Shown in pieces: positions 1-64,000 of a DNA stretch of 64,000 nucleotides. The translations under genes were made by a program, and so were the position numbers. The stretch comes from Fodinibius sediminis (GTDB lineage Bacteria; Bacteroidota; Rhodothermia; Balneolales; Balneolaceae). The first letter of the stretch is position 1, and each line of letters starts with the position of its first letter. The stretch spans positions 1 to 64,000 of the forward strand of contig NZ_FXTH01000014.1 of the NCBI RefSeq assembly GCF_900182555.1, in the 5' to 3' direction. Under the pieces are notes generated by a model, which was not told the DNA's origin, made no database searches, and saw nothing but the letters and a program-made list of their open reading frames with translations.

Positions 1-241
1 TTGTCTTGCGTAGTCATGGTGAGTCTGCGTTTAGTGATTAGGTTGTTGGATACTCTAATCTAACTAAACTGTCAGATTTCATCGTGACTACTTCAAGTCA
101 ATACAAGATGAACTAATTAATATCAGATATCTACCCTTAAATTTTCGATATAATCCTTTATTAATAGAAAGGCATACTAACCCACTAAAATACTATCAGA
201 AGCCCTCTCGCAATAAATTTAGTAGGCAAAACACTGTTCTA
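1..241. other. AT-rich element DNA with no intact gene
   Basis: This stretch is AT-rich like the two genes that follow and belongs to the same mobile element, whose left end lies outside the window. One forward frame is open except for a single TAG and ends at a TAA near position 117, so it could be the degraded tail of a gene that begins upstream. I do not recognise it. I saw no copy of the tRNA-Asn 3' end here, so the second attachment site is not in this part. Confidence 0.4.
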
Positions 242-1396
242 TTAGGCTTGAGCCTTATGCTCATCCTCATAACTATCAAAAATCCTTCCCAGCAAATCAA
301 AATGGCCTTTTAGGTTATTCTTCAAAATGTAATCCACATATGAATATTTTTGGGTATTGCTTCTCTTATAATAGCTCGAATCACTTCCTTCCAGATATAA
401 GGGTTTTTCTCCACTAAACAATAACCCCATATCTACTTCAGCACTCCAAGAATTATTAAAAATATTTTTGGTAGCAGTCTTTTTAGCATATTTCTGAAAC
501 ATTCTCTCCCCTTGTTGAGGTAAATCGCCAGCGTAATATTCGTTAACCTTCTTCCTGTATTTATTTAAAGTTTTAAAGCAAAGGTCATTAATTTTATCGA
601 ATCCTTTTTCAAGATCTATCGCATATAAGTTTTTTCCTCCCAAGTATTTATTTATTTGATATTTGGAGTCAAAAATATATTCAATTCTTAGGGTTGACTT
701 ATAATTATTACCAATCCCCCTAGCTCTTTCCTTTAAATCCTTATTGTAAATTCTCATTCTTTTACTACCAGTTCGCATCGATGAAAGATAACCTGTATTA
801 AAATGATCTTTTTTTTCAGGTTTTAAATAAGGGAAATCCATATTCAAGATTAATTCCGTCAATTGTCTACAAAATACTTTAAAGTCTCTTCCTTTTATTG
901 AAGGAAATTGGATATCTAAAGCTAAGTCACATTGTTTTACATAAACCTCATACTGTGGAACATACCCCTCAAAAAATTCATCAATTATTATAGTCTTTAT
1001 ATCACTTAAAAATGACTCTTTATAGTGACTAATTTCTTTATCAATATCTTTCTGTAATTTGTCTAAGCTGGATATCTTCAGAGTTATAAATCCAGTACTA
1101 TTTATCCCCTTAATTTCGATCTTAGCTCTATCAGTCTTGATGTTGTAGATCTTATAATCTTGTTTTGTATACACTTCTTTAACTTTAAAATCATAAAACT
1201 TATTATTTAATAAGTTATCAATATTTTCTTCTTTCCCCACGCTTACTGATAAAAGAAGTGTATCTATCACCTTGTTTAAGGAATAATCTACTTTTTTAAA
1301 ATTAACTCTACTATTACTAATAGCATTTGGGGTTATGCTTATACCATCTTTTACCAATCCTTGACTATCAATCATTTTTACTCTTAAGTAATCCAA
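242..1396 (-). CDS. Rep_trans-like replication initiation protein of a mobile element
   Basis: This 384-residue protein resembles the replication-initiation factors of rolling-circle plasmids, filamentous phages and Tn916-type elements (Rep_trans family). What I see is a CDLALDI core at residues 156-162, like the family's R/C-D-x-x-x-D pattern, then RIYNKDLKERAR at about 215-226, like the family's YxK segment, and an LRIEY strand at 236-240. There is no signal peptide or membrane segment. It is Lys/Asn/Ile-rich and strongly AT-biased, unlike the chromosome to the right, which indicates horizontal acquisition. It is divergent from the serine recombinase at 1624, with about 230 bases of AT-rich DNA between them that could hold an origin or promoters. 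The family call rests on short motifs only; a relaxase-like role in mobilisation is an alternative. Confidence 0.5.
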   Translation of the reverse strand: MDYLRVKMIDSQGLVKDGISITPNAISNSRVNFKKVDYSLNKVIDTLLLSVSVGKEENIDNLLNNKFYDFKVKEVYTKQDYKIYNIKTDRAKIEIKGINSTGFITLKISSLDKLQKDIDKEISHYKESFLSDIKTIIIDEFFEGYVPQYEVYVKQCDLALDIQFPSIKGRDFKVFCRQLTELILNMDFPYLKPEKKDHFNTGYLSSMRTGSKRMRIYNKDLKERARGIGNNYKSTLRIEYIFDSKYQINKYLGGKNLYAIDLEKGFDKINDLCFKTLNKYRKKVNEYYAGDLPQQGERMFQKYAKKTATKNIFNNSWSAEVDMGLLFSGEKPLYLEGSDSSYYKRSNTQKYSYVDYILKNNLKGHFDLLGRIFDSYEDEHKAQA

Positions 1397-1623
1397 TTCT
1401 TTTTAGTTATACATATGATAATTATTCAATAGTGGTGCAATATCTGACCATTTTTAGCTCTTTAAGGAAAATACCGATCAAATCTTATATTTAGCCAACT
1501 TCTGATGAAGTAATTTCCTTACGTCAATAAACATTCATTCACTATATATTGAGTTATAGAAACGTATAAATTCTTTTATTATTACACTGTACCCCATAAG
1601 GTTACCTTAATTAATTAAGACAT

Positions 1624-3285
1624 ATGTCAATAAAAGCCGCAATTTACTGTCGTGTATCTACTTTAGAACAAACTGAAACAAAAAACGATCAAAGTTCTCA
1701 TGATACACAGGAGCAAGTTTGTAGAGCTTGGATTTCTGAACGCGGATTTAAAACCTATGATGTATATACAGATACCAAATCTGGCCGAAACCTAGATAGG
1801 CCAGAGCTTCAGCGTTTACTCAATGATGCTGAATCTGGTAAAATCGATCTAATTGTGACATCACGATTAGATCGAATAAGTCGAAGTGTCAAAGATTTTC
1901 ATAATTTAATAGAAGATTTGAATGGCTGGGGTGTCGAAATTTCATTCGCTACTGAATCTATTGACACAACAACACTTATGGGGGAAACCATGCGAAATAT
2001 GTTGATGGTCTTTGCTCAATTTGAGAGTGACATGAATTCGAAACGAACAAAAGAACAACGAGCCAATGCCATTAAAAATGGCTACTGGATGGGTGGACAT
2101 ATACCACTCGGCTATGACAGAATAAATAATAAGTTAATTGTCAATGATGAGGAAACTGATGCAGTTAACTACATCTTCGACTTATACCTAGAACACAAGT
2201 CAGTACCACAAATCAGAAGAATCCTAAACAATCAGGGGTATCGGAATAAAGAATGGATAACCAAAGAAGGTAAAACCAGAGGGGGTAGTAAATTTACCTT
2301 AAATTCTCTATACAGTATTTTAAAAAGACGACTTTATATCGGTGAATTTGAATATGAAGGTAATTACTTTGAAACTAAATTTGAAGCCATTGTAGAAAAA
2401 GAGAAGTTTCAAAAAGCTCAACAGATTCGCTCAGCGAATGACAATAATTCTAAAAAATACTCCAAAGGAAATTCGCCAAATTTATTAGAAGGAATAATAA
2501 ATTGTGGTCTTTGCGATTACTCCATGACTCCTACTTATACCAAGAAAAGTGACAAGAAATATTACTATTATAAGTGTGTAAAAAAGAATAAACAAGGCAA
2601 ATCAACAGACCATAATCCTAAAAGCCTTCCTTATGATAAAGTTGATAACTTTGTTATTAGTACTTTAAAAGTATTTCTCGAACAACCTCAACTCCTGAAA
2701 GCTTTTAAAAAGAGAGTTGAATTTAATGCAGAAGATCGAATAGATGAATTAAATTCAAAACTTCGTGCTGTCCAAAATAACAGAAATAGGATTGAGACAG
2801 AGATCGACCAAACCATGAATACAATTTTAGATAATCCATCAAACAAAGAGCTTTGGGAAGAAAGACTTACTAAATATAAATCACAACGTGATGATCTGGA
2901 TTCAGAAATAAAAAGTATTAAAGAAGAATTAGATCAAATCAAAAATTCACGAATTATTGACGATTCTTCCCATAAAGAGATAATCAAAGAATTCAATCAA
3001 GAATTCAAAAATAGAACTTTGGATCAGCAAAAAGAATTAGTTCAGACGTTAATTAGAGATGTAGAATCAACAGTACAAAATAAGGACGGTAGTTATACTG
3101 GTGAAGGAGAAATAATTATCTCTTATGTGTGTGATGAATTCCTTGAAGCAGAGTGGCAGGAAATAAAAAAGTGCGAAACTAATAAACCAAAAAATTTATC
3201 AGTTCGCACTTCATTATGTGATGGCTCCCCGGGTAGGATTCGAACCTACGACCGATCGGTTAACAGCCGATTGCTCTGCCACTGA
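1624..3285 (+). CDS. Large serine recombinase (integrase) ending inside tRNA-Asn
   Basis: Site-specific integrase of the large serine recombinase family, 553 residues. The resolvase domain covers about residues 4-150, with the nucleophile Ser12 in YCRVS and the TSRLDRISRS segment near 79-88. A recombinase domain follows (about 160-265), then a zinc-ribbon-like stretch with Cys294, Cys297 and Cys318 (I see no fourth Cys), and a long charged coiled coil at about 370-450. The start at 1624 places YCRVS at the usual depth. The last 21 codons are read antisense through tRNA-Asn and give a GRIRTYDRSVNSRLL-type tail, a sequence typical of translated tRNA complement. The native C-terminus was therefore probably different before integration, or the tail is dispensable. 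The gene also contains the tRNA's terminator (3161-3212). Composition is AT-rich, unlike the DNA to the right of the tRNA. The element is probably inserted at the tRNA 3' end. Confidence 0.88.
   Translation: MSIKAAIYCRVSTLEQTETKNDQSSHDTQEQVCRAWISERGFKTYDVYTDTKSGRNLDRPELQRLLNDAESGKIDLIVTSRLDRISRSVKDFHNLIEDLNGWGVEISFATESIDTTTLMGETMRNMLMVFAQFESDMNSKRTKEQRANAIKNGYWMGGHIPLGYDRINNKLIVNDEETDAVNYIFDLYLEHKSVPQIRRILNNQGYRNKEWITKEGKTRGGSKFTLNSLYSILKRRLYIGEFEYEGNYFETKFEAIVEKEKFQKAQQIRSANDNNSKKYSKGNSPNLLEGIINCGLCDYSMTPTYTKKSDKKYYYYKCVKKNKQGKSTDHNPKSLPYDKVDNFVISTLKVFLEQPQLLKAFKKRVEFNAEDRIDELNSKLRAVQNNRNRIETEIDQTMNTILDNPSNKELWEERLTKYKSQRDDLDSEIKSIKEELDQIKNSRIIDDSSHKEIIKEFNQEFKNRTLDQQKELVQTLIRDVESTVQNKDGSYTGEGEIIISYVCDEFLEAEWQEIKKCETNKPKNLSVRTSLCDGSPGRIRTYDRSVNSRLLCH
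3161..3212 (-). terminator. Rho-independent terminator of tRNA-Asn inside the recombinase gene
   Basis: Read on the minus strand, AAGTGCGAA-CT...AATAAA-type arms (3169-3186 and 3195-3211) form a long hairpin with an A/T-rich loop, followed at once by TTTTTTATTT (3170 down to 3161). It lies 10 bases past the encoded CCA of tRNA-Asn, so it terminates the tRNA transcript. The element has thus supplied the tRNA with its present terminator. Confidence 0.8.
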
Positions 3286-3296
3286 GCTACCGAGGA
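3222..3296 (-). tRNA. tRNA-Asn (GTT)
   Basis: Complete cloverleaf on the minus strand: acceptor TCCTCGG pairs with CCGGGGA (one T-G pair), the D arm is GCTC...GAGC, the anticodon stem ATCGG/CCGAT holds the loop CTGTTAA with anticodon GTT, and the T arm is GTAGG-TTCGAAT-CCTAC. The discriminator is G and CCA is encoded (3222-3224). The serine-recombinase frame overlaps it from the other strand, and the mobile element starts just beyond its 3' end. Confidence 0.96.
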
Positions 3297-3336
3297 ATAT
3301 AACCGCTGGTAATACCATGCGCCTCAAATGAGAGCA

Positions 3337-3368
3337 CAAATATAATTATTAATATATACTCAAGTCAA
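3337..3368 (-). promoter_or_regulatory. Promoter of tRNA-Asn (TTG-N-TATATTTG)
   Basis: On the minus strand TTGAC (3364-3368) is followed, after the usual spacing of about 19 bases, by TATATTTG (3337-3344). This matches the Bacteroidota -33 TTTG / -7 TAnnTTTG consensus. It lies about 40 bases upstream of the tRNA-Asn 5' end. Confidence 0.65.
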
Positions 3369-3534
3369 GATTTTTTTAATCTTTTTTATAACTTTTTCAA
3401 CGGGCACCGGGCGGTGGGGCCTCAAGTGATTACAGCGGCCCTGCCCTCTCCCCTGAACAAGATCCGACAACGCTATCCAGCGGCTGTTAAAATCAGCCTT
3501 TACTTTTACTGAACTTGATTTATTATTACATTAA

Positions 3535-3546
3535 GCAATCGATTGC
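3535..3546. promoter_or_regulatory. Putative LacI-family operator upstream of uxaA
   Basis: The perfect 12-base palindrome GCAATCGATTGC ends 16 bases before the uxaA start codon. The same core occurs upstream of uxaC (24080), and close variants lie before the DUF1080 gene (10382) and between susC and lacI (22702). Shape and a central CG are typical of LacI-family operators. I infer that the LacI protein at 22918-23943 binds it. Confidence 0.65.
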
Positions 3547-3562
3547 ACAAACAAAATAAATC

Positions 3563-5218
3563 ATGGATGACAGGACGACGCTAAAAATTCACCCGGACGA
3601 CAATCTATTGGTAGCTCTCAGCGACCTGGAAGCCGGCCAGGAAATCTCCACTAACGGTCACCCGGTCGTAATCCGGAATGCAATCCCTGCCAAACATAAG
3701 CTGGCTGCTTCTGATTTGAACGAGGGCGACAAGGTATACATGTATGGCTCCGTGGTGGGAACCGTCACGGATGATATCCCCGCCGGCGGACTGTTGACAA
3801 CTGAAAATACCACCCATTCCGTTTCTGATTTTTCATCCCGTACCGGGGAGGCCTCCTGGCAGGCTCCCGATGTAAGCCCCTGGAAAGAGAAGACCTTTAT
3901 GGGATATCACCGGGGTGATGGCCAGGTTGGAACAGCCAACTACTGGCTGGTCATCCCCCTGGTCTTTTGTGAAAACCGCAATGTCAATGTCATTAAAAAT
4001 GCATTTCTGCAAGAACTGGGGTATGCCAATCCCGATATGTATCGGGAATATGTATCTGATTTGACCAGTCTTTATAAAGCGGGCAAACTGGATCAGATTT
4101 ACCGCCAGCATTCCGCCCCGCCCAAAGCCGAGCTTTCCAGGCAGGATCAACTTTTTGATAATGTGGACGGCATAAAATTTTTAACGCATGAAGGTGGTTG
4201 CGGGGGCATCAGGCAGGATTCAGAGGCCCTGTGTGGCCTGCTGGCCGGCTATATCTACAACCCCAACGTGGCCGGGGCCACGGTATTGAGCCTTGGGTGC
4301 CAGAATGCCCAGGTCGACATCCTCGAAGAAAAAATTCAGCAGCTCACCCCGGACCTCAATAAACCGCTGTATATTTTTGAACAGCAGCAAAGCGGAACGG
4401 AGTACGAAATGCTGACTTCTGCTATTCGAAAAACCTTTATCGGGCTGGTGGAAGCCAACAAATGCAAGCGGCAGCCGGCGCCCTTAAGCAAACTCACTGT
4501 CGGCATGGAATGCGGTGGTTCAGATGGCTTTTCCGGCATTTCAGCTAACCCTGCTGTCGGTCACGCCGGGGATCTTGTCACCGCCCTGGGGGGATCGGTG
4601 ATCCTTTCGGAGTTTCCCGAACTGTGCGGCGTCGAGCAAGAGCTGATCAATCGCTCGGTGAATGATGAGATTGCCGAACGGTTCATCGATTTGATGAGTC
4701 GCTATTCGGATGCCGCTGAAGCATCCGGTTCCGGTTTTGACATGAATCCCTCACCGGGCAATATCAAGGACGGCCTGATTACTGACGCCATGAAGTCGGC
4801 CGGGGCCGCCAAGAAAGGAGGCACCTCTCCCGTCAACGCTGTTCTCGATTACACCGAGTATGTACGCGAAGCCGGTCTCAACCTGCTCTGTACCCCGGGC
4901 AATGATGTGGAAAGTACCACGGCCATGGCCGGATCAGGCGCAACTATCATTCTGTTTACCACCGGACTCGGCACGCCGACGGGGAATCCCGTGACTCCAG
5001 TGGTCAAGGTCTCATCCAACAGCACACTTGCCAACCGTATGCCCGATATCATCGACATAGACACCGGACCCATTATTTCCGGCCAAAAATCGATTGAAGA
5101 GATGGGAGCAGAAATTTTGGATTACATCATTGAACTTGCAAGTGGACACATACAAACGAAGGCGATGCAGCTGAACCAGGACGATTTCATTCCCTGGAAA
5201 CGAGGCGTATCCTTATAA
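3563..5218 (+). CDS. uxaA: Altronate dehydratase
   Basis: Dehydrates D-altronate to 2-keto-3-deoxy-D-gluconate, the last step of the galacturonate branch before the shared KDG steps. The protein has 551 residues. The N-terminal SAF-like domain (about 1-100) is followed by the large UxaA/GarD catalytic part, with conserved stretches such as HEGGCGG near 209-215, LSLGCQNAQ near 242-250 and MECGGSDGFSG near 315-325; the Cys and His there are candidate iron ligands in this family. There is no signal peptide, so it is cytoplasmic. The ATG at 3563 follows the LacI-type operator at 3535. The SDR gene starts 28 bases downstream and the two form an operon. A shorter, UxaA-unrelated role such as galactarate dehydratase is possible in this family, but the neighbouring uxaB and uxaC favour altronate. 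Confidence 0.9.
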   Translation: MDDRTTLKIHPDDNLLVALSDLEAGQEISTNGHPVVIRNAIPAKHKLAASDLNEGDKVYMYGSVVGTVTDDIPAGGLLTTENTTHSVSDFSSRTGEASWQAPDVSPWKEKTFMGYHRGDGQVGTANYWLVIPLVFCENRNVNVIKNAFLQELGYANPDMYREYVSDLTSLYKAGKLDQIYRQHSAPPKAELSRQDQLFDNVDGIKFLTHEGGCGGIRQDSEALCGLLAGYIYNPNVAGATVLSLGCQNAQVDILEEKIQQLTPDLNKPLYIFEQQQSGTEYEMLTSAIRKTFIGLVEANKCKRQPAPLSKLTVGMECGGSDGFSGISANPAVGHAGDLVTALGGSVILSEFPELCGVEQELINRSVNDEIAERFIDLMSRYSDAAEASGSGFDMNPSPGNIKDGLITDAMKSAGAAKKGGTSPVNAVLDYTEYVREAGLNLLCTPGNDVESTTAMAGSGATIILFTTGLGTPTGNPVTPVVKVSSNSTLANRMPDIIDIDTGPIISGQKSIEEMGAEILDYIIELASGHIQTKAMQLNQDDFIPWKRGVSL

Positions 5219-5246
5219 TAATTAATTATTTAGGCATTCATTATTT

Positions 5247-6062
5247 ATGACCCATTTATTTGACTTATCCGGTAAAACAGCAATTGTAACAGGCGGTAAC
5301 GGCGTATTGGGTGGGGCCATGGCGGAGGGGCTTGCCCAGGCAGGCGCCCGGGTCGCCATCCTCGGTCGTACTAAAGAGACCGTTGACCAACAGGTTGCGG
5401 CAATCAGGGAAGACGGCGGACAGGCACTGGCTCTTTATGCTGATGTATTGAATACTGCTGATCTCAAGGAGGCCAATGAGACCGTGCGCAACGAGTGGGG
5501 CAAAACTGATATTCTCATCAATGCCGCCGGAGGTAATATTGCCGGAGCCATTATCAACCCGGATCAATCCTTCCTGGATCTGGATGACGAGGCATTTAAA
5601 AAAGTTGTGGATCTTAATTTCCACGGAACCTATCGGCCGACCAAGATTTTCAGCGAGTCGATGATTGACTCGAATGAAGGGTGCATCATCAATATTTCAT
5701 CCATGGCCGCACAGAAAATCATAAGTCGCGTTATCGGCTACTCTGCAGCAAAATCCGCCATTGACAATTTCACCAAATCGTTAGCCGTGGAGCTGGCCAA
5801 CAAACATGGCGAGGGCATGCGCGTAAATGCAATTGCTCCGGGCTTTTTCATCGGCAAACAAAATAGGGATCTCCTGCTGAATGAAGACGGATCCCTGACT
5901 GACCGCGGACAGACTATCGTGGATCATACGCCCATGAACCGCTTTGGGGAGCCGGAAGAGCTGGTAGGAACAGCCGTTTGGCTCTGCAGCGATGCTTCCA
6001 GGTTCGTAACGGGAACCGTGATCCCCGTCGACGGTGGATTCAATGCGTTCAGCGGAGTTTAA
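5247..6062 (+). CDS. SDR-family D-mannonate oxidoreductase (fructuronate reductase)
   Basis: Short-chain dehydrogenase of 271 residues. The Rossmann motif TGGNGVLGGAMA (about 14-25), NAAGG (about 94-98), INISSMAA with the catalytic Ser (about 149-156) and YSAAKSA with the Tyr and Lys are all present. SDR enzymes of this type, such as Bacillus subtilis UxuB, reduce D-fructuronate to D-mannonate with NAD(P)H. The role is inferred from the position behind uxaA and from the presence of uxuA at 31663, because the SDR fold alone does not fix the substrate. It would give the window its fructuronate reductase, the long-chain UxaB at 30117 serving tagaturonate. Its stop codon overlaps the stop codon of the convergent uxaE-like gene in a shared TTAA. 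Confidence 0.8.
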   Translation: MTHLFDLSGKTAIVTGGNGVLGGAMAEGLAQAGARVAILGRTKETVDQQVAAIREDGGQALALYADVLNTADLKEANETVRNEWGKTDILINAAGGNIAGAIINPDQSFLDLDDEAFKKVVDLNFHGTYRPTKIFSESMIDSNEGCIINISSMAAQKIISRVIGYSAAKSAIDNFTKSLAVELANKHGEGMRVNAIAPGFFIGKQNRDLLLNEDGSLTDRGQTIVDHTPMNRFGEPEELVGTAVWLCSDASRFVTGTVIPVDGGFNAFSGV

Positions 6063-7306
6063 CGTCCCACAAACAACGGGCGGATGTGACGATTGTAGAG
6101 GTTATGAGTCACCCGCCCCCCTATCACTTTACTGTGCTCCTTCAGCAAGCGGATGAAGCTGTCTCCCTGCTCAGCGGCTATCTTGTATGCACAGTGCATA
6201 AATTGCCGAAGCTGAGCATCGAATAACGGCTTGTCCGGTTCATGTTCAAGCTTTGATACTATGGTCTGCCCACTCCACTCTGCAAAGGTTGGGGGTGCAG
6301 GCAGCCGCTCATGCTTGATATTGATTACCGTCTCATAGGGAGCAGTCAACTCTTCATATCGACCGAAAGCTTCACTGTATATTTTTTTCACCATGGCCAG
6401 TCCTGATGCACCGGCATCAGCCAGCCCGATGAGCTCTTCCAGCCAGGTGGTCCCCGCTGTCTTGAGGTGTATACCGGCATCATGCTTTTTCAAGAGCCTG
6501 TGGATATGCGGATACAGTGAAAACTTATCGCTTCCCGAGTGGATACTTATTTTGAGATCCGCGGGCAAATTAAACCTCTCTTTTGCATATGCAAGTACCA
6601 GCAGGTCCTGTTCAAACTCCTTTACAAAGGTCTCAAGATTTCCCACATAGTCCACTCCTTTGTAAAAATCACCGGTAAATTTGGGTGCAATAGTATTTAC
6701 TGGAATTCCCTTCCGGGCAACCATCTTCAGGATAAAATACAACTCCAGCGGGGTTTGGGGAGTATCCACCTCATCCATCGAAATTTCAAAGACGGCGGTC
6801 CCCTGTTTGTGGCTTCGGATATGCTCAAATATTTCCTGCGCCTGGCGAATGGGCTCCAGGTACTGGTCCGCCCAGTCAGACAGAAAGGCATCCGTAACCT
6901 GGAAATGCTCTGCAATACCGGGGATGGACAATGACCCGGTCACGTTGTCCTGTTCCCTGATAAAATTTTCTTTATCGGCTGCCCTGCCCTCTTCCCCGAT
7001 ATAGTCTGCAACGTCAATGGTAAAGAAATTGGAACAGGGGATATACGGATCCACGATATCTTTTGTAATATGATCCGCATCTACACCGTAAGGGGCTTTC
7101 CAGTGTAATGCAGCCACAGCCTCCTCAGCCTCCCTGCGCACATCGCCGGGTGTTGTACCAATGATTTGATGTTCCCGGTGTGACTTGTTCCAAACCGGAA
7201 TTATTAAACGATCAAACTTATGTTTCGCTTTCTGAATGGATGCAAGCTGTGCTTTGCCCTGTTGTCCAAATCGATCACCAATTCCAAGTGAATAACGTCC
7301 CAGCAT
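6059..7306 (-). CDS. uxaE: Tagaturonate/fructuronate epimerase family protein
   Basis: A 415-residue cytoplasmic protein of the UxaE family, described in Thermotoga as an epimerase that interconverts D-tagaturonate and D-fructuronate. Seen in the sequence: an early KFDRLIIPVWNKSHREH region, GVDADHITKD near residue 74, KFTGDFYKGVDYVG near 210, and SIHSGSDKFSLYPHI near 253, a His/Asp-rich set suited to metal binding. In this window it would join the galacturonate branch (UxaB/UxaA) to the glucuronate branch (SDR/UxuA). It is transcribed toward the SDR gene and the two overlap by four bases. No good copy of the LacI-type operator precedes it; a half site (GCAATC at 7454) is the closest. The family call is from recalled similarity and from context. 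Confidence 0.8.
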   Translation of the reverse strand: MLGRYSLGIGDRFGQQGKAQLASIQKAKHKFDRLIIPVWNKSHREHQIIGTTPGDVRREAEEAVAALHWKAPYGVDADHITKDIVDPYIPCSNFFTIDVADYIGEEGRAADKENFIREQDNVTGSLSIPGIAEHFQVTDAFLSDWADQYLEPIRQAQEIFEHIRSHKQGTAVFEISMDEVDTPQTPLELYFILKMVARKGIPVNTIAPKFTGDFYKGVDYVGNLETFVKEFEQDLLVLAYAKERFNLPADLKISIHSGSDKFSLYPHIHRLLKKHDAGIHLKTAGTTWLEELIGLADAGASGLAMVKKIYSEAFGRYEELTAPYETVINIKHERLPAPPTFAEWSGQTIVSKLEHEPDKPLFDAQLRQFMHCAYKIAAEQGDSFIRLLKEHSKVIGGRVTHNLYNRHIRPLFVGR

Positions 7307-7480
7307 ACCCTTTGGATTATATTAACCTTCTTGTGAATTTCCTCCCTTGGCCTATATGAATCAATAGTTATGGTCCCTGAGTTCCTTCTTACCCGCATAC
7401 CATCTCTTTGTTACAGCGGAACAGCCCCTAACCCTGTATATGGCAGGTGACAAGCAATCAATCTATTTAAAAAATAAAAA

Positions 7481-7515
7481 AATGGCCACCACCTCCCGGA
7501 GAAGATGATGGCCAT
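7481..7515 (-). terminator. Terminator downstream of the Gfo/Idh/MocA gene
   Basis: On the minus strand the arms AATGGCCA and TGGCCATT enclose a loop and are followed by a long T run (TTTTTTTATTTTTT). It lies about 35 bases after the stop of the oxidoreductase at 7551 and closes the DUF1080-oxidoreductase operon. Confidence 0.8.
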
Positions 7516-7550
7516 TACTACCAACCGGTGGTAACCGATTCAGTGTCTGT

Positions 7551-8876
7551 CTAGAGCTTGGGTTCCCATCCGGGTTCATACTCTCGTCCCCACAGACCCA
7601 TCGCTTCCCGGTCGTAGATACGGCCGGTTGATGGATCTGTCTCCAACGGTTTATTGACCCGGTACGCTATATTAGCCAGGTGGCACATATGAACACTCTT
7701 GGCCCCCTCATCAATAGGAGAATTCTGCTGCTCGGCTGTTCCCCGTATGGTATCCAGGAAGTTGACTACATGCTGGGTCGACATGCTCCCGCCGCCGCCG
7801 AGGGCTGTACCCTGCTCGCTGCCGCCCGAAGACTGCTCACGAACCAGTTCGCCATCGCGGTCGTACAGGCGATACACCGATCGGTTGACGAATACGGATC
7901 CTTCCGTTCCGTATATAATGGTTCCCCGGCCCGCACCGTAGGTATTCAATCCATTGCGACTCTTTCCGTCCCAATTGATTACTTTTCCGTCGGGAAATTC
8001 AAATGTTGCGTACATGGTATCGTACATTGTCCAGCCGTCGTCCGGAAAATGCTGCTTGGCTGCATCCACATAGACCTGCTCGGGGTAGTCAACCTGCAGC
8101 GCCCAGCGGGCGATATCCACCTCGTGCGTGGCGTTGTTGCCCGTTTCTGCGGTACCCCATTTCCAGCCGTACCAGTGCCAGTTGTAATCCCAGGTATTAT
8201 GGTGATACGCCTCTCGCGGGGCCGGTCCCTGGAACAGCTCCCAGTTGAGGTCAGACGGCGGATCCTGGGGCACGCGATTGGTCACTTCTCCCCGGCGATT
8301 GCTGTAGAAAGCCACCGCCTTGTAAACGTCGCCAATGCGTCCGTTATGGATCTCGTCAATAATTTCAGTGGTATGAGCAGCAGACCGCTGCTGGTTGCCC
8401 ATCTGAACCACTTTTCCAAATTTCTCCTGTGCTGCGATCAGCAACTCGCTCTCCTGCGGGTTATGGCTGCAGGGCTTTTCCACGTAGACATGCTTGCCCG
8501 CCTTCATCGCCATCAGCGCTCCGGGTGCATGCCAGTGGTCGGGGGTAGCGTTAAAGATGGCATCCACCTCCGGATCGTCCAGGACTTCCCGGATATCATC
8601 CGTCATCTGGGGGGTGTATGAAAGCTGGTCCTTCAAATCCTCAGCAACTTTATCACGCTGGCTCTTTTTAACATCACAAATATAGGCCAGCTCGGTATTG
8701 TACGGGTCCTCAAGGCTCTCATAGTATGCCCCAACGCGTCGTCCACAGCCCATAAAAGCCACACGAATCCGGTCATTCGCCCCCAGAACTCTTCCATAAC
8801 TTTTCGCTGAAAGCCCCAGGGCAAGTCCACCAGCACCCAGGGTCGTTTTTTTGATAAAATCTCTTCGTGATCCCAT
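7551..8876 (-). CDS. Tat-exported Gfo/Idh/MocA family oxidoreductase
   Basis: NAD(P)-dependent sugar oxidoreductase, 441 residues. The N-terminus SRRDFIKKTTLGAGGLALGL is a twin-arginine signal, so it probably works in the periplasm, unusual for an NAD enzyme unless the cofactor is tightly bound as in other exported members. The Rossmann motif is AFMGCGRRVG (about 40-49), and the family's EKPCSHN motif with the catalytic Lys is near residue 133. It is the second gene after the DUF1080 gene, 28 bases apart. Such pairs are known from 3-keto-glycoside pathways in which this family oxidises or reduces C3 of the sugar while a DUF1080 protein cleaves the bond. The terminator at 7481 ends the unit. 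The substrate is unknown. Confidence 0.87.
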   Translation of the reverse strand: MGSRRDFIKKTTLGAGGLALGLSAKSYGRVLGANDRIRVAFMGCGRRVGAYYESLEDPYNTELAYICDVKKSQRDKVAEDLKDQLSYTPQMTDDIREVLDDPEVDAIFNATPDHWHAPGALMAMKAGKHVYVEKPCSHNPQESELLIAAQEKFGKVVQMGNQQRSAAHTTEIIDEIHNGRIGDVYKAVAFYSNRRGEVTNRVPQDPPSDLNWELFQGPAPREAYHHNTWDYNWHWYGWKWGTAETGNNATHEVDIARWALQVDYPEQVYVDAAKQHFPDDGWTMYDTMYATFEFPDGKVINWDGKSRNGLNTYGAGRGTIIYGTEGSVFVNRSVYRLYDRDGELVREQSSGGSEQGTALGGGGSMSTQHVVNFLDTIRGTAEQQNSPIDEGAKSVHMCHLANIAYRVNKPLETDPSTGRIYDREAMGLWGREYEPGWEPKL

Positions 8877-8904
8877 AATCAGTTTATTTACAGTTAATTA
8901 TTGT

Positions 8905-10281
8905 TTACAGTTCTCGAACTTTAATACTCCGGAAACTTACCTCGTTTCCATGATCCTGCAGCAGGATATGTCCCTGGGGCCAGCGGCCAAATTCTTCCCA
9001 TTTCTGGTATTTGCTATAGGCCACCAGGGCCGCAAACATTTGTGAAAATCGCTCATACTCTACTACTTTCTGGTTATTCATCCAGTGTTCCACATGACCG
9101 TCTTTTGAAATAATGCGTGCTTTGTTCCATCGACCTACACCGTTGAATGGCTTCCCCCTGCCCGGTACGGACAGGTTTTTGGCAGCAATAAGGTCGTAAA
9201 GCGAACCGACCTTTCTGTTTCCGGCCACGCCCTTGTTGGCATCAGGGTGGTTGTCATCATCAAGGATCTGAAATTCCGTGCCAATAGCCGATCCGGCTCC
9301 TTTATTGAGATCAGGATCCACAAAGTACTTAATGCCGCTGTTGGCACCCTCGGTGATCTTGAATTCAAGTTCAAGCTCAAAATCGCCGTATTGTCCTTCA
9401 GTCACAATGTCACCTGGGCCCGTTGCTTCCCCCCCATCGGTCTGCTGGACGGTGAGCACGCCATCACTGATCTCCCAGCCGCTTTCCGGGAAGTGATCGA
9501 GTTTGGCCCCGCGCCAGCCCTCGGAGGTAGCCCCGTCCCAGAGCAGCCGCCAGCCGTGATTTTGTTCCCATTCAGTAAGTTCATTTTTAAGATAACTAAT
9601 CTGCCGCACTTGTGGGTCGGGTGTTTGGCGATGCTCCTGCAGATCTGTAGTACGAATCCTGATATTGCGCCACTTGATCTGCGCACCGACCAGGCTTTCA
9701 TCATGAATAGAGTGCACCTGCAGTCCGATAAATCCTTCAGCTGTCATATCGTCCACCAGCCGGCTGCACTGTACCCCGTTGATCCAGGTATTGATGGAGG
9801 AGCCCACCGCTTCCACCCGGATGGTATTCCACTGGCCAACCTGGAAGGCAGAGCCCGCTTTTTTGTTCACCGAAAGCGGGTAAAGCCATCCGCGTCGTGC
9901 CTCGTCATAAATCCCCCCGCTCCAGGCGCGGCGGGATGGATCCAGTTCCACCTGGTAGCCGTGTACCCGGCCATCACGGTAATCGGGATTGCTGTTGCTG
10001 CGAATCTGTACCCCGCTGTTGATATGCGTGTCCAGATAGACCTCATATTCCAGGATAAAGTTGCCATAATCCTGCTCGGTCGTCAAAAAGGAGTTGCCCG
10101 TATTGGGCACGGCCTCGCCTACAATAGCCCCCTCCTCCACAAAATAATTGGCATCCCCTCCGAGCTGTGTCCACCCATCAAGTGTTTGCCCGTCAAACAG
10201 CTGCTGCCATCCATCCTGCCCCATAAGCACCTGCGGGATTGAAAACAAAAAGCATACGAAGATAATTTTTAAATAGTTCAT
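8905..10281 (-). CDS. Exported DUF1080 (3-keto-glycoside hydrolase family) protein, two domains
   Basis: A 458-residue secreted protein with the signal peptide ending at about VLMGQ (residues 1-22). It has two tandem concanavalin-like DUF1080 domains: one from about 23 to 210, opening with WQQLFDGQTLDGWTQLGG, and one from about 240 to 458, opening with WRLLWDGATSEGW. Members of this family (PF06439) hydrolyse 3-keto-disaccharides. Both halves keep the repeated NSGVQIRSN / NSGIKYFVD element. It starts an operon with the exported oxidoreductase and has a LacI-type operator about 100 bases upstream (10382), which ties it to the uronate genes. The double-domain form may reflect binding to longer glycans. 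Hydrolase activity is inferred from the family. Confidence 0.85.
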   Translation of the reverse strand: MNYLKIIFVCFLFSIPQVLMGQDGWQQLFDGQTLDGWTQLGGDANYFVEEGAIVGEAVPNTGNSFLTTEQDYGNFILEYEVYLDTHINSGVQIRSNSNPDYRDGRVHGYQVELDPSRRAWSGGIYDEARRGWLYPLSVNKKAGSAFQVGQWNTIRVEAVGSSINTWINGVQCSRLVDDMTAEGFIGLQVHSIHDESLVGAQIKWRNIRIRTTDLQEHRQTPDPQVRQISYLKNELTEWEQNHGWRLLWDGATSEGWRGAKLDHFPESGWEISDGVLTVQQTDGGEATGPGDIVTEGQYGDFELELEFKITEGANSGIKYFVDPDLNKGAGSAIGTEFQILDDDNHPDANKGVAGNRKVGSLYDLIAAKNLSVPGRGKPFNGVGRWNKARIISKDGHVEHWMNNQKVVEYERFSQMFAALVAYSKYQKWEEFGRWPQGHILLQDHGNEVSFRSIKVREL

Positions 10282-10381
10282 GGGTTATTTCTTGTGAAAT
10301 TTAGACTAAAATTTATTGTGATAATCTTTATTGGCTGCTGCATAAAATTTTAAAGGCATGAAAACCTTTAAGCCTAAATAT

Positions 10382-10393
10382 GCAAACGATTGC
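10382..10393. promoter_or_regulatory. Putative LacI-family operator upstream of DUF1080 operon
   Basis: GCAAACGATTGC differs from the uxaA and uxaC sites at one position and keeps the central CG and both outer arms. It sits 101 bases before the DUF1080 start on the minus strand and after the 3' end of the gene at 10538. The flanks (TGCA...TGCACAA) are also shared with the uxaA site. Confidence 0.6.
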
Positions 10394-10537
10394 ACAATAT
10401 CAATTCAAATATAAAAAAACGGGCCAAAACCTATACCGAGGAGTCCGGCTCTTGGAAGCAAATTTTAGCAAACATCATCGACAACCATTGCTTGTTTCAC
10501 GGTCTCCCCGGCGGGAAGATCGGCTCCCGGCCTTCTT

Positions 10538-11407
10538 CTACTTGGTCAGGCTTTTGAGGTACTCGATGCTTTCAGGGACACGGCGGACCACGGCATCGCT
10601 CTCATCCTCGATATAAAAATATTCAATATTAGTATCCTGAGCCGCTTTCAACACAGCTGGAAAATCAATCTGTCCGGTACCCAGACGTACATCATATTCG
10701 TGGGGAGCACTTCCGGAAAAATCGCCCTCTACGCCCTTCTTGAGATCCTTCAGGTGCATCAGAATAAAGCGATTGGGGTATTTATTCAACAGATCGACCG
10801 GATCGGCTCCCGGATGCGCCACCCACAGTAAATCCATTTCAAAGCCCACGTACTCCGGATTTGTATGCTGAACCAGGTAGTCAAAAAGGGTGCCATCTTC
10901 ATAAGGCCTGAATTCGTAGCCGTGATTGTGATAGGCAAAACTGAGCCCTTCCTTCTTGAGCGCCATTCCGGCCCGGTTAAAATCTTCAGCTGCCCTCTTA
11001 GCGTCCTCAATACTAAAGGGCGATTCATGGGGAATCCATGCTATGCGCACATAATCGGCCCCCAGGGTATGGGCATCCCGGGCCACCTGGGCGGTATTGT
11101 CTACAAGATCATCATAGCCTACACCGTAGGATGTGCAGATGAGCCCGCGTTCGTCCAGCATTGCGCGCAGCTCCTGTGCGGTCTTTCCAAACAGGCTTGA
11201 AAACTCAATATTCGTTACCCCCATGTCTTTGATAAGATCCAGGGTACCGGCAACATCTTCTTCAAACTGATGCCTGAAACTATAGGAGACCACCCCCGGA
11301 TCCGGTAGCAACTGCTCCTGTGCCTGCGCCTGTACAGACGTAGTGACAGGATTTATTATACTTGTTAAAAGAAAAACACTGATTCCGATAATTATTCGAG
11401 TAACCAT
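10538..11407 (-). CDS. Exported sugar-phosphate isomerase/epimerase-like TIM barrel
   Basis: A 289-residue xylose-isomerase-like TIM-barrel protein (AP endonuclease 2 superfamily). The N-terminus has a hydrophobic signal (about residues 5-27, ending near SVQAQAQ), so it is periplasmic. Seen in order: VTNIEFSSLFG (about 50-60), a FAYHNHGYEF metal-site motif near 155-164, GFEMDLLWVAHPG near 187, and YIEDES near the C-terminus. Such exported barrels occur beside DUF1080 and Gfo/Idh/MocA genes, where some act as epimerases or lyases on 3-keto sugars. It is transcribed in the same direction as its neighbours and is preceded by the acyltransferase gene. The substrate cannot be told from the sequence. 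Confidence 0.8.
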   Translation of the reverse strand: MVTRIIIGISVFLLTSIINPVTTSVQAQAQEQLLPDPGVVSYSFRHQFEEDVAGTLDLIKDMGVTNIEFSSLFGKTAQELRAMLDERGLICTSYGVGYDDLVDNTAQVARDAHTLGADYVRIAWIPHESPFSIEDAKRAAEDFNRAGMALKKEGLSFAYHNHGYEFRPYEDGTLFDYLVQHTNPEYVGFEMDLLWVAHPGADPVDLLNKYPNRFILMHLKDLKKGVEGDFSGSAPHEYDVRLGTGQIDFPAVLKAAQDTNIEYFYIEDESDAVVRRVPESIEYLKSLTK

Positions 11408-11523
11408 ACAAATGATTGATATGAGTTAAGGTGAAGAGGTATTACATACCTTGTTTATAAAATTACGTACCCAGAAATATGCTGGATCATTTTGAAAACC
11501 GATGAAGCCATCATAAAACCTGG

Positions 11524-12729
11524 CTACACTTTGACGAAAATTTTCTTCCGGTACAGGAAATACAAAAGCAGCCAGACCAGCATCATGGCTCCAAAAGCCT
11601 GGAATACTTCATGCCAGGGCTCGGGAAAAATGGAATAAACACCTCCAAACAGCAGGCGTGAAGTTTGCCCAAAATCAATAAACCGATAGCCCAGATAAAT
11701 GGTAAGCGAATTCAGGCCAATGACCTGAAAAAAGAACGCCCATTTCCTGTATTTCAGCACATCGATGATTCCATAGAATGCAAACATAAACAGGAACGCC
11801 ATCCCTCCCGTCAATAAAATGAAAGAGCTTGACCAAAGGTGCTTGTTGATGGGAAAATGTGTACTCCAGAGGAGTCCGATTCCGAGACAGCCGACCCCTG
11901 CCAAAAACAGCAACTGCAGCTTCTTCATCTCATTTCTTCCCGAGCGCAGAATATCTCCGGCAAAAGATCCGAGCATTGTTAAACACAGTGCGGGAAACTG
12001 CGTAATCAGCCCCAATTCATCATAGGTATCCTGGAGCAGTCGGCCGGGCAGCAACTGGCGGTCAATCCAGCCTACCAGGTTGCCTTCAAATGAAAGGTCA
12101 CCCGCCCCATAGCCGGGCACGGGGATGAGAAACAGCGCCGCATAATACAACAGCAAAATTGAACCAACCCATATTAGCCGGCTTCGTCTGGAAAAATTCA
12201 GATACAGGATCATAGTGATGAAGACTGCAATGCCAATTCGACCCAATACACTCACATACCTGATCTGTGAAGGCTCGAAGATAGAGACAGGGGCATTCTT
12301 GTACAAGATCCCCAGGCCAATCAGGATGAGCATGCGCCTGAAACCTTTACGGTACAACATGGATTTGCTCATTCCCACCGACAGGCCCTTGTTCAGCGAA
12401 AACGGCAATGATACGCCAGCAATAAAAAGGAAAAGAGGAAAAATAAAATCGTAAAAGGTAAAACCGTGCCAGGCGGGATGGGTCATCTGTACAGCCAGCC
12501 AGTCGATCCAGCCCCATTCTGTCTTGCCTTCCATCAACCTGATAAAAAGAGCCCCGCCCGAAATCAAAAGCATATCAAAACCGCGTAGCGCGTCAATAGA
12601 AAGGAGTCGCCTGGATTTTTTCACTCCTTCTGATCCATTGGTCCGCTCCGGCACACTGCTGCCAAAAAACAATTTTTGTTCAAATCGTTGCCACTGCTCC
12701 TGAATAACAGAAAAATTGATCGTATCCAT
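11524..12729 (-). CDS. Membrane acyltransferase, HGSNAT/NagX (DUF5009) type
   Basis: A 401-residue integral membrane protein with about ten hydrophobic segments. The cytosolic N-terminus (about 1-40) is followed by the family signature RLLSIDALRGFDML, then HPAWHGFTFYDFIFPLFLFI near residues 85-104 with the conserved His and Asp. These belong to the heparan-alpha-glucosaminide N-acetyltransferase/DUF5009 family, which moves acetyl groups across the membrane onto amino sugars. It lies between two isomerase-like genes on the same strand. In Bacteroidota such genes are frequent in glycan loci and may modify incoming or surface sugars. The acceptor is unknown. Confidence 0.78.
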   Translation of the reverse strand: MDTINFSVIQEQWQRFEQKLFFGSSVPERTNGSEGVKKSRRLLSIDALRGFDMLLISGGALFIRLMEGKTEWGWIDWLAVQMTHPAWHGFTFYDFIFPLFLFIAGVSLPFSLNKGLSVGMSKSMLYRKGFRRMLILIGLGILYKNAPVSIFEPSQIRYVSVLGRIGIAVFITMILYLNFSRRSRLIWVGSILLLYYAALFLIPVPGYGAGDLSFEGNLVGWIDRQLLPGRLLQDTYDELGLITQFPALCLTMLGSFAGDILRSGRNEMKKLQLLFLAGVGCLGIGLLWSTHFPINKHLWSSSFILLTGGMAFLFMFAFYGIIDVLKYRKWAFFFQVIGLNSLTIYLGYRFIDFGQTSRLLFGGVYSIFPEPWHEVFQAFGAMMLVWLLLYFLYRKKIFVKV

Positions 12730-12846
12730 TTTATATTCGCTTATATTTCAAAAAATGAGAACACCACTCCAGAACGTTATGTTTTCCCTGTTAGCTATCC
12801 CCTGTTCCATATTTGTCGATGGCCGTTAAGTATAAATCCATGCTTC

Positions 12847-13746
12847 TTATCCATTTGCCAGGGCCTCCCGCACTTCTTCCAGAAAACGAGGCACCTTCTC
12901 CATGGGATCCCCACCCAGCGTTTCAATCGGGATATATCCCCTGTAATTCACTTCCTGCAAAATGGCTACAATTTTGTTCAAATCCGTTCTCACGCGCTGA
13001 TCCCGAAATCCCAGGTATTCTTTTATCTGCCATGACACGGCGTGGGGAGCAACCCGTGCAATATCCTCATAAGGGTCTTCCGTCGAAAAGCTGCCCACAT
13101 CCAATATAATACCAAGCCAGTCTGAATCAACCAACCGCAAAATCTCCAGCACATGATCCGCAGTTTTGAGATAGTCGTTGTGATTTTGGACGCCAATCAT
13201 CACGCCGTGGGCCTTGCCACAGGCTACACATTCTTTCAATGCCCCTGCAATCCACCCATTCATTTCATGCCGGCTGTAGCCTTCCGGGATGCCCCGGCCC
13301 GCAAAGACTCTTATCACAGGAGCGCCCAGTTTTGCAGCCACGCGAATCCATTTTTTGACATGGGCGACGTCATCTTTTCTTTTTGCCGGGTCGGGGTCGG
13401 TAAAATTATTACGCACCCCCGTACCACTGATTTCCAGTCCCTCCACGAAGGCCTTTCGTTTTAACTGATAGACATATTCATCATCCGGCACCCCGGGATA
13501 ATTCGGAAAATAGTATCCTGTAGGATCAAAAGCATCAAAATTCAACTTGGCACAGTACATAAGCAGCTCCTCGAGGTCCATATCCCCTTCCTGCAAGTAA
13601 CGGTTAAAAGAATAAGCATTCAAACTAATCTTGATATGCTCGTTTCCTACGCTGCCGCCCCCCCTTTGTTTAAAGCTGGCTTGCCCCGAGAATCCAAATC
13701 CCCCTGCTGCCAGCACTGATGTTTTAACAAAATTTTTCCTATTCAT
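12847..13746 (-). CDS. Tat/Sec-exported sugar isomerase/epimerase-like TIM barrel
   Basis: A 299-residue TIM-barrel protein of the sugar-phosphate isomerase/epimerase group. I chose ATG at 13746 rather than the longer frame to 13824 because it gives a clean export signal, MNRKNFVKTSVLAAGGFGFSG. Seen in the barrel: LNFDAFDPTGYYFP, GTGVRNNF, PVIRVFAGRG, VQNHNDY and LGIILDVGSF, with acidic and His residues at strand ends where the metal normally binds. The end has GYIPIETLGGDPMEKV. It is related to, but clearly different from, the protein at 10538. It lies 111 bases after the FG-GAP lipoprotein gene and may share its transcript. A dehydratase or epimerase role on oxidised sugars is possible; I cannot fix the substrate. 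Confidence 0.8.
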   Translation of the reverse strand: MNRKNFVKTSVLAAGGFGFSGQASFKQRGGGSVGNEHIKISLNAYSFNRYLQEGDMDLEELLMYCAKLNFDAFDPTGYYFPNYPGVPDDEYVYQLKRKAFVEGLEISGTGVRNNFTDPDPAKRKDDVAHVKKWIRVAAKLGAPVIRVFAGRGIPEGYSRHEMNGWIAGALKECVACGKAHGVMIGVQNHNDYLKTADHVLEILRLVDSDWLGIILDVGSFSTEDPYEDIARVAPHAVSWQIKEYLGFRDQRVRTDLNKIVAILQEVNYRGYIPIETLGGDPMEKVPRFLEEVREALANG

Positions 13747-13857
13747 AACAGTAGTATTTAATGCATCGCGATCATTATAAAATATTCCCGGGGCGTTCCC
13801 TGTATGAGGCATCCGGCCATACATCGCCGCACGCTAAGACAGTAAAAATATCCCGGT

Positions 13858-16800
13858 TCAATCTTTGACATTTTGCCTAAAGAATTGCGGGCGCTGGTTA
13901 TTTTTTATAACAGCAACAGCGGTATCGCCTTTTACTGCCGCAAGCGGAACCAATGCCCGTACTTCACCTTCCACAACAAATCCGCTGGCATCCAGCTCTA
14001 CAGCGTCAAAGGTTCCCTTACCACTTCCCTTCAGCACCAGTCCCCGACTGGCATCCTGTCGTCCTCCCAGCCCTGGTTTGACATCATGGATATTACCACC
14101 CAGCAATATGTCCATAGCTCCATCGCCATCAAAATCGCCTGAGTGCAGTCCCAATACCGGTGCAATCTGGGCCATATCGGGCAGTTCCCGGACTGTATAA
14201 GTTTGATCCCCCCGGTTTTCAATGTACAATGAAGCAAAAGTGGTAATTTCCCTAATCGTTGCGGAATCCACAAGCTCTTCACCAAAAAGTTCTTCCATTG
14301 ACCTGGTAGAATATTCGGCAAACCCGGACATTTCATTCGCCAGGGATGGAAACTGTTCAACAAGTTCGTTTACGCTTTCTAAGGGAAAGTAGCGGCCTTC
14401 TTCACGGTAGGCAATAACCGGGGACAACTGGCCCTTTCCTTCGAAATCCTGTATATAGAGCCGCAGGGGAGATTCCTTCGAAGCTTCCAGGCGGGAGTTC
14501 GTCCCAAAGTTCCCGGCGATGATATCGGGTTTTCCGTCACGATTGAAATCATCCACCAGCAATTTCGACCAGAGCCCCCGGATTTGCTCCAGGCCCGTAT
14601 TGTCCTCATCCGGTGACAGCCGCTGTCCGTTGTTTGTGAATATCTTTACCGGCATCCACTCGCCGGCCACTACCAGGTCGGGATGCCCGGAGCCCGTCAT
14701 ATCAGCCCATACTGCATCGGTTATCATGCCTGCTTGTTTCAGTTCCGGGGCAATCTGTTCAGTCACATCTGTAAAATGGCCGGTTCCGTCATTTTGGAGC
14801 AGGTAGTTCCTGGATGGAGCCCCATAATTCCACGACTTCCTGCTTCCAACAAACAGGTCGACGGCACCATCACCGTTAAAATCGGTGGCAGCGGCAACCG
14901 AGCCGTTCGTATTAATGCCGGGCAGCTTGTCCACCGCCTTGCTGAATGTTCCATTGCCCTGGTTCAGATAAAGACGGTCAGCCAGAATATCGGTATTGTT
15001 GTGATACTGGTTCCCGCCGCTGACAACATAGATGTCCAGTAGATCATCGCCATCAGCATCCAGGAAAACCGCTGATACATCTTCGCTGCCCCTGTCCAGT
15101 GCAAATAGCTTGCTGTTGGACACAGAAGCCGAGAACGTGCCGTCAGCCTGCTGGATATAAAGCTGTGCCGACTGTCCATGAGCACCGCCCAGGAACAGAT
15201 CATCCCTGCCATCGCCATTGATATCACCCCGGGCCACGGCCGGACCAAGCCGGGACATCTTATATGGCAGCGAGGGCTCGCGCCGGAAATCACTGAATTT
15301 GTTTTCCCTGTGAACATAGTCGAGGTTCACCTGCTCCGTAATATCCGTAAATAACCGGGAACCCGGCTCATTCCTCAGCCTCTTGTAATCAAAGGTACCT
15401 ACAGCATTTCGCTGATCGACTTCCAGCGTCTTGTTTAACCGAACACGACCCAATGTCTGGAAGGAGTGATCGGGCCAGACAACCGTAAGCGAATCGATAG
15501 CGGAGCTGTTGCCCAGACCAAAATGCATGGTGTGGCTGACCGACGACTGAAACCCCCTGGTAGGACTCTGCTCACGGTATAAAACCTGCTGCCCCCTGTA
15601 CAGTATTACTTTGGCACCAATGCCCGAGGTATTCATATCCCTGCCATGCAGCCGGATGTTCAGATAGTTATTTAAACTATCCTGTTGCACCGTTTTATTT
15701 CGGTAAATGAAAGCAGGCATGTTTACATTATTGACAATCAGATCCAGCGCCCCGTCGTTATCAAGATCGGCATAGGCGGCCCCGCTGGAGTAGCCTGGAT
15801 GATCGAGCCCCCATTCCCCGGCCTTATTGGAAAAATTCCAATTGGCCTTGTTTTCATAGGCATAGTTGGGAATCCTGACCGATGGCATCTCTTCAATGAG
15901 CTTGAGATTTTCCTCCTCGATATCATCACTGAGCGATATTTGCCGGCTTTGTTCCTGCAGCAACCGGTTATAGTCCATATCCGTCGGCCGACCCACGATG
16001 CCATTGGTTACAAAAATATCGTTGAGGCCATTGTTATCCATATCCAAAATCAGGGCCGCCCAGCTCCAGTCCGTGGCGGCGATACCCGACATGAATCCTA
16101 TATCACTGAATAAAGGGGCCGCTCCACCGGGCTTGGGCCCCCTGTTCAGCTGCAGCGTATTGTGAGAATACTGCGGCTGGTACCCAAACCTGCGGTCGGT
16201 CTGTACTCTGCCGTAAGTATTGAGAATCCCTGATCGCTTTACGACATCCTTCTCTTCCGGCAGCATATCCAGCGAGACAATTTCCATACGTCCATCATTG
16301 TTTAAATCTCCGATATCGTTGCCCATCGATGACTTGCTGGAATGCCCGACGTACTGGTAAAGTGCTTCCCTGAATGTCCCATCCCGGTTGTTGAGATACA
16401 GGTAATCGTCTTCGTGATAGTCGTTCCCGATATAAATATCCGGCCAGCCATCCCTGTTGATATCACTCACTGCAATACCCAGCCCGTAACCGAGGGCACT
16501 GCTGTAAATGCCCGATTCCCCAGTGACGTCCACAAAATTCGTGCCGTCATTGCGGTACAGGCGGTCTCCTGCCAGGGAGTCGTTCTCCGCCCGGAGTATG
16601 TCGGCCCTTCCATTGGTTTTCTCACTGTGAAAGGAATGGTTCAGCAAATACATGTCCAGGTCACCGTCCAAATCGTAATCGAAGAAGGCAGCTTGTGTCG
16701 AATACCCTTTAAAATCAAGCCCATATTCGGAAGCCCGCTCTGTAAACGTACTATCTTTATTATTTATGAAGAGCTGGTTCGCACCGGTTTTGCCTCCATA

Positions 16801-17214
16801 GTTGACCCGGCTGACATAGATATCCAGGTAATCATCACCATTAACATCGGCCATGGTCACCCCGGTCGACCATCCCGTGGTGTCGCCATCCACCCCTGCC
16901 GATGCCGTAATGTCTTCAAATACAAAATCACCCTTGTTCAGGTATAATTTGTTTTTCAGCTCGTTACCCACAAAATAAAGGTCAACCAGACCGTCATTAT
17001 TGATATCACCCGCGGCCACGCCTGCCCCATCATAGAAATACCCGTAATTCTGAATATTCAGCGCCTTGGTATTCGTAATATTGTTTTCAAAATCAACTTG
17101 GGTCTGTTCTGCCGGCATTAACTCAAACCGTTTATCAGTTTCCCGGTCAGACGAGCACCCCAGGATCCCCCACAATGGGAGTACCGCAGCCAGACAGAAA
17201 AATACGTTTCGCAC
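13858..17214 (-). CDS. Very large FG-GAP/VCBS repeat lipoprotein with ASPIC/UnbV domain
   Basis: A surface-type lipoprotein of 1,118 residues. The signal ends in the lipobox GILGC (Cys near residue 20). Calcium-binding FG-GAP/VCBS repeats with DxNxDGxxD cores recur throughout, for example AAGDINNDGLVDLYFVGN near 67 and RGDINGDGRDDLFLGG near 655, which suggests one or more beta-propellers. An ASPIC/UnbV-like segment with GIGAKVILYRGQQVLYREQ lies in the middle (about 525-590). This class is common next to SusC/SusD in marine Bacteroidota and Balneolota; a role in holding glycan or protein ligands is likely but unproven. It is downstream of susD, separated by the terminator at 17270-17303. Confidence 0.85.
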   Translation of the reverse strand: MRNVFFCLAAVLPLWGILGCSSDRETDKRFELMPAEQTQVDFENNITNTKALNIQNYGYFYDGAGVAAGDINNDGLVDLYFVGNELKNKLYLNKGDFVFEDITASAGVDGDTTGWSTGVTMADVNGDDYLDIYVSRVNYGGKTGANQLFINNKDSTFTERASEYGLDFKGYSTQAAFFDYDLDGDLDMYLLNHSFHSEKTNGRADILRAENDSLAGDRLYRNDGTNFVDVTGESGIYSSALGYGLGIAVSDINRDGWPDIYIGNDYHEDDYLYLNNRDGTFREALYQYVGHSSKSSMGNDIGDLNNDGRMEIVSLDMLPEEKDVVKRSGILNTYGRVQTDRRFGYQPQYSHNTLQLNRGPKPGGAAPLFSDIGFMSGIAATDWSWAALILDMDNNGLNDIFVTNGIVGRPTDMDYNRLLQEQSRQISLSDDIEEENLKLIEEMPSVRIPNYAYENKANWNFSNKAGEWGLDHPGYSSGAAYADLDNDGALDLIVNNVNMPAFIYRNKTVQQDSLNNYLNIRLHGRDMNTSGIGAKVILYRGQQVLYREQSPTRGFQSSVSHTMHFGLGNSSAIDSLTVVWPDHSFQTLGRVRLNKTLEVDQRNAVGTFDYKRLRNEPGSRLFTDITEQVNLDYVHRENKFSDFRREPSLPYKMSRLGPAVARGDINGDGRDDLFLGGAHGQSAQLYIQQADGTFSASVSNSKLFALDRGSEDVSAVFLDADGDDLLDIYVVSGGNQYHNNTDILADRLYLNQGNGTFSKAVDKLPGINTNGSVAAATDFNGDGAVDLFVGSRKSWNYGAPSRNYLLQNDGTGHFTDVTEQIAPELKQAGMITDAVWADMTGSGHPDLVVAGEWMPVKIFTNNGQRLSPDEDNTGLEQIRGLWSKLLVDDFNRDGKPDIIAGNFGTNSRLEASKESPLRLYIQDFEGKGQLSPVIAYREEGRYFPLESVNELVEQFPSLANEMSGFAEYSTRSMEELFGEELVDSATIREITTFASLYIENRGDQTYTVRELPDMAQIAPVLGLHSGDFDGDGAMDILLGGNIHDVKPGLGGRQDASRGLVLKGSGKGTFDAVELDASGFVVEGEVRALVPLAAVKGDTAVAVIKNNQRPQFFRQNVKD

Positions 17215-17269
17215 TGTTAGGTCTTTTAAATTTGGTGTATGGTATTGAATACGATATAAAATAGCCTTT

Positions 17270-17303
17270 AAATAAAGAGAGGCAACCCCTTTGCGGCTGC
17301 CTC
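17270..17303 (-). terminator. Terminator after susCD
   Basis: On the minus strand GAGGCA (17298-17303) pairs with TGCCTC (17279-17284), with a loop of about 13 bases, and is followed by a T-rich TCTTTATTT. It lies about 35 bases after the susD stop and would limit read-through into the FG-GAP lipoprotein gene. Confidence 0.6.
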
Positions 17304-17339
17304 CCTTCTGGTCACTTATTACGGTGTTGTGTTTATCAA

Positions 17340-19253
17340 TTAATTGTAGCCGGGATTCTGCTGCAGCACCGGCTCACCACCAACGGTACTCAGGTCAATC
17401 TGATTTTGCGGAATGGGATAGTACTCATTTTTTCCAGGTGTAAACTGTCCATCCCGTGTGGGTATACCCAAAGCCGGCCCCTCGTAGCTAAAGAATTCAT
17501 TCAGCTTTTTGTCGGCTTCACCCCAGCGCACCAGATCAAAGAAGCGGTGGCCTTCCATCGCCAGTTCAAGCTTGCGTTCAAAATGAACCGCCTGTTCGGC
17601 GAAGGCCGGATCACTGAATTGAGCTGCCGTATACAGACCGATATTGTAATTCGGGATCTCATACTCCTGCCAGTTGTCCGCATTGTCGGAAGATCCGCCT
17701 CCCAGGAATACGAAGGTTGTGCCAGTATCCTCTCTGATCACCCAGTCGAACTGCCCCACTTCTTCAAGACTGAGCATCTCCTGCTCGCTTGATACCTCTG
17801 CAATGGCCTGGCCGCGATTGAGATCAATGCTGACCCAGCCGTCTTCGTTGGCCGCTCGTTCACGAACCCGGTTTACATATTGTCGGGCTTGTTCCAGAGA
17901 TCCGACTTCAATCTCCGTTTCCGCGGCCAGCAACAGTACGTCGGCAAAACGAATCACATAAGTATTGATAGCGGAGCCCGGCGCCCACGAGTTGAGATCG
18001 GCATACTGTGCCTGCTGCTCAGCCCAGTAGACGTGCTTTTTGGGACCGTAGGGACCAAAGTTTTCAGGTTCACGAGCCCAGGCTGTTCCGGGATAAGGAC
18101 CCCAGTCGTGATACGGCACCCCTCGTCGGCCCACCGTCCAGTCCAGGCGGGGATCCAGAGTACCCTGGTAGGGCTGAAACTGCTCCTGGGGAGATACGCC
18201 CATATCATTGGTCACCATCTCACTGTTATAGGGATCAGGATCACTGACATCAATAATGGGCAGACCGTTGCTGCTTGTCCTATAGGAGTTGACCAGATCC
18301 TGTGTGGGCTGAAAATAGCCGCAGCACGAGAAGGGGCTGGTATCTCCGTAAGGGAAAGCCGGTGACATGCCCAGATTGGCATTGCTTGTGTGTCCCGTGC
18401 CATCGTTGGCAACCATCTCGACGGCAAAAACCGCTTCAGGATTGCCATCTTCACGGGCGGGATTATAATTCTGTCGGAACTCGTCAATCAGGTCGTAGGG
18501 TACGCCCTGGGAGGTAACGCCATTGGCAATGATCTCATCAAACAGAGGCTTTGCATCCCCCCATTTTTCCTGGTAAACATAAGTCTTGGCCAGGTAGGAC
18601 GCTGCTGCCCATTTATTAACGCGAGCCGCATCATTCTGCACTTCAGGAAGGTTCTGGTAGGCAAAATCAAAATCCGCTTCTATATTCGGCCAGATGTCCT
18701 GATCGTTCGGCTGATTTGGATTTTCCGTTTCCTCATCAACCCAGGGCACCTTATTGAACATCTTTTTCAGCTCAAAATAATAGTGTCCCCGCAAGAAGCG
18801 CGCTTCTGCAGCCACTCGCTGCTTATCCGCTTCACTCATGTCTTTCACACGGTTGATCAGATCCAGAACTGCATTTGCACGCCGGATGCCTTCGTAGAGC
18901 GCCGTCCATTTTCCATCGAGATAACTGATGGTGGCCGAAGCATTACCGTTTCCAATCTGGACGTAACCGTTGGTGTTTCCCAGCGACTCGCCCTTGTGCG
19001 CATCGCCCCCGGCGATACTTCCGTAGACCCAGTTGCTCACATCTGTGGCCCCTCTTCGTTCGGAGTTCAGGCTTTGCCCGTCCAAGGCGCCATAGGCCCC
19101 GACAAGCAGGGTTTCAACCCCTTCTTCGTTCGCCAACACGTCCTCACTCAGTGCCCCTTTAGCCGGCACATCGATAATCGAATCGCAGGCATAAAAGAGT
19201 CCACCGATTGCTATCAGACTCGTAATGATTATTGCATTTCTTACACTATTCAT
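17340..19253 (-). CDS. RagB/SusD family outer-membrane nutrient-binding lipoprotein
   Basis: SusD homologue, the surface lid that captures oligosaccharides for the partner SusC channel. The open frame reaches 19283, but ATG at 19253 gives the proper lipoprotein signal MNSVRNAIIITSLIAIGGLF with lipobox FYACD, so I place the start there (637 residues). TPR-like helical pairs cover most of the chain, with the family features RFLRGHYYFELKKMF near 160 and the C-terminal GHRFFDLVRWGEADKKLNEFF and YYPIPQNQIDL. It starts 33 bases after the susC stop, the usual SusCD coupling. Ligand specificity cannot be read from the sequence; context suggests a uronic-acid glycan. Confidence 0.93.
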   Translation of the reverse strand: MNSVRNAIIITSLIAIGGLFYACDSIIDVPAKGALSEDVLANEEGVETLLVGAYGALDGQSLNSERRGATDVSNWVYGSIAGGDAHKGESLGNTNGYVQIGNGNASATISYLDGKWTALYEGIRRANAVLDLINRVKDMSEADKQRVAAEARFLRGHYYFELKKMFNKVPWVDEETENPNQPNDQDIWPNIEADFDFAYQNLPEVQNDAARVNKWAAASYLAKTYVYQEKWGDAKPLFDEIIANGVTSQGVPYDLIDEFRQNYNPAREDGNPEAVFAVEMVANDGTGHTSNANLGMSPAFPYGDTSPFSCCGYFQPTQDLVNSYRTSSNGLPIIDVSDPDPYNSEMVTNDMGVSPQEQFQPYQGTLDPRLDWTVGRRGVPYHDWGPYPGTAWAREPENFGPYGPKKHVYWAEQQAQYADLNSWAPGSAINTYVIRFADVLLLAAETEIEVGSLEQARQYVNRVRERAANEDGWVSIDLNRGQAIAEVSSEQEMLSLEEVGQFDWVIREDTGTTFVFLGGGSSDNADNWQEYEIPNYNIGLYTAAQFSDPAFAEQAVHFERKLELAMEGHRFFDLVRWGEADKKLNEFFSYEGPALGIPTRDGQFTPGKNEYYPIPQNQIDLSTVGGEPVLQQNPGYN

Positions 19254-19286
19254 AATATCATCCTTTTTGTTTATTAAATTCATTTA

Positions 19287-22200
19287 TCAGAATGAGAGGT
19301 TAAGTCCCAACAAAAACTGTCGTGTGCTGGCGTAGGCACCCTCATCAATTCCAAAGTTTGTACTCCCGCCACCGATCTCAGGGTCAATTCCACTGTAGCC
19401 CGTGATGGTGAATAAATTGGAAGCCTGGACATAGAGTCGCAGTCGAGAGGCCGAAATTTTCTCTGTGAGTCGCTCAGGGAAAGTGTACCCCAGCACCAGC
19501 TCCTTCATCCTGAGATAGGAACCGTCTTCCACAAAATAGGAGTTGGGGACGGTGGACGTACTGAATCCGCCACCTGTAGTCTGAAGGGGAAGCGACGCAT
19601 TGGTATTCTCAGGCGTCCATGAATTGTACAGTGCTGCATGGCTCTTCGCCCCTGCAAAGTTGGAGTAAAAGTCGGTCCACCATCTTACCTGGTTCCATAT
19701 ATCATTGCCCTGCGAACCGTAGAGGAACGCATTCAGGTCAAATCGCTTGTAGTTCAGACCGATATCCAGGCCATAGGTGAAGTCCGGATTCGGGTCGCCC
19801 AGGAAGGTCCGGTCGTCTGCAGTGATCTCGCCATCGCCGTTCAGGTCTGCATAGCGGAATGTACCCACTGCGGCATCCGTCTGGAAACTTCCGTCCGGAG
19901 CGCCGGCATTGGCCTGGTCGAGCTCGCTCTGACTGTTGAAAAAGCCTTCAATCTGGTAGCCATAGAAAGAGGAGATCGGCTGACCTACCTCATTGCGGAT
20001 GATATCTGATCCGAACCTCCTGCTGTCCTGACTGAAGTACTCGCTGATCTCGGAAATTTTAACAATTTCGTTTTCATAGGAAGTAAAGGTCAGGCTTACA
20101 TTATACTGCAGATCTTCACTTCCGATGTTGCCCAGCGTGGTGACCATGGCATCAATTCCACGGTTTTTCATATTGGCAACATTAACATAGGGAGGTGTTG
20201 CCGTACCAGCCGTACCAACAAGCCGCGGGTTGAACAGCAGGTCTTTTACATCCTTCCAATAGTATTCGGCTACGATTTCCAGTTTGTCATTAAACAGCGT
20301 GGTTTCAACCCCGATGTTTCCGCTGATGTTTTTCTCCCACTTGGCATCCGGGTTACCGATGCGGCTTTGCTCAAATCCCTGCTGAACATCACTGTTGCTG
20401 GCATTGATGGGATAGAAGGAAGAAGCATTATCCCCGACGTACAGGTTGTACGGGTTGTTGGGATCTACGTTCAGCTGGTTCCCCATGACTCCGTATCCAG
20501 CACGCAGGCGCAGTTCGGAAATCCAGGAAATATCCTGCATAAAAGACTCTTGTGACACCCTCCATCCGACACTTCCCGCGGGGAACATGCCCCACTGGTA
20601 GTTCTCGAACCGGGAGGAGCCATCGCGTCGCAAAGTGGCACTCAGGATGTATTTGCTGTCGTAGTTGTAGTCAATACGCCCGAACACGGACAAGAGCCCA
20701 TCCTCGTACTCATAACTATAGTTGGTTCTGTTTCCGGAACCGGTCGACAGGTTCGTGTAATTGGGATTGAATGAAAAGTAGCCCTGTGAGGAACCGCCGA
20801 AGTTCTGACCCTCGTTGTGGTAGGCTTCCGTTCCCAGCAGTACCTCAAGAGAGTGAACATCATTGAAGTCCTCCTGGAAGGTCAGCGTATTACTCCAGGT
20901 GAAGTTATACCCTTTGGATCCGTTGACGCTAAACTCGTTGACGGAGTTGTTTTCCGCATTTTCATATTCCGGGAAGGTAAACGACTTGCTGGTCACTGAC
21001 GATATCTCTCCGCCAAAATTGGAGCGGAACTGGAACCGGTTGTCGGCAAAATCAACCTCGGCAAACACATTTCCGAACAACCTGCTGTTGTTGGCTTCGT
21101 TATTGCGGGTTCGATACTGCTGAGCTACCGGATTTGAAGCCTGACCCAGCTGCTGACCGGCCGAGCCTGCAAAATTTCCGGCAATATCGTATACCGGTAC
21201 AATCGGCTGCTGCCGGTACGACATACCGATGGCGCTTCCCTCGCTGAGGGCACTGACCTGTGGACTTTCCGAGAAGGAATATGACAGGTTCTCCCCGATC
21301 CGAACATTATTGCTGATTTTGAAATCAGTGTTAACCCGTATGGTAGAACGCCTGTTGAAGGTTCGATCCAGCGTTCCCTGCTGATCGTAATGATTCAGGG
21401 TTAAAATATAGTTACCGGCATCTCCGCCTCCACTGATGGAAAGGTCATGATTCATCGTCATGGCCGGCGAAAATATTTCGTCGTACCAGTCGGTTCCCTG
21501 CTTATTGGCGCGAACGATCTGATTAAACTCATTCAGCTGAGCAGGATCCTTGTATTCAGGTTTCAGGTAGTAGGAATCTTCATTTACATCTCCTTCCATC
21601 TCGCCTGCAGGACGAATATAATCGGGCAGAACCGGCTCTGATCCATTGCCATACTGCGGATCAGGCGCCGGGTTACCGCCGGAATTTCGAATGGCCGCCC
21701 ATTTGAGTTCCGCCATTTCCTGGGGACTCAGGATATTCCAGACGTTGCCCTGCTTGGGAATTGAATAACCGGCATAGCCGCTGTAATTCACCTGCACATC
21801 ACCGCCGCCTTTCTTGGTAGAAATGACAATAACCCCGTTAGCGGCCCGTGCCCCGTAAATAGACGCCGCCGATGCATCCTTCAGTACCTGCATCGTTTCG
21901 ATGTCATTCGGGTTGATGGAATTGATATCCTGGGTAGGCACTCCGTCTACAATGTAAAGGGGTGCATTATTGCCAAAGGTGTTGATTCCGCGTATTCTGA
22001 CATCCGGCTCCTCGCCCGGCTGCCCGGAAGAGGTAACAGAAACGCCCGAAGCCCGTCCCTGCAGCTGCTTGGTCACCTGCCCGGAAGTTCCCTGATTGAG
22101 TCCTTCAACATCAACACTGGCCACCGAACCGGAAATATTCTGCCGCTCCTGGGTGGCATAACCGACCACAACCAACTCTTCACCGGAAAAGGTCTCCGCT

Positions 22201-22553
22201 TCCATCGTTATGTTGATGGAATTTCGCCCGTTGATGGGAACGACCTGTTCCCGATAGCCGATAAATGAAAACCGCAACGTATCAGACTCACTGTCAACAG
22301 TAATTTCATATTCACCGTCGCCGTTGGTCGTGGTACCCGTTGCTGTTCCCATCACAAGGATATTCACCCCGGGTAGCGGAGATCCCGTAGCCCCCTCCGT
22401 TACCACTCCGGAGACTGTGAAGGATCCTGATCCCTGTCCGTATGAAACGCTGCCCACCATCAAAAAACACAGCAATGCCGGTAAAAACATGCGATGCCTG
22501 ATGGCCTTTAACACTACATAGATATGCGATATCTGTATCATTCTACTCACCAT
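19287..22553 (-). CDS. SusC/RagA family TonB-dependent outer-membrane receptor
   Basis: A 1,088-residue TonB-dependent transporter. The export signal (about 1-40, ending near SYGQG) is followed by a carboxypeptidase-regulatory-like domain (about 45-120: GVVTEGATGSPLPGVNILV, GTTTNGDGEYEI), a TonB-box region near ELVVVGYATQ, a plug domain with the SusC signature RGINTFGNNAPLYIVDGVP and YGARAANGVIVISTKKG, and a 22-strand barrel ending in FLLGLNLSF, with the terminal Phe used by the BAM machinery. There is no STN domain, so it is not a direct anti-sigma partner; regulation probably comes from the LacI protein, as an operator-like site lies at 22702. Several upstream Met codons make the exact start uncertain. 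Confidence 0.94.
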   Translation of the reverse strand: MVSRMIQISHIYVVLKAIRHRMFLPALLCFLMVGSVSYGQGSGSFTVSGVVTEGATGSPLPGVNILVMGTATGTTTNGDGEYEITVDSESDTLRFSFIGYREQVVPINGRNSINITMEAETFSGEELVVVGYATQERQNISGSVASVDVEGLNQGTSGQVTKQLQGRASGVSVTSSGQPGEEPDVRIRGINTFGNNAPLYIVDGVPTQDINSINPNDIETMQVLKDASAASIYGARAANGVIVISTKKGGGDVQVNYSGYAGYSIPKQGNVWNILSPQEMAELKWAAIRNSGGNPAPDPQYGNGSEPVLPDYIRPAGEMEGDVNEDSYYLKPEYKDPAQLNEFNQIVRANKQGTDWYDEIFSPAMTMNHDLSISGGGDAGNYILTLNHYDQQGTLDRTFNRRSTIRVNTDFKISNNVRIGENLSYSFSESPQVSALSEGSAIGMSYRQQPIVPVYDIAGNFAGSAGQQLGQASNPVAQQYRTRNNEANNSRLFGNVFAEVDFADNRFQFRSNFGGEISSVTSKSFTFPEYENAENNSVNEFSVNGSKGYNFTWSNTLTFQEDFNDVHSLEVLLGTEAYHNEGQNFGGSSQGYFSFNPNYTNLSTGSGNRTNYSYEYEDGLLSVFGRIDYNYDSKYILSATLRRDGSSRFENYQWGMFPAGSVGWRVSQESFMQDISWISELRLRAGYGVMGNQLNVDPNNPYNLYVGDNASSFYPINASNSDVQQGFEQSRIGNPDAKWEKNISGNIGVETTLFNDKLEIVAEYYWKDVKDLLFNPRLVGTAGTATPPYVNVANMKNRGIDAMVTTLGNIGSEDLQYNVSLTFTSYENEIVKISEISEYFSQDSRRFGSDIIRNEVGQPISSFYGYQIEGFFNSQSELDQANAGAPDGSFQTDAAVGTFRYADLNGDGEITADDRTFLGDPNPDFTYGLDIGLNYKRFDLNAFLYGSQGNDIWNQVRWWTDFYSNFAGAKSHAALYNSWTPENTNASLPLQTTGGGFSTSTVPNSYFVEDGSYLRMKELVLGYTFPERLTEKISASRLRLYVQASNLFTITGYSGIDPEIGGGSTNFGIDEGAYASTRQFLLGLNLSF

Positions 22554-22701
22554 AGTTACCCTTTAAGTTTAAACGAAAATAACCTTCCCTTTAATCAACA
22601 TGCATTCAGTAACAGTTTAACTGAGTCCCTAAACCAAAGATGTGCCAATTAAACCAGTATCCCTTCGTACAAATTAACTAAATCGTGGCATTTCCTTTTG
22701 T

Positions 22702-22713
22702 GCAATCGTTTGT
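22702..22713. promoter_or_regulatory. Putative LacI-family operator between susC and lacI
   Basis: GCAATCGTTTGT is, on the other strand, ACAAACGATTGC, one base different from the site at 10382. It sits in the 364-base divergent region between susC (start 22553) and the LacI gene (start 22918), so it could serve both susC repression and autoregulation. Nothing else in this gap is clear to me apart from T-rich and A-rich tracts. Confidence 0.5.
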
Positions 22714-22917
22714 TCACGCACTACTTTAACCGTTTTCAGGCGGGATTACAAATTTTTTTTAAAATAATTTCAGGAAAAACGAAACTTTTTTGGGTACTGC
22801 CGGAAGCATAGCGGATCTTCTTGCAGGAAAAACCCCTATATCCCTAAAGATTATTTTTATTCCTCGTCAGAAATGATAGTTTTGTTCTTATTTGTCCAAA
22901 TTGGAATGAAAATTTTT

Positions 22918-23943
22918 ATGAAAAATAAGAAGACGACCATACACGACATAGCGGATGAACTGGGGGTGACCGCCTCCACGGTTTCCAGAGCCCTGCAAGA
23001 CCATCCGCGCATCAGCGACTCCACCAAAGAGGCCGTCATAGAGACCGCAGAAAAGCTCAATTACCAGCCGAATAACATTGCTGTAGCCCTGCGAAAAGGA
23101 AAAAGCAATATCCTCGGTGTCATCGTGCCCACTGCCGACCGTAACTTTTTTGCTTCAATCATCAGGGGCATTGAAGAGGTCGCGAATGATGCGGGATACA
23201 ACGTTATCATTTGCCAATCCTATGATTCCTTTGAAAAGGAAAAAAACAATATTAAAGCACTCCTGGAGGCCCAGGTGGATGGCATCCTGGCTTCCATTGC
23301 GATGGAAACCGTGGAGCATTCCCATTACGAAAAAGTCCTGAAAAAGGGTGTACCCCTTATTTTTTATGACCGCGTCAATGAATCCATTAACGCCAGCACA
23401 GTCGTTATTGACGACTTTCTGGGGGCTTACCGGGTGGTAGAACATTTAATTGAACAGGGATACCGGCGAATTGCACATTTTGCGGGACAACAGCATATCA
23501 ACATCTACAAAGAACGGTTGCGTGGCTACCGGCAGGCGTTGAGAGATCACGACCTTCCCATTGACGAGAATCTAATCATTGAAAGCAAACTCAAGATCGA
23601 ATCAGGCAAGAATTCTACCCAGAAAATGCTTTCCCTCTCCACTCCTCCCGATGCCATCTTTTCAGCCAGCGACTATGCCGCCATGGGCGCCATTCAGGTT
23701 TTAAAAGAGCGGGGTGTCTCCATACCGGATGACACCGCCGTTGCCGGCTTCAGTAATGAATCCTTTACATCACTGGTGGACCCCCCGCTGACCACCGTCG
23801 ACCAGCACACGAATCGCATGGGAAAATTTGCCGCCGAGCTCTTTCTGGAGCAGGTCAAGGCGGAGGAAGGCAACTTTATTACCCGTAAAACCGTCCTCAA
23901 ACCGGAGCTGATCGTACGCCCCTCCTCGTTAAAAGAAAAATGA
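22918..23943 (+). CDS. LacI-family transcriptional regulator of the uronate locus
   Basis: DNA-binding sugar-responsive repressor, 341 residues from ATG 22918. The open frame begins earlier, but this start puts the helix-turn-helix TIHDIADELGVTASTVSRAL at the very N-terminus as in the family. The hinge helix region reads YQPNNIAVALRKGKS, and a periplasmic-binding-protein-like effector domain follows (about 60-330: GVIVPTADRNFFASI, GILASIAME, FSASDYAAMGAI, TTVDQHTNRMG). It sits between susC and uxaC, and four matching palindromes lie before susC, uxaC, uxaA and the DUF1080 operon. It probably represses all four and is released by a uronate intermediate. KdgR and ExuR of Bacillus are LacI-family relatives by function; the inducer is not known here. 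Confidence 0.92.
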   Translation: MKNKKTTIHDIADELGVTASTVSRALQDHPRISDSTKEAVIETAEKLNYQPNNIAVALRKGKSNILGVIVPTADRNFFASIIRGIEEVANDAGYNVIICQSYDSFEKEKNNIKALLEAQVDGILASIAMETVEHSHYEKVLKKGVPLIFYDRVNESINASTVVIDDFLGAYRVVEHLIEQGYRRIAHFAGQQHINIYKERLRGYRQALRDHDLPIDENLIIESKLKIESGKNSTQKMLSLSTPPDAIFSASDYAAMGAIQVLKERGVSIPDDTAVAGFSNESFTSLVDPPLTTVDQHTNRMGKFAAELFLEQVKAEEGNFITRKTVLKPELIVRPSSLKEK

Positions 23944-24079
23944 TGCTTAACAAACATTTGTAGGTTCTTATACTGCCAATGCCATACAACTTGACTTTTT
24001 TCCATTGGATTTATTAAAAAATTATGGTCAAAATTTCCATTTTTCCAGTTGAAATAAACGTATACAATGCCTTAATTGC

Positions 24080-24091
24080 GCAATCGATTGC
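24080..24091. promoter_or_regulatory. Putative LacI-family operator upstream of uxaC
   Basis: Perfect palindrome GCAATCGATTGC, identical to the site before uxaA, ending 17 bases before the uxaC ATG. A TTG about 20 bases upstream of the TTAATTGC that overlaps the operator could be the -33/-7 pair, so repressor binding would cover the promoter. The spacing of site to start codon is almost the same as at uxaA. Confidence 0.65.
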
Positions 24092-24108
24092 ATCTAAATA
24101 ATATTTTT

Positions 24109-25509
24109 ATGGGTTCTTTTTTATCTGAGCATTTTTTACTCGAAACCGACACGGCGAAAACATTATATCACGAATATGCCGCTCCTCAGCCAATCATTGA
24201 TTACCACTGCCATCTCCCCCCGGCGGAAATAGCAGCCGATAAAAATTTTGAAAATCTGACAAGCATTTGGCTCGACGGTGATCATTATAAATGGCGTGCC
24301 ATGAGAACCCTGGGTATTGATGAGGACTACATTACCGGGGAGGCCCCTGACCGCGAAAAATTTCTAAAATGGGCTCAAACTGTTCCCTATACAGTCCGAA
24401 ACCCTCTCTATCACTGGACGCACATGGAACTCAAGAACTATTTCGGGGTAACCAAACTGTTGTCGCCGGACACTGCGGAAGAGATTTATGACTACTGCAC
24501 CGGGGAGCTCCAAAAGTCGTCCTTCAGCACTCAGAGCCTGATTCAAAGAAATAATGTGGAGACGGTATGCACGACGGATGATCCGGTGGATTCCCTCGAA
24601 TTTCACAAATATATCAAAGAATCATCTTTCGGGACCAAGGTACTCCCTGCCTTTCGCCCGGATAATGCCTATGCTTTTGAGAAGGTCGATGATTACAACA
24701 GCTATATCGACGATCTCGCGCGGGTGAGCGGAATCGAGATTAACAGCCTGGACACCTTGCTGGCGGCCCTGCAGAACCGTGTGGACTACTTCCACAAACA
24801 GGGAGGTCGCCTGGCCGATCATGGCGTCGAGAAAATTTACTACGCGGAGGCAACCCCCGCCGATCTGGAAGAGGCCTTTGCACAGGTTCGCAAGGGCAAT
24901 GCATTGACCGACCATCAAAAAAAGAGCCTCACCTATCGTATCATGCTGGAACTTGGTAAAATGTATGAGCAGAAGGGATGGGTTCAGCAATATCACCTCG
25001 GTGCATTACGCAATACCAACGAACGCATGCGTCGAAAGCTGGGGCCTGATACTGGTTTTGACTCCATCGGTGATTTCTCCCAAAGCCAGACGCTGGCTCA
25101 CTTTCTGAATGAACTCGATTCCACGGATCAGCTGGCCCAAACCATTCTTTACAACCTCAATCCCAGCGACAATGAAGTCATAGCCACCATGATCGGCAAC
25201 TTCAACGACGGCTCCGTAAAAGGAAAGATGCAGTTTGGTTCTGCCTGGTGGTTCCTCGACCAGAAGGATGGCATGGAAGAACAGATGAATACATTGTCCA
25301 ACATGGGGTTGCTTAGTTGTTTCGTAGGAATGTTGACAGATTCACGAAGCTTTTTATCTTACCCAAGGCACGAGTACTTCCGCCGGATTTTATGTAATCT
25401 TTTGGGAAATGATGTGGAAAAGGGGTTGTTGCCGCATGATCTTCCCTGGCTGGGAAAAATTGTGTCCGATATTTGTTACAACAATGCAAAAGAATATTTC
25501 AACTTCTAA
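24109..25509 (+). CDS. uxaC: Glucuronate/galacturonate isomerase
   Basis: Converts D-glucuronate to D-fructuronate and D-galacturonate to D-tagaturonate in the cytoplasm, the entry step of both branches. It has 466 residues from ATG 24109; a TTG 33 bases upstream lies at the edge of the operator, so the ATG is preferred. UxaC features: DYHCHLPPAEIAADKNF (about 29-45) with the amidohydrolase His-x-His, a LDGDHYKWRAMRTLG segment, TTDDPVDSLEFH, ALRNTNERM and ARQYHLG-like WVQQYHLGALRN near 296. It is the first gene of a same-strand run uxaC-kdgK-eda-dctPQM-uxaB-uxuA and lies just behind the LacI gene. Confidence 0.95.
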   Translation: MGSFLSEHFLLETDTAKTLYHEYAAPQPIIDYHCHLPPAEIAADKNFENLTSIWLDGDHYKWRAMRTLGIDEDYITGEAPDREKFLKWAQTVPYTVRNPLYHWTHMELKNYFGVTKLLSPDTAEEIYDYCTGELQKSSFSTQSLIQRNNVETVCTTDDPVDSLEFHKYIKESSFGTKVLPAFRPDNAYAFEKVDDYNSYIDDLARVSGIEINSLDTLLAALQNRVDYFHKQGGRLADHGVEKIYYAEATPADLEEAFAQVRKGNALTDHQKKSLTYRIMLELGKMYEQKGWVQQYHLGALRNTNERMRRKLGPDTGFDSIGDFSQSQTLAHFLNELDSTDQLAQTILYNLNPSDNEVIATMIGNFNDGSVKGKMQFGSAWWFLDQKDGMEEQMNTLSNMGLLSCFVGMLTDSRSFLSYPRHEYFRRILCNLLGNDVEKGLLPHDLPWLGKIVSDICYNNAKEYFNF

Positions 25510-25530
25510 TAACCATAAAGCCTTTGTGTT

Positions 25531-26565
25531 ATGAAAAAAGTCATTACGTTCGGAGAAATCATGCTGCGTCTGTCACCCCCCGGGAAACTGCGGTTTTCCC
25601 AGGCCGATTCTTTTGATATCATCTATGGGGGCGGAGAATCAAATGTAGCGGTGTCGCTGGCCAATTATGGCGTACCGGTGGAATTTGTCACCCGCCTGCC
25701 TGAAAATGATATCGGCCAGTGCGCCATGATGGAGATGCGCAAGCGGGGCGTCGGCACCGACCATATTGTATACGGAGGTGAACGGCTCGGAATCTATTTT
25801 CTGGAAACCGGGGCGGTCAGCCGGGGAAGCAAAGTCATTTACGACCGGGCTCACTCCGCTATTTCCACCATAGAAAAGGGAACCATCGACTGGGAAAAAG
25901 TTTTTGACGGAGCCCAGTGGTTCCACTGGACCGGCATCACGCCCGCTCTCTCACAGGGAGCTGCTGACGTCTGCCTGGAAGCCATAGAAGCCGCCAATGA
26001 ACTGGGCGTAACGGTTTCTACCGACCTGAATTACCGGGCAAAGCTATGGAACTACGGCAAGGAACCGGGCGAGGTGATGCCCGACCTGGTCGCCGGCTGT
26101 GATATCATCCTCGGAAATGAAGAGGACGCTGAAAAGCACTTTGGCATCCACCCGGACAATGTTGATGTAACGCAGGGAGACTCCATGGACAGCCAGGCCT
26201 ACCTGTCGGTCTGCAAGAAATTGATGGAGCGTTTTCCCCGTGCCCGGAAAATTATTACGACGCTGCGCGGCTCCATCAGTGCTTCGCACAACAGCTGGTC
26301 GGGCGTCTTGTACAACGGTGAGGACTTTTTAGAAGCCCCTACCTATCAAATCACCCATATCGTGGATCGTGTAGGCGGCGGCGACTCCTTCATGGGAGGC
26401 CTTATTTACGGACTGCTCACCTATGAAACCGACCAGCAGGCCCTTGAGTTTGCCGTGGCGGCCTCCTGCCTGAAACACACCATCTACGGGGATGCCAACT
26501 TATCCACCGTGGCCGAAGTTGAAAAGCTGATGGAAGGGGATGCATCCGGACGTGTTTCCCGCTAA
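25531..26565 (+). CDS. kdgK: 2-keto-3-deoxygluconate kinase
   Basis: PfkB/ribokinase-family sugar kinase of 344 residues that phosphorylates KDG to KDPG with ATP. Seen: the start TFGEIMLRLSPPGKLR, the substrate-side GGGESNVAVSLANYG (about 31-45), the second PfkB signature VDRVGGGDSFMGGLIYG (about 279-295) with the catalytic Asp in GGGDSF where most members have GAGDxF, and STDLNYRAKLW near 163. The gene starts 21 bases after uxaC and precedes eda, completing the KDG-to-KDPG step. Neighbours make KDG the most likely substrate among PfkB kinases. Confidence 0.93.
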   Translation: MKKVITFGEIMLRLSPPGKLRFSQADSFDIIYGGGESNVAVSLANYGVPVEFVTRLPENDIGQCAMMEMRKRGVGTDHIVYGGERLGIYFLETGAVSRGSKVIYDRAHSAISTIEKGTIDWEKVFDGAQWFHWTGITPALSQGAADVCLEAIEAANELGVTVSTDLNYRAKLWNYGKEPGEVMPDLVAGCDIILGNEEDAEKHFGIHPDNVDVTQGDSMDSQAYLSVCKKLMERFPRARKIITTLRGSISASHNSWSGVLYNGEDFLEAPTYQITHIVDRVGGGDSFMGGLIYGLLTYETDQQALEFAVAASCLKHTIYGDANLSTVAEVEKLMEGDASGRVSR

Positions 26566-26616
26566 GGCCCGGCCGTCAAAACAAATAACTACGGTAATAT
26601 GATAAATTAACAGACT

Positions 26617-27291
26617 ATGGCACGATTTAAACGTATACATGTAGCATCCGTGATGGAGTCTACGGGCTTGGTCCCGCTCTTTTATCACGACGACATTGAA
26701 GTAAGTAAAAAAGTGCTCCGGGCCTGCTATAATGGCGGAGCGCGGCTACTCGAATTTACCAACCGGGGTGATTATGCCCACGAAGTGTTTGGTGAACTCA
26801 ATAAGTTTGCCGCCCGGGAACTCCCGGAAATGATCCTAGGTGTCGGTTCCGTCACGGATGGCGGAACGGCTTCCCTTTACATGCAGCTGGGAGCTAACTT
26901 CGTAGTCACACCGGTACTGAGAGAGGATATTGCCACCGTCTGCAACCGAAGAAAAGTGCTTTGGTCACCAGGTTGCGGGTCGCTGTCGGAAATCGCCCGG
27001 GCCGAAGAACTGGGAGCGGAAATTATCAAGGTGTTTCCGGGTAGCCAGCTGGGACCCGGTTTTGTTAAAGCAATAAAGGGACCGTGTCCGTGGACCAGCA
27101 TTATGCCAACAGGCGGAGTAACGGCAGAGGAAGAAAATCTTCGGGGATGGTTCTCGGCCGGTGCAACCTGTGTGGGGATGGGGTCCAAGCTCGTGACCAA
27201 GGAATTTCTGGCCAATCGAAGTTACGACAAGCTGGAAGAACATGTCCGAAGCACTCTGGACTTAATTAACAACATACGCAGTGAACTGTAG
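26617..27291 (+). CDS. eda: KDPG aldolase (2-dehydro-3-deoxy-phosphogluconate aldolase)
   Basis: Class I aldolase of 224 residues splitting KDPG into pyruvate and glyceraldehyde-3-phosphate. Visible features are GLVPLFYHDD near the start, GARLLEFTNRG with the catalytic Glu (about 42-52), LGVGSVTDG, NFVVTPV, the Schiff-base Lys in EIIKVFPGSQLGP (about 138-150) and the phosphate-binding IMPTGGV plus GATCVGMGSKL. It starts 51 bases after kdgK, and only two bases separate its stop from the dctP start, so translation of the transporter genes is probably coupled. It is the last enzyme of the hexuronate pathway. Confidence 0.95.
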   Translation: MARFKRIHVASVMESTGLVPLFYHDDIEVSKKVLRACYNGGARLLEFTNRGDYAHEVFGELNKFAARELPEMILGVGSVTDGGTASLYMQLGANFVVTPVLREDIATVCNRRKVLWSPGCGSLSEIARAEELGAEIIKVFPGSQLGPGFVKAIKGPCPWTSIMPTGGVTAEEENLRGWFSAGATCVGMGSKLVTKEFLANRSYDKLEEHVRSTLDLINNIRSEL

Positions 27292-27293
27292 AT

Positions 27294-28280
27294 ATGACAA
27301 AATACAGGCCTCTCCTTTTATCGGTTTTTCTTACAGTATGGGTGTTTGCCGGATGCAGTGAAATAACCGACACACGTACCATTAAATTAGCCCACGGGCT
27401 GGATGTCACGCATCCGGTTCACAAGGGGATGGTACGGATGGCGGAACTGGTAGACGAAAAATCAAATGGAAAGCTCCAGATTGATATCTACCCAAGCCAG
27501 CAGCTCGGCTCAGAACGTGAAACCCTGGAACTTCTTCAGATTGGAAGCGTGGATATGACAAAGGTGTCCGCAGCTGTCCTCGAAAATTTTGTGCCAGAGA
27601 TTCGGGTATTCAGCCTGCCCTACCTGTTCAGAAATACTGAACATTATTATAATGTGCTGGATGGGGAGGTTGGCCGGGACCTCCTGCTTGCCGGACAGGA
27701 CTACTGGCTTCGTGGACTCACCTATTATGATGCCGGCCAGCGCAGCTTCTATACCAAAGAGCGCCCCATCCGGACCCCGGAGGATCTAGAGGGTCTGAAA
27801 ATACGGGTTCAGGAAAGTCCCATGGCCGTGAGCCTGATCAACGCCCTGGGAGGCTCCCCCACTCCAATTTCCTGGGGCGAGCTGTATACGGCCCTACAGC
27901 AGGGGATTGTTGATGGGGCTGAAAACAACCCCCCCAGCTTCCACAGCTCCCGCCACTATGAAGTAAGTAATTATTTCAGTCTTGATGAACACTCCGCCAT
28001 TCCGGATATACTGCTTGTCAGCACCCACCTGTGGAACGACCTGAATGAACAGGAACAGCAGTGGGTACAGGAGGCGGCCGACAGCTCCAAGGTATACCAG
28101 CGGAAAATATGGGCTGAAGCGGAAGAAGAGGCCCTGGAAGTTGTGGAAGAAGCCGGCATTGAAGTGATACGGCCGGAGAAGGAACCCTTCAGAAAAAAAG
28201 TTGAGGTCATCTACGACCGATATGAAAACAATGAACCGGAATTCTATGATCTGATTGAAAGCATCAGAGCCGTAAAATAA
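27294..28280 (+). CDS. TRAP transporter solute-binding lipoprotein (DctP family)
   Basis: Periplasmic receptor of a TRAP transporter, 328 residues. The signal with lipobox VFAGC (Cys near 20) anchors it as a lipoprotein, which is unusual, because most DctP proteins are free. Family features: TIKLAHGLDVTHPVHKGM, YPSQQLGSERETLELLQIGSVDM, LPYLFRNTEHY, and LKIRVQESPMAVSLINALGG with the ligand-carboxylate-binding Arg, then GELYTALQQGIVDGAENNPPSF. DctQ follows 11 bases later and DctM overlaps or follows. Uronate specificity is inferred from the operon. In this phylum hexuronate import is more often by MFS proteins, so the TRAP type is noteworthy. Confidence 0.92.
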   Translation: MTKYRPLLLSVFLTVWVFAGCSEITDTRTIKLAHGLDVTHPVHKGMVRMAELVDEKSNGKLQIDIYPSQQLGSERETLELLQIGSVDMTKVSAAVLENFVPEIRVFSLPYLFRNTEHYYNVLDGEVGRDLLLAGQDYWLRGLTYYDAGQRSFYTKERPIRTPEDLEGLKIRVQESPMAVSLINALGGSPTPISWGELYTALQQGIVDGAENNPPSFHSSRHYEVSNYFSLDEHSAIPDILLVSTHLWNDLNEQEQQWVQEAADSSKVYQRKIWAEAEEEALEVVEEAGIEVIRPEKEPFRKKVEVIYDRYENNEPEFYDLIESIRAVK

Positions 28281-28291
28281 CAGGACGGATT

Positions 28292-28774
28292 ATGAGGGAA
28301 CAAGTTGACAACGTGGTAAAGAAAGCACTTATTTTTTTAATGGGCCTAATGCTCATTAATGTAGTCTGGCAGGTTTTCAGCCGATACATCCTGGGGATGC
28401 CCAGTACCTTTACCGGCGAACTGGCCCGCTTTCTGCTCATCTGGGTAAGTCTGCTGGGTGGGGCCTACGCATCGGGACAAAACATGCACCTGTCTATTAA
28501 CCTGCTGCCGAATCAACTGGGTGACAGGGGTAGACGAAAACTGTCAATATTCATCTCTGTTGTCATCATCCTGTTTGCACTGCTGGCCATGGGTCTTGGC
28601 GGCGGACGCCTGGTCTATATCACATACATACTGGGGCAGTCTTCGCCGGCGCTTGATATACCACTCTCATACGTCTACAGTGTTCTACCACTGAGCGGGT
28701 TTCTCATCACCTATTACAAGATCCTTGATATCCTGGAAGTGAGAAAGCCGAGCACTGAACCTCAAAATATTTGA
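28292..28774 (+). CDS. TRAP transporter small permease (DctQ family)
   Basis: A 160-residue protein with four hydrophobic segments (about 10-32, 42-60, 83-105, 122-145). It carries the DctQ pattern NVVWQVFSRYILGMPSTFTGELARFLLIW near its start, here split by the first two helices, and a GGAYASGQNMHL element at about 55-66. DctQ bridges the large permease in the inner membrane. It is in the middle of dctP-dctQ-dctM with tight spacing. Confidence 0.92.
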   Translation: MREQVDNVVKKALIFLMGLMLINVVWQVFSRYILGMPSTFTGELARFLLIWVSLLGGAYASGQNMHLSINLLPNQLGDRGRRKLSIFISVVIILFALLAMGLGGGRLVYITYILGQSSPALDIPLSYVYSVLPLSGFLITYYKILDILEVRKPSTEPQNI

Positions 28775-28788
28775 TCCTATCACACACT

Positions 28789-30084
28789 ATGGAGTATATA
28801 GAAGTATTTATCCTGGTTCTTAGTTTTATTTTCCTGCTGGGCCTCGGCGTGCCCATCGCATGGACCCTCGGCATTTCGGGACTGGTCACGATTCTGGTAA
28901 GTGTTGAATCGATCTCCGCTTTTACAACCATCGCCCAGCAGATGGCCACCGGCCTCGACAGCTTTACGATGCTTGCCATACCCTTTTTTATTATGGCCGG
29001 AGAAGTAATGAATCGCGGAGGTATTGCCCGGCGGCTCATTAACTTTGCCAAAACGCTGGTGGGTTCCCTGCCCGGCGGACTTGCCTATGTAAATATTTTT
29101 GCAGCCATGCTCTTCGGAGCTATCGCCGGTTCGGCTGTAGCGGCAGCTTCAGCCATCGGATCCATCCTGGGTCCCCGTATGGAAGAAGAGGGTTACTCCA
29201 AGGAGTTTTCGGCTGCGGTCAACATTACCTCATCGACCACCGGTCTCATTATCCCCCCTTCCAACATTCTCATTATCTATTCCCTGGCCAGTGGCGGGGT
29301 TTCCATTGCCGCCCTCTTCGTGGCAGGCTATATTCCCGGCCTCATCATAGGCGGACTACTGATGGGGGTGGCTGCTTTCTGGGCCAAGCGCAAAGATTTT
29401 CCCGTCGGTGAACGCAGCAGCCTCTCCGAAATTTTCAGTACCTTTACCAAGGCCTTTCCCAGCCTGCTCCTCCTTGTTATTGTCATCGGAGGCATCATTG
29501 CAGGCATTTTCACAGCCACCGAAGCGGCGGCCATTGCGGTTGTCTATACCCTCATCCTGGGTTTTTACTACAGGGAGGTTTCCGTCAGGGATCTTCCCGG
29601 CATCCTGATGGAATCAGTGAACACAACGTCCATTGTCATGCTGCTCATCGCCACTTCCATCGGCATGTCCTGGGTAATGTCCTATGAAAATATTCCACAG
29701 GATATTAGCACGGCCCTGCTCTCACTAAGCGACAGTAAAATTGTTATCCTGCTTACGATTAACCTCATTCTGCTATTTGTCGGAACCTTCATGGATATGA
29801 CACCGGCCGTGCTGATATTCACCCCGATTTTTCTGCCCATTGTGACGGAACTGGGCATCGCCCCTGTCCATTTTGGTATTATGATGGTTCTGAACCTCTG
29901 CATTGGCTTGTGCACCCCGCCAGTAGGCACGCTGCTATTTGTGGGTGTAGGTGTCGCGGGGACGACTATAGAGAAAGTCATCAAACCGTTGCTGCCCCTC
30001 TTCCTTGCCATGATTGTTGCACTCATGCTGATTACCTTCTTCCCCCAGCTGACTCTCTGGCTGCCTGAAATGCTTGGCTTTTAA
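28789..30084 (+). CDS. TRAP transporter large permease (DctM family)
   Basis: The sodium-dependent transport channel, 431 residues from ATG 28789. A TTG at 28771 that overlaps the dctQ stop is an alternative start. About twelve hydrophobic segments run through the protein. DctM hallmarks: GLGVPIAWTLGISGL, AIPFFIMAGEVMNRGGIARRL, FGAIAGSAVAAASAIGSI, TSSTTGLIIPPSN and LCIGLCTPPVGTLLF. It sits 32 bases before uxaB in the uronate operon. Substrate assignment is from context. Confidence 0.93.
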   Translation: MEYIEVFILVLSFIFLLGLGVPIAWTLGISGLVTILVSVESISAFTTIAQQMATGLDSFTMLAIPFFIMAGEVMNRGGIARRLINFAKTLVGSLPGGLAYVNIFAAMLFGAIAGSAVAAASAIGSILGPRMEEEGYSKEFSAAVNITSSTTGLIIPPSNILIIYSLASGGVSIAALFVAGYIPGLIIGGLLMGVAAFWAKRKDFPVGERSSLSEIFSTFTKAFPSLLLLVIVIGGIIAGIFTATEAAAIAVVYTLILGFYYREVSVRDLPGILMESVNTTSIVMLLIATSIGMSWVMSYENIPQDISTALLSLSDSKIVILLTINLILLFVGTFMDMTPAVLIFTPIFLPIVTELGIAPVHFGIMMVLNLCIGLCTPPVGTLLFVGVGVAGTTIEKVIKPLLPLFLAMIVALMLITFFPQLTLWLPEMLGF

Positions 30085-30116
30085 CCACAATAACACTTTT
30101 TAAATATCCGCTAACC

Positions 30117-31565
30117 ATGGAACAAGCACTCAACAGAACGACTGCAGGAACAGGAGAGGCTCCGCCCGTTAAGATTTTGCAATTCGGCGAGGGAAATTTT
30201 CTGCGCGCTTTTGTTGATTGGATGATTGACATTCTGAACGAACAAACATCGTTCTCCGGCGCTATCGAGGTTATCCAGCCCATTCCACATGGCCGTGTCG
30301 ATACGTTAAATCAGCAGGAAGGCCTGTACCATGTCTTGCTGGAAGGTATAAGGAAAGGGAAACCGCATGCAGAGCGAAGGCTGATCACATCCGTTAAGGG
30401 GGGACTAAACCCCTATGAAGATTACAAGGGCTACCTCCAGCTGGCTGAAAATCCCGGGCTGGAGTTCATCGTCTCCAATACCACAGAAGCCGGGATCGCC
30501 TTTGACAATACGGATACTTCTGCCGACACCATTCCCAACAGCTTTCCTGGAAAGCTTACGGCTTTGCTGTACCATCGCTTTACCCATTTCCAGGGAGCCC
30601 CCTCAAAGGCACCGGTGATCGTCCCCTGCGAGTTGATAGACCGCAATGGCGACAAGCTCAAGCAGTACGTTTTGCAGTATGCCGATCTCTGGGATACAGA
30701 TCCGGCCTTTCACAGCTGGATTAAACAGCACTGTATCTTCTGCAATACCCTCGTTGATCGCATAGTACCCGGCTATCCCGAAGAGAAAGCGGATAGCATA
30801 CAAAAGGAAATGGGCTATAACGACCAGCTGATTGTCGCCGGCGAATACTTCCACCTCTGGGTTATCGAGGGGCCATCCCATATACAGAAGCAACTTCCAT
30901 TTCAGGAAGCCGGACTCAATGTGTTGTTTGTGGACGACCTCACGCCCTATCGAACCCGCAAGGTTCGTATTCTAAATGGCCTTCATACAAGTATGGTACC
31001 GGTGGGCTATCTCAACGGCAACCGAACCGTCAAACAGGCCGTTGATGATGAAGTTCTGGGGCCTTTTCTCGAGAAAGAACTGTTTGAAGAGATCATACCC
31101 ACACTCGATCTGCCGGAAGAGGAGCTGAGTGATTTTGCCCATGATATCCTTGACCGGTTTCGAAACCCCTTTATCAAACATGAATTGAGTGCCATTGCCC
31201 TCAACTCGATTTCCAAGTACAAGGTTCGCGTGCTGCCCTCCCTGTTGAAATATCATGAACTTCACGATACCCTTCCAGACAGACTGGTCTTCGCACTGGC
31301 AGCCATGATCTGTTTTTACCGGGGAGAATGGGAGGGAGATAAAATGCCCCTGAATGATTCCGAAGAAGTCATTGCATTCATCCAAAAAGCCTGGCGGAAG
31401 AAAGATATTCGAGACACCGTACAAATGGTGTTAGGCAATAAGTCCTTCTGGGGTCAAGATTTAAATGATATACAGGGGCTTACGCAGAAAATCACAGCCT
31501 CTGTTATGGAGATCCAGCAAAACGGAATCACATCTACTCTGCAGAAAGCTGAACTATGGGGATAA
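30117..31565 (+). CDS. uxaB: Tagaturonate reductase (altronate oxidoreductase)
   Basis: NADH-dependent reduction of D-tagaturonate to D-altronate. A 482-residue member of the long-chain mannitol dehydrogenase family. The N-terminal Rossmann domain begins ILQFGEGNFLRAFVDWMID (about 19-37), followed by VSNTTEAGIAFDN (about 118-130), PCELIDRNGD and FCNTLVDRIVPGYP, and the C-terminal catalytic domain carries KVRILNGLHTSMVPVGYL with the family's Lys/Asn/His set. UxaB and UxuB are close relatives; I prefer UxaB because an SDR reductase elsewhere in the window can serve fructuronate and because uxaA is present. It follows dctM and precedes uxuA by about 100 bases. Confidence 0.9.
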   Translation: MEQALNRTTAGTGEAPPVKILQFGEGNFLRAFVDWMIDILNEQTSFSGAIEVIQPIPHGRVDTLNQQEGLYHVLLEGIRKGKPHAERRLITSVKGGLNPYEDYKGYLQLAENPGLEFIVSNTTEAGIAFDNTDTSADTIPNSFPGKLTALLYHRFTHFQGAPSKAPVIVPCELIDRNGDKLKQYVLQYADLWDTDPAFHSWIKQHCIFCNTLVDRIVPGYPEEKADSIQKEMGYNDQLIVAGEYFHLWVIEGPSHIQKQLPFQEAGLNVLFVDDLTPYRTRKVRILNGLHTSMVPVGYLNGNRTVKQAVDDEVLGPFLEKELFEEIIPTLDLPEEELSDFAHDILDRFRNPFIKHELSAIALNSISKYKVRVLPSLLKYHELHDTLPDRLVFALAAMICFYRGEWEGDKMPLNDSEEVIAFIQKAWRKKDIRDTVQMVLGNKSFWGQDLNDIQGLTQKITASVMEIQQNGITSTLQKAELWG

Positions 31566-31662
31566 AATACCAACCCTGTGCCACCCTGTTCCCGATGTAA
31601 TTGCACTGGAACAGCTGATTAATTTAACACAGTGACCTCTTAAACAAAACGAACAATCTACT

Positions 31663-32853
31663 ATGCATTTTGAACAAACCTGGCGGTGGTTCGGATCCTA
31701 TGATACCATCCCTCTTTCCGACATTAAACAGACCGGTGCTACCGGTATTGTAACCGCCCTGCATCATATACCGCATGGCGAAGTATGGCCCGTAGACGAA
31801 ATTAAGAAGCGAAAAAGACGCATTGAGGAATCCGGCCTGCGATGGTCCGTTGTAGAAAGCATCCCTGTGCATGAAGACATCAAGAAACAAAAGGGAGATT
31901 ACCAGACCTACATAGACAACTACAAGCAGTCCATCAGGAACCTGGCAGCCTGCGGAATCGATACGGTATGTTACAACTTCATGCCCCTGACGGATTGGAC
32001 ACGGACTAATGTCAACCAGCCCCTGGAAGAGGGAGGAACCGCTTTACGCTTTGATGCCACCGCTTTTGCAGCCTTTGAACTGTTTATCCTCCAGCGTGAC
32101 GGGGCAACACAAACTTATTCCCAAGAGCAACAGGAAAAAGCCAAAAGCTACTATCAGTCGCTGAGCGACGATCAAATTGATGAGCTTACCCAGACCATAT
32201 TGCTGGGATTGCCAGGGGATGAGGAGATGACGCTCGAAAAATTCCGTGCGCTGCTGGACGAGTACCGGAATATTGATGATCAAAAGCTGCGGGCCCACCT
32301 ACACCATTTCCTGGAGGCCATCATACCTGTGGCCGAGGAGGAAGGCGTCCGCATGGCCATCCATCCCGATGACCCTCCATTCTCCCTCTTTGGCCTTCCG
32401 CGCATAGTCAGTACCGAAGAGGACGCGCGTCAGCTTCTCGAGGCTGTGGATTCTCCCTTCAACGGCTTGACCTTTTGCACAGGCTCTTACGGGGCGCATT
32501 CCCGTAATGATCTGGCCGGCATGGTAGAACGACTGGGGCACCGCATCAATTTTATTCATCTGCGGAGTGTAAAACGCGATGAGGATGGCAGTTTCCAGGA
32601 AGCCCGCCACCTCGAAGGCGATGCCGGTATGTACGACGTGATGCTGGCCCTGATCAAGGAACAGCAGAAACGAGCATCTGCCGGCCGTGAAGACCGCTCC
32701 ATGCCCATGCGTCCCGACCACGGGCACAGGCTGCTGGATGATTTACAACGAGAATCCTATCCCGGCTATTCCGGACTGGGACGAATGCGTGGCCTTGCCG
32801 AACTGAGAGGTCTTGAAATGGGAATCCGAAAGTCCCTGGCATCCACCCAGTAA
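31663..32853 (+). CDS. uxuA: Mannonate dehydratase
   Basis: Dehydrates D-mannonate to KDG, the last private step of the glucuronate branch. It has 396 residues, in the family's usual range. UxuA features: the very conserved start EQTWRWFGSYDTIPLSDIKQ (about 3-22), GIVTALHHIPHGEVW (about 27-41), CYNFMPLTDWTRT (about 104-116), MAIHPDDPPFSLFGLPRIVS (about 229-248) with metal-binding His and Asp, and MRPDHGHRLLDD near 346. It is the last gene of the uxaC operon, followed by the hairpin at 32900. Confidence 0.95.
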   Translation: MHFEQTWRWFGSYDTIPLSDIKQTGATGIVTALHHIPHGEVWPVDEIKKRKRRIEESGLRWSVVESIPVHEDIKKQKGDYQTYIDNYKQSIRNLAACGIDTVCYNFMPLTDWTRTNVNQPLEEGGTALRFDATAFAAFELFILQRDGATQTYSQEQQEKAKSYYQSLSDDQIDELTQTILLGLPGDEEMTLEKFRALLDEYRNIDDQKLRAHLHHFLEAIIPVAEEEGVRMAIHPDDPPFSLFGLPRIVSTEEDARQLLEAVDSPFNGLTFCTGSYGAHSRNDLAGMVERLGHRINFIHLRSVKRDEDGSFQEARHLEGDAGMYDVMLALIKEQQKRASAGREDRSMPMRPDHGHRLLDDLQRESYPGYSGLGRMRGLAELRGLEMGIRKSLASTQ

Positions 32854-32899
32854 CCACGGCCCGCCCATTCCAGCGATTCTTTTAAACGTTCAAGCTATT

Positions 32900-32938
32900 A
32901 ACTATGTCCTGTCCGGCAACCGGCCGGGACATAGTTTT
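32900..32938 (+). terminator. Hairpin terminator after uxuA
   Basis: AACTATGTCC (32900-32909) pairs with GGACATAGTT (32927-32936); the inner CCGG repeats lengthen the stem, and TTTTAA follows. It sits 47 bases after the uxuA stop and probably ends the long uxaC-uxuA transcript. The T run is short. Confidence 0.6.
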
Positions 32939-33045
32939 AACAGCTCTCCTCTCGCATAGCTTTTTCCTTGTTTTTACCGGCCCGAATATTGATCTCTTCA
33001 TGCTGAGATACAGCCGGATAATATAAACATACTGCAATAAGGGGA

Positions 33046-33198
33046 GTGCGACTTAAGAAGAATGTCGATTCAGCTACCTCCTTCACCCTCAAAGATGCCA
33101 TTGGCCAGTCATTTTACGGCATCTGGCACTGTCATGATGAGTATGAGCTGGTCTATATCTGGGAAGGCAAGAGCCAGAAGATAACAGATGGAAGCTGA
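33046..33198 (+). pseudogene. Remnant of an AraC-family regulator (cupin part)
   Basis: An open stretch of 50 codons from GTG 33046 to TGA 33198 ends with SFYGIWHCHDEYELVYIWEG. This matches the WHxHxExELxyixxG pattern at the N-terminus of AraC regulators with a cupin sensor. The rest of the sensor and the whole DNA-binding domain are missing, and no continuation was found downstream. It lies beside the broken sialidase and epimerase, so it may be the former regulator of a sialic-acid locus. Confidence 0.5.
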
Positions 33199-33245
33199 GA
33201 ATAGGAAGTCTGTTTTTTTCGGTTCAGATCTGCCGCACGCTTTCA

Positions 33246-33295
33246 GCTGTAATCAATCACAAGGAGGAGACCGGCTCCTTGTGATTGCTGTAATC
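33246..33295. repeat. 32-base palindrome flanked by a perfect 9-base direct repeat
   Basis: GCTGTAATC occurs at 33246-33254 and again at 33287-33295. Exactly between the copies sits AATCACAAGGAG (33255-33266), an 8-base spacer and CTCCTTGTGATT (33275-33286), a perfect 12-base inverted repeat. The layout is what a target-site duplication around a minimal palindromic insertion would look like, for example fused ends of a deleted insertion sequence. No T run follows on either strand, so a simple terminator is less likely. Confidence 0.6.
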
Positions 33296-33439
33296 TACAT
33301 AATTATGATTGGTAAACCTGATACCGCCAGTGTCGGTATCCAAGGGGTCCGGTCTCAACAAAATCGTTCAGGGGAAAACCCACGCTGGTCAGTGCCGGAC
33401 TATCGCAGTAACAGAATGCCTTTACGGGTGCTGCTCCTG

Positions 33440-35049
33440 TTACTTCCCGGTGAGTTCCTGCAGTGTAATTTTTTGAAAATACAGCTCTTTGACACCTTCA
33501 TACAATATGCCGATGGTGTGTTTATCGATGACGGTCATGCAGGAATAGCCATAACCGGTATTTTCATTCAGCAGCAGCTGATATTCGCCGGGCCAGGTCA
33601 TCCCATCATCCTTGCTCAGCTTAAGCGTCATATTTTTTCGGTATTCGGTACTGTTTGGATTTGAAAAAAGCAGCCAGTTGGGCCCTCCTTTCCCCTGAGG
33701 GTCGGGAAACTGTATAATACTGGCCATGGAAACCGGTTCAATCAATGCGCTCCGCGAGGTGGGATGCTTCTGCCAGCTTTTTCCCAGATCATCCGTGGTA
33801 TATACCGAACGCGCCCCACCCCGGTTATCGCGCATATTAAGCATCAGTGACCCATTGCTCAGTTCCACCACCTGGGCCTCCGTGGTATTGGCTTTGGCCC
33901 CGGTACCTATCTCCCAGTGTTTCCCATGATCCCTGCTGTAGATAATAGTGGCGTGAGGAACCTGATCTTTATCCTTAAACTGTGCCGGAAAAACAAGTGT
34001 GCCATCGCTCATGGTGATTCCCTTGCCGGGCCCCTGCAGCAGAAGCTGCCAGTCAGGATCCTTTACCTGCCGGGTAATGTTGATGGGACCAGACCACGTT
34101 CGGCCGTCGTTATCACTTTTAACGAGCATGAGCTGTCCCGTCTGTTCTGGTGCAAGCCCCGCTTCAGAAGCATCCCAGGCCCGCTCTCCGGGCATTCCGT
34201 GGGTCCACAAGGCGGCCACCCATATCGTAGCCGTTTGGTCATCTACCAGTATGGAGGGATCACCAATACCATTCTGCTCCTCGGGCAGACCTCCCCACTC
34301 CTTCATGTCCATAATCACTTGCATCGGCTCCCAGCTTTCTCCCCCGTCGAAGCTCCGGCTGATCCCTACATCAATATCACCCTGCAGGTCTGCGGCATTA
34401 TCATAGCGAATATCATAAGCAGCAATAAGGGTACCCTCATTTGTCGTTACCAGGCCCGGTATACGATAGGTATCAACGCCATCCTGGTTATGGCCCCGCA
34501 AGACCATGCCCACTTTTTTTGTTATTGATGGAGACGTTTCTTCCGATTCCAGGCGTACTCCACTATCCAGGGCGAGGTATTCAACCCCCGTATCCATCCT
34601 GTCAAGCAGCGGGGTATTGGCCTGAAGTTTATAGGATATCCAAAAATAGTTCTTCCCGTCACGCAGCTGCTGCCGACCGGTAATGTCAACCGTTCCAGCC
34701 GCCTCCCCGGAACGCCCGAAGAGAGTGTTCGGCCTGAAGGTTGAACACCGGCCGTATAGAATATTTCAACCGCTGAGATATCCCCGATATTGGAGCTTCC
34801 CTTCGTGTTTATACCGATGCTCTGTACTGCCGGGCTTCCTTGCCCTGCTGCGCCATCCACCAAGATGCGCATCATGGGATTGTGCTCGCGGCCTCTCAAT
34901 ACCGGAGTAACCTTTTGATGGAGAGACACGGACCAGTTGGCGTCATTTGAAGGTGCCGGGGGCATGCCAGCATGCTGTTCCGAACTTTTACAGCCTGGCC
35001 CGGCAGTAAGTAGTATGATCAGTAATAAAGCCGTCTTGAAGTCTTTCAT
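33440..35049 (-). pseudogene. Exo-alpha-sialidase, disrupted by one frameshift
   Basis: Secreted lipoprotein sialidase (GH33-like), about 535 codons in two frames. The first frame (35049 down to about 34736) carries a signal with lipobox GPGCK and the N-terminal domain (KVTPVLRGREHNPMMRILVD, VEIFYTAG). The second frame (about 34735 down to 33440) carries the propeller: YRIPG with the Arg-triad residue, and Asp boxes SFDGGESW, SDNDGRTW, SRDHGKHW, TTDDLGKSW and SKDDGMTW. Both frames read as good protein up to the junction. Reading CCTTTCAGG in place of CCTTCAGG at about 34736-34740 would restore one frame (Q-P-F-R-P-N-T-L-F-G), so a single T is missing. It could be a real mutation or a sequencing error. 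The esterase at 37435 and the broken epimerase at 36844 support a former sialic-acid function. Confidence 0.82.
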
Positions 35050-35855
35050 CTCTTTTGGAAACTTGGTTAGCGAAAGAAAAACCCAGCCCTAACTTGCTTG
35101 CTACAGCGGAGCCGATATGAAGTCACAGGCCAGGAAGGGAAATTATAAACTTTTTGTATTTAGCCAAGACAATAAATGGATCAGCACCCCGGATTCTGTT
35201 TCAGCTTGCCATTCTGACTCAGCTATGTTGGCGCTATCAATAGTTGAATACCCATTTACGGGAATCTCAAGGTAGCAAGGCCTGCTCCGCTGGATAACAG
35301 AACGGCTTACCCGGATACCCTTATTTCGTATTGACCATTGTCATCGGTAGAGGTACCGCGGTCCAGGGACAGCTGACAAAAAATGCATACCATCAGCACT
35401 TATTTTGAATGTCGTCTCATATTCATCGCGTGTTATTCGTTGAAATTGGATCTTTTCATATGCCTTACTGATCGTACTGCATTTATTTACCCATCCCATA
35501 TGCTGTTATTTATTTAAAATGATCGGTTATGCGTCATTGCAAAATCAGCCTCCAGTCCTTATTTCCCCACCATAATGTCATACAAAAAAGCTGATCTTGA
35601 CTCAAAAATTAACCTATCCTGCCATTATACTGTGCCATAACCAGGAAGACATACGCTTCTTGAAGGCGGGAATTAAAAAACAGCAGAAAAGAAGAGTGGC
35701 TGGAGACACTGATAAATGAAAAAAGCCGAAACCGGGATACTGTGGAACCTCTGATAACAGGACCTGCCTTCTGTGGCCCGGAGCAGGCCCTGTCGCAGTA
35801 TTTTCATATGAGAATGGCAGCTTACAGATTAGAATAAAAACTTCCGTATAGCCTT
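35050..35855. other. Gene-poor gap with a possible SusC scrap
   Basis: No intact gene. On the minus strand around 35307-35400 a short open stretch reads RGTSTDDNGQYEIRVSG before a stop. This resembles the GTxTDxxGxYxI core of the carboxypeptidase-regulatory domain at the start of SusC-type receptors. It may be a leftover of a receptor from the same decayed locus, but the match is short. The rest (35400-35850) shows scattered stops in all frames. Confidence 0.3.
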
Positions 35856-36626
35856 TTAAGCATAGAGATCGTCATTTTGGGTCCCGGCAAGTTCAACAAA
35901 AAAATCAGCGATCTTGTCAGATACCGCATCCAGGAATGCCCGACCCTTCCCCGGGGTTGAGGCCGCAGGATTCCCCACCCCTGTATCCTCTGTAACCTGG
36001 GTCCATTCACGCTGAACAAAAGTCCATCCTTCGTTCAGTGCGGACACTTTGAAACTTCGTGCAGATCCGTCTCCCGCTTCCGAAAGCGGTAATACCAGTT
36101 CAGGTGCGATATGCATCATGGAACTGGTTTCCAGCTCTCCGGCGTGATCGCCGGGCTCATTAAAAAAATCTGCTGCCTCCACAGCCTGGTACCAGTTAAG
36201 GGCGCAGGAGAACAGGCCTGGAAAATCCACGGACAGGGTACGCAGCATCTGTTTAAAATGATTCCCCCCATGACCGTTTAGGATCACAAGCTTTGGAATT
36301 CCCTGGCGATGCAGAACGTCTGCAATATCATTCAATACAGCCAACTGGGTAGCAGGATTCATATTGAGACACAGATCCACATCCAGCTGCCCCGTGTTAA
36401 CACCGAAGGGCACCGTCGGCAAAATGATCACCCGCGCTTGCTCTTCCCAGGCCTTGCGGGCAGACTCGGCCGCCACATAGTCACACTGCAGGGTATCAGT
36501 TGCATAAGGAAGATGATAATTGTGAGCTTCCGTAGCGCCCCAAGGCAATACGGCCACCTCATACTGCTCTTCTCTGACGGTTTTCCAGTTTGTTTCTGCA
36601 AGAATATAGGGTCGGGGTGAATTCAT
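35856..36626 (-). CDS. Creatininase-family amidohydrolase
   Basis: A 256-residue cytoplasmic protein of the creatininase/creatinine amidohydrolase family (also containing MftE and the FAPy deformylase ArfB). Metal-site motifs are present: PWGATEAHNYHLPYATDT (about 28-45) with Glu and His residues, ILNGHGGNHF (about 114-123), and GDHAGELETS (about 159-168). The length is typical. The substrate is not creatinine by default; many family members in glycan loci open cyclic amides or are uncharacterised. It stands alone between two decayed genes but looks intact. Confidence 0.85.
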   Translation of the reverse strand: MNSPRPYILAETNWKTVREEQYEVAVLPWGATEAHNYHLPYATDTLQCDYVAAESARKAWEEQARVIILPTVPFGVNTGQLDVDLCLNMNPATQLAVLNDIADVLHRQGIPKLVILNGHGGNHFKQMLRTLSVDFPGLFSCALNWYQAVEAADFFNEPGDHAGELETSSMMHIAPELVLPLSEAGDGSARSFKVSALNEGWTFVQREWTQVTEDTGVGNPAASTPGKGRAFLDAVSDKIADFFVELAGTQNDDLYA

Positions 36627-36843
36627 AGAATCCGGATATTTTGAATTAAGGGTTCACTAATGACAACCTAACTATAAAAAATTTTGAGCTTTTTATTTCT
36701 TTTATTATTTGTGGTACAGCCCTTCAGGACAAAGTATAAGAAATGAGAAAGCATTCATTGTGTTTCATTTTATCAGTATCCTATAACCAAACTTTGGCAT
36801 TTCAGTATTATTCCCGATAACTGTTATCTGCTGCCAAACCTAA

Positions 36844-37381
36844 ACTGAGGGCTTCTTACAGCATAAATATGTACTGGAAGATGACTCCTGTTCCGACAAC
36901 CAGGAAGGACAGCTGGTGAATCCCGGCCACGGCATAGTGGCCATACGGTTTATCATAGGGATCGGACGAAGGCGAGAAGACCAGAAACTCATTGAACATG
37001 CAACCGACATCACTCTCGATTTACTCAACTTTAGCTGGGACTTCGCGTATGGCGGCAGTTATTATTTCCTGGATGCTCACAAACATCTGCCCCTCCAGCT
37101 GGAATGGACCCAAAAACTATGGTGGACTCATCTGGATAAGCTTATTGCTCTTGCCCGAAGTTAGCTGTCGACCGGACGGCAAGAGTGTCTAAAATGGTAC
37201 CAGCAGGACCACAACTACAGCCGGGGCCACTTTGCCAATCCGCAATATGGCAAATGGTATGGCTACCTGAATCGACGGCCAAACGCTATACGACACTTAA
37301 GAGGTGCGCTATTTTCACCTGCCGCGCGCCCTTTTCGAATGCTGGCAGACATTCGAAAAGATGACGCGCCGGGCACATTAG
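36844..37381 (+). pseudogene. Broken N-acylglucosamine 2-epimerase (C-terminal half)
   Basis: Three frames give consecutive pieces of the AGE/RnBP family in the right order. First, from about 36844 to 37164: VLEDDS, VNPGHGIVAIRFI, FAYGGSYYFLDAH and QLEWTQKLWWTHLDKL. Second, about 37175-37290: WYQQDHNYSRGHFANPQYG and WYGYLNR. Third, about 37300-37381: YFHLPRALFECWQTFEK. Internal stops and at least two frameshifts separate them, and the N-terminal half is missing. In sialic-acid use this enzyme converts ManNAc to GlcNAc, which fits the broken sialidase upstream. Confidence 0.75.
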
Positions 37382-37434
37382 CAAACACCCCGGACAGGCG
37401 CAAACAGATGGTATGAATCAAACAGCCAGGGCTG

Positions 37435-38142
37435 TCAGTCCAGGAATTTTTCAAGCTCTGCCTTCCATACCATATAGCCATTGCCGTTCAGATGAAGGCC
37501 ATCTTCGGTGTACTCCGGGTTCAGCTTATCCTCTGCTGTGCGCATGTCATCAAAGAGATCGATATACGTGATCCCTTTGCCGGCGCACAAGCTTTTTAAT
37601 CCGTCATTGACAGCCTTGATCTCGGGCAGCTTGTCGTAATGAGAGGTAAATCGGGAATAGTTATCGTTGACCGGCAGCAAACTTTGAATATAGATCTCGG
37701 TACCCGGCGAATCACTCACAATCCGATCTACTATCTTTTCATAATTTGAGAGCACATAATTCACTGATCGGTCTCGCGCCAGGTCATTGACGCCAATCAT
37801 AATAAATATTTTTGCTGGTTTAGACTCCGTAACCTCATCCAGGCGATACAGAACGCCGTCCGTCACATCGCCTGAAATGCCCCGGTTCTTCAGGCGGTCA
37901 TTTCCAAAAAGCTCCGCCCACTCATTCCCATCGGTAATACTGTCGCCCAACAGAATAATTTCTTCATCGGCGTTGGGAAGCTGTTCAAACAAGGTCTTCT
38001 TGTGATAGTAGTAAGCGCCATAATCCGGTTTCTCATCGGCTGTTTGGCCATAACTGTATTCAGGGGTCAGCCCGCAAAGCAAAACAACACCCGTAAGAAA
38101 GATCCCGAATAGCGACTGCGGTTTCAATAATATGCAATGCAT
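37435..38142 (-). CDS. Secreted SGNH/GDSL esterase
   Basis: A 235-residue exported hydrolase. The signal peptide covers about residues 1-32 (ending near YSYGQ). SGNH blocks: LLGDSITDG with the nucleophilic Ser (about 66-74), RGISGDVTDG with Gly, MIGVNDLARD with the oxyanion Asn (about 116-125), and the C-terminal EDGLHLNGNGY with the Asp-x-x-His pair (about 216-226). In Bacteroidota close relatives remove O-acetyl groups from sialic acids and sit in sialidase loci, matching the broken sialidase and epimerase nearby. Sialate O-acetylesterase is therefore likely, though other acetyl-glycan substrates are possible. The gene looks intact although its neighbours are not. Confidence 0.82.
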   Translation of the reverse strand: MHCILLKPQSLFGIFLTGVVLLCGLTPEYSYGQTADEKPDYGAYYYHKKTLFEQLPNADEEIILLGDSITDGNEWAELFGNDRLKNRGISGDVTDGVLYRLDEVTESKPAKIFIMIGVNDLARDRSVNYVLSNYEKIVDRIVSDSPGTEIYIQSLLPVNDNYSRFTSHYDKLPEIKAVNDGLKSLCAGKGITYIDLFDDMRTAEDKLNPEYTEDGLHLNGNGYMVWKAELEKFLD

Positions 38143-38162
38143 AGAAAGAATTTTTAAGGGTT

Positions 38163-38993
38163 TCAGTTGTCTTCCTTCTGAGCCAATGCATAGATGCCGG
38201 CCCCTTTTTCATTGTGATCATACAGGTCCAGCCCCATCAGCAGCAGACCGACCGGCAGCATAACGATATAGTACAACGTCATTACAGGAAGTGCCCACAA
38301 GCCGATCTTGGTAAGCCAAAGCATGGGATATTTAATCAGCCATTCCCAGGCCCGGTGGCCTTTGCTCCCATAGGTATAGGCAATATCCACAGGGGTAAAC
38401 CCAGAAGCTTCCAGCTTCTGACGAATATCCTCCCTTGAATAGCCCGTTCGGGCATGTTCGTCTACAAACGATTCGTCCTCCCCCGCATCCTCCTTCGAAT
38501 AGATGGAAGGAGAATGCATCAGGAAGTAGCCATCGGACTTCAGTGCCCGGTTGATATTGCGCATAACCTGTTCATCTTCTTCAATATGCTCCAGCACATC
38601 AATACATATCACAAAATCAAAATCAGAGACGGCATCCAGCGCCAGCAGGTTCTGTTGCTCAAAAGAAATACGATCCCGGGCTATCTCCTGTTCAAAATAG
38701 TGTCGGCAATCCCGCAGATAATCCTCCTTGACATCCACGGCATGGACGGTCACACGGGAAAATTGATGAAGGATAAAGCGGTCATACTGGCCAAATCCGG
38801 CGCCTGCATCCAGCATCCGCCAGTGTCCCTGCCGGTCAAGGGGGGCGGCATATTGCTTTAGCAGCCGCCGTACATACCAGCTGCGCAGGAAAAAGAGGTC
38901 CAGCAGCTTGTAGAAGAGGGTCCGCAGCCCCCGGCTCTTTCGAATGATACTGGCAAAGCGGTCTTTAACCGGATCGTAAGCGATACGACTCAT
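38163..38993 (-). CDS. Class I SAM-dependent methyltransferase with C-terminal membrane segment
   Basis: A 276-residue methyltransferase. The SAM-binding motif I is MLDAGAGFGQYDRFIL (about 58-73), the motif II/III region reads FDFVICIDVLEHIEEDEQV (about 124-142), then LKSDGYFLMHSPS. A hydrophobic stretch at about 224-255 suggests attachment to the inner membrane. It follows a GT2 glycosyltransferase on the same strand, 31 bases apart, so it may modify a lipid-linked or surface glycan. The acceptor is unknown. Confidence 0.85.
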   Translation of the reverse strand: MSRIAYDPVKDRFASIIRKSRGLRTLFYKLLDLFFLRSWYVRRLLKQYAAPLDRQGHWRMLDAGAGFGQYDRFILHQFSRVTVHAVDVKEDYLRDCRHYFEQEIARDRISFEQQNLLALDAVSDFDFVICIDVLEHIEEDEQVMRNINRALKSDGYFLMHSPSIYSKEDAGEDESFVDEHARTGYSREDIRQKLEASGFTPVDIAYTYGSKGHRAWEWLIKYPMLWLTKIGLWALPVMTLYYIVMLPVGLLLMGLDLYDHNEKGAGIYALAQKEDN

Positions 38994-39024
38994 GTATATC
39001 TAAAAGTCTTGGATGTTAATATCT

Positions 39025-39996
39025 TCACGACCTCTTGATCCCAATGGACTCCTTGATGTTCGGCCGTTGCTGTTTTTCATTCCGTTTCTGGATCAGCTCG
39101 CCCAGGAAGCCGATAGAGAAAATCTGGGCCCCCAGCACCATCAGCATGACACCGAAGAGCAACAGGGGTCGATCATCAAGATTTGCACCAAAAAACAGTT
39201 TTTCAATCGTCAGGTAACCATTGATAATACCCCCTATAAAAAGAAAAAGAAAACCAAGCGTCCCGAAAAAGTGCATCGGGCGCTGCAGATAGCGGTTAAC
39301 AAACAGGAGTGTCAAAAGATCCAGGAATCCATGCATGAAACGTGAGAGACCAAACTTTGTCTCCCCATACTTGCGCGCATGATGCTTTACCACCTTTTCC
39401 TCGATGCGGTCGTACCCCTCCAGCTTTGCCAGGAATGGGATATAGCGGTGCAGCTCGCCATAGAGGTGAATATGCTCTATCACCTCCCTGCGATACACTT
39501 TGAGTCCACAGTTGAAGTCGTTCAGATCGATACCTGTGAAAAGCGACGTCACCCTGTTAAAAAATCGGGAAGGAATGGTCTTGGTTACCGGGTCGTGCCG
39601 AGTTTTTTTCCACCCACTCACCAGGTCCAGCTGCCGCTCTTTAAGCTGCTGCAGCATCGCGGGGATCTCAAAGGGATCATCCTGCAGGTCGGCATCCATC
39701 GTTGCAATATATCTGCCGCGGGCCTTCTCAAAACCAACCTGCAGCGCCGTACTTTTGCCGTAATTGCGCTTGAGCTGAATCCCTTTGACCCAGGAACACT
39801 GCCGGGTTGCCTTTTTGACCTCTGTCCACGACTGATCTGAGGAACCATCGTCCACAAAAATAAGCTCAATCGAAGATAAATCAGCCAATGCCTCTTTTAC
39901 CCGGTCCGTCAATTCCATAATAGATTGCTGCTCATTATACAGGGGCACAATCACACTAAGTTCCATTCCAGATTTATGTGGAGACTGTACAGACAA
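39025..39996 (-). CDS. Family 2 glycosyltransferase, DPM1/GtrB type
   Basis: A 323-residue polyprenyl-phosphate glycosyltransferase-like protein. The GT-A domain shows SVIVPLYNEQQSIMELTD (about 14-31), IFVDDGSSDQSW (about 46-57) and the DxD-bearing TMDADLQDDPFEIP (about 97-110). Two C-terminal membrane helices lie at about 242-264 and 275-297. Relatives load a sugar from a nucleotide donor onto undecaprenyl phosphate. It forms a pair with the methyltransferase downstream. Confidence 0.9.
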   Translation of the reverse strand: MSVQSPHKSGMELSVIVPLYNEQQSIMELTDRVKEALADLSSIELIFVDDGSSDQSWTEVKKATRQCSWVKGIQLKRNYGKSTALQVGFEKARGRYIATMDADLQDDPFEIPAMLQQLKERQLDLVSGWKKTRHDPVTKTIPSRFFNRVTSLFTGIDLNDFNCGLKVYRREVIEHIHLYGELHRYIPFLAKLEGYDRIEEKVVKHHARKYGETKFGLSRFMHGFLDLLTLLFVNRYLQRPMHFFGTLGFLFLFIGGIINGYLTIEKLFFGANLDDRPLLLFGVMLMVLGAQIFSIGFLGELIQKRNEKQQRPNIKESIGIKRS

Positions 39997-40085
39997 TAGT
40001 TTCTTATTTATTTTATGACAAAGAGTTAGAAAAAATCCCTCAGATCATGTATAATTAGCAATAAAGATACGCTTTTAGATCAGCT

Positions 40086-40409
40086 ATGAAAAAACTTTAT
40101 TATTCCATCGGCGAAGTCAGTGAGATCACGGAGGTTGATGCGCATGTACTGCGCTACTGGGAATCGGTCTTTGACGAACTCAGTCCCAAAAAAAATAAAG
40201 CAGGAAATCGCACCTATAAGGAAAATGATATTGAGATAATTTTAAAACTCAAAGAACTGATTCAGGAAAAAAAATACAGCACAAAAGGTGCTCAACAGGT
40301 CCTGAAACAGGAAGGAGCAGCCGGAGAAGATGAGAAAGTGCCGGTAGCACTAAAAAAAGATCTCAAAGAGATGCGTGTTTTCCTAAAAAACCTGCTCGAA
40401 AAACTCTGA
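40086..40409 (+). CDS. MerR-family transcriptional regulator
   Basis: A small regulator of 107 residues. The winged helix is at the N-terminus: YYSIGEVSEITEVDAHVLRY (about 5-24), WESVFDELSPKKNKAGNRTY and EIILKLKELIQEKKYSTKGAQ. The effector part is very short, so it is of the minimal type common in Bacteroidota, where it is often found once per genome in a conserved housekeeping setting. It is convergent with the TPR lipoprotein gene (15 bases between stops). Confidence 0.9.
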   Translation: MKKLYYSIGEVSEITEVDAHVLRYWESVFDELSPKKNKAGNRTYKENDIEIILKLKELIQEKKYSTKGAQQVLKQEGAAGEDEKVPVALKKDLKEMRVFLKNLLEKL

Positions 40410-40423
40410 TGCTTCCAAAAGCA

Positions 40424-42973
40424 CTACGGATTTACCGGAAAAGAGAAACGGCAGCGCAGCTCGGAGACCGGTTCCTTCACCGGAATAGCTTCGAACCGTA
40501 ACTCCTCAAATGAAGCCTCCAGCACCTCCTCGATGCCTAGTGAGGTTCGGGGCGAAGTTAGCTCATACGATAGTACCCTTCCCTTCTTATCTACCACAAA
40601 AGTATACGTTATTTCTCCCGAGACCGTACCTTCCCGTACCTTCGATGGCCAGGCCACCGACGACAGAAAGTTATCCAGGCCCTGTGCTACCTTCAGCTCA
40701 ACGCCGTAATCATCACAAGTGGGACCCGGCAGCCGGTCGGGCACCGTGATCTCAGACTGCAGCCTTTTAATATCCGGGTAATATGGTGAGTCAGGGAAAA
40801 CGCTCGTATGCTCCGACAGCACCGCCTGTACGCTATCCCAGCGCGTTGTCGTATAGCGCAGCTCTTTCAGCGGAATGATTCCCGATGAATCAGCGTCGGG
40901 AGTAACCAGGCTGGCTTCCAGCAGGTCGTCTAGCCACTGGAAAACCCTGGCCTGCTCAATATACCTCCGGATCCCCCGGTAGTGAATATGGGGAGCGAGT
41001 GCTGAAGAACGGTGATCCAGGGCCAGCAGGCGGAGGCGGAGCCCTGCGAGCGAATCGCCCGATGCTTCGATCAACCGGAACTGACGCCGCAAAGCCTGCG
41101 TACTGTCGGGTTCTGAAATTATGGCCTTGCCGTTCTGCTTTTTTAACAAGCGGGCATATTCGCTGTCGGGATAAGCCGAAAGAGTTTGCTGTCTCCAATG
41201 ACGAAGACTGTCGATAGGACCGGCAGAGCGAAAAACTTCCGTAAGGGCATACATAGCCCGTGGGAGCACGGTGGGATTATGGTTGCTGTGAATCACTTTC
41301 TGATAGTAATACCGGGCGCTATCGGCATTGTTCAGGTCCAAAAAGAATACATTGCCCATCTGATAATAATAGGACGCCCGTTCTGCCAGTAACTGGTCAC
41401 GCTCTGCCGTAGTGCGGGGAATATCATCCACATCAAGGGGACTTCCTTCAGGTACTTCCCTCCCTTCGCCGTCGAACACCAGCCTCTGTACTTCTTCGGC
41501 CCTTTGACCGGTCGCCTGGCTGACCGCCTCCCTTCTTCTCCAGTTATCAGCCAATGGGCGATCGCCCCAGATAATTCTGAACTCGGCTTTCCCCTGGTTG
41601 ACGAGTCGCTGACTTCGGTGATTCAAGAATCCATAAATAGCAGAACGGTTGGTGCTGTCCGCCTCGTCCGGCAGAGCTGGCTGATTCATGATCCTTTCAT
41701 CAGAACGCTCCCGCTGCTCCAGCAACTTCCGGCGCCGGGCCGCCCGAATCCTATTTATAAGTGAGTCCTGTTTTTCCTGTGTAAGTGTACCCATCCATAA
41801 GAGACTGTCAATGCGCTGAATGGACTGTTTTATATCGGTATACTGCCCGAAAGCCTCGGCGAGCACAGCCGCATCCTCTTCAGAAGCCTCAACCGGGGTT
41901 TCCCGCAGCGAAGCAGAGGTATCAAAATGAGCCGCAGCCGTTTCATAGTTCTTGTAAACTTCACTGTTTAGCTGCCCCAGCTGGTAATGAACAAGCGCTT
42001 TCAGGCTTCGCGACTCCATCGGCCGGTTCCCATACAGCAGGGTTCGGTACCGCTCTTCAGCCTCCCCGGTTTTGCCTTCCATCTGCAGGGTGCGGGCAAT
42101 CTCAACCTTCAGTGATTCTGCCCGCACCACATATTTGTCGTTGTTGAGCAATTGCTGGTATATTGACCGGGCGCCCCCCGGATTCTCCAGCTGTCGAAAA
42201 ACTTCTGCCTGCTTAACCTGCGACCAGTACTCATATTCAACCCCCGGATAGTAGGACGAGACCTGCCCGAAAGCGTAAGATGCCTCTCCCAGTCGGCCCT
42301 GTCGCTCCAACAGCTGGCCATATAAAAAAAATGCAGGTCCCCTCACCTTTCGGTCTGACAGGTTCTTGAGGGCTGCAGAAAGCCAGTCTGAAGCCTGTTT
42401 CCAGTGCTCGAGCATTGTGTGGTGCTCTGCAACCAAGACCTGCAGCTTTCCTCGTTCTTCAGCAGGCCATTCAGGGGGGTATTGACTCAGGATATCTTCA
42501 AGATAGCGAATACCCTGGCTGTGTGTGCCCATCTCCAGCATTGTGCGTCCCTTCCAAAATATCATCTGGCGCCGCATCGGCGGGGAAATATCTGAATTCC
42601 CAAGCCGCTCAAACCATTTCATAGCCGTGGCATAATCTTCCAGATAATAGTAAGATTTGCCCATCAGAAGCACCGCATCGTCGACCCAGCGCGACTCCGG
42701 GTGATGACGCAGAAGACGGGTGCATTTAGCAATGGCTTGCCCAAAAGATTCCCTTCCCGCCGATACAGGAGCGGGATACACCCGCTCGGGGCGGTCGGGA
42801 TTCAGCGACCGGGATTGATCCAGTATCGCTTGCCGGCCTTCGTTAAAATATTCTTTTGCATTATAAAAGGTATTATAATAGGCTTTAAAATCATTCCACC
42901 CACTTTTTAATGTCTTTCCACATCCTGAAAGCAATACCCCTCCCAAAAACATAAGTAGCAATACTCGGCTCAT
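40424..42973 (-). CDS. TPR lipoprotein with C-terminal TonB-like domain (SprE/PorW-like)
   Basis: An 849-residue lipoprotein with signal and lipobox LLSGC (Cys near 18). The start of the mature protein has WNDFKAYYNTFYNAKEYFNEG, a pattern seen in SprE/PorW-type lipoproteins of the type IX secretion and gliding machinery. Many TPR-like repeats follow (about 80-680). The last about 90 residues form a TonB-C/energy-transducer-like fold (EGTVSGEITYTFVVDKKGRV ... EELRFEAIPVKEPVSELRC). A TPR-TonB-C fusion is not the usual SprE layout, so the T9SS assignment is tentative. It stands alone, without other secretion genes in the window. Confidence 0.65.
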   Translation of the reverse strand: MSRVLLLMFLGGVLLSGCGKTLKSGWNDFKAYYNTFYNAKEYFNEGRQAILDQSRSLNPDRPERVYPAPVSAGRESFGQAIAKCTRLLRHHPESRWVDDAVLLMGKSYYYLEDYATAMKWFERLGNSDISPPMRRQMIFWKGRTMLEMGTHSQGIRYLEDILSQYPPEWPAEERGKLQVLVAEHHTMLEHWKQASDWLSAALKNLSDRKVRGPAFFLYGQLLERQGRLGEASYAFGQVSSYYPGVEYEYWSQVKQAEVFRQLENPGGARSIYQQLLNNDKYVVRAESLKVEIARTLQMEGKTGEAEERYRTLLYGNRPMESRSLKALVHYQLGQLNSEVYKNYETAAAHFDTSASLRETPVEASEEDAAVLAEAFGQYTDIKQSIQRIDSLLWMGTLTQEKQDSLINRIRAARRRKLLEQRERSDERIMNQPALPDEADSTNRSAIYGFLNHRSQRLVNQGKAEFRIIWGDRPLADNWRRREAVSQATGQRAEEVQRLVFDGEGREVPEGSPLDVDDIPRTTAERDQLLAERASYYYQMGNVFFLDLNNADSARYYYQKVIHSNHNPTVLPRAMYALTEVFRSAGPIDSLRHWRQQTLSAYPDSEYARLLKKQNGKAIISEPDSTQALRRQFRLIEASGDSLAGLRLRLLALDHRSSALAPHIHYRGIRRYIEQARVFQWLDDLLEASLVTPDADSSGIIPLKELRYTTTRWDSVQAVLSEHTSVFPDSPYYPDIKRLQSEITVPDRLPGPTCDDYGVELKVAQGLDNFLSSVAWPSKVREGTVSGEITYTFVVDKKGRVLSYELTSPRTSLGIEEVLEASFEELRFEAIPVKEPVSELRCRFSFPVNP

Positions 42974-43294
42974 CCTTGCGGCTGATTTGTAACCTCTGTT
43001 GACCCGGGACAGTGTTCGAATCTGACTCCAATTTCGATCCCACCTAAATTTTAACAGTTTTTGTACCCGATTGCAGATATTTTTTATGCCTCACCGGCTG
43101 GCAAACTCCAGCCTGTCCTCTCTCTTCAGCCGCCGGTATAACCACCTAATCATGGACAAGTTACGTAATAAGTAAATCAGAAAAAGATAAATCATGTATT
43201 TAAAATGTTATCCTCCGGCAAACCTGCTTTTACTTCCTTCACCTTTTCCCTAAGTTATCCAGCAAATTGCCATATTCAATATCATCGTATTTCC
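42974..43294. other. Gap between TPR lipoprotein and metallo-hydrolase genes
   Basis: The two genes are divergent, so promoters for both should be here. I saw no RNA gene, repeat or convincing palindrome. A forward frame open from 43205 joins the next gene but has no family match before the chosen ATG. Confidence 0.4.
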
Positions 43295-44179
43295 ATGCCC
43301 CTTTCAAAGCTGTCATTTGGCCCTTTTCATTTACATACTATTGAAACGGGGCATTTCCGCCTTGATGGCGGTGCCATGTTCGGTGTTGTCCCCAAGACCC
43401 TGTGGGCACGTTTTATCGAGGTAGACGACAAAAACCGTATTCCCATGGCAATGCGGTGTCTGCTGATCACTTCCGAGAACACCGGTCGAACGTACCTTGT
43501 CGACAATGGGTGCGGAACCAAGTTTGATCAAAAGTTTGAGGATATTTATCAGCTCGACTACTCTCAACACACCTTGAATAATTCGCTGGAAGAACACGGT
43601 TTTACTCCGAATGACGTTACGGACCTTATTTTCTCGCACCTCCATTTCGATCACTGTGGCGGTACAACCTTCTATAACAGCCAGGGCAACCTCAAACACA
43701 CCTTCCCAAATGCCACCTACCATATTACTAAAAAACACCTGGAGACCGCTACTCATCCGAATGCGCGTGAAAGCGCCAGTTTTCTGCCCGATAATATTAC
43801 CCCCATTGCCAATTGGAAAAGGCTGAATACCGTTGAAGAACATCACCGGTATGAAGAGGGGCTTGATGCTCTTGCCGTCAACGGACATACGCTCGGCCAG
43901 CAACTACCCAAAATAACCGTTGGTGACCAGACGATAGTTTTTATGGCTGACCTGATTCCCACACACGTCCACCTGCCTCTTCCCTGGGTTATGGGCTATG
44001 ACATGTATCCCGTGCAGACCCTTCATGAAAAAGAAAGAATCCTGGACCAGGCCGTTGAAGAGAACTGGTATCTTTTTTTGGAGCATGATGCAACAGAGGA
44101 GGTTATAACCATTCAGAAGGAGCAGGGCAAATACCGTGTCAAGGAACGGCTTTCCCTTGGCGAGATTCCTTCTGTGTAA
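43295..44179 (+). CDS. Metallo-beta-lactamase-fold hydrolase
   Basis: A 294-residue MBL-fold enzyme. I use ATG 43295 because the family match starts at once with PLSKLSFGPFHLHTIETG; the 30 earlier codons look unrelated. The metal motif is FSHLHFDHCGGTTF (about 119-132), with the further His in NGHTLGQQLP (about 201-210), Asp in FMADLIPTHVHLP and a late EHDATEE. This pattern fits quorum-lactonase-like or general hydrolases. There is no signal peptide. The substrate is not evident. Confidence 0.85.
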   Translation: MPLSKLSFGPFHLHTIETGHFRLDGGAMFGVVPKTLWARFIEVDDKNRIPMAMRCLLITSENTGRTYLVDNGCGTKFDQKFEDIYQLDYSQHTLNNSLEEHGFTPNDVTDLIFSHLHFDHCGGTTFYNSQGNLKHTFPNATYHITKKHLETATHPNARESASFLPDNITPIANWKRLNTVEEHHRYEEGLDALAVNGHTLGQQLPKITVGDQTIVFMADLIPTHVHLPLPWVMGYDMYPVQTLHEKERILDQAVEENWYLFLEHDATEEVITIQKEQGKYRVKERLSLGEIPSV

Positions 44180-44424
44180 TATGCCGTGCTGACCTTCTGC
44201 ATTCAGGAAAATAATCCAGGCAGCGACATGACACCCCATAGGTCCTGCATTCCTGCAGGAGGGAAATAAAAATCCTTGTGGAACTTCTTGCGCCGGCCTT
44301 TCATATAACGTCTGGGTGCCCCTGTCCGGTAAAATACATGATTAAATTCAGAATGTAAGTTTACCTTGAAATTCATTAATTTGTCCGCTTACAAAAATTT
44401 AATATTAACAAGATTAGAAACTCA

Positions 44425-46923
44425 ATGCGACTGATAAAGAGCATCTTACCCATGCTGCTGGTATGCATGGCCGTATCGCTGGCACATGCCCAGAACATCT
44501 CTGACATCGATTTTAAAAATATCAGGGTTGATGACCTTTCCGACCAGCAAATCCAACGCATTTATGAAGGAGCCCAGGCACGCAACCTGTCCATCGATCA
44601 GGCGGTACAGATGGCTGTTGCCCGGGGACTTCCGCAGTCGCAGGCCAGCAAGTTAAAACGACGCCTCCAGCAGGTACAGAGCGGAGGCGCCCTGGGAACC
44701 GACAGTGCAGCAGGTGTTTCCGGCCAGCTTCGGTCTCCCATACCAACGGAGGGGCCCGACTCCACCAGGTTTGATTCCCTCTATGCGCAAACTGATTCTT
44801 TGAAATGGGCCAGACAACAGCTCAAAAGCAAGATTTTCGGCTACAAGCTCTTTACCAGCGACAAAGTCACATTCGAACCGGCCCTGAATATTCCCACCCC
44901 CGAGGATTATCAGCTCGGGCCCGGTGACGAAATCATTATTGATATCTGGGGTGCAGCCCAGATGAATTACCAGCTGGAAGTTTCGCCGGACGGCTCTGTG
45001 ATTATTGAAAACATTGGACCTATTTACGTCAATGGCCTTACCGTAGAAGAAGCATCCAATCGTCTTCGTTCGCGCCTGGGGGATATCTACTCAGGACTGA
45101 ATCCTGCCAACAGCGAAAACAAAGATACCTATATGCAGCTGTCGCTCGGGCAGGTGCGAAGCATCAAGGTTACCGTACTGGGTGAAGCAACGGTACCCGG
45201 CACTTACACACTCTCCTCCCTTTCGACCGTATTTAATGCCCTTTACGCCGCAGGAGGCCCCACAACCACCGGGAGTTTCAGGAAAATCAACGTGATCAGA
45301 GGCGAGGAAACCGTGGCTACCTTCGATCTTTATGACCTGTTGGTCTACGGCAATCAATCTGAAAATGTCAGGCTTCGCTCCCAGGACATTATCCAGATAC
45401 AACCCTATCAAAACCGTATTGAGATCGAGGGAGAAGTCAAGCGACCGGGCATTTATGAGCTTGTAGGCAATGAAACGCTGCAGGATCTTATTGTCTATGC
45501 CGGCGACTTCACAGACAAGGCATATACGGATCGCATTAAAGTGGTCGGTAATACCCCCAAACAAAAACGCATTACCGATGTCAATAAAGGCTATTTTGAT
45601 GATTACATCCTCCAGAACGGCGACTCGGTGTCCGTAGGCAAAATTCTGGACCGCTTTACCAACAAGGTGGAAATTGAAGGGGCCGTCTTTCGTCCCGGCG
45701 ACTACGCCCTGAATGATACCACCTCGCTTTACTCACTCATCCAGCGGGCCGACGGACTCATGGGTGATGCCTTCATGAACCGCGGCATCATCTATCGAAC
45801 ACGCGACGACTACACTGTTGAATCCATTTCTTTCAGCGTACGGGATCTGATGCACAACCCCGGAGCCCATGATATTGCCCTCAAGAAAGATGACGTCGTT
45901 CGAATCTCCTCAATTTTCGACATGCGTGAGAATTTTACAGTCGAGATCAAGGGCCCGGTTCAAAGCCCGGATGAATATGAATATGCCTATGGAATGACCC
46001 TCGAGGATCTGATTTACATGGCAGAAGGCTTCCAGCAATCGGCCACCCCCTATCGCATCGAAGTCGCGCGGCGCATCCGTGATGTGGATGAGCAGACAGG
46101 ACAGACCTCTATCATTGCTGACATTCAGACCTTTACAGTTGATGAAAACCTGCGCCTTGGTGAAGAAGGAGCAAACTTTGAACTGCAGCCTTTCGACCAG
46201 GTCTACGTACGCGAGCTGCCCAATTACGAAGAACAACAGGAAGTATATGTGGTGGGAGAAGTAAAATACCCCGGCAAATATGCCATTTCATCGCGTGATG
46301 ACCGTCTTTCTGATCTGATTGACCGCGCCGGGGGGCTGACGCCAGATGCCTATACCGATGGCGCCACCCTCTTCCGCAAAAGGGAGTTTACCCAGCAGGA
46401 ATCACAACAGACCACGGCCAACGTGGAGGGGGCTGAGGGCGAACTCCAGCCACAGCAAGATAGAGAAGAAGAAAATGAAACCTCAGCCCAGATTGGCATT
46501 GAACTGCCGGAAGTGATCTCAAATCCCGGCTCCAAGTATGATCTTCTGGTTGAGGAAGGCGATTCGCTTTTCATCCCGCAGCAACTGGAGACCGTAACAG
46601 TGGAAGGCGGCGTTTTTTATCCTACGACGGTGCGGTATGAAGGCAGTCGCTCTTTCAAGGATTACATTACAGCAGCCGGTGGGTTCAATGATCTGGCTCG
46701 CAAAAAACGCGCGTACATCATCTATGCCAATGGTGATGTCGACCGGACTAAAAAAGTGCTCTTTTTTAAAAACTACCCCTCAGTTGAACCCGGGGCGACC
46801 ATTGTGGTGCCGGAAGAAACGCCCAAGGAAGGGATGAGCCCGGCGGAACGCGTAGGTATTCTCTCTACCATCGCATCGACGATGGCCGTGGTTGCCACTA
46901 CCATTATCCGTTTGACCAATTAG
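44425..46923 (+). CDS. Polysaccharide export outer-membrane protein with multiple SLBB domains
   Basis: An 832-residue Wza-like protein. The signal peptide ends at VSLAHAQ (about 1-23). A helical N-terminal part is followed by the poly-export domain YQLGPGDEIIIDIWGAAQMN (about 155-174) and then five or more SLBB beta-grasp domains (about 245, 330, 410, 500, 600 and 720), recognisable by VxVxGEVxxPGxY patterns such as IEIEGEVKRPGIYEL and VYVVGEVKYPGKYAI. The C-terminal segment near 808-828 is a hydrophobic helix. It is much longer than Wza and of the type common in Bacteroidota. No other capsule gene is adjacent. The terminator at 46949 follows. Confidence 0.9.
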   Translation: MRLIKSILPMLLVCMAVSLAHAQNISDIDFKNIRVDDLSDQQIQRIYEGAQARNLSIDQAVQMAVARGLPQSQASKLKRRLQQVQSGGALGTDSAAGVSGQLRSPIPTEGPDSTRFDSLYAQTDSLKWARQQLKSKIFGYKLFTSDKVTFEPALNIPTPEDYQLGPGDEIIIDIWGAAQMNYQLEVSPDGSVIIENIGPIYVNGLTVEEASNRLRSRLGDIYSGLNPANSENKDTYMQLSLGQVRSIKVTVLGEATVPGTYTLSSLSTVFNALYAAGGPTTTGSFRKINVIRGEETVATFDLYDLLVYGNQSENVRLRSQDIIQIQPYQNRIEIEGEVKRPGIYELVGNETLQDLIVYAGDFTDKAYTDRIKVVGNTPKQKRITDVNKGYFDDYILQNGDSVSVGKILDRFTNKVEIEGAVFRPGDYALNDTTSLYSLIQRADGLMGDAFMNRGIIYRTRDDYTVESISFSVRDLMHNPGAHDIALKKDDVVRISSIFDMRENFTVEIKGPVQSPDEYEYAYGMTLEDLIYMAEGFQQSATPYRIEVARRIRDVDEQTGQTSIIADIQTFTVDENLRLGEEGANFELQPFDQVYVRELPNYEEQQEVYVVGEVKYPGKYAISSRDDRLSDLIDRAGGLTPDAYTDGATLFRKREFTQQESQQTTANVEGAEGELQPQQDREEENETSAQIGIELPEVISNPGSKYDLLVEEGDSLFIPQQLETVTVEGGVFYPTTVRYEGSRSFKDYITAAGGFNDLARKKRAYIIYANGDVDRTKKVLFFKNYPSVEPGATIVVPEETPKEGMSPAERVGILSTIASTMAVVATTIIRLTN

Positions 46924-46948
46924 GATAATTCACAGGTTTTCTTTCTTT

Positions 46949-46983
46949 AAAGCACAGGCTGATATCTGGCCTGTGCTTTTTTT
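46949..46983 (+). terminator. Terminator after the SLBB export gene
   Basis: AAGCACAGGC (46950-46959) pairs with GCCTGTGCTT (46969-46978), followed by TTTTTTT. This is a strong Rho-independent terminator 26 bases past the stop. The following 300 bases up to the M1 peptidase hold no gene that I can see. Confidence 0.88.
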
Positions 46984-47280
46984 ATGCCTGAAATTTTAGG
47001 ACAACAGCAAATGAACCGGCCTGCTGATACAGCTTGCCTCGTTTGTTGCATAAACAGCCAAAGTAGGAAGTCCATATAACCAAGCAGCCCGCTCATCCCC
47101 CGGATCGGTACCAAGACCAGCAGATAAAAGTTGTAAATCCGGTTTTCAATGTATGGTCTTATATCATGTTTTTCCTATTTTTCAGTTCTTGCAACCAAAG
47201 GCTTTTCAACCTGCCTCGCATATGTTTCTTTAAAGAAACCCCATTAAATCTCATCAACATCCATCAAACAATATAATATT

Positions 47281-49314
47281 ATGCTAGATCTCCCTAATCA
47301 TATAAAAACGACCGTTCTGATGGTCGGGATTGCCCTGTTTACTATTTCGGGATGTACCGGCCCACAGCAAGCCGCAAAAACGGACCAGGCTCCCGAGCAA
47401 ACCGCACAGGCCATGAAACAGGAGCCTGATAAAATGGACCGCCTGGTTCCCAATCCTATCACCAACGAAATTCCACAGGCTTTCTATCAGGCCATCGACC
47501 GGGAAACCCGCACCATGTCCGGCAAACCGGGATCCGGCTACTGGCAGCAGTGGACCAACTATGATATTGACGTTGAACTTGTTCCAGCTGATACCCTCAT
47601 CAAAGGCAGCAGCCTCATTACCTACTACAACAATTCGCCGGATACCCTCAATCAACTTTTTATGGAACTGGCCCAAAACATGCATAAAAGCGGGGTCGTG
47701 CGCAATACGCCTGCAGAAGTGACCGGCGGAATCAATCTCCACCAGGTGGAAGCCGGCAATACCCCCCTCCAGGAGATGCAGTCGGTGCGTGCCCAGCAGG
47801 GATATTTGGTAGACGGGACCCTCATGGTGCTCCGTCCCGGCACCGTTCTGGCCCCCGGCGACTCTATACAGATTGAGGTGACCTGGGACTTCAAAATCCC
47901 CCAGCAGGGAGCAAGCGGACGCATGGGCTACAGCGAAGACAATCTATTTTACATTGGCTACTGGTACCCCAAAATGCGTGTGTATGACGACGTCAATGGC
48001 TGGTTTACCGATCAATTCAAAGGTAATGCTGAGTTTTACCATGGTTTCGGCAACTATACTGTAGATATTACAGCTCCCGAACAATGGATGATAGCCTCCA
48101 CCGGTCATCTGACGAACGCCCGGGAAGTATTGAAAAATGAAATATACCAGCGCCTGCAAAAAGCACATAACAGTGATGAAATAGTTCATGTTGTCACAAA
48201 AGAAGATTTTGGCGATGTCACCGAATCAACCGGCAACGGCACCCTGACCTGGACTTTCAAAGCGGATAAGGTTCGCGACTTTGCCTTTAGTGCAACCAGG
48301 GAATCGATGTGGGATGCAACGCGCTCCAGGGTTGACGACCGTGATGGAGATGGGCAGGCCGATTATGTTGCCATCAATGCTATTTACCGCGACAGTGCCC
48401 CTCTCTGGACCGACGGTGCAGAATTCACACGCCATGCAATCACCGCTCTTTCTGAAACAACGGGGCTTGCCTATCCCTGGCCGCATATGACATCGGTTGA
48501 GGGAGGCGGCATCATCGGGGGAGGTATGGAATTTCCCATGATGACCATTATCGGTGACTACAACGGCCGCCCAGCCCAGTCGCTCTATGCCGTTATTGCC
48601 CATGAGCTGGCCCATATGTGGGTGCCGATGCAGGTAAGCAATAACGAACGCCGCTATGCCTGGATGGATGAGGGAACCACCACCTTCAATGAAGCCCAGT
48701 CAAAGAAAGATTATTACCCGGGCAACGACTTTGAACAGTCGGATTTTCAAAGTTATCTGCAGATAACCGGCACCGACCTTGAAGGACCTATCATGCGGTG
48801 GTCAGATTACCATTACAACGGATTTGCCTATGGCATCGCCTCCTATCCCAAACCAGCCTCCATGCTGGTTGCGCTGCGGGGCGTACTGGGCGAGGAAACC
48901 TTTCAGCAGGCATTTGAAAGCTTCCTGAGCCGTTGGCGATACAGGCATCCGTATCCATGGGACCTTTTCAATACTTTTGAAGATGTGAGTGGAAGGGACC
49001 TTGACTGGTTCTGGCGAAGCTGGTATTTCGAAACATGGGTTCTTGATCAGGCGGTGGGCAATGTACAAACCACCGATAACGGCACACAGATTGTTATCGA
49101 GGATCACGGGCAGGCTCCCATGCCGACTACTGTTGCAATTACGCTCGCCGACGGCACGACGCTGTCGCGGGAGATCCCGGTTGAAACATGGCTGAAAGGG
49201 GCTACACAGACCACACTTACTGTTGACAGCGCAAGCGAGGTAACCAAGGTTGTGATCGATCCAGAGCAGAAGTTCCCTGATGCCAATCGCATCAATAACA
49301 GCTGGGAAAAGTAA
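47281..49314 (+). CDS. M1-family zinc metallopeptidase lipoprotein
   Basis: An aminopeptidase-like enzyme of 677 residues. The signal with lipobox TISGC (Cys near 25) makes it a lipoprotein. The N-terminal beta domain is followed by the catalytic domain: VEGGGIIGGGMEFPMM (about 405-420; the GGGMEFP is a variant of the M1 GAMEN motif), zinc-binding HELAHMW (about 441-447) and the downstream Glu in WMDEGTTTFNEAQ (about 461-473). The family trims peptides from the N-terminus, here in the periplasm or at the surface. It is a single gene between two terminators. Confidence 0.92.
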   Translation: MLDLPNHIKTTVLMVGIALFTISGCTGPQQAAKTDQAPEQTAQAMKQEPDKMDRLVPNPITNEIPQAFYQAIDRETRTMSGKPGSGYWQQWTNYDIDVELVPADTLIKGSSLITYYNNSPDTLNQLFMELAQNMHKSGVVRNTPAEVTGGINLHQVEAGNTPLQEMQSVRAQQGYLVDGTLMVLRPGTVLAPGDSIQIEVTWDFKIPQQGASGRMGYSEDNLFYIGYWYPKMRVYDDVNGWFTDQFKGNAEFYHGFGNYTVDITAPEQWMIASTGHLTNAREVLKNEIYQRLQKAHNSDEIVHVVTKEDFGDVTESTGNGTLTWTFKADKVRDFAFSATRESMWDATRSRVDDRDGDGQADYVAINAIYRDSAPLWTDGAEFTRHAITALSETTGLAYPWPHMTSVEGGGIIGGGMEFPMMTIIGDYNGRPAQSLYAVIAHELAHMWVPMQVSNNERRYAWMDEGTTTFNEAQSKKDYYPGNDFEQSDFQSYLQITGTDLEGPIMRWSDYHYNGFAYGIASYPKPASMLVALRGVLGEETFQQAFESFLSRWRYRHPYPWDLFNTFEDVSGRDLDWFWRSWYFETWVLDQAVGNVQTTDNGTQIVIEDHGQAPMPTTVAITLADGTTLSREIPVETWLKGATQTTLTVDSASEVTKVVIDPEQKFPDANRINNSWEK

Positions 49315-49348
49315 TCCCTGCATTCTTTATCCATTCAAAAGAAACGGT

Positions 49349-49385
49349 AGAGCAAGGACCGGGAACGGTGCTTGCTCTTTTTATT
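49349..49385 (+). terminator. Terminator after the M1 peptidase gene
   Basis: AGAGCAAG (49349-49356) pairs with CTTGCTCT (49371-49378), followed by TTTTATTT. It is 35 bases after the stop codon. Confidence 0.82.
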
Positions 49386-49598
49386 TAACGGCGCTATTAA
49401 AATTTGAAGGAAAGCACACTGACTCAGGCCAGGCTAAAATGAGGCCCTGCGCCGGTAAATTCGAAAGCTACCGGCCTTTTCCCGGCTGCGGTTTCGTCTC
49501 CCCCCCCGGAAATCAGCAGCGGAAGGGGAATACCAGCCAATTGGTAAAAAAATCATCATGCAAAGGAGTCAAAAAGGGTAATCTCCTCAAGAAAAGCG

Positions 49599-51059
49599 TT
49601 ATTGATTCATTGAAATCAAAAACTCCTCATTATTCTCGGTCCCCTTCATCTTGTCCAATACAAACTCCATCGCTTCGAAAGAGTTCATGCGATTCAGGTA
49701 ACGCCGCAGCAAGACCACTTTCTCCTTCTCCGATTCCGGAACGATAAGCTCCTCGCGCCGGGTACCACTTTTGAAAATATCGATGGCAGGATAAATTCGG
49801 CGTTCAGACAGGTTGCGGTCAAGAACCAGCTCCATGTTGCCGGTCCCCTTGAACTCTTCAAAGATCAGATCATCCATGCGCGAACCGGTCTGAATCAGAG
49901 CTGTAGCAAGGATGGTAAGGCTTCCACCATCTTCGATATTCCGCGCCGAACTGAACAGCTGGCGGGGTGCTTTCAGTGCTTCAGAATCCACTCCACCCGA
50001 CATGGTACGCCCCGAAGAAGGCTGGCAAATGTTGTAGGCGCGCGCCAACCTGGTTATTGAGTCCATCAGGATAAGTACATCATGCCCGCTTTCAACCAGG
50101 CGTTTGGATTTTTCAAATACAATCTCCGACAGCCCGACATGATTTTCCGGACGCTCATCAAAAGTGGATGCTACCACTTCGGCATCCTCCACATTGCGCT
50201 CCATTTCGGTGACTTCTTCCGGGCGTTCATCAATAAGCAAGATAATAACCTTCGTCTCCGGATTATTTTTATTCACGGCATTAGCGACATTGCGCAGAAT
50301 AGTAGTCTTTCCCGTCTTTGGCTGGGCTACAATCAATCCGCGTTGTCCTTTTCCTACAGGAGCGAAAAGATCAACAACCCGGGTGGTATACTCGCTAGGC
50401 TTGTGTTCCAGCTTGAGGCGTTCTTCGGGATAGATCGGCAGCAGGTCTTCAAAATCCCCGCGGTTGTCCATATCCGTTGGTATCTTGCCATTCACTCCAT
50501 CAACCCGTAAAAGAGCAAAATAGCGCTCTCCTACCTTGGGGGGACGTATAATTCCGATTACACAATCCCCCTGTTTCAGGCGAAACCGCTTGATTTGCGA
50601 CGGTGAAACGTATATATCATCAGGGCTGGCCTTGTAATTGTAATTTACCGATCGCAGGAATCCATAGCCATCGGGCAGAATTTCCAGGGTTCCCTCCTGG
50701 ATAAGATAGGGACCCAGCTTGGGTTGTATCTCTTCCAGCCGCTCTTCCAGGGTGGGTGCATCCGACTCGGGTAGAATGTCATGCACATTCTTCTTTTTCT
50801 TCTTACGCCCGGATGACCGGCTATTTCCTTTGGATTTGTCATACGACTTCGTATGCTCATCACCCGAATTCCCATTGCTGTGCGCCCGCGCCTTGTCACG
50901 TACTGACTGTGTAATTCGATCAATAAGCTGCTGTTTGCGCAATCCTGAAACGGATGAGAGGCCCTGCTCGCGAGCTAATTCCTTTAACTCCTTGACGGTT
51001 TTGTTCGGCAAAGTATCAATTTGCTCTAACGTAACTCCATCGGTCTGATAGTCCGACAT
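49599..51059 (-). CDS. rho: Transcription termination factor Rho
   Basis: Hexameric RNA helicase that ends transcription, 486 residues. The Rho-N helical domain (about 10-50: LPNKTVKELKELAREQGLSS) is followed by a charged linker with a run of five Lys (about 85-89), then the RNA-binding cold-shock-like domain GTLEILPDGYGFLRSVNYNY (about 121-140). The motor part has Walker A AQPKTGKTT (about 245-253), Walker B VLILMDSITRLARA (about 327-340) and the Q-loop and R-loop regions. The basic linker is longer than in E. coli Rho, as in other members of the phylum. It is monocistronic. Confidence 0.97.
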   Translation of the reverse strand: MSDYQTDGVTLEQIDTLPNKTVKELKELAREQGLSSVSGLRKQQLIDRITQSVRDKARAHSNGNSGDEHTKSYDKSKGNSRSSGRKKKKKNVHDILPESDAPTLEERLEEIQPKLGPYLIQEGTLEILPDGYGFLRSVNYNYKASPDDIYVSPSQIKRFRLKQGDCVIGIIRPPKVGERYFALLRVDGVNGKIPTDMDNRGDFEDLLPIYPEERLKLEHKPSEYTTRVVDLFAPVGKGQRGLIVAQPKTGKTTILRNVANAVNKNNPETKVIILLIDERPEEVTEMERNVEDAEVVASTFDERPENHVGLSEIVFEKSKRLVESGHDVLILMDSITRLARAYNICQPSSGRTMSGGVDSEALKAPRQLFSSARNIEDGGSLTILATALIQTGSRMDDLIFEEFKGTGNMELVLDRNLSERRIYPAIDIFKSGTRREELIVPESEKEKVVLLRRYLNRMNSFEAMEFVLDKMKGTENNEEFLISMNQ

Positions 51060-51192
51060 AATATTCTTCTTCTATAATTTGGTATGCGTTGCGATGAATA
51101 AAAAGGTTCTACAATCTTATACTAAGCTGTAAAGAGAGTTGATCTACACTGTGGAAAAAGGGAGAAACGCAGGTAGATATGATACTAACGGT

Positions 51193-52476
51193 TTAAACAA
51201 GTGTTTTTATCCAATCCCGAACCGTAGCGTAAAAGTAAAAACTTCCTGCAAAAATTACTAATTCCGTCTCAAACTCTTTTAGCAAACGCTGCTGTTGATC
51301 CGGCTGGTTCGGAAAAGCCATCACTTGCGGCCACCATTCCTTGATCTCCTTAAACGGTGCCGCCCGCTCTGTGTTTAGTGAATAATAATAGATATTTTTG
51401 AATTCTGAAAATTCATTCATCACATCCGGCTGTATTTTATCACGCATGAGTGACAGCACAAGGATGGCTTCATTCATATTTCCCACCGTTGCTAAAGACT
51501 CTTTAACCTGCTTTACGGCTTCAATATTGTGTGCGCCGTCGAAATACCACCTTCTTTTTTCCGATAACTGCTCAAAACGTCCATACCCCGGTGCTACAGA
51601 ACCCAGGGCCCGCTCGAACTGCTGCTCAGAAACCGGCAGATGGCCGCTGACAGCCCGAATGGCCTGCCAGGCCATGGCAACATTAAGCGCCTGTACCGGG
51701 GCAATAAGCGAGGTTCTCAGCTTCTTCTGTCCGCCTGGAGTCTTTAACAAAACCGCTCTGCCGGAAACAAGCCGGGGCTGCAGTTCCTTAATATCAAACA
51801 GCTCGCTACCCTTCTCTCGGGCTATCCCCTGAATGATTCTCTCCGCTTCTTCAGGCAAATTCCCAATGATTACAGGCCGGCCCGACTTTATGATACCTCC
51901 TTTTTCCCGTGCAATAGCCGCCAGGCTGTCTCCGAGAATATCGGTATGATCCAGTGAGATACTGGTGATGATACTCGCCAGCGGATGTATAATATTCGTG
52001 GCATCCAGCCGACCGCCTAATCCCGTTTCAATAATGGCGATGTCGACCTGTGATTTTGCGAACCACCAAAAAGCAATAGCTGTGCTGATTTCGAAATAAG
52101 TCAAACGGTGTTCTTCGATCAGGGTCCGATACTGCTGAAAAAAAGCAAGCAGTTCCGCATCAGGGATGGTAGAACCATTAATGATAAAACGCTCGTTAAA
52201 GGTTAAAATATGAGGCGAGGTATATAAGCCGGTCGTATATCCGGCCTCATGGTAGATGGCTGCCAATATTCGGCAGGTACTGCCCTTGCCATTGGTCCCG
52301 GCCACATGTACAGCTGGAAATTGTTCCTGGGGACAGCCGAGCTCTTCGCAGAATCTCTCAAATTTCGCCAGGTTGAAATCGGCAGCCTTGGCATGGTCGG
52401 ACTGGAACTTCGGGATGGCAGCAAGATATTGCTCTACATCCTCTATCGTTAAAAAAGACATGGATAAAAAGGACAA
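51193..52476 (-). CDS. folC: Bifunctional folylpolyglutamate synthase/dihydrofolate synthase
   Basis: Adds glutamate to dihydropteroate and to folates in the cytoplasm. It has 427 residues. The Mur-ligase-type ATP loop is HVAGTNGKGSTCRIL (about 57-71), followed by YTSPHILTFNERF, ETGLGGRLDATN (about 151-162) and SLDHTDILG (about 173-181), with FDGAHNIEA in the C-terminal domain (about 313-321). ATG at 52461 is an alternative start. It is divergent from pyrD. Confidence 0.95.
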   Translation of the reverse strand: MSFLSMSFLTIEDVEQYLAAIPKFQSDHAKAADFNLAKFERFCEELGCPQEQFPAVHVAGTNGKGSTCRILAAIYHEAGYTTGLYTSPHILTFNERFIINGSTIPDAELLAFFQQYRTLIEEHRLTYFEISTAIAFWWFAKSQVDIAIIETGLGGRLDATNIIHPLASIITSISLDHTDILGDSLAAIAREKGGIIKSGRPVIIGNLPEEAERIIQGIAREKGSELFDIKELQPRLVSGRAVLLKTPGGQKKLRTSLIAPVQALNVAMAWQAIRAVSGHLPVSEQQFERALGSVAPGYGRFEQLSEKRRWYFDGAHNIEAVKQVKESLATVGNMNEAILVLSLMRDKIQPDVMNEFSEFKNIYYYSLNTERAAPFKEIKEWWPQVMAFPNQPDQQQRLLKEFETELVIFAGSFYFYATVRDWIKTLV

Positions 52477-52549
52477 AAGTTAAAATTTCGTTCTTAGCCT
52501 AAAGCTCTTTACTTTGACGGGAGCTTAAAATAAGTTCGTTTTGGATGTT

Positions 52550-53632
52550 ATGATATATAAATCGTTGGTGAAACCCCTGTTATTTCAGCTCGATGCTGAA
52601 CGGGCACACGACCTGACGCACATTTTTGCACAAAAAGCCTCCGAAAGCAGGATATTACGATCCCTTGCAAAGGCCCTTTACAACTACCAGTCGCCCGGTC
52701 TCTGCCAAAACATATGGGGACTGAAATTCCGAAATCCCCTGGGTCTTGCTGCCGGCTTTGACAAAAATGGGCATATTCCGGAAATAATGGAAGCCTTAGG
52801 CTTTGGTTTCGTAGAAATCGGCAGTATTACCGGAAATCCAAGTACCGGCAATCCCAAACCCCGCCTCTTTCGGCTTCCGGGCGACCACGCCCTCATTAAC
52901 CGGATGGGCCTGAATAATGATGGGGCTAAAACCATCGTCAAGCGACTTAAAAATAAAAAACTGTCGATCCCCCTGGGAATCAATATTGCCAAGACCCACG
53001 ACCCCACGGTGATGGGCGACCGAGCCATCCGTGATTATGTGCACAGCTTCAAGGAAGCACAAAAAATAGCAGATTATATCACGGTCAACATTTCTTGTCC
53101 CAACACCACCGAAGGCAAAACATTCGAGGATCCGGCCGCTCTGGATGAACTGCTTGCCGCCCTGGCCATCCGCAATGACGCCCGGGTCATCCCGACGCTG
53201 GTGAAGTTTTCCTCTGATCTGACGAAAGAGCAGCTCATGGAGCTCCTGCAGGTTTGCGAGGATCACCAGATTCCCGGCTACGTGGCCTGCAACACCTCTT
53301 CCGCCCGCGATAACCTGCAAACATCCAGCGACATCGTTAAAGATATCGGGCGGGGCGGCCTCAGTGGACGCCCGATCGCCCCGAAGAGCGTCCGCATCGT
53401 CCGGTGGATCAGTGAAGCAACAAAGGGACAAAAACCAGTTATAGGAGTAGGCGGCGTGGATTCACTGGCCACCGCTCTTGACATGATGCTGGCAGGGGCC
53501 GATCTCCTTCAGGTGTATTCGGGCCTGATTTACGAGGGTCCTGGACTTATAAAGTCCATTAACCGGCAGCTTGTCAGGGAACTCAAAGAGCTGAATATTG
53601 ACTCCATCCACCAGTTGTTCAGCGTCTCATAG
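52550..53632 (+). CDS. pyrD: Quinone-dependent dihydroorotate dehydrogenase (class 2)
   Basis: Oxidises dihydroorotate to orotate in pyrimidine synthesis and passes electrons to quinones at the inner membrane. It has 360 residues from ATG 52550 (a TTG nine bases earlier is less likely). The N-terminal membrane-associating helices MIYKSLVKPLLFQLDAERAH mark class 2. FMN-site and catalytic motifs: LAAGFDKNG, EIGSITGNPSTGNPKPR, NRMGLNNDG, VNISCPNTTEGK, the catalytic-Ser region CNTSSARDNL, and VIGVGGVDS. It is a single gene. Confidence 0.95.
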   Translation: MIYKSLVKPLLFQLDAERAHDLTHIFAQKASESRILRSLAKALYNYQSPGLCQNIWGLKFRNPLGLAAGFDKNGHIPEIMEALGFGFVEIGSITGNPSTGNPKPRLFRLPGDHALINRMGLNNDGAKTIVKRLKNKKLSIPLGINIAKTHDPTVMGDRAIRDYVHSFKEAQKIADYITVNISCPNTTEGKTFEDPAALDELLAALAIRNDARVIPTLVKFSSDLTKEQLMELLQVCEDHQIPGYVACNTSSARDNLQTSSDIVKDIGRGGLSGRPIAPKSVRIVRWISEATKGQKPVIGVGGVDSLATALDMMLAGADLLQVYSGLIYEGPGLIKSINRQLVRELKELNIDSIHQLFSVS

Positions 53633-53674
53633 CCTTCCCATGCCACCAATTCAGTCAAGAACAAGCATCCCCCG

Positions 53675-54850
53675 CTATGAAACAATATGCCGCGGAAGCG
53701 TTGACGGAATCTGAACCAGTACTTCATAGTTCATAAAGTTCCTCATCTCGCTGAAAGAGGCAACTGTCATCTCCTGTTCTCCCTGCACGCCGATAATGAC
53801 GACTTCATCTCCCTTGGTGACCGCGGGAATATCCGTGATGTCAACGGTCAACAAATTCATATTCACCAAACCTGCCACCGGCGCCCGCTCACCGTTAATC
53901 AGTACGATACCAACATTGGTCAGATTTCGACCAAAGCCGTGGGCATATCCTATGGGCACTGTGGCTATTTGCTGGTCACGGCTGGTGAGATAGGTATTGC
54001 CATAACCGACGAATTCACCGGCCGGCACCATCTTGGTACTCATGACTTCACTTTTCCAGCTGATCACCCGATTCAGCGGATCCCGGTGCTTTTTATTGAT
54101 ATCCGGATGGCGTTTCACAAAGTTCATATACGTTTCACGATTGGGCCAGAATCCATATTGCGCGATCCCGATGCGCACCATATCCATGATGGTTTCCGGA
54201 TAGTTCAGGGCCGATGCAGAACAGGCTGTATGATAATGCTCCGCCTCAATCCCATGATCCTCGAACCAGCTCGTATATTCCCGGAACCGTTCTATCTGCT
54301 CCTGTACACGCACATAATTCCCAACGCTTTCCGCCCCGGCATAATGCGTACAGATTCCATCGAGGCGGAGGTGCTCGTGATTCTCTTTGAGCAGCTGTAC
54401 GATATTCTCAAAGGTATCGGAATCGAGTCCCAGCCGGTTCATGCCGGTCTCCAGGTGCAAGTGAATGCGGGCGGGCTTGCCGATACGCTTGGCCTCCTTC
54501 ACTGCGGCCCGGAGCCGATCCAGTTCAAAAACAAAAAAGGAAACGTCTCGCTCGATAGCCCAGGCAATAACCCCGTTGTTGATCATACCCATGATCATGA
54601 TATGGGTATCCTCTTGAGTGGACGCGCGGCAGGCTTCACGGGCCTCATCCGAGCTGAATACTGAGAAATGGCGGATGCCGCACTCCTCTGCCAGGGGAAC
54701 AAAATACTTGATACCGTGTCCATATGCATTGCCCTTGATAACCGAACTGAACAGTACGTCTTCTCCAACGTAATCTCTTAGAAAAGATATATTCTGCTGA
54801 AAAGAAGATTTACTAAGCTCAACATACGACGGGTAGAACGGCTCTTTCAT
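53675..54850 (-). CDS. alr: Alanine racemase
   Basis: Fold-type III PLP enzyme of 391 residues interconverting L- and D-alanine for peptidoglycan. The PLP Lys sits in VIKGNAYGHG (about 38-47). The N-terminal TIM barrel has HLHLETGMNRLG (about 130-141) and CTHYAGAE; the C-terminal beta domain has GYGNTYLTSRDQQIATVPIGYAHGFGRN (split by the Tyr-bearing GYGNTY and the PIGYAHG motif) and VNMNLLTVDITD. It overlaps the M20 gene upstream by four bases (ATGA), so the two are translationally coupled. It is the last gene of a six-gene minus-strand run. Confidence 0.9.
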   Translation of the reverse strand: MKEPFYPSYVELSKSSFQQNISFLRDYVGEDVLFSSVIKGNAYGHGIKYFVPLAEECGIRHFSVFSSDEAREACRASTQEDTHIMIMGMINNGVIAWAIERDVSFFVFELDRLRAAVKEAKRIGKPARIHLHLETGMNRLGLDSDTFENIVQLLKENHEHLRLDGICTHYAGAESVGNYVRVQEQIERFREYTSWFEDHGIEAEHYHTACSASALNYPETIMDMVRIGIAQYGFWPNRETYMNFVKRHPDINKKHRDPLNRVISWKSEVMSTKMVPAGEFVGYGNTYLTSRDQQIATVPIGYAHGFGRNLTNVGIVLINGERAPVAGLVNMNLLTVDITDIPAVTKGDEVVIIGVQGEQEMTVASFSEMRNFMNYEVLVQIPSTLPRHIVS

Positions 54851-56004
54851 CCTTTGGATACAATCTCTTTTATAATTTGCATGAACATCAACACCCCCGA
54901 GGAGATAACAGCGTCCTCAAAATCATACTGCTCAGCATGCAGGGCCGGGTGTTCGGAACCGATGCCCAGTCCAAACATGGCACCGGGAATTTCCTGCGTG
55001 AAATGACCAAAGTCCTCCGACCAGCTGAAAGGGGTTTGCTTTTCTGAAATTTCCAGATCACAGTCCTCGGCAGCCCTGCAAATGATGTCAACAGCCCGGG
55101 CATCATTGGTTGTGGCCGCAAAAGGTTCCACCCAGCTATGTGCCATGTCAAGTCCATAGGTTTGGGCCAAACCTTCAGCGATGGTAAGGCAACGACGCTG
55201 AAGATCAGACAACAGCTCGTCGTCGTAGGTCCGCAGGGTGGCACGAACGATTGCGTGCCCGGGAGAAGTTCCAAAAGCCCGCTCTCCCAGAACCGCATTG
55301 ATGACGGTCACTTTCGTGGCCTGGTCCAATGAGCTGTAAAACTGGGGAACTGCCGAAAACGCTTCAATAAGCTGTGCAACAGCGGCCGCAGGACTGACCC
55401 CCTCTTCCGGATGAGCGGCATGGGCCGTCTGTCCCCTGAGCTCAACCTCCAGTCCGACAGAAGCGGCAGCGAAGACACCGGGTCGGACAACAATTTGGTG
55501 CTTGCCATGGCCCGGCAAGTTATGGAGAGCGAAACAGTAATCGAGAGACCGTGCCTGGAAGGCTTCCTCTTCAAGTATCTTCAACGCCCCCTCTCCCGTT
55601 TCTTCAGCCGGCTGAAAGAGTAGTGTTACGGTCCCCGAGGCAGGTCGATCTGCAGCCAGTAATTTCGCAACGCCACACATAATGGCCATATGGCCGTCAT
55701 GCCCGCATTTATGGCCCACACCCTCCGCTTTCGATTGGTAATCAGTCTCAATCTTATCTGGTATGGGCAGGGCATCGAGTTCACACCGGAGCAGCAGATG
55801 CGGACCTTCTGACTCTCCTTTGTAAGAAGCCAGGATTCCATGTCCCCCGAGCCCCGTCCGGAGCTCATCAGGGGCAGTGTCTGACAGAAAATCACCTATA
55901 CATTCGGCCGTTTCCGATTCCTGTCCGGAAACTTCGGCCTTCTGATGCAGCCGGTGGCGTAAAGCCGTCAATTCCTGCATGTGCGGAGCTATTTTTGAAG
56001 ACAT
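54847..56004 (-). CDS. M20-family amidohydrolase/peptidase
   Basis: A 385-residue zinc-dependent deacylase or aminoacylase of the hippurate hydrolase/HipO type. I use ATG 56004 because the longer frame starts only with TTG. Features: LRHRLHQKAEVSGQE, LLLRCELDALPIPD (about 75-88), GHKCGHDGHMAIMCG (about 98-112) with metal-binding Cys, Gly-His-Asp-Gly-His, LLFQPAEETGEGA with the catalytic Glu, and SWSEDFGHFTQEIPGAMFGLG near the end. It overlaps alr and follows the M23 gene; removal of acyl groups from amino acids, or cleavage of small peptides, would provide amino acids for the racemases next to it. Confidence 0.88.
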   Translation of the reverse strand: MSSKIAPHMQELTALRHRLHQKAEVSGQESETAECIGDFLSDTAPDELRTGLGGHGILASYKGESEGPHLLLRCELDALPIPDKIETDYQSKAEGVGHKCGHDGHMAIMCGVAKLLAADRPASGTVTLLFQPAEETGEGALKILEEEAFQARSLDYCFALHNLPGHGKHQIVVRPGVFAAASVGLEVELRGQTAHAAHPEEGVSPAAAVAQLIEAFSAVPQFYSSLDQATKVTVINAVLGERAFGTSPGHAIVRATLRTYDDELLSDLQRRCLTIAEGLAQTYGLDMAHSWVEPFAATTNDARAVDIICRAAEDCDLEISEKQTPFSWSEDFGHFTQEIPGAMFGLGIGSEHPALHAEQYDFEDAVISSGVLMFMQIIKEIVSKG

Positions 56005-56133
56005 CTGAAAATTTTCAATAAGAAGGTTCGTGAGGGAACTCAATTAGTAAATTTTAAAGCAGAATTGCCAGTACCGGGCGATAAAGACGCAGGGCTCATC
56101 GACCCCGCCACGTGAAAATACACATAACCAGAC

Positions 56134-56808
56134 TCATCGGCGGGGATCCCGTGGCCCCTTCTCCTGCCGGTAGAGCTCTCCAAGTATCCTGCGGGGATCA
56201 GGATACAGGCGGAGGGCTTCTTCACGCCTTTCCTCAGAGACCACGCCCGGCATATCAGCTTCCCCCGGATCTCTCACTGAGAGCTGGAAGTGAAGATGCG
56301 GAACCCAGCCCCCGTTTTCCTCCCGGCTGCCCAAAGCACCTATCTGCTGGCCACGCTGCACCCGGTCGCCCGCCGACCAGCGCTCAAGAGAAGAGCGGGA
56401 CAAATGACCATACAGGGCAAACAGCTGCGTGCCATCAAGATCGTAGGCAATTATTATGGTAGGCCCGTAATCACCCCTCTTATTATTATCCTGCAGGTAG
56501 GCAACCGTTCCATTAGCAAAAGAAAAAACAGGGGCACCGGCCTCTGTCCAGATATCGATACCCATATGGATATTGCGTTTATTGCAATATTGCGCCGCCA
56601 CATACATGCCGGCTCGTTTTTCATTATAACGCCCGATGCCCCACCTTTTTGAACGCACAAATCCCGGGTTGTAGCCTGATGTAAAATCAAACAGGTACAT
56701 CTCATCCGGATAATTCATTACCGGAGCATATTTGCACATAACTGAACCTGTTTTTTTGTTCCACGGCCGGCTTGACGGTATGGGATAAGCATACGACGCA
56801 TGTTCCAC
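56134..56808 (-). CDS. M23-family metallopeptidase without obvious signal peptide
   Basis: LytM-type endopeptidase of 224 residues. The metal motif HMGIDIW (about 77-83) and later YGHLSR, with HLHFQLSV (about 169-176), supply the His-x-x-x-Asp and His-x-His ligands. It starts with GTG 56808, and an ATG at 56739 is possible. Neither start gives a signal peptide or a membrane helix, which is odd for a peptidoglycan enzyme; it may act inside the cell or use an unrecognised export path. Many relatives of this shape are annotated only as M23 proteins. It lies between the ornithine racemase-like and M20 genes on the same strand. Confidence 0.83.
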   Translation of the reverse strand: MEHASYAYPIPSSRPWNKKTGSVMCKYAPVMNYPDEMYLFDFTSGYNPGFVRSKRWGIGRYNEKRAGMYVAAQYCNKRNIHMGIDIWTEAGAPVFSFANGTVAYLQDNNKRGDYGPTIIIAYDLDGTQLFALYGHLSRSSLERWSAGDRVQRGQQIGALGSREENGGWVPHLHFQLSVRDPGEADMPGVVSEERREEALRLYPDPRRILGELYRQEKGPRDPRR

Positions 56809-56835
56809 CTCTTCTTCGATTTCACGGGCCTGCCT

Positions 56836-57912
56836 TTACTCCACAATCTTATCAATATAATCGGAATTCATGATTCCGAGCGCCCCCATGTATTTCATCC
56901 TAAACCGGATAAAGTCTCCTACCTCGTAGCCCGCCTGGTTGTCCCCGACATCCAGGATAAGCATATCAGAACTCGCATCAACGATATTTACTTCTCCATC
57001 TCTTTCGACGTCGATGATGTGTTCCGGATTGATATCCAGGTAACCTATATCCAGGATGGCCCGGTAGGAAGTTTCACCATAATCCTCTTCGTCAATGTCT
57101 GTAACCTGTCCCTGGGGGTTTTTCCCCAGCTCACCACTGGGAACCTTGGGCTTTTCGGCAATCTCAATAATCTGGCTATAAAGTTCCAGTACATCGTTGT
57201 GCATTCCCTCAATGGTTCCACCGGTGAAGAGATCCTTGCCAAAGAAAAGCGCTTCGCCCACCCGGAAATGGTTAATCCCCCTGGGCAGTTGATTGCGCAG
57301 GAGCAGTGGTATAGTAACCGTGGTTCCGCCGGAAACAAGCGGGATGGTTTTGTTAAAGCGCAGTTCAATAATCTGTTTGTACAAGGAGAGCTGGATCAGC
57401 TTGTCCTCGTCCGGCATCACCCCATGCATACAGTTCAGGTTCGTGCCTATGCCCAGCACTTCGATATTGGAAAGCTTGAATACCTCCTCATAGAAGTCAA
57501 CTATGTTCTCCCGGATAACCCCTTCACGCAGATCACCCATCTCAATCATGATGATCACTTTGTGCACCTTGCCCTGCTTCTTTGCTTCATCAGAAAGAGC
57601 ATGCAGGGTGGAAAGTTCGGTATTGAGACTTGCATCCGCATATTTTACCACCGACTCGATAATATCCTTGGGCGGGGGTTTGATATAGGTTGTCATTGTA
57701 TCCGGATCGATCTCCTTAATTTTCTTGAGATTGCTGATCCGCGAGTCATGCATCTCTCCAATCCCAAGATCGGCCACCTCCTTCAGATAGGCTTCATGTC
57801 CGCATAACAATTTTGTTGTGATTCCCCACTTGATATCGTTTTTCTTAAACAGATTATCAAGGAAGTTATAATTCTCACGCAGTTTCTCGCGATATAGTTT
57901 TAAATAGGCCAT
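56836..57912 (-). CDS. Ornithine/alanine racemase-like PLP enzyme (Orr family)
   Basis: A 358-residue fold-type III PLP protein related to ornithine racemase and YhfX. The PLP Lys is in WGITTKLLCGHE (about 29-40), where Alr proteins have VxKxNAYGHG. Other features: VIIMIEMGDLREGV (about 138-151), GIGTNLNCMHG (about 175-185), SGGTTVTIPLL (about 213-223) and FRVGEALFFGKD (about 237-248). The Tyr-carrying C-terminal domain is small and different from that in Alr. It starts three bases after the GNAT stop, so both are in one unit. The ornithine aminotransferase at 60205 makes D/L-ornithine a plausible substrate. Confidence 0.8.
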   Translation of the reverse strand: MAYLKLYREKLRENYNFLDNLFKKNDIKWGITTKLLCGHEAYLKEVADLGIGEMHDSRISNLKKIKEIDPDTMTTYIKPPPKDIIESVVKYADASLNTELSTLHALSDEAKKQGKVHKVIIMIEMGDLREGVIRENIVDFYEEVFKLSNIEVLGIGTNLNCMHGVMPDEDKLIQLSLYKQIIELRFNKTIPLVSGGTTVTIPLLLRNQLPRGINHFRVGEALFFGKDLFTGGTIEGMHNDVLELYSQIIEIAEKPKVPSGELGKNPQGQVTDIDEEDYGETSYRAILDIGYLDINPEHIIDVERDGEVNIVDASSDMLILDVGDNQAGYEVGDFIRFRMKYMGALGIMNSDYIDKIVE

Positions 57913-57915
57913 GCC

Positions 57916-58362
57916 CTATTTCTTCAGTCGCATTTCCAGGTACTTGTTGGTAAACCCGTATTTTTCATAAAGATATTTAGCCGGGTTGTCGTGTTCAACA
58001 TGCAAGGCAATATCACCTTCGGTGGCGTCTATAGCCCGTTCCATCAGCTGTTTTCCAATACCTTGCCCGCGGGCCTCACCATGAACAGCAATATACACTA
58101 AAATATGTTCCGGTATATAACCACCCATGTTGGTATCATTAATAATCACTGCCCCCACAATCTCTTCGTCCTGGTGGGCAACCAGGATAAAACCGTCCTG
58201 TCCGGATTCATCGCCGTAGGCGTATCCTATACACTTCAGAATATGACGCTTTTCATCGCCATATTCATCGAGATGCTGAAATAAGAAATCGGCAATGTCC
58301 TCACGCGAAAAGACCGTGGGATTTTCCGTGTCCGAATGTATGATATCAAATTGCATGATCAA
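57916..58362 (-). CDS. GNAT-family N-acetyltransferase
   Basis: A 148-residue acyltransferase. The acetyl-CoA-binding pattern is AVHGEARGQGIGKQLMERAI (about 93-112), preceded by IVGAVIINDTNMGGY and followed by LHVEHDNPAKYLYEKYGFTN, a standard GNAT end. It lies between the symporter and the racemase-like gene, only three bases from the latter. The acceptor is probably an amino acid or polyamine, by context. Confidence 0.87.
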   Translation of the reverse strand: MIMQFDIIHSDTENPTVFSREDIADFLFQHLDEYGDEKRHILKCIGYAYGDESGQDGFILVAHQDEEIVGAVIINDTNMGGYIPEHILVYIAVHGEARGQGIGKQLMERAIDATEGDIALHVEHDNPAKYLYEKYGFTNKYLEMRLKK

Positions 58363-58400
58363 CCGTTTAGAGTCATTACTATGTTATTATTCTCAATTTG

Positions 58401-59843
58401 TCAGGATTTGTTTCTTCCGTCGGGAAACATGAGTGATAATAATACAAACACCATGAACGAAGCCGAAATTCCAAAAACATTGGCATCAAGGCCCGCGGGC
58501 AGCTTTTCCATAAACACTTCAAGCAGGATGGTGACTGCCCCTCCAAGGATCATAGCGCCCATGGCGCCGACACTGCTGCTCTTCTGCCAGTAGAAGGCCC
58601 CCACAATAGGCACAAACAGCCCGGAAACCATAAAGGCATACGAATAGAGCATCAGATCCAGCACATTGGTCATCATACTGGCGATAAACAGGGCCCCGGC
58701 ACCGATAAGCAGTGTTGTAACCTGCGAAAAACGAAGAAACCGGTCACTGTCATGATCCACCTCTTTAAAATAACCGATGATGTCCGAAACCACATTGCCT
58801 GAGGCAGCCATCAGGCAGCTGTCGGCCGTGGAGAGAATAGCGGAAAAGTAGGCACTCATCATGACTCCCATCAACCCTACCGGCAACACGGTGCGCAGCA
58901 GCATCGGCAAGCCGGTTTCGGGATCTGTTTCTGCAATATTTTCAGCTCCGAGATAATCAAACATGCCCTGGGAAGCGGCTACTTTCGCAAAAAGTCCCAG
59001 TGCAACTCCCATAAATGCCATAACCGGCCATTCAAAAAGGCCCGCCAAAAACCAGGCTTTTTTTGCTGTTTTCTCGTCGTTGCATGCATAAATTCGCTGG
59101 TACAGGGTCATACCCACAAACCAAATGGGGATAATGGTCACTGCCCAATACACTACTTTCTGCCAGGTAATATTGGTCATTGACAGCAAGGATGGGTCCA
59201 CGGTCCGGCCAATGGCCTCCCACCCTCCAACCGCATAATATGAGATGGGAATACCTACAAAGACCAGTCCCATCATCAGAATGGCCCATTGAACCGTATC
59301 CGTATAAATCACGGCCTTAAGTCCGCCCATGACGGTATAGATGACGGCTACTGATCCCATGATGATAAGCGCGGTCTGCAGATCCAGATTTGCAAACGTG
59401 CCCTGAGCCAGTTTAGCACCTGCCAGTATCTGCGAACTGGTAAAGCCGGCATACCCTACTGCCGAAATAATACCGGCAACGAGAGCAACCTCAGGCGTGA
59501 AGTAGTGCTTGAAAATTTCCGGAAAGGTATAGGCCTTATCAAAAGCAGCATTCCCCTTTACTTTCGGGATCAGCAGCACGGCGGCAAGCCAGGCTCCCAG
59601 CAGTCCCGTAAAAAGCATCCATGAGCCTGAAATACCCATTACAAAACCAAGTCCGCCGAGCCCAATGGAAAATCCACCTCCCACGTCGGTTGCAACCACC
59701 GACAGGCCGATGTGCAGACTGCTCATATTGCGGCCGCCAACGTAATAGTCTTCAGCGCCTTCATTCCTGTTCAAAAAGAAAAATCCAAAGCCCAACATTG
59801 CCAGCATATAGCAGACAAAAATCGTCAGGTCAATCCAGTGCAT
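58401..59843 (-). CDS. Sodium:solute symporter (SSS family)
   Basis: An inner-membrane transporter of 480 residues with about 13 hydrophobic segments. ATG 59843 is used, since the longer frame would pass through a terminator hairpin (59882-59908). Family features: YYVGGRNMSSLHIGLSVVATDVGGG near the start, TFPEIFKHYF, IYTVMGGLKAVIYTDTVQW (about 165-183) and MSAYFSAILSTADSCLMAASG (about 330-350), the last being the Ser/Thr sodium-site region. It leads the run symporter-GNAT-racemase-M23-M20-alr, so it probably imports an amino acid or small peptide. A structured RNA lies directly upstream. Confidence 0.88.
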   Translation of the reverse strand: MHWIDLTIFVCYMLAMLGFGFFFLNRNEGAEDYYVGGRNMSSLHIGLSVVATDVGGGFSIGLGGLGFVMGISGSWMLFTGLLGAWLAAVLLIPKVKGNAAFDKAYTFPEIFKHYFTPEVALVAGIISAVGYAGFTSSQILAGAKLAQGTFANLDLQTALIIMGSVAVIYTVMGGLKAVIYTDTVQWAILMMGLVFVGIPISYYAVGGWEAIGRTVDPSLLSMTNITWQKVVYWAVTIIPIWFVGMTLYQRIYACNDEKTAKKAWFLAGLFEWPVMAFMGVALGLFAKVAASQGMFDYLGAENIAETDPETGLPMLLRTVLPVGLMGVMMSAYFSAILSTADSCLMAASGNVVSDIIGYFKEVDHDSDRFLRFSQVTTLLIGAGALFIASMMTNVLDLMLYSYAFMVSGLFVPIVGAFYWQKSSSVGAMGAMILGGAVTILLEVFMEKLPAGLDANVFGISASFMVFVLLSLMFPDGRNKS

Positions 59844-59872
59844 AAATCTAAGCCATAAATTGGATTTCCACC

Positions 59873-59908
59873 TAATAAAAAAACCCTTGAGCAAACTACT
59901 CAAGGGTT
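59873..59908 (-). terminator. Terminator/attenuator before the symporter gene
   Basis: On the minus strand AACCCTTGAG (59899-59908, read downward) pairs with CTCAAGGGTT (59882-59891) around a 7-base loop and is followed by TTTTTTTATT. It stands 30-40 bases upstream of the symporter ATG on the same strand. It therefore either ends a small upstream RNA or acts as an attenuator in the symporter leader. Confidence 0.85.
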
Positions 59909-59933
59909 CATTCATATCGACCCCATAATATAT

Positions 59934-60045
59934 CCTTTACGTTCCGGAATTCCCAAATCTGAAAAGCGGATGCGGACGGCTAACCGACAGGGGACTGCCT
60001 GGGCCACCTGGAATCTGCCCCGATGAATTGCCGAATCCGTAAAAG
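59934..60045 (-). ncRNA. Candidate structured leader RNA or small RNA upstream of the symporter
   Basis: Two segments 71 bases apart pair on the minus strand to close a long stem: CTTTTACG-GATTCGG-CAATTC (60045 down to 60025) with GAATTCCGGAA-CGTAAAGG (about 59951 down to 59934), about 18 pairs with small bulges. Inside are a GGGG/CCCC stem (around 60021 and 59991) and a short CGG-TTAG-CCG hairpin. The terminator at 59882-59908 follows 25 bases later. A closed multi-hairpin domain plus terminator before a transporter gene is riboswitch-like. I could not match it to a class I know, and a stand-alone small RNA, such as a 6S-type RNA (CAGTCCCCTG resembles a 6S segment), is an alternative. Confidence 0.4.
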
Positions 60046-60204
60046 AGAGGTACAGTACGCATTGATTATCCCCCTCTTTTCTTTTCTGTAAAATCATTTT
60101 AACTGAGATGAACGTTTTGAAAAACGTTTAGAAAGTATATTTTTCTTCTCTTTTCAACATCCTATCTTGTAACCGCAATGGGATTAACCATAATTTAACC
60201 ATAC

Positions 60205-61437
60205 ATGACTACTACGGAAGAAGCTATCTCGCTCGAAGATCAATTTGGAGCTCATAATTACCATCCCCTCCCGGTGGTGCTTTCTAAGGGCCGGGGCGTT
60301 CATGTATGGGACCCGGAGGGGAACCGGTATTACGATTTTCTATCGGCTTATTCAGCGGTTAACCAGGGCCACTGCCATCCACGCATTATCAACAGGCTGA
60401 AAAAACAGGCTGAAGAACTAACGCTTGTTTCACGGGCCTTCTACAGCGACCAGCTGGGCACCTACGAAGAATATATGCACGACCTTTTTGGGTATGACAA
60501 GCTCCTGCCCATGAATACGGGAGCCGAAGGGGTGGAAACGGCTATAAAACTCTGCCGCAAATGGTCTTACGAAAAAAAAGACCTAGCGCCCGAACAGGCG
60601 ACCATTATTGTAGCCAAAGGGAATTTCCACGGACGCACAACCAGTATCATATCCTTCTCAAATGACCCGGTGGCCCGCAAGAATTTTGGACCTTACACCC
60701 CGGGCTTCGTATCTATTCCCTATGACGATCTTGATGCGCTTGAGCAGGCCCTTCAACAAGAAGATGTTGCCGGCTTTCTCGTGGAGCCCATTCAGGGCGA
60801 GGCGGGCGTAAAGGTGCCATCCGAGGGCTATCTCAAGAAAGCATCCGAACTGTGTAAAAAATACGAAACTCTCTTCATAGCCGATGAAATACAGACCGGC
60901 ATCGCCCGTACCGGAGCCCTGCTGTGTGTGGATCATGAAGAAGTACGACCTGACATTGTTATTCTTGGCAAAGCCCTTTCAGGAGGCGCCTATCCCGTTT
61001 CAGCGGTATTGGCCGACAACGAAGTCATGGAATGCCTGCGTCCCGGCGAGCACGGGTCCACCTATGGAGGAAATCCCCTGGCCTGTGCCGTTACCATGGA
61101 AGCCCTCGACGTAGTCCAGGATGAGAATCTGGCCGAAAATGCCGATCGCCTGGGTCATCTGTTTCGTCGTGAAATGGAAGCCCTTGCCAAAGAAACAGAT
61201 CTCGTGAAGCTGGTTCGCGGTAAGGGACTGCTGAATGCCATCGTTATCAACGACGCCGAAGACAGCCAGACGGCCTGGAACATCTGCCTGCAGCTAAAAG
61301 AAAATGGGCTGCTTGCCAAGCCGACGCATGGTAACATTATTCGCTTTGCTCCTCCGCTGGTAATGACGGAAGAACAACTTCGGGAGTGCATCTCAATTAT
61401 TTCAACAACTATTAAAAAGTTCGAAGCTGAGCTGTAA
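60205..61437 (+). CDS. rocD: Ornithine aminotransferase
   Basis: Class III PLP aminotransferase of 410 residues that moves the delta-amino group of ornithine to 2-oxoglutarate, giving glutamate semialdehyde. Ornithine-type features: [22 protein letters not shown] near the start (split by LSKG), [31 protein letters not shown] (about 109-126), [16 protein letters not shown] (about 135-150), [24 protein letters not shown] (about 226-237) and the PLP-Lys region [19 protein letters not shown] with Lys near 255. It is divergent from the symporter/racemase run, with about 360 bases between that hold the RNA candidate. Confidence 0.92.
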
Positions 61438-61760
61438 AACCTATCCCCTCCCGGGTGCAAAACAACCGTTTCATCCGGGAGATCTTCCCTCCTTCAGCTG
61501 ATTTCATTGAAACTACCGGCCCCCCTTTACCCAAAAAACAGCCTGTGTTCCGCAGTCTTTTCTGCAGGTTGAAATCTGATAAAATGAGCAGATAAAACCA
61601 TTTCGAGCTGCAAACCCCGGCTGCAGGACTCTTTTCCTGTGCTTATTGTGCGAGCAAGGGGCCTGTTCTTAGTACAACATCGTATTTCCACTCGTTTTTT
61701 GCTGGTGAAAGAGATGCCCGCGCGGTGAACCGATTCCATAAATTTTCCCCGCGAAATAAA

Positions 61761-61794
61761 AAAAGCGGCTCCCTGACCTCAGGAAGCCGCTTTT
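61761..61794 (-). terminator. Terminator of initiator tRNA-Met
   Basis: AAGCGGCT-CCTG-type arms (61763-61775 and 61780-61792) pair over about 12 positions with a 4-base loop. On the minus strand a run of T (TTTTTTTATTT) follows. It starts only 7 bases after the tRNA 3' end. Confidence 0.85.
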
Positions 61795-61800
61795 AAGTAG

Positions 61801-61873
<73 letters not shown>

Positions 61874-61885
61874 ATGTGAGTGCCT

Positions 61886-61915
61886 ATAATAAGGCTTGAC
61901 ATGGGTACTTGTCAA
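61886..61915 (-). promoter_or_regulatory. Promoter of initiator tRNA-Met
   Basis: On the minus strand TTGACA (61910-61915) and TATTAT (61886-61891) are 18 bases apart, 13 bases upstream of the tRNA 5' end. This is a sigma-70-like pair rather than the TAnnTTTG form seen for tRNA-Asn. Confidence 0.55.
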
Positions 61916-61986
61916 TAGTAAATTTATTTTTATTTACCACCCTTCTTTGACTTGCATCAAAATCCTAAAAAACCGCTACAAGGTTT

Positions 61987-63330
61987 ATGGCTATCACAGA
62001 AAACGTTACGGCAGCACAAGTTCATAACATTCTCAGCAAGCACATGCTTACCGATGGCTACGATATGGTGCTGGACCTGGAAAAAAGCAAAGGCAGCTAT
62101 CTCTATGATGCCAAAACGGGTGATCGTTACCTGGACTTTTTTACCTTCTTTGCCTCAAACCCGCTGGGTATGAATCATCCGCGGCTTGCCAATGACGCCT
62201 TCCGAAATAAAATGGGCAAAATAGCCATCAATAAACCCTCGAACTCTGATATTTATACCGAAGAACTGGCGGCTTTTCTTGAGACCTTCGACCGGGTTGG
62301 CATTCCGGATTATCTGCCATACACCTTTTTTATCTCAGGCGGGGCACTGGCTGTTGAAAATGCCCTCAAGGTGGCCTTTGACTGGAAAGTGCAGAAAAAC
62401 TTTGAAAAGGGATACCGCCGGGAACGGGGACAAAAAGTCCTGCATTTCGAACAGGCTTTTCACGGTCGAACGGGTTATACCATGTCGCTGACCAATACCG
62501 ATCCCACGAAGATAAAGTATTTTCCAAAATTTGACTGGCCCCGCGTGATCTCACCGGCCATGACCTACCCGGCCACGGAAACGCACCTGCAGCAAACCAA
62601 AGCACAGGAAGAACGGGCCCTTGCCCAGGCAGAACGCTACTTTGAGATGTATAAAGATGAGATTGCCTGCATTATTATTGAACCCATACAGGGCGAGGGC
62701 GGCGATAATCATTTCCGCAAGGAATTCCACCGGGCCCTGCGCCGGCTGGCAGATGATCATGAGGCCCTGCTCATTTACGATGAGGTTCAAACCGGTGTGG
62801 GGCTCACCGGCACGTTCTGGGCCCATGAACACTATGTGAAGCCTGATATCCTCGCCTTTGGAAAGAAGGCCCAGGTCTGCGGCATTCTGGCGGGCAAGCG
62901 GGTAGATGAAGTGGAACACAACTGCTTTCATGTCTCATCGCGCATTAACTCAACCTGGGGAGGCAACCTGGTTGACATGGTACGCTTCGGGCGTATCCTG
63001 GAAGTCATTGAAGAGGACAACCTGGTTCACCATGCCGAACAGATGGGCGATTACCTTCTTCAGAATATCCAGGGGCTGGCCGACCAGTACGATTATATCT
63101 CGAATGCCCGGGGCAAAGGACTCTTCTGTGCCATCGACTTCCCCAACACGGAAATCCGGGATGCCGTGATCAGAGAATGCTTCAATCACAAACTTATGAT
63201 CCTCGCCTGCGGGACCAGGACCATACGCTTCAGGCCCCCGTTAACGGTCCAAAAACAGCACCTTGACGAGGGTATTGATATCATTGAACAGGCCGTGAAG
63301 GCAGTTATGAACAACTCCAATGGCTTATAG
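61987..63330 (+). CDS. lat: L-lysine 6-aminotransferase
   Basis: Class III PLP aminotransferase of 447 residues that moves the epsilon-amino group of lysine to 2-oxoglutarate and yields aminoadipate semialdehyde. Features match the lysine 6-aminotransferase branch: YLYDAKTGDRYLDFFTFFAS near 39-57, SNSDIYTEELAAF (about 87-99), FISGGALAVENALKVAFDWK (about 115-134), FHGRTGYTMSLTNTDP (about 158-173), IEPIQGEGGDNHF (about 232-244), YDEVQTGVGLTG and the PLP-Lys in LAFGKKAQVCG (about 286-296). With the ornithine enzyme upstream it makes a pair of omega-aminotransferases in one region. It is probably transcribed alone. Confidence 0.92.
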   Translation: MAITENVTAAQVHNILSKHMLTDGYDMVLDLEKSKGSYLYDAKTGDRYLDFFTFFASNPLGMNHPRLANDAFRNKMGKIAINKPSNSDIYTEELAAFLETFDRVGIPDYLPYTFFISGGALAVENALKVAFDWKVQKNFEKGYRRERGQKVLHFEQAFHGRTGYTMSLTNTDPTKIKYFPKFDWPRVISPAMTYPATETHLQQTKAQEERALAQAERYFEMYKDEIACIIIEPIQGEGGDNHFRKEFHRALRRLADDHEALLIYDEVQTGVGLTGTFWAHEHYVKPDILAFGKKAQVCGILAGKRVDEVEHNCFHVSSRINSTWGGNLVDMVRFGRILEVIEEDNLVHHAEQMGDYLLQNIQGLADQYDYISNARGKGLFCAIDFPNTEIRDAVIRECFNHKLMILACGTRTIRFRPPLTVQKQHLDEGIDIIEQAVKAVMNNSNGL

Positions 63331-63401
63331 AGCTTGATGCCTCCTTTTTTTCTTCTATATTGCTGTACACGGCAATGTAAGAACTACGAATTAATCAGAC
63401 C

Positions 63402-63959
63402 ATGGCACATATCGATCTAAAAAATGACCAACCCGGAATTGTGGGACTTTTCCATTTTAATCCGGAAACTTCACGGCCGCTCTGCGAGCTGGCTGAAACC
63501 CTTTTGAGAGGCCCTTCCCCTCTTTCCAGCGGAGAACGGGAAATCATTGCCTCCTACGTTTCATACCAGAACAAGTGCCATTTTTGTCATACTTCGCACG
63601 GAGCTTCGGCCGCTCATCATTTTGGAGGCGACCTTTCGCTCATTGACGATATCAAAAATGATTTTTCTCGGGCCGACATCTCACCCAAGCTTCGTTCACT
63701 TTTGGGTATAGCCAAGAAAGTTCATAAAAGTGGACGGGAAGTAACCGGCGATGACATCCAACAGGCCAAAGAGGCGGGAGCCAGTGACCAGGAAATTCAC
63801 GACACGGTGCTTATCGCTGCTGCATTCTGCATGTACAACAGGTATGTTGATGGCCTGGGAACCTGGGCGCCGGAAAAAGATGAAGCCTATGATGAAATGG
63901 GTAAAATGATGGCACATGAAGGGTATCTTCGGGAACGCCCCGGGCTCGACACGGATTGA
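63402..63959 (+). CDS. AhpD/carboxymuconolactone decarboxylase-like protein
   Basis: A 185-residue all-helical protein of the peroxidase-related AhpD/CMD family. The redox motif NKCHFCHTSHGASAAHH (about 52-68) holds Cys-x-x-Cys followed by His, and the proton-relay Glu is upstream in SGEREIIASYVSY. The C-terminal part (DQEIHDTVLIAAAFCMYNRYVDGLG) is typical for the peroxidase-related branch. It would reduce peroxides or disulphides with an unknown partner. It starts 71 bases after the lysine aminotransferase and may share its transcript. Confidence 0.88.
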   Translation: MAHIDLKNDQPGIVGLFHFNPETSRPLCELAETLLRGPSPLSSGEREIIASYVSYQNKCHFCHTSHGASAAHHFGGDLSLIDDIKNDFSRADISPKLRSLLGIAKKVHKSGREVTGDDIQQAKEAGASDQEIHDTVLIAAAFCMYNRYVDGLGTWAPEKDEAYDEMGKMMAHEGYLRERPGLDTD

Positions 63960-64000
63960 TCAGACCATTTGGTGCGACTCGGGCTGGAGCACCATTTCGT

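Follow-up and report, generated by a model that had tools for sequence, protein, structure and literature searches.

Background

The B. thetaiotaomicron operon BT2156-BT2159 and the Alistipes AL enzymes are said to carry out non-Koshland glycoside cleavage, reportedly in work by Nasseri et al. from 2024. As far as the available part of the source goes, the 3-keto chemistry of glycoside cleavage has already been described for BT2156-2159, and the accessible text of PMC11501099 reports deletions of BT2157 and BT2158 without a growth defect on raffinose-family sugars. In the available portion of PMC9007349, Caulobacter LacABC oxidises lactose, with cleavage by DUF1080 proposed as the next step. 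In excerpts of other sources, trehalose, lactose and glucosinolates are the compounds with which characterised DUF1080 enzymes or their partners are associated, a Thermogutta DUF1080 protein is described as an endo-xanthanase/lichenase, and DUF1080 is proposed as a hydrolase of the xanthan backbone. A uronate substrate is found in the title of PDB entry 8tdi (P2B11), which names a glucuronide-3-dehydrogenase. The open-access literature (most subscription journals lie outside this scope) yielded no mention of a 3-keto-uronate, and the part of PMC10628242 that was available holds nothing on DUF1080 or glucuronides.

Here we analyse a stretch of 64,000 nucleotides (the window) in which a double-domain DUF1080 gene and a gene for a Gfo/Idh/MocA oxidoreductase (Gfo) lie within a uronate locus (3535-32940). 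A preliminary description of this DNA presented the combination as one not seen before. As worded, this is not borne out: the chemistry is known from the excerpted work on BT2156-2159 and the glucuronide-3-dehydrogenase 8tdi has already been solved.

Results

An exported pair and its lyase-like neighbour

The open reading frames 7551-8876(-) and 8905-10281(-) are both intact and form a two-gene unit (7551-10281) with its own LacI-type operator and a terminator-like hairpin (Table 1). In the Gfo protein a PF01408 NAD-binding domain (Pfam) and a twin-arginine signal (NCBIfam TAT_signal_seq) are recognised. The best fold match of its AlphaFold model (pLDDT 87.7) is glucoside-3-dehydrogenase 8tdf/8tdh (Z 38.8 and 38.4), to which it is homologous by sequence as well as fold; the solved enzyme closest to it is one for glucosides, not the glucuronide enzyme 8tdi. 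Against NCBIfam BT_2158_fam, the glycoside 3-dehydrogenase equivalog, the score is 144.5 bits at a curated cut-off of 750, so that the protein is not filed as a BT2158 equivalog.

The partner protein contains PF06439 twice (8914-9555 and 9652-10212; 291 bits, above the Pfam cut-off) and starts with a hydrophobic stretch that, judged by eye, is signal-like. A PDB relative over its full length is 4jqt (E 1e-161). Next to the pair, the product of 10538-11407 matches the 3-keto-glucopyranoside 1,2-lyase 8tct (phmmer E 4.4e-28), and the top fold matches of its model (pLDDT 68.5) are 8tct, 8tcd, 8tcr and 8bvk. On the strength of this homology and of the model, the gene probably belongs to the same module as its third part.

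Table 1. Coordinates of genes and regulatory elements in the uronate locus
Feature	Position	Strand	Basis or remark
Operator copy ahead of uxaA-type gene	3534..3547	.	1 mismatch
Altronate/galactarate dehydratase family protein (UxaA-type)	3563..5218	+	PF20629, PF04295
SDR, D-mannonate oxidoreductase subfamily	5247..6062	+	NF006132, 376 bits vs cut-off 281
UxaE tagaturonate epimerase	6059..7306	-	PF16257
Terminator-like hairpin	7481..7516	-	16 pairs + T tract, closes unit 3' of Gfo gene
Gfo/Idh/MocA oxidoreductase	7551..8876	-	441 aa, Tat-exported (predicted), proposed glycoside 3-dehydrogenase
Double-domain DUF1080 protein	8905..10281	-	458 aa, proposed 3-keto-glycoside hydrolase/hydratase
LacI-type operator TGCAAACGATTGCA	10381..10394	.	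exact copy, ~100 bp 5' of DUF1080 start
TIM-barrel protein	10538..11407	-	289 aa, signal-like N terminus, relative of 3-keto-glycoside 1,2-lyases
DUF5009/acyltransferase-like protein	11524..12729	-	weak matches below cut-offs
Second TIM-barrel (AP_endonuc_2) protein	12847..13824	-	Pfam
FG-GAP/ASPIC-UnbV repeat protein	13858..17214	-	Pfam
SusD	17340..19283	-	Pfam
SusC	19287..22553	-	Pfam
Operator copy ahead of susC	22701..22714	.	2 mismatches
LacI-family regulator	22873..23943	+	Pfam
UxaC uronate isomerase	24076..25509	+	Pfam, NCBIfam
Operator copy ahead of uxaC	24079..24092	.	1 mismatch
PfkB kinase (KDG kinase position)	25531..26565	+	Pfam
KDPG aldolase	26617..27291	+	Pfam, NCBIfam
TRAP transporter DctP, DctQ, DctM	27294..30084	+	Pfam
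Tagaturonate reductase (UxaB)	30117..31565	+	Pfam, NCBIfam
Mannonate dehydratase (UxuA)	31663..32853	+	Pfam, NCBIfam

An operator shared with the uronate genes

The preliminary description held that the exported oxidoreductase and the DUF1080 protein share the operator of the uronate genes, and our search agrees: copies stand before DUF1080, uxaA, uxaC and susC, and the pair is one among several units under this operator. The copy at uxaC falls inside a mechanically called ORF with a TTG start, hence the true uxaC start is probably downstream. In the window five matches were counted against 0.99 expected, a number reached by none of 100 shuffles; the fifth, at 18398, falls within susD. Genome-wide there are five exact 12-base operator cores, three of which are the intergenic copies of the uronate locus and two lie inside ORFs (mechanical gene calls). 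A chance match as the origin of the operator was ruled out by the shuffles, the genome-wide cores and the comparison of linked with unlinked loci given below. The LacI protein of the locus (22873-23943) may be the regulator that binds these operators. Among other sites in the genome with one mismatch is one on contig C2, between another SusC gene and another LacI gene (L219).

Among relatives (155 of 158 loci, those with at least 200 bases upstream), an operator with at most two mismatches and within 450 bp 5' of DUF1080 is present in 8 of 30 loci linked to uronate genes against 0 of 125 unlinked ones, where a single-base shuffle gives about 1.5 expected in unlinked and 0.3 in linked loci. Of these 30, five were counted as linked by judgement (L127, L130, L063, L065, L066) and five by genome coordinates alone (L119-L121, L149, L164; distances of 48 and 38 kb for L120 and L121). 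Three of the eight sites come from Algoriphagus loci whose linkage was judged, and the Algoriphagus-type rows that have a site, five in all (L063-L066, L176), are closely related to one another. Within the same limits (two mismatches, 450 bp) no operator precedes DUF1080 in 22 of the 30 linked loci, the congener G227 included.

Linkage to uronate genes in related bacteria

A sample of 392 genomes of the same phylum (Bacteroidota in the broad sense, as judged from relatives and tree placement) bears out the co-occurrence with uronate genes envisaged in the preliminary description. In genomes that have UxaC, 74 places with a double-domain DUF1080 gene were counted; at 11 of them, spread over six families, uxaC is no more than 20 kb away, against 0.7 expected (0.72 for genomes of 4.4 Mb, assuming even placement and treating contigs as unbroken); the other 63 places are farther away. 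For other DUF1080 domains the count is 0/105 among the rows listed, these being the non-double DUF1080 among the best rows, from 20 of 25 genomes. As the 25 genomes were picked to include every UxaC case at about 20 kb, the comparison of 11/26 with 0/105 leans towards linkage, a lean from which the figure of 11/74 is free. AraA, used as a further control, gave 0/37 places; RhaA was dropped as a control because it is present in two genomes only. The other-DUF1080 and AraA controls exclude that a general tendency of DUF1080 to cluster with sugar genes is the sole cause.

In 99 of 158 loci DUF1080 and Gfo lie next to each other on the same strand, and in 66 of these 99 the gap between the matches is below 50 bases. 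No Gfo match above 100 bits lies within 3 kb of DUF1080 in 51/158 loci (some at contig ends), and the search at the linked loci G162 and L017 turned up no Gfo of clade I next to it. For relatives outside the 392-genome sample, 80 of 108 loci were taken and linkage was read in the surrounding stretch only; the two locus sets may contain one species twice.

In a tree of the Gfo proteins (27 of 107 rows dropped for a length outside 400-540 or an identity below 35%, the linked L032 among them), uronate linkage is seen in 16 of 43 clade I loci (11 in the surrounding stretch and 5 by genome coordinates; up to 21 when five loci judged from partial evidence are added) and in 3 of 37 loci of the sister clade II. 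A Tat-like pattern occurs in 43/43 and 35/37 proteins, respectively. Lys134 and His251, which we take to be catalytic, are invariant across the 80 Gfo rows. Specific to clade I are Arg46, Arg340, Arg307 and Lys274, which are candidate carboxylate-binding residues. No sequence signature of clade I partners was found among the double-domain proteins at the thresholds used.

Glycosidase and lyase genes

A locus with SusCD and a full uronate pathway and no glycoside hydrolase (GH) or polysaccharide lyase (PL), as originally described, is indeed what the 20 main ORFs of 3535-32940 show when scanned with Pfam. Compared with the classical definition of a polysaccharide utilisation locus (PUL), SusC/SusD are present and the GH/PL enzyme, of which at least one is called for, is absent. 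When the genome as a whole (assembly 97.9% complete) was searched for four families, GH28, GH88/105, GH115 and KduI, none of them gave a match at E 1e-8.

The pair had also been suggested as a possible source of the missing glycoside cleavage, and here the relatives give a divided answer. All three congeners that bear it have GH28 in the locus (in G389 immediately 5' of DUF1080), to which G227 adds GH115 and GH3; the GH absence is therefore a trait of the present strain and not of the locus type in the genus. On the other hand, several linked clusters have no GH/PL, namely the Galbibacter island L038 (LacI-SusC-SusD-DUF1080-Gfo-UxaC, flanked by housekeeping genes), which is the barest example of the proposed CAZyme-free locus class, as well as L040 and the Algoriphagus-type G194, G076 and L064. 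In G198, GH2 and GH3 lie nearby. As regards a supply of unsaturated uronates by lyases, KduI and GH88/105 are likewise missing from the three congeners with the pair; GH88/105 is present in the linked genomes G108, G203, G162, G194, G381 and G300, and KduI in G108, G381, G300 and in locus L041, from which it follows that unsaturated uronates are also handled there. In relatives, genes were called mechanically as ORFs and named after their BLAST matches to proteins of the window; Pfam was applied to a selection of them.

Proposed mechanism and alternatives

Given the gene content, export signals, shared operator, homologies and recurrent linkage to uronate genes, we lean, with a little better than even confidence, towards a BT2156-2159/AL-like periplasmic module of oxidation, elimination, hydration and reduction, made up of 7551-10281 and 10538-11407, that frees saturated uronate. 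The Tat-exported Gfo would oxidise C3 of a non-reducing glycosyl residue, after which either the TIM-barrel lyase or the double-domain DUF1080 protein, or both, would split the 3-keto glycoside, and Gfo with its bound cofactor would restore the free sugar by reducing the 3-keto product. The oxidised residue would be a saturated uronate (most likely glucuronate, possibly galacturonate), and once freed it could pass through the TRAP transporter to the Uxa/Uxu enzymes and Eda. We infer these enzymatic steps, the substrate and the division of labour between TIM-barrel and DUF1080 proteins. Of the original idea that uronosides are opened by a 3-keto route, the part that stands is a module under the uronate operator with uxaC linkage in six families, whereas the uronate nature of the oxidised residue is what we infer. 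More tentatively, and short of an even chance, the double-domain DUF1080 and the Tat-exported Gfo clade might be a dedicated uronoside cleaver, defining a PUL class without CAZyme glycosidases or lyases where the 3-keto route would be the sole means of freeing saturated uronates for UxaC/UxuA.

It might be argued that the same 3-keto chemistry is directed at neutral residues (glucose, galactose, rhamnose, xylose) of the same polymer, co-regulated as this polymer holds uronate or the freed aglycone is a uronate. The glucoside specificity of the closest solved relatives 8tdf and 8tdh would fit, as would the substrates that literature excerpts give for characterised DUF1080 or partner enzymes, and the pectin- and xylan-type GHs of sister loci make mixed polymers likely. 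Nonetheless we consider this rather unlikely, as the linkage is to uxaC and not to AraA (0/37 places) and extends to clusters with uronate genes only, such as L038.

Two other explanations do without a 3-keto route shared by both proteins. SusCD imports oligosaccharides, a role that speaks against periplasmic modification of free uronates (epimerisation or oxidation before uptake) with no bond cut; the Gfo and TIM-barrel families do include inositol and sugar epimerase routes, but the available excerpts connect PF06439 with glycoside cleavage, and we regard this reading as highly improbable. Slightly less so, though still improbable, is that DUF1080 is a binding module or ordinary hydrolase and that Gfo acts alone, for example on free sugars. 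The excerpted xanthan and lichenase activities and the 51/158 loci lacking a nearby Gfo match (some at contig ends) would agree with separate functions, but the frequent same-strand arrangement with short gaps (99 and 66 loci) and the lyase homologue adjoining the pair here argue against them.

Should the uronate-freeing module be real, loci with SusCD and uronate catabolism and without glycosidase or lyase would not be incomplete but would use a non-CAZyme route missed by standard annotation. The double-domain DUF1080 family would gain a testable substrate class, and the 3-keto route would reach bacteria living on acidic glycans. In simple terms, an exported pair of a kind described only recently, standing beside sugar-acid genes and with similar pairs in many related bacteria, may free those sugars by oxidative bond cutting rather than by simple hydrolysis.

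Relation to known systems

The Gfo protein shares its fold with P2B11 8tdi (Z 34.8, a value tied with many other Gfo enzymes); yet the identity is 17% and 8tdi is absent among the matches listed (60 of 83, E up to 10), so it is probably not a close orthologue. Both DUF1080 domains align full length with 4jqt, which is called a putative glycosyl hydrolase in its record. The Caulobacter LacABC-DUF1080 route, in the portion of the source available, likewise has 3-oxidation in the periplasm, with cleavage by DUF1080 proposed to follow, but differs in its membrane-bound dehydrogenase, lactose substrate and single-domain DUF1080. As in BT2156-2159/AL, a Gfo 3-dehydrogenase, DUF1080 and a TIM-barrel 3-keto-glycoside lyase are combined in one locus, here as assigned by homology. 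The chemistry is already known; what differs from BT2156-2159/AL is that DUF1080 is double-domain, that Gfo scores far below the BT_2158_fam cut-off and that the module stands under the operator of the uronate genes.

Gene pair and regulon

The preliminary description had singled out a DUF1080 gene and a gene for an exported Gfo/Idh/MocA protein (Gfo) at 7551-10281, and this observation is sound: the two lie 28 bases apart and, with an operator in front and a terminator-like hairpin behind, appear to form a two-gene unit complete in itself. DUF1080 in general is frequent in the host, whose genome (4.43 Mb, 97.9% complete) has 23 PF06439 matches. The operator, the palindrome TGCAAWCGWTTGCA, matches the window 5 times against 0.99 expected, the copy before susC being weaker than the others. 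Genome-wide there are five exact cores, of which three are intergenic sites of the uronate locus and two fall within ORFs. The LacI-family protein encoded in this locus would bind its operators.

Features of the window, its right flank and loci of relatives
Feature	Position	Strand	Remarks
ORF	242-1396	-	contig start, left of uronate locus; no Pfam match; possibly mobile element with next
Large serine recombinase	1624-3285	+	contig start, left of uronate locus
Operator	3534		before uxaA-type gene
Hairpin	7516-7481		after Gfo gene; 16 pairs
Gfo	7551-8876	-	441 residues; twin-arginine signal
Double-domain DUF1080	8905-10281	-	458 residues; two PF06439 (DUF1080, 3keto-disac_hyd) domains
Operator	10381-10394		before DUF1080 gene
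3-Keto-glycoside lyase homologue	10538-11407		signal-like N terminus
FG-GAP/ASPIC-UnbV protein	13858-17214	-	1118 aa; directly after susD, same strand
Operator	22701		before susC
LacI-family gene	22873		in uronate locus
Operator	24079		before uxaC
Overlapping ORFs	33440-34597, 34522-35049	-	BNR_2 and BNR_assoc_N domains; apparently a single sialidase-like gene broken by frameshift or assembly error
Triple-domain DUF1080 ORF	70778-73553 (same contig, just right of window)		1335 aa; adjoins another DUF1080 ORF
TIM-barrel gene (Prolixibacteraceae)	L039 11410-12261, L061 11351-12193		between double DUF1080 and Gfo; other subfamily (3lmz-like); signal-like start
Sulfatase/alpha-L-rhamnosidase fusion (Pfam)	L164 1346-4873 (genome G381)		near DUF1080-Gfo pair and uxaC
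GMC oxidoreductase	L120 7375-9111 (congener G286)		directly before DUF1080 gene; by analogy, may recall FAD-type glycoside 3-oxidation

Pfam and NCBIfam assign to the uronate locus (3535-32940) UxaC, a PfkB kinase, KDPG aldolase, tagaturonate reductase, UxuA, UxaE, a D-mannonate oxidoreductase (SDR) and altronate/galactarate dehydratase, together with TRAP (DctPQM) and SusCD transport genes, so that it is predicted to cover the branches for glucuronate and galacturonate alike. In its main ORFs no GH or PL domain was found, and GH28, GH88/105, GH115 and KduI, the families searched, gave no genome-wide match at E 1e-8. This lack may be a loss: of the congeners carrying the pair, one (G389) has a GH28 gene between operator and DUF1080, another (G227) GH28, GH115 and GH3 in its locus, and G286 GH28, GH43, an esterase and a sulfatase. 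GH2 and GH3 occur in a further same-phylum genome (G198). In the genus, the pair thus operates alongside polygalacturonase-type or alpha-glucuronidase-type enzymes, which weakens the idea of the pair as the only means of cleavage, though the same enzymes still tie it to uronate-rich glycans.

Linkage to uronate genes

Double-domain DUF1080 (E 1e-80 or better) was found at 78 places in 75 of 392 same-phylum genomes, and 71 of the 75 have UxaC. Of the 74 places in those 71 genomes, 11 are at most 20 kb from UxaC (12 at most 30 kb, 14 at most 50 kb), spanning six families, against about 0.7 expected by chance at 20 kb (Poisson, about 3e-10, assuming even and independent placement, a figure weakened by kinship). 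Controls gave 0/37 places for AraA and 0/105 for other DUF1080 among the matches listed. As the other 63 of the 74 places fall outside this 20 kb limit around UxaC, the link is valid for a subset.

A Gfo match (>100 bits, within 3 kb) accompanies DUF1080 in 107 of 158 loci, on the same strand in 99, with fewer than 50 bases between the matches in 66 of these. The Gfo tree (80 rows) separates clade I (n=43, support 100/100), which includes the window's Gfo, from clade II (n=37). Linkage to UxaC or UxuA is seen in 16 of 43 against 3 of 37, the 16 comprising 11 inside the stretch taken per locus and 5 located through genome coordinates (adding five loci judged on partial evidence makes 21).

Cluster layouts, varying by lineage; no GH or PL gene inside (BLAST labels or Pfam)
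Source	Gene order
Algoriphagus type	DUF1080-Gfo-SusC-SusD-LacI-UxaC-SDR-UxuA
Galbibacter L040	LacI-SusC-SusD-DUF1080-Gfo-cupin-SDR-UxuA-UxaC-KdgK-Eda-DctP-DctQ (to end of stretch examined)
G162	SDR-UxuA-DctPQM-DUF1080-UxaC-LacI (without Gfo)
G300	LacI-Gfo-DUF1080-SDR-UxaC (clade II Gfo)
Galbibacter L038	LacI-SusC-SusD-DUF1080-Gfo-UxaC

The case for a uronate module is strengthened by L038, the barest cluster, which sits between housekeeping genes: transporter and methyltransferase genes on the left (named after L040 genes that share their BLAST clusters), a TPR protein, gyrase A and Clp ATPase on the right. It is weakened by KduI in L041 (ordered as L040, plus KduI and SDR) and by missing operators: with up to 2 mismatches and within 450 bp, a window-type operator precedes DUF1080 in 8 of 30 linked loci against 0 of 125 unlinked, and was not found at that place in the other 22 linked loci. 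In L040 a similar site precedes uxaC instead. Taken together, L038 on one side and the KduI and operator results on the other leave the likelihood of a uronate module unchanged. We infer uronate as the module's substrate.

Comparison with known systems

DUF1080 proteins include a 3-ketotrehalose hydrolase and a proposed 3'-ketolactose hydrolase (PMC9007349), BT2158 is a periplasmic glycoside 3-dehydrogenase (PMC11300592), glucosinolate cleavage involves BT2156-2159 (PMC12385236) and planctomycete xanthan use involves DUF1080 (PMC5673643). A Maribacter PUL for arabinogalactan, which encodes a mannonate dehydratase and a functionally uncharacterised GH109-type Gfo, may be a related case (PMC11036162).

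The closest match of the Gfo model (pLDDT 87.7) is the Alistipes glucoside-3-dehydrogenase AL3 (8tdf, Z 38.8, 28% identity); numerous other Gfo enzymes match too, the P2B11 glucuronide-3-dehydrogenase (8tdi, Z 34.8, 17%) being one of them. Scoring 144 bits against a cut-off of 750, it is a distant relative of NCBIfam BT_2158_fam and not an equivalog. The AL, BT and P2B11 enzymes were reportedly described in a Nature 2024 paper. The top fold matches of the lyase homologue (model pLDDT 68.5) are the B. thetaiotaomicron and Alistipes 3-keto-beta-glucopyranoside 1,2-lyases and AtOGE, its top sequence match is 8tct (E 4.4e-28), and the DUF1080 protein has a solved full-length relative, 4jqt.

Among the open-access literature searched, no paper on 3-keto-uronate turned up, whereas the title of 8tdi shows that glucuronide 3-oxidation is already described. 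The earlier proposal that uronosides are opened by a 3-keto route is better supported than a reading of the sequence could show, but its chemistry is already known. Each of the three components of the known oxidation-elimination-hydration route has a homologue inside these 3.9 kb; what appears new is a module of double-domain DUF1080 and clade I Gfo set in a uronate regulon.
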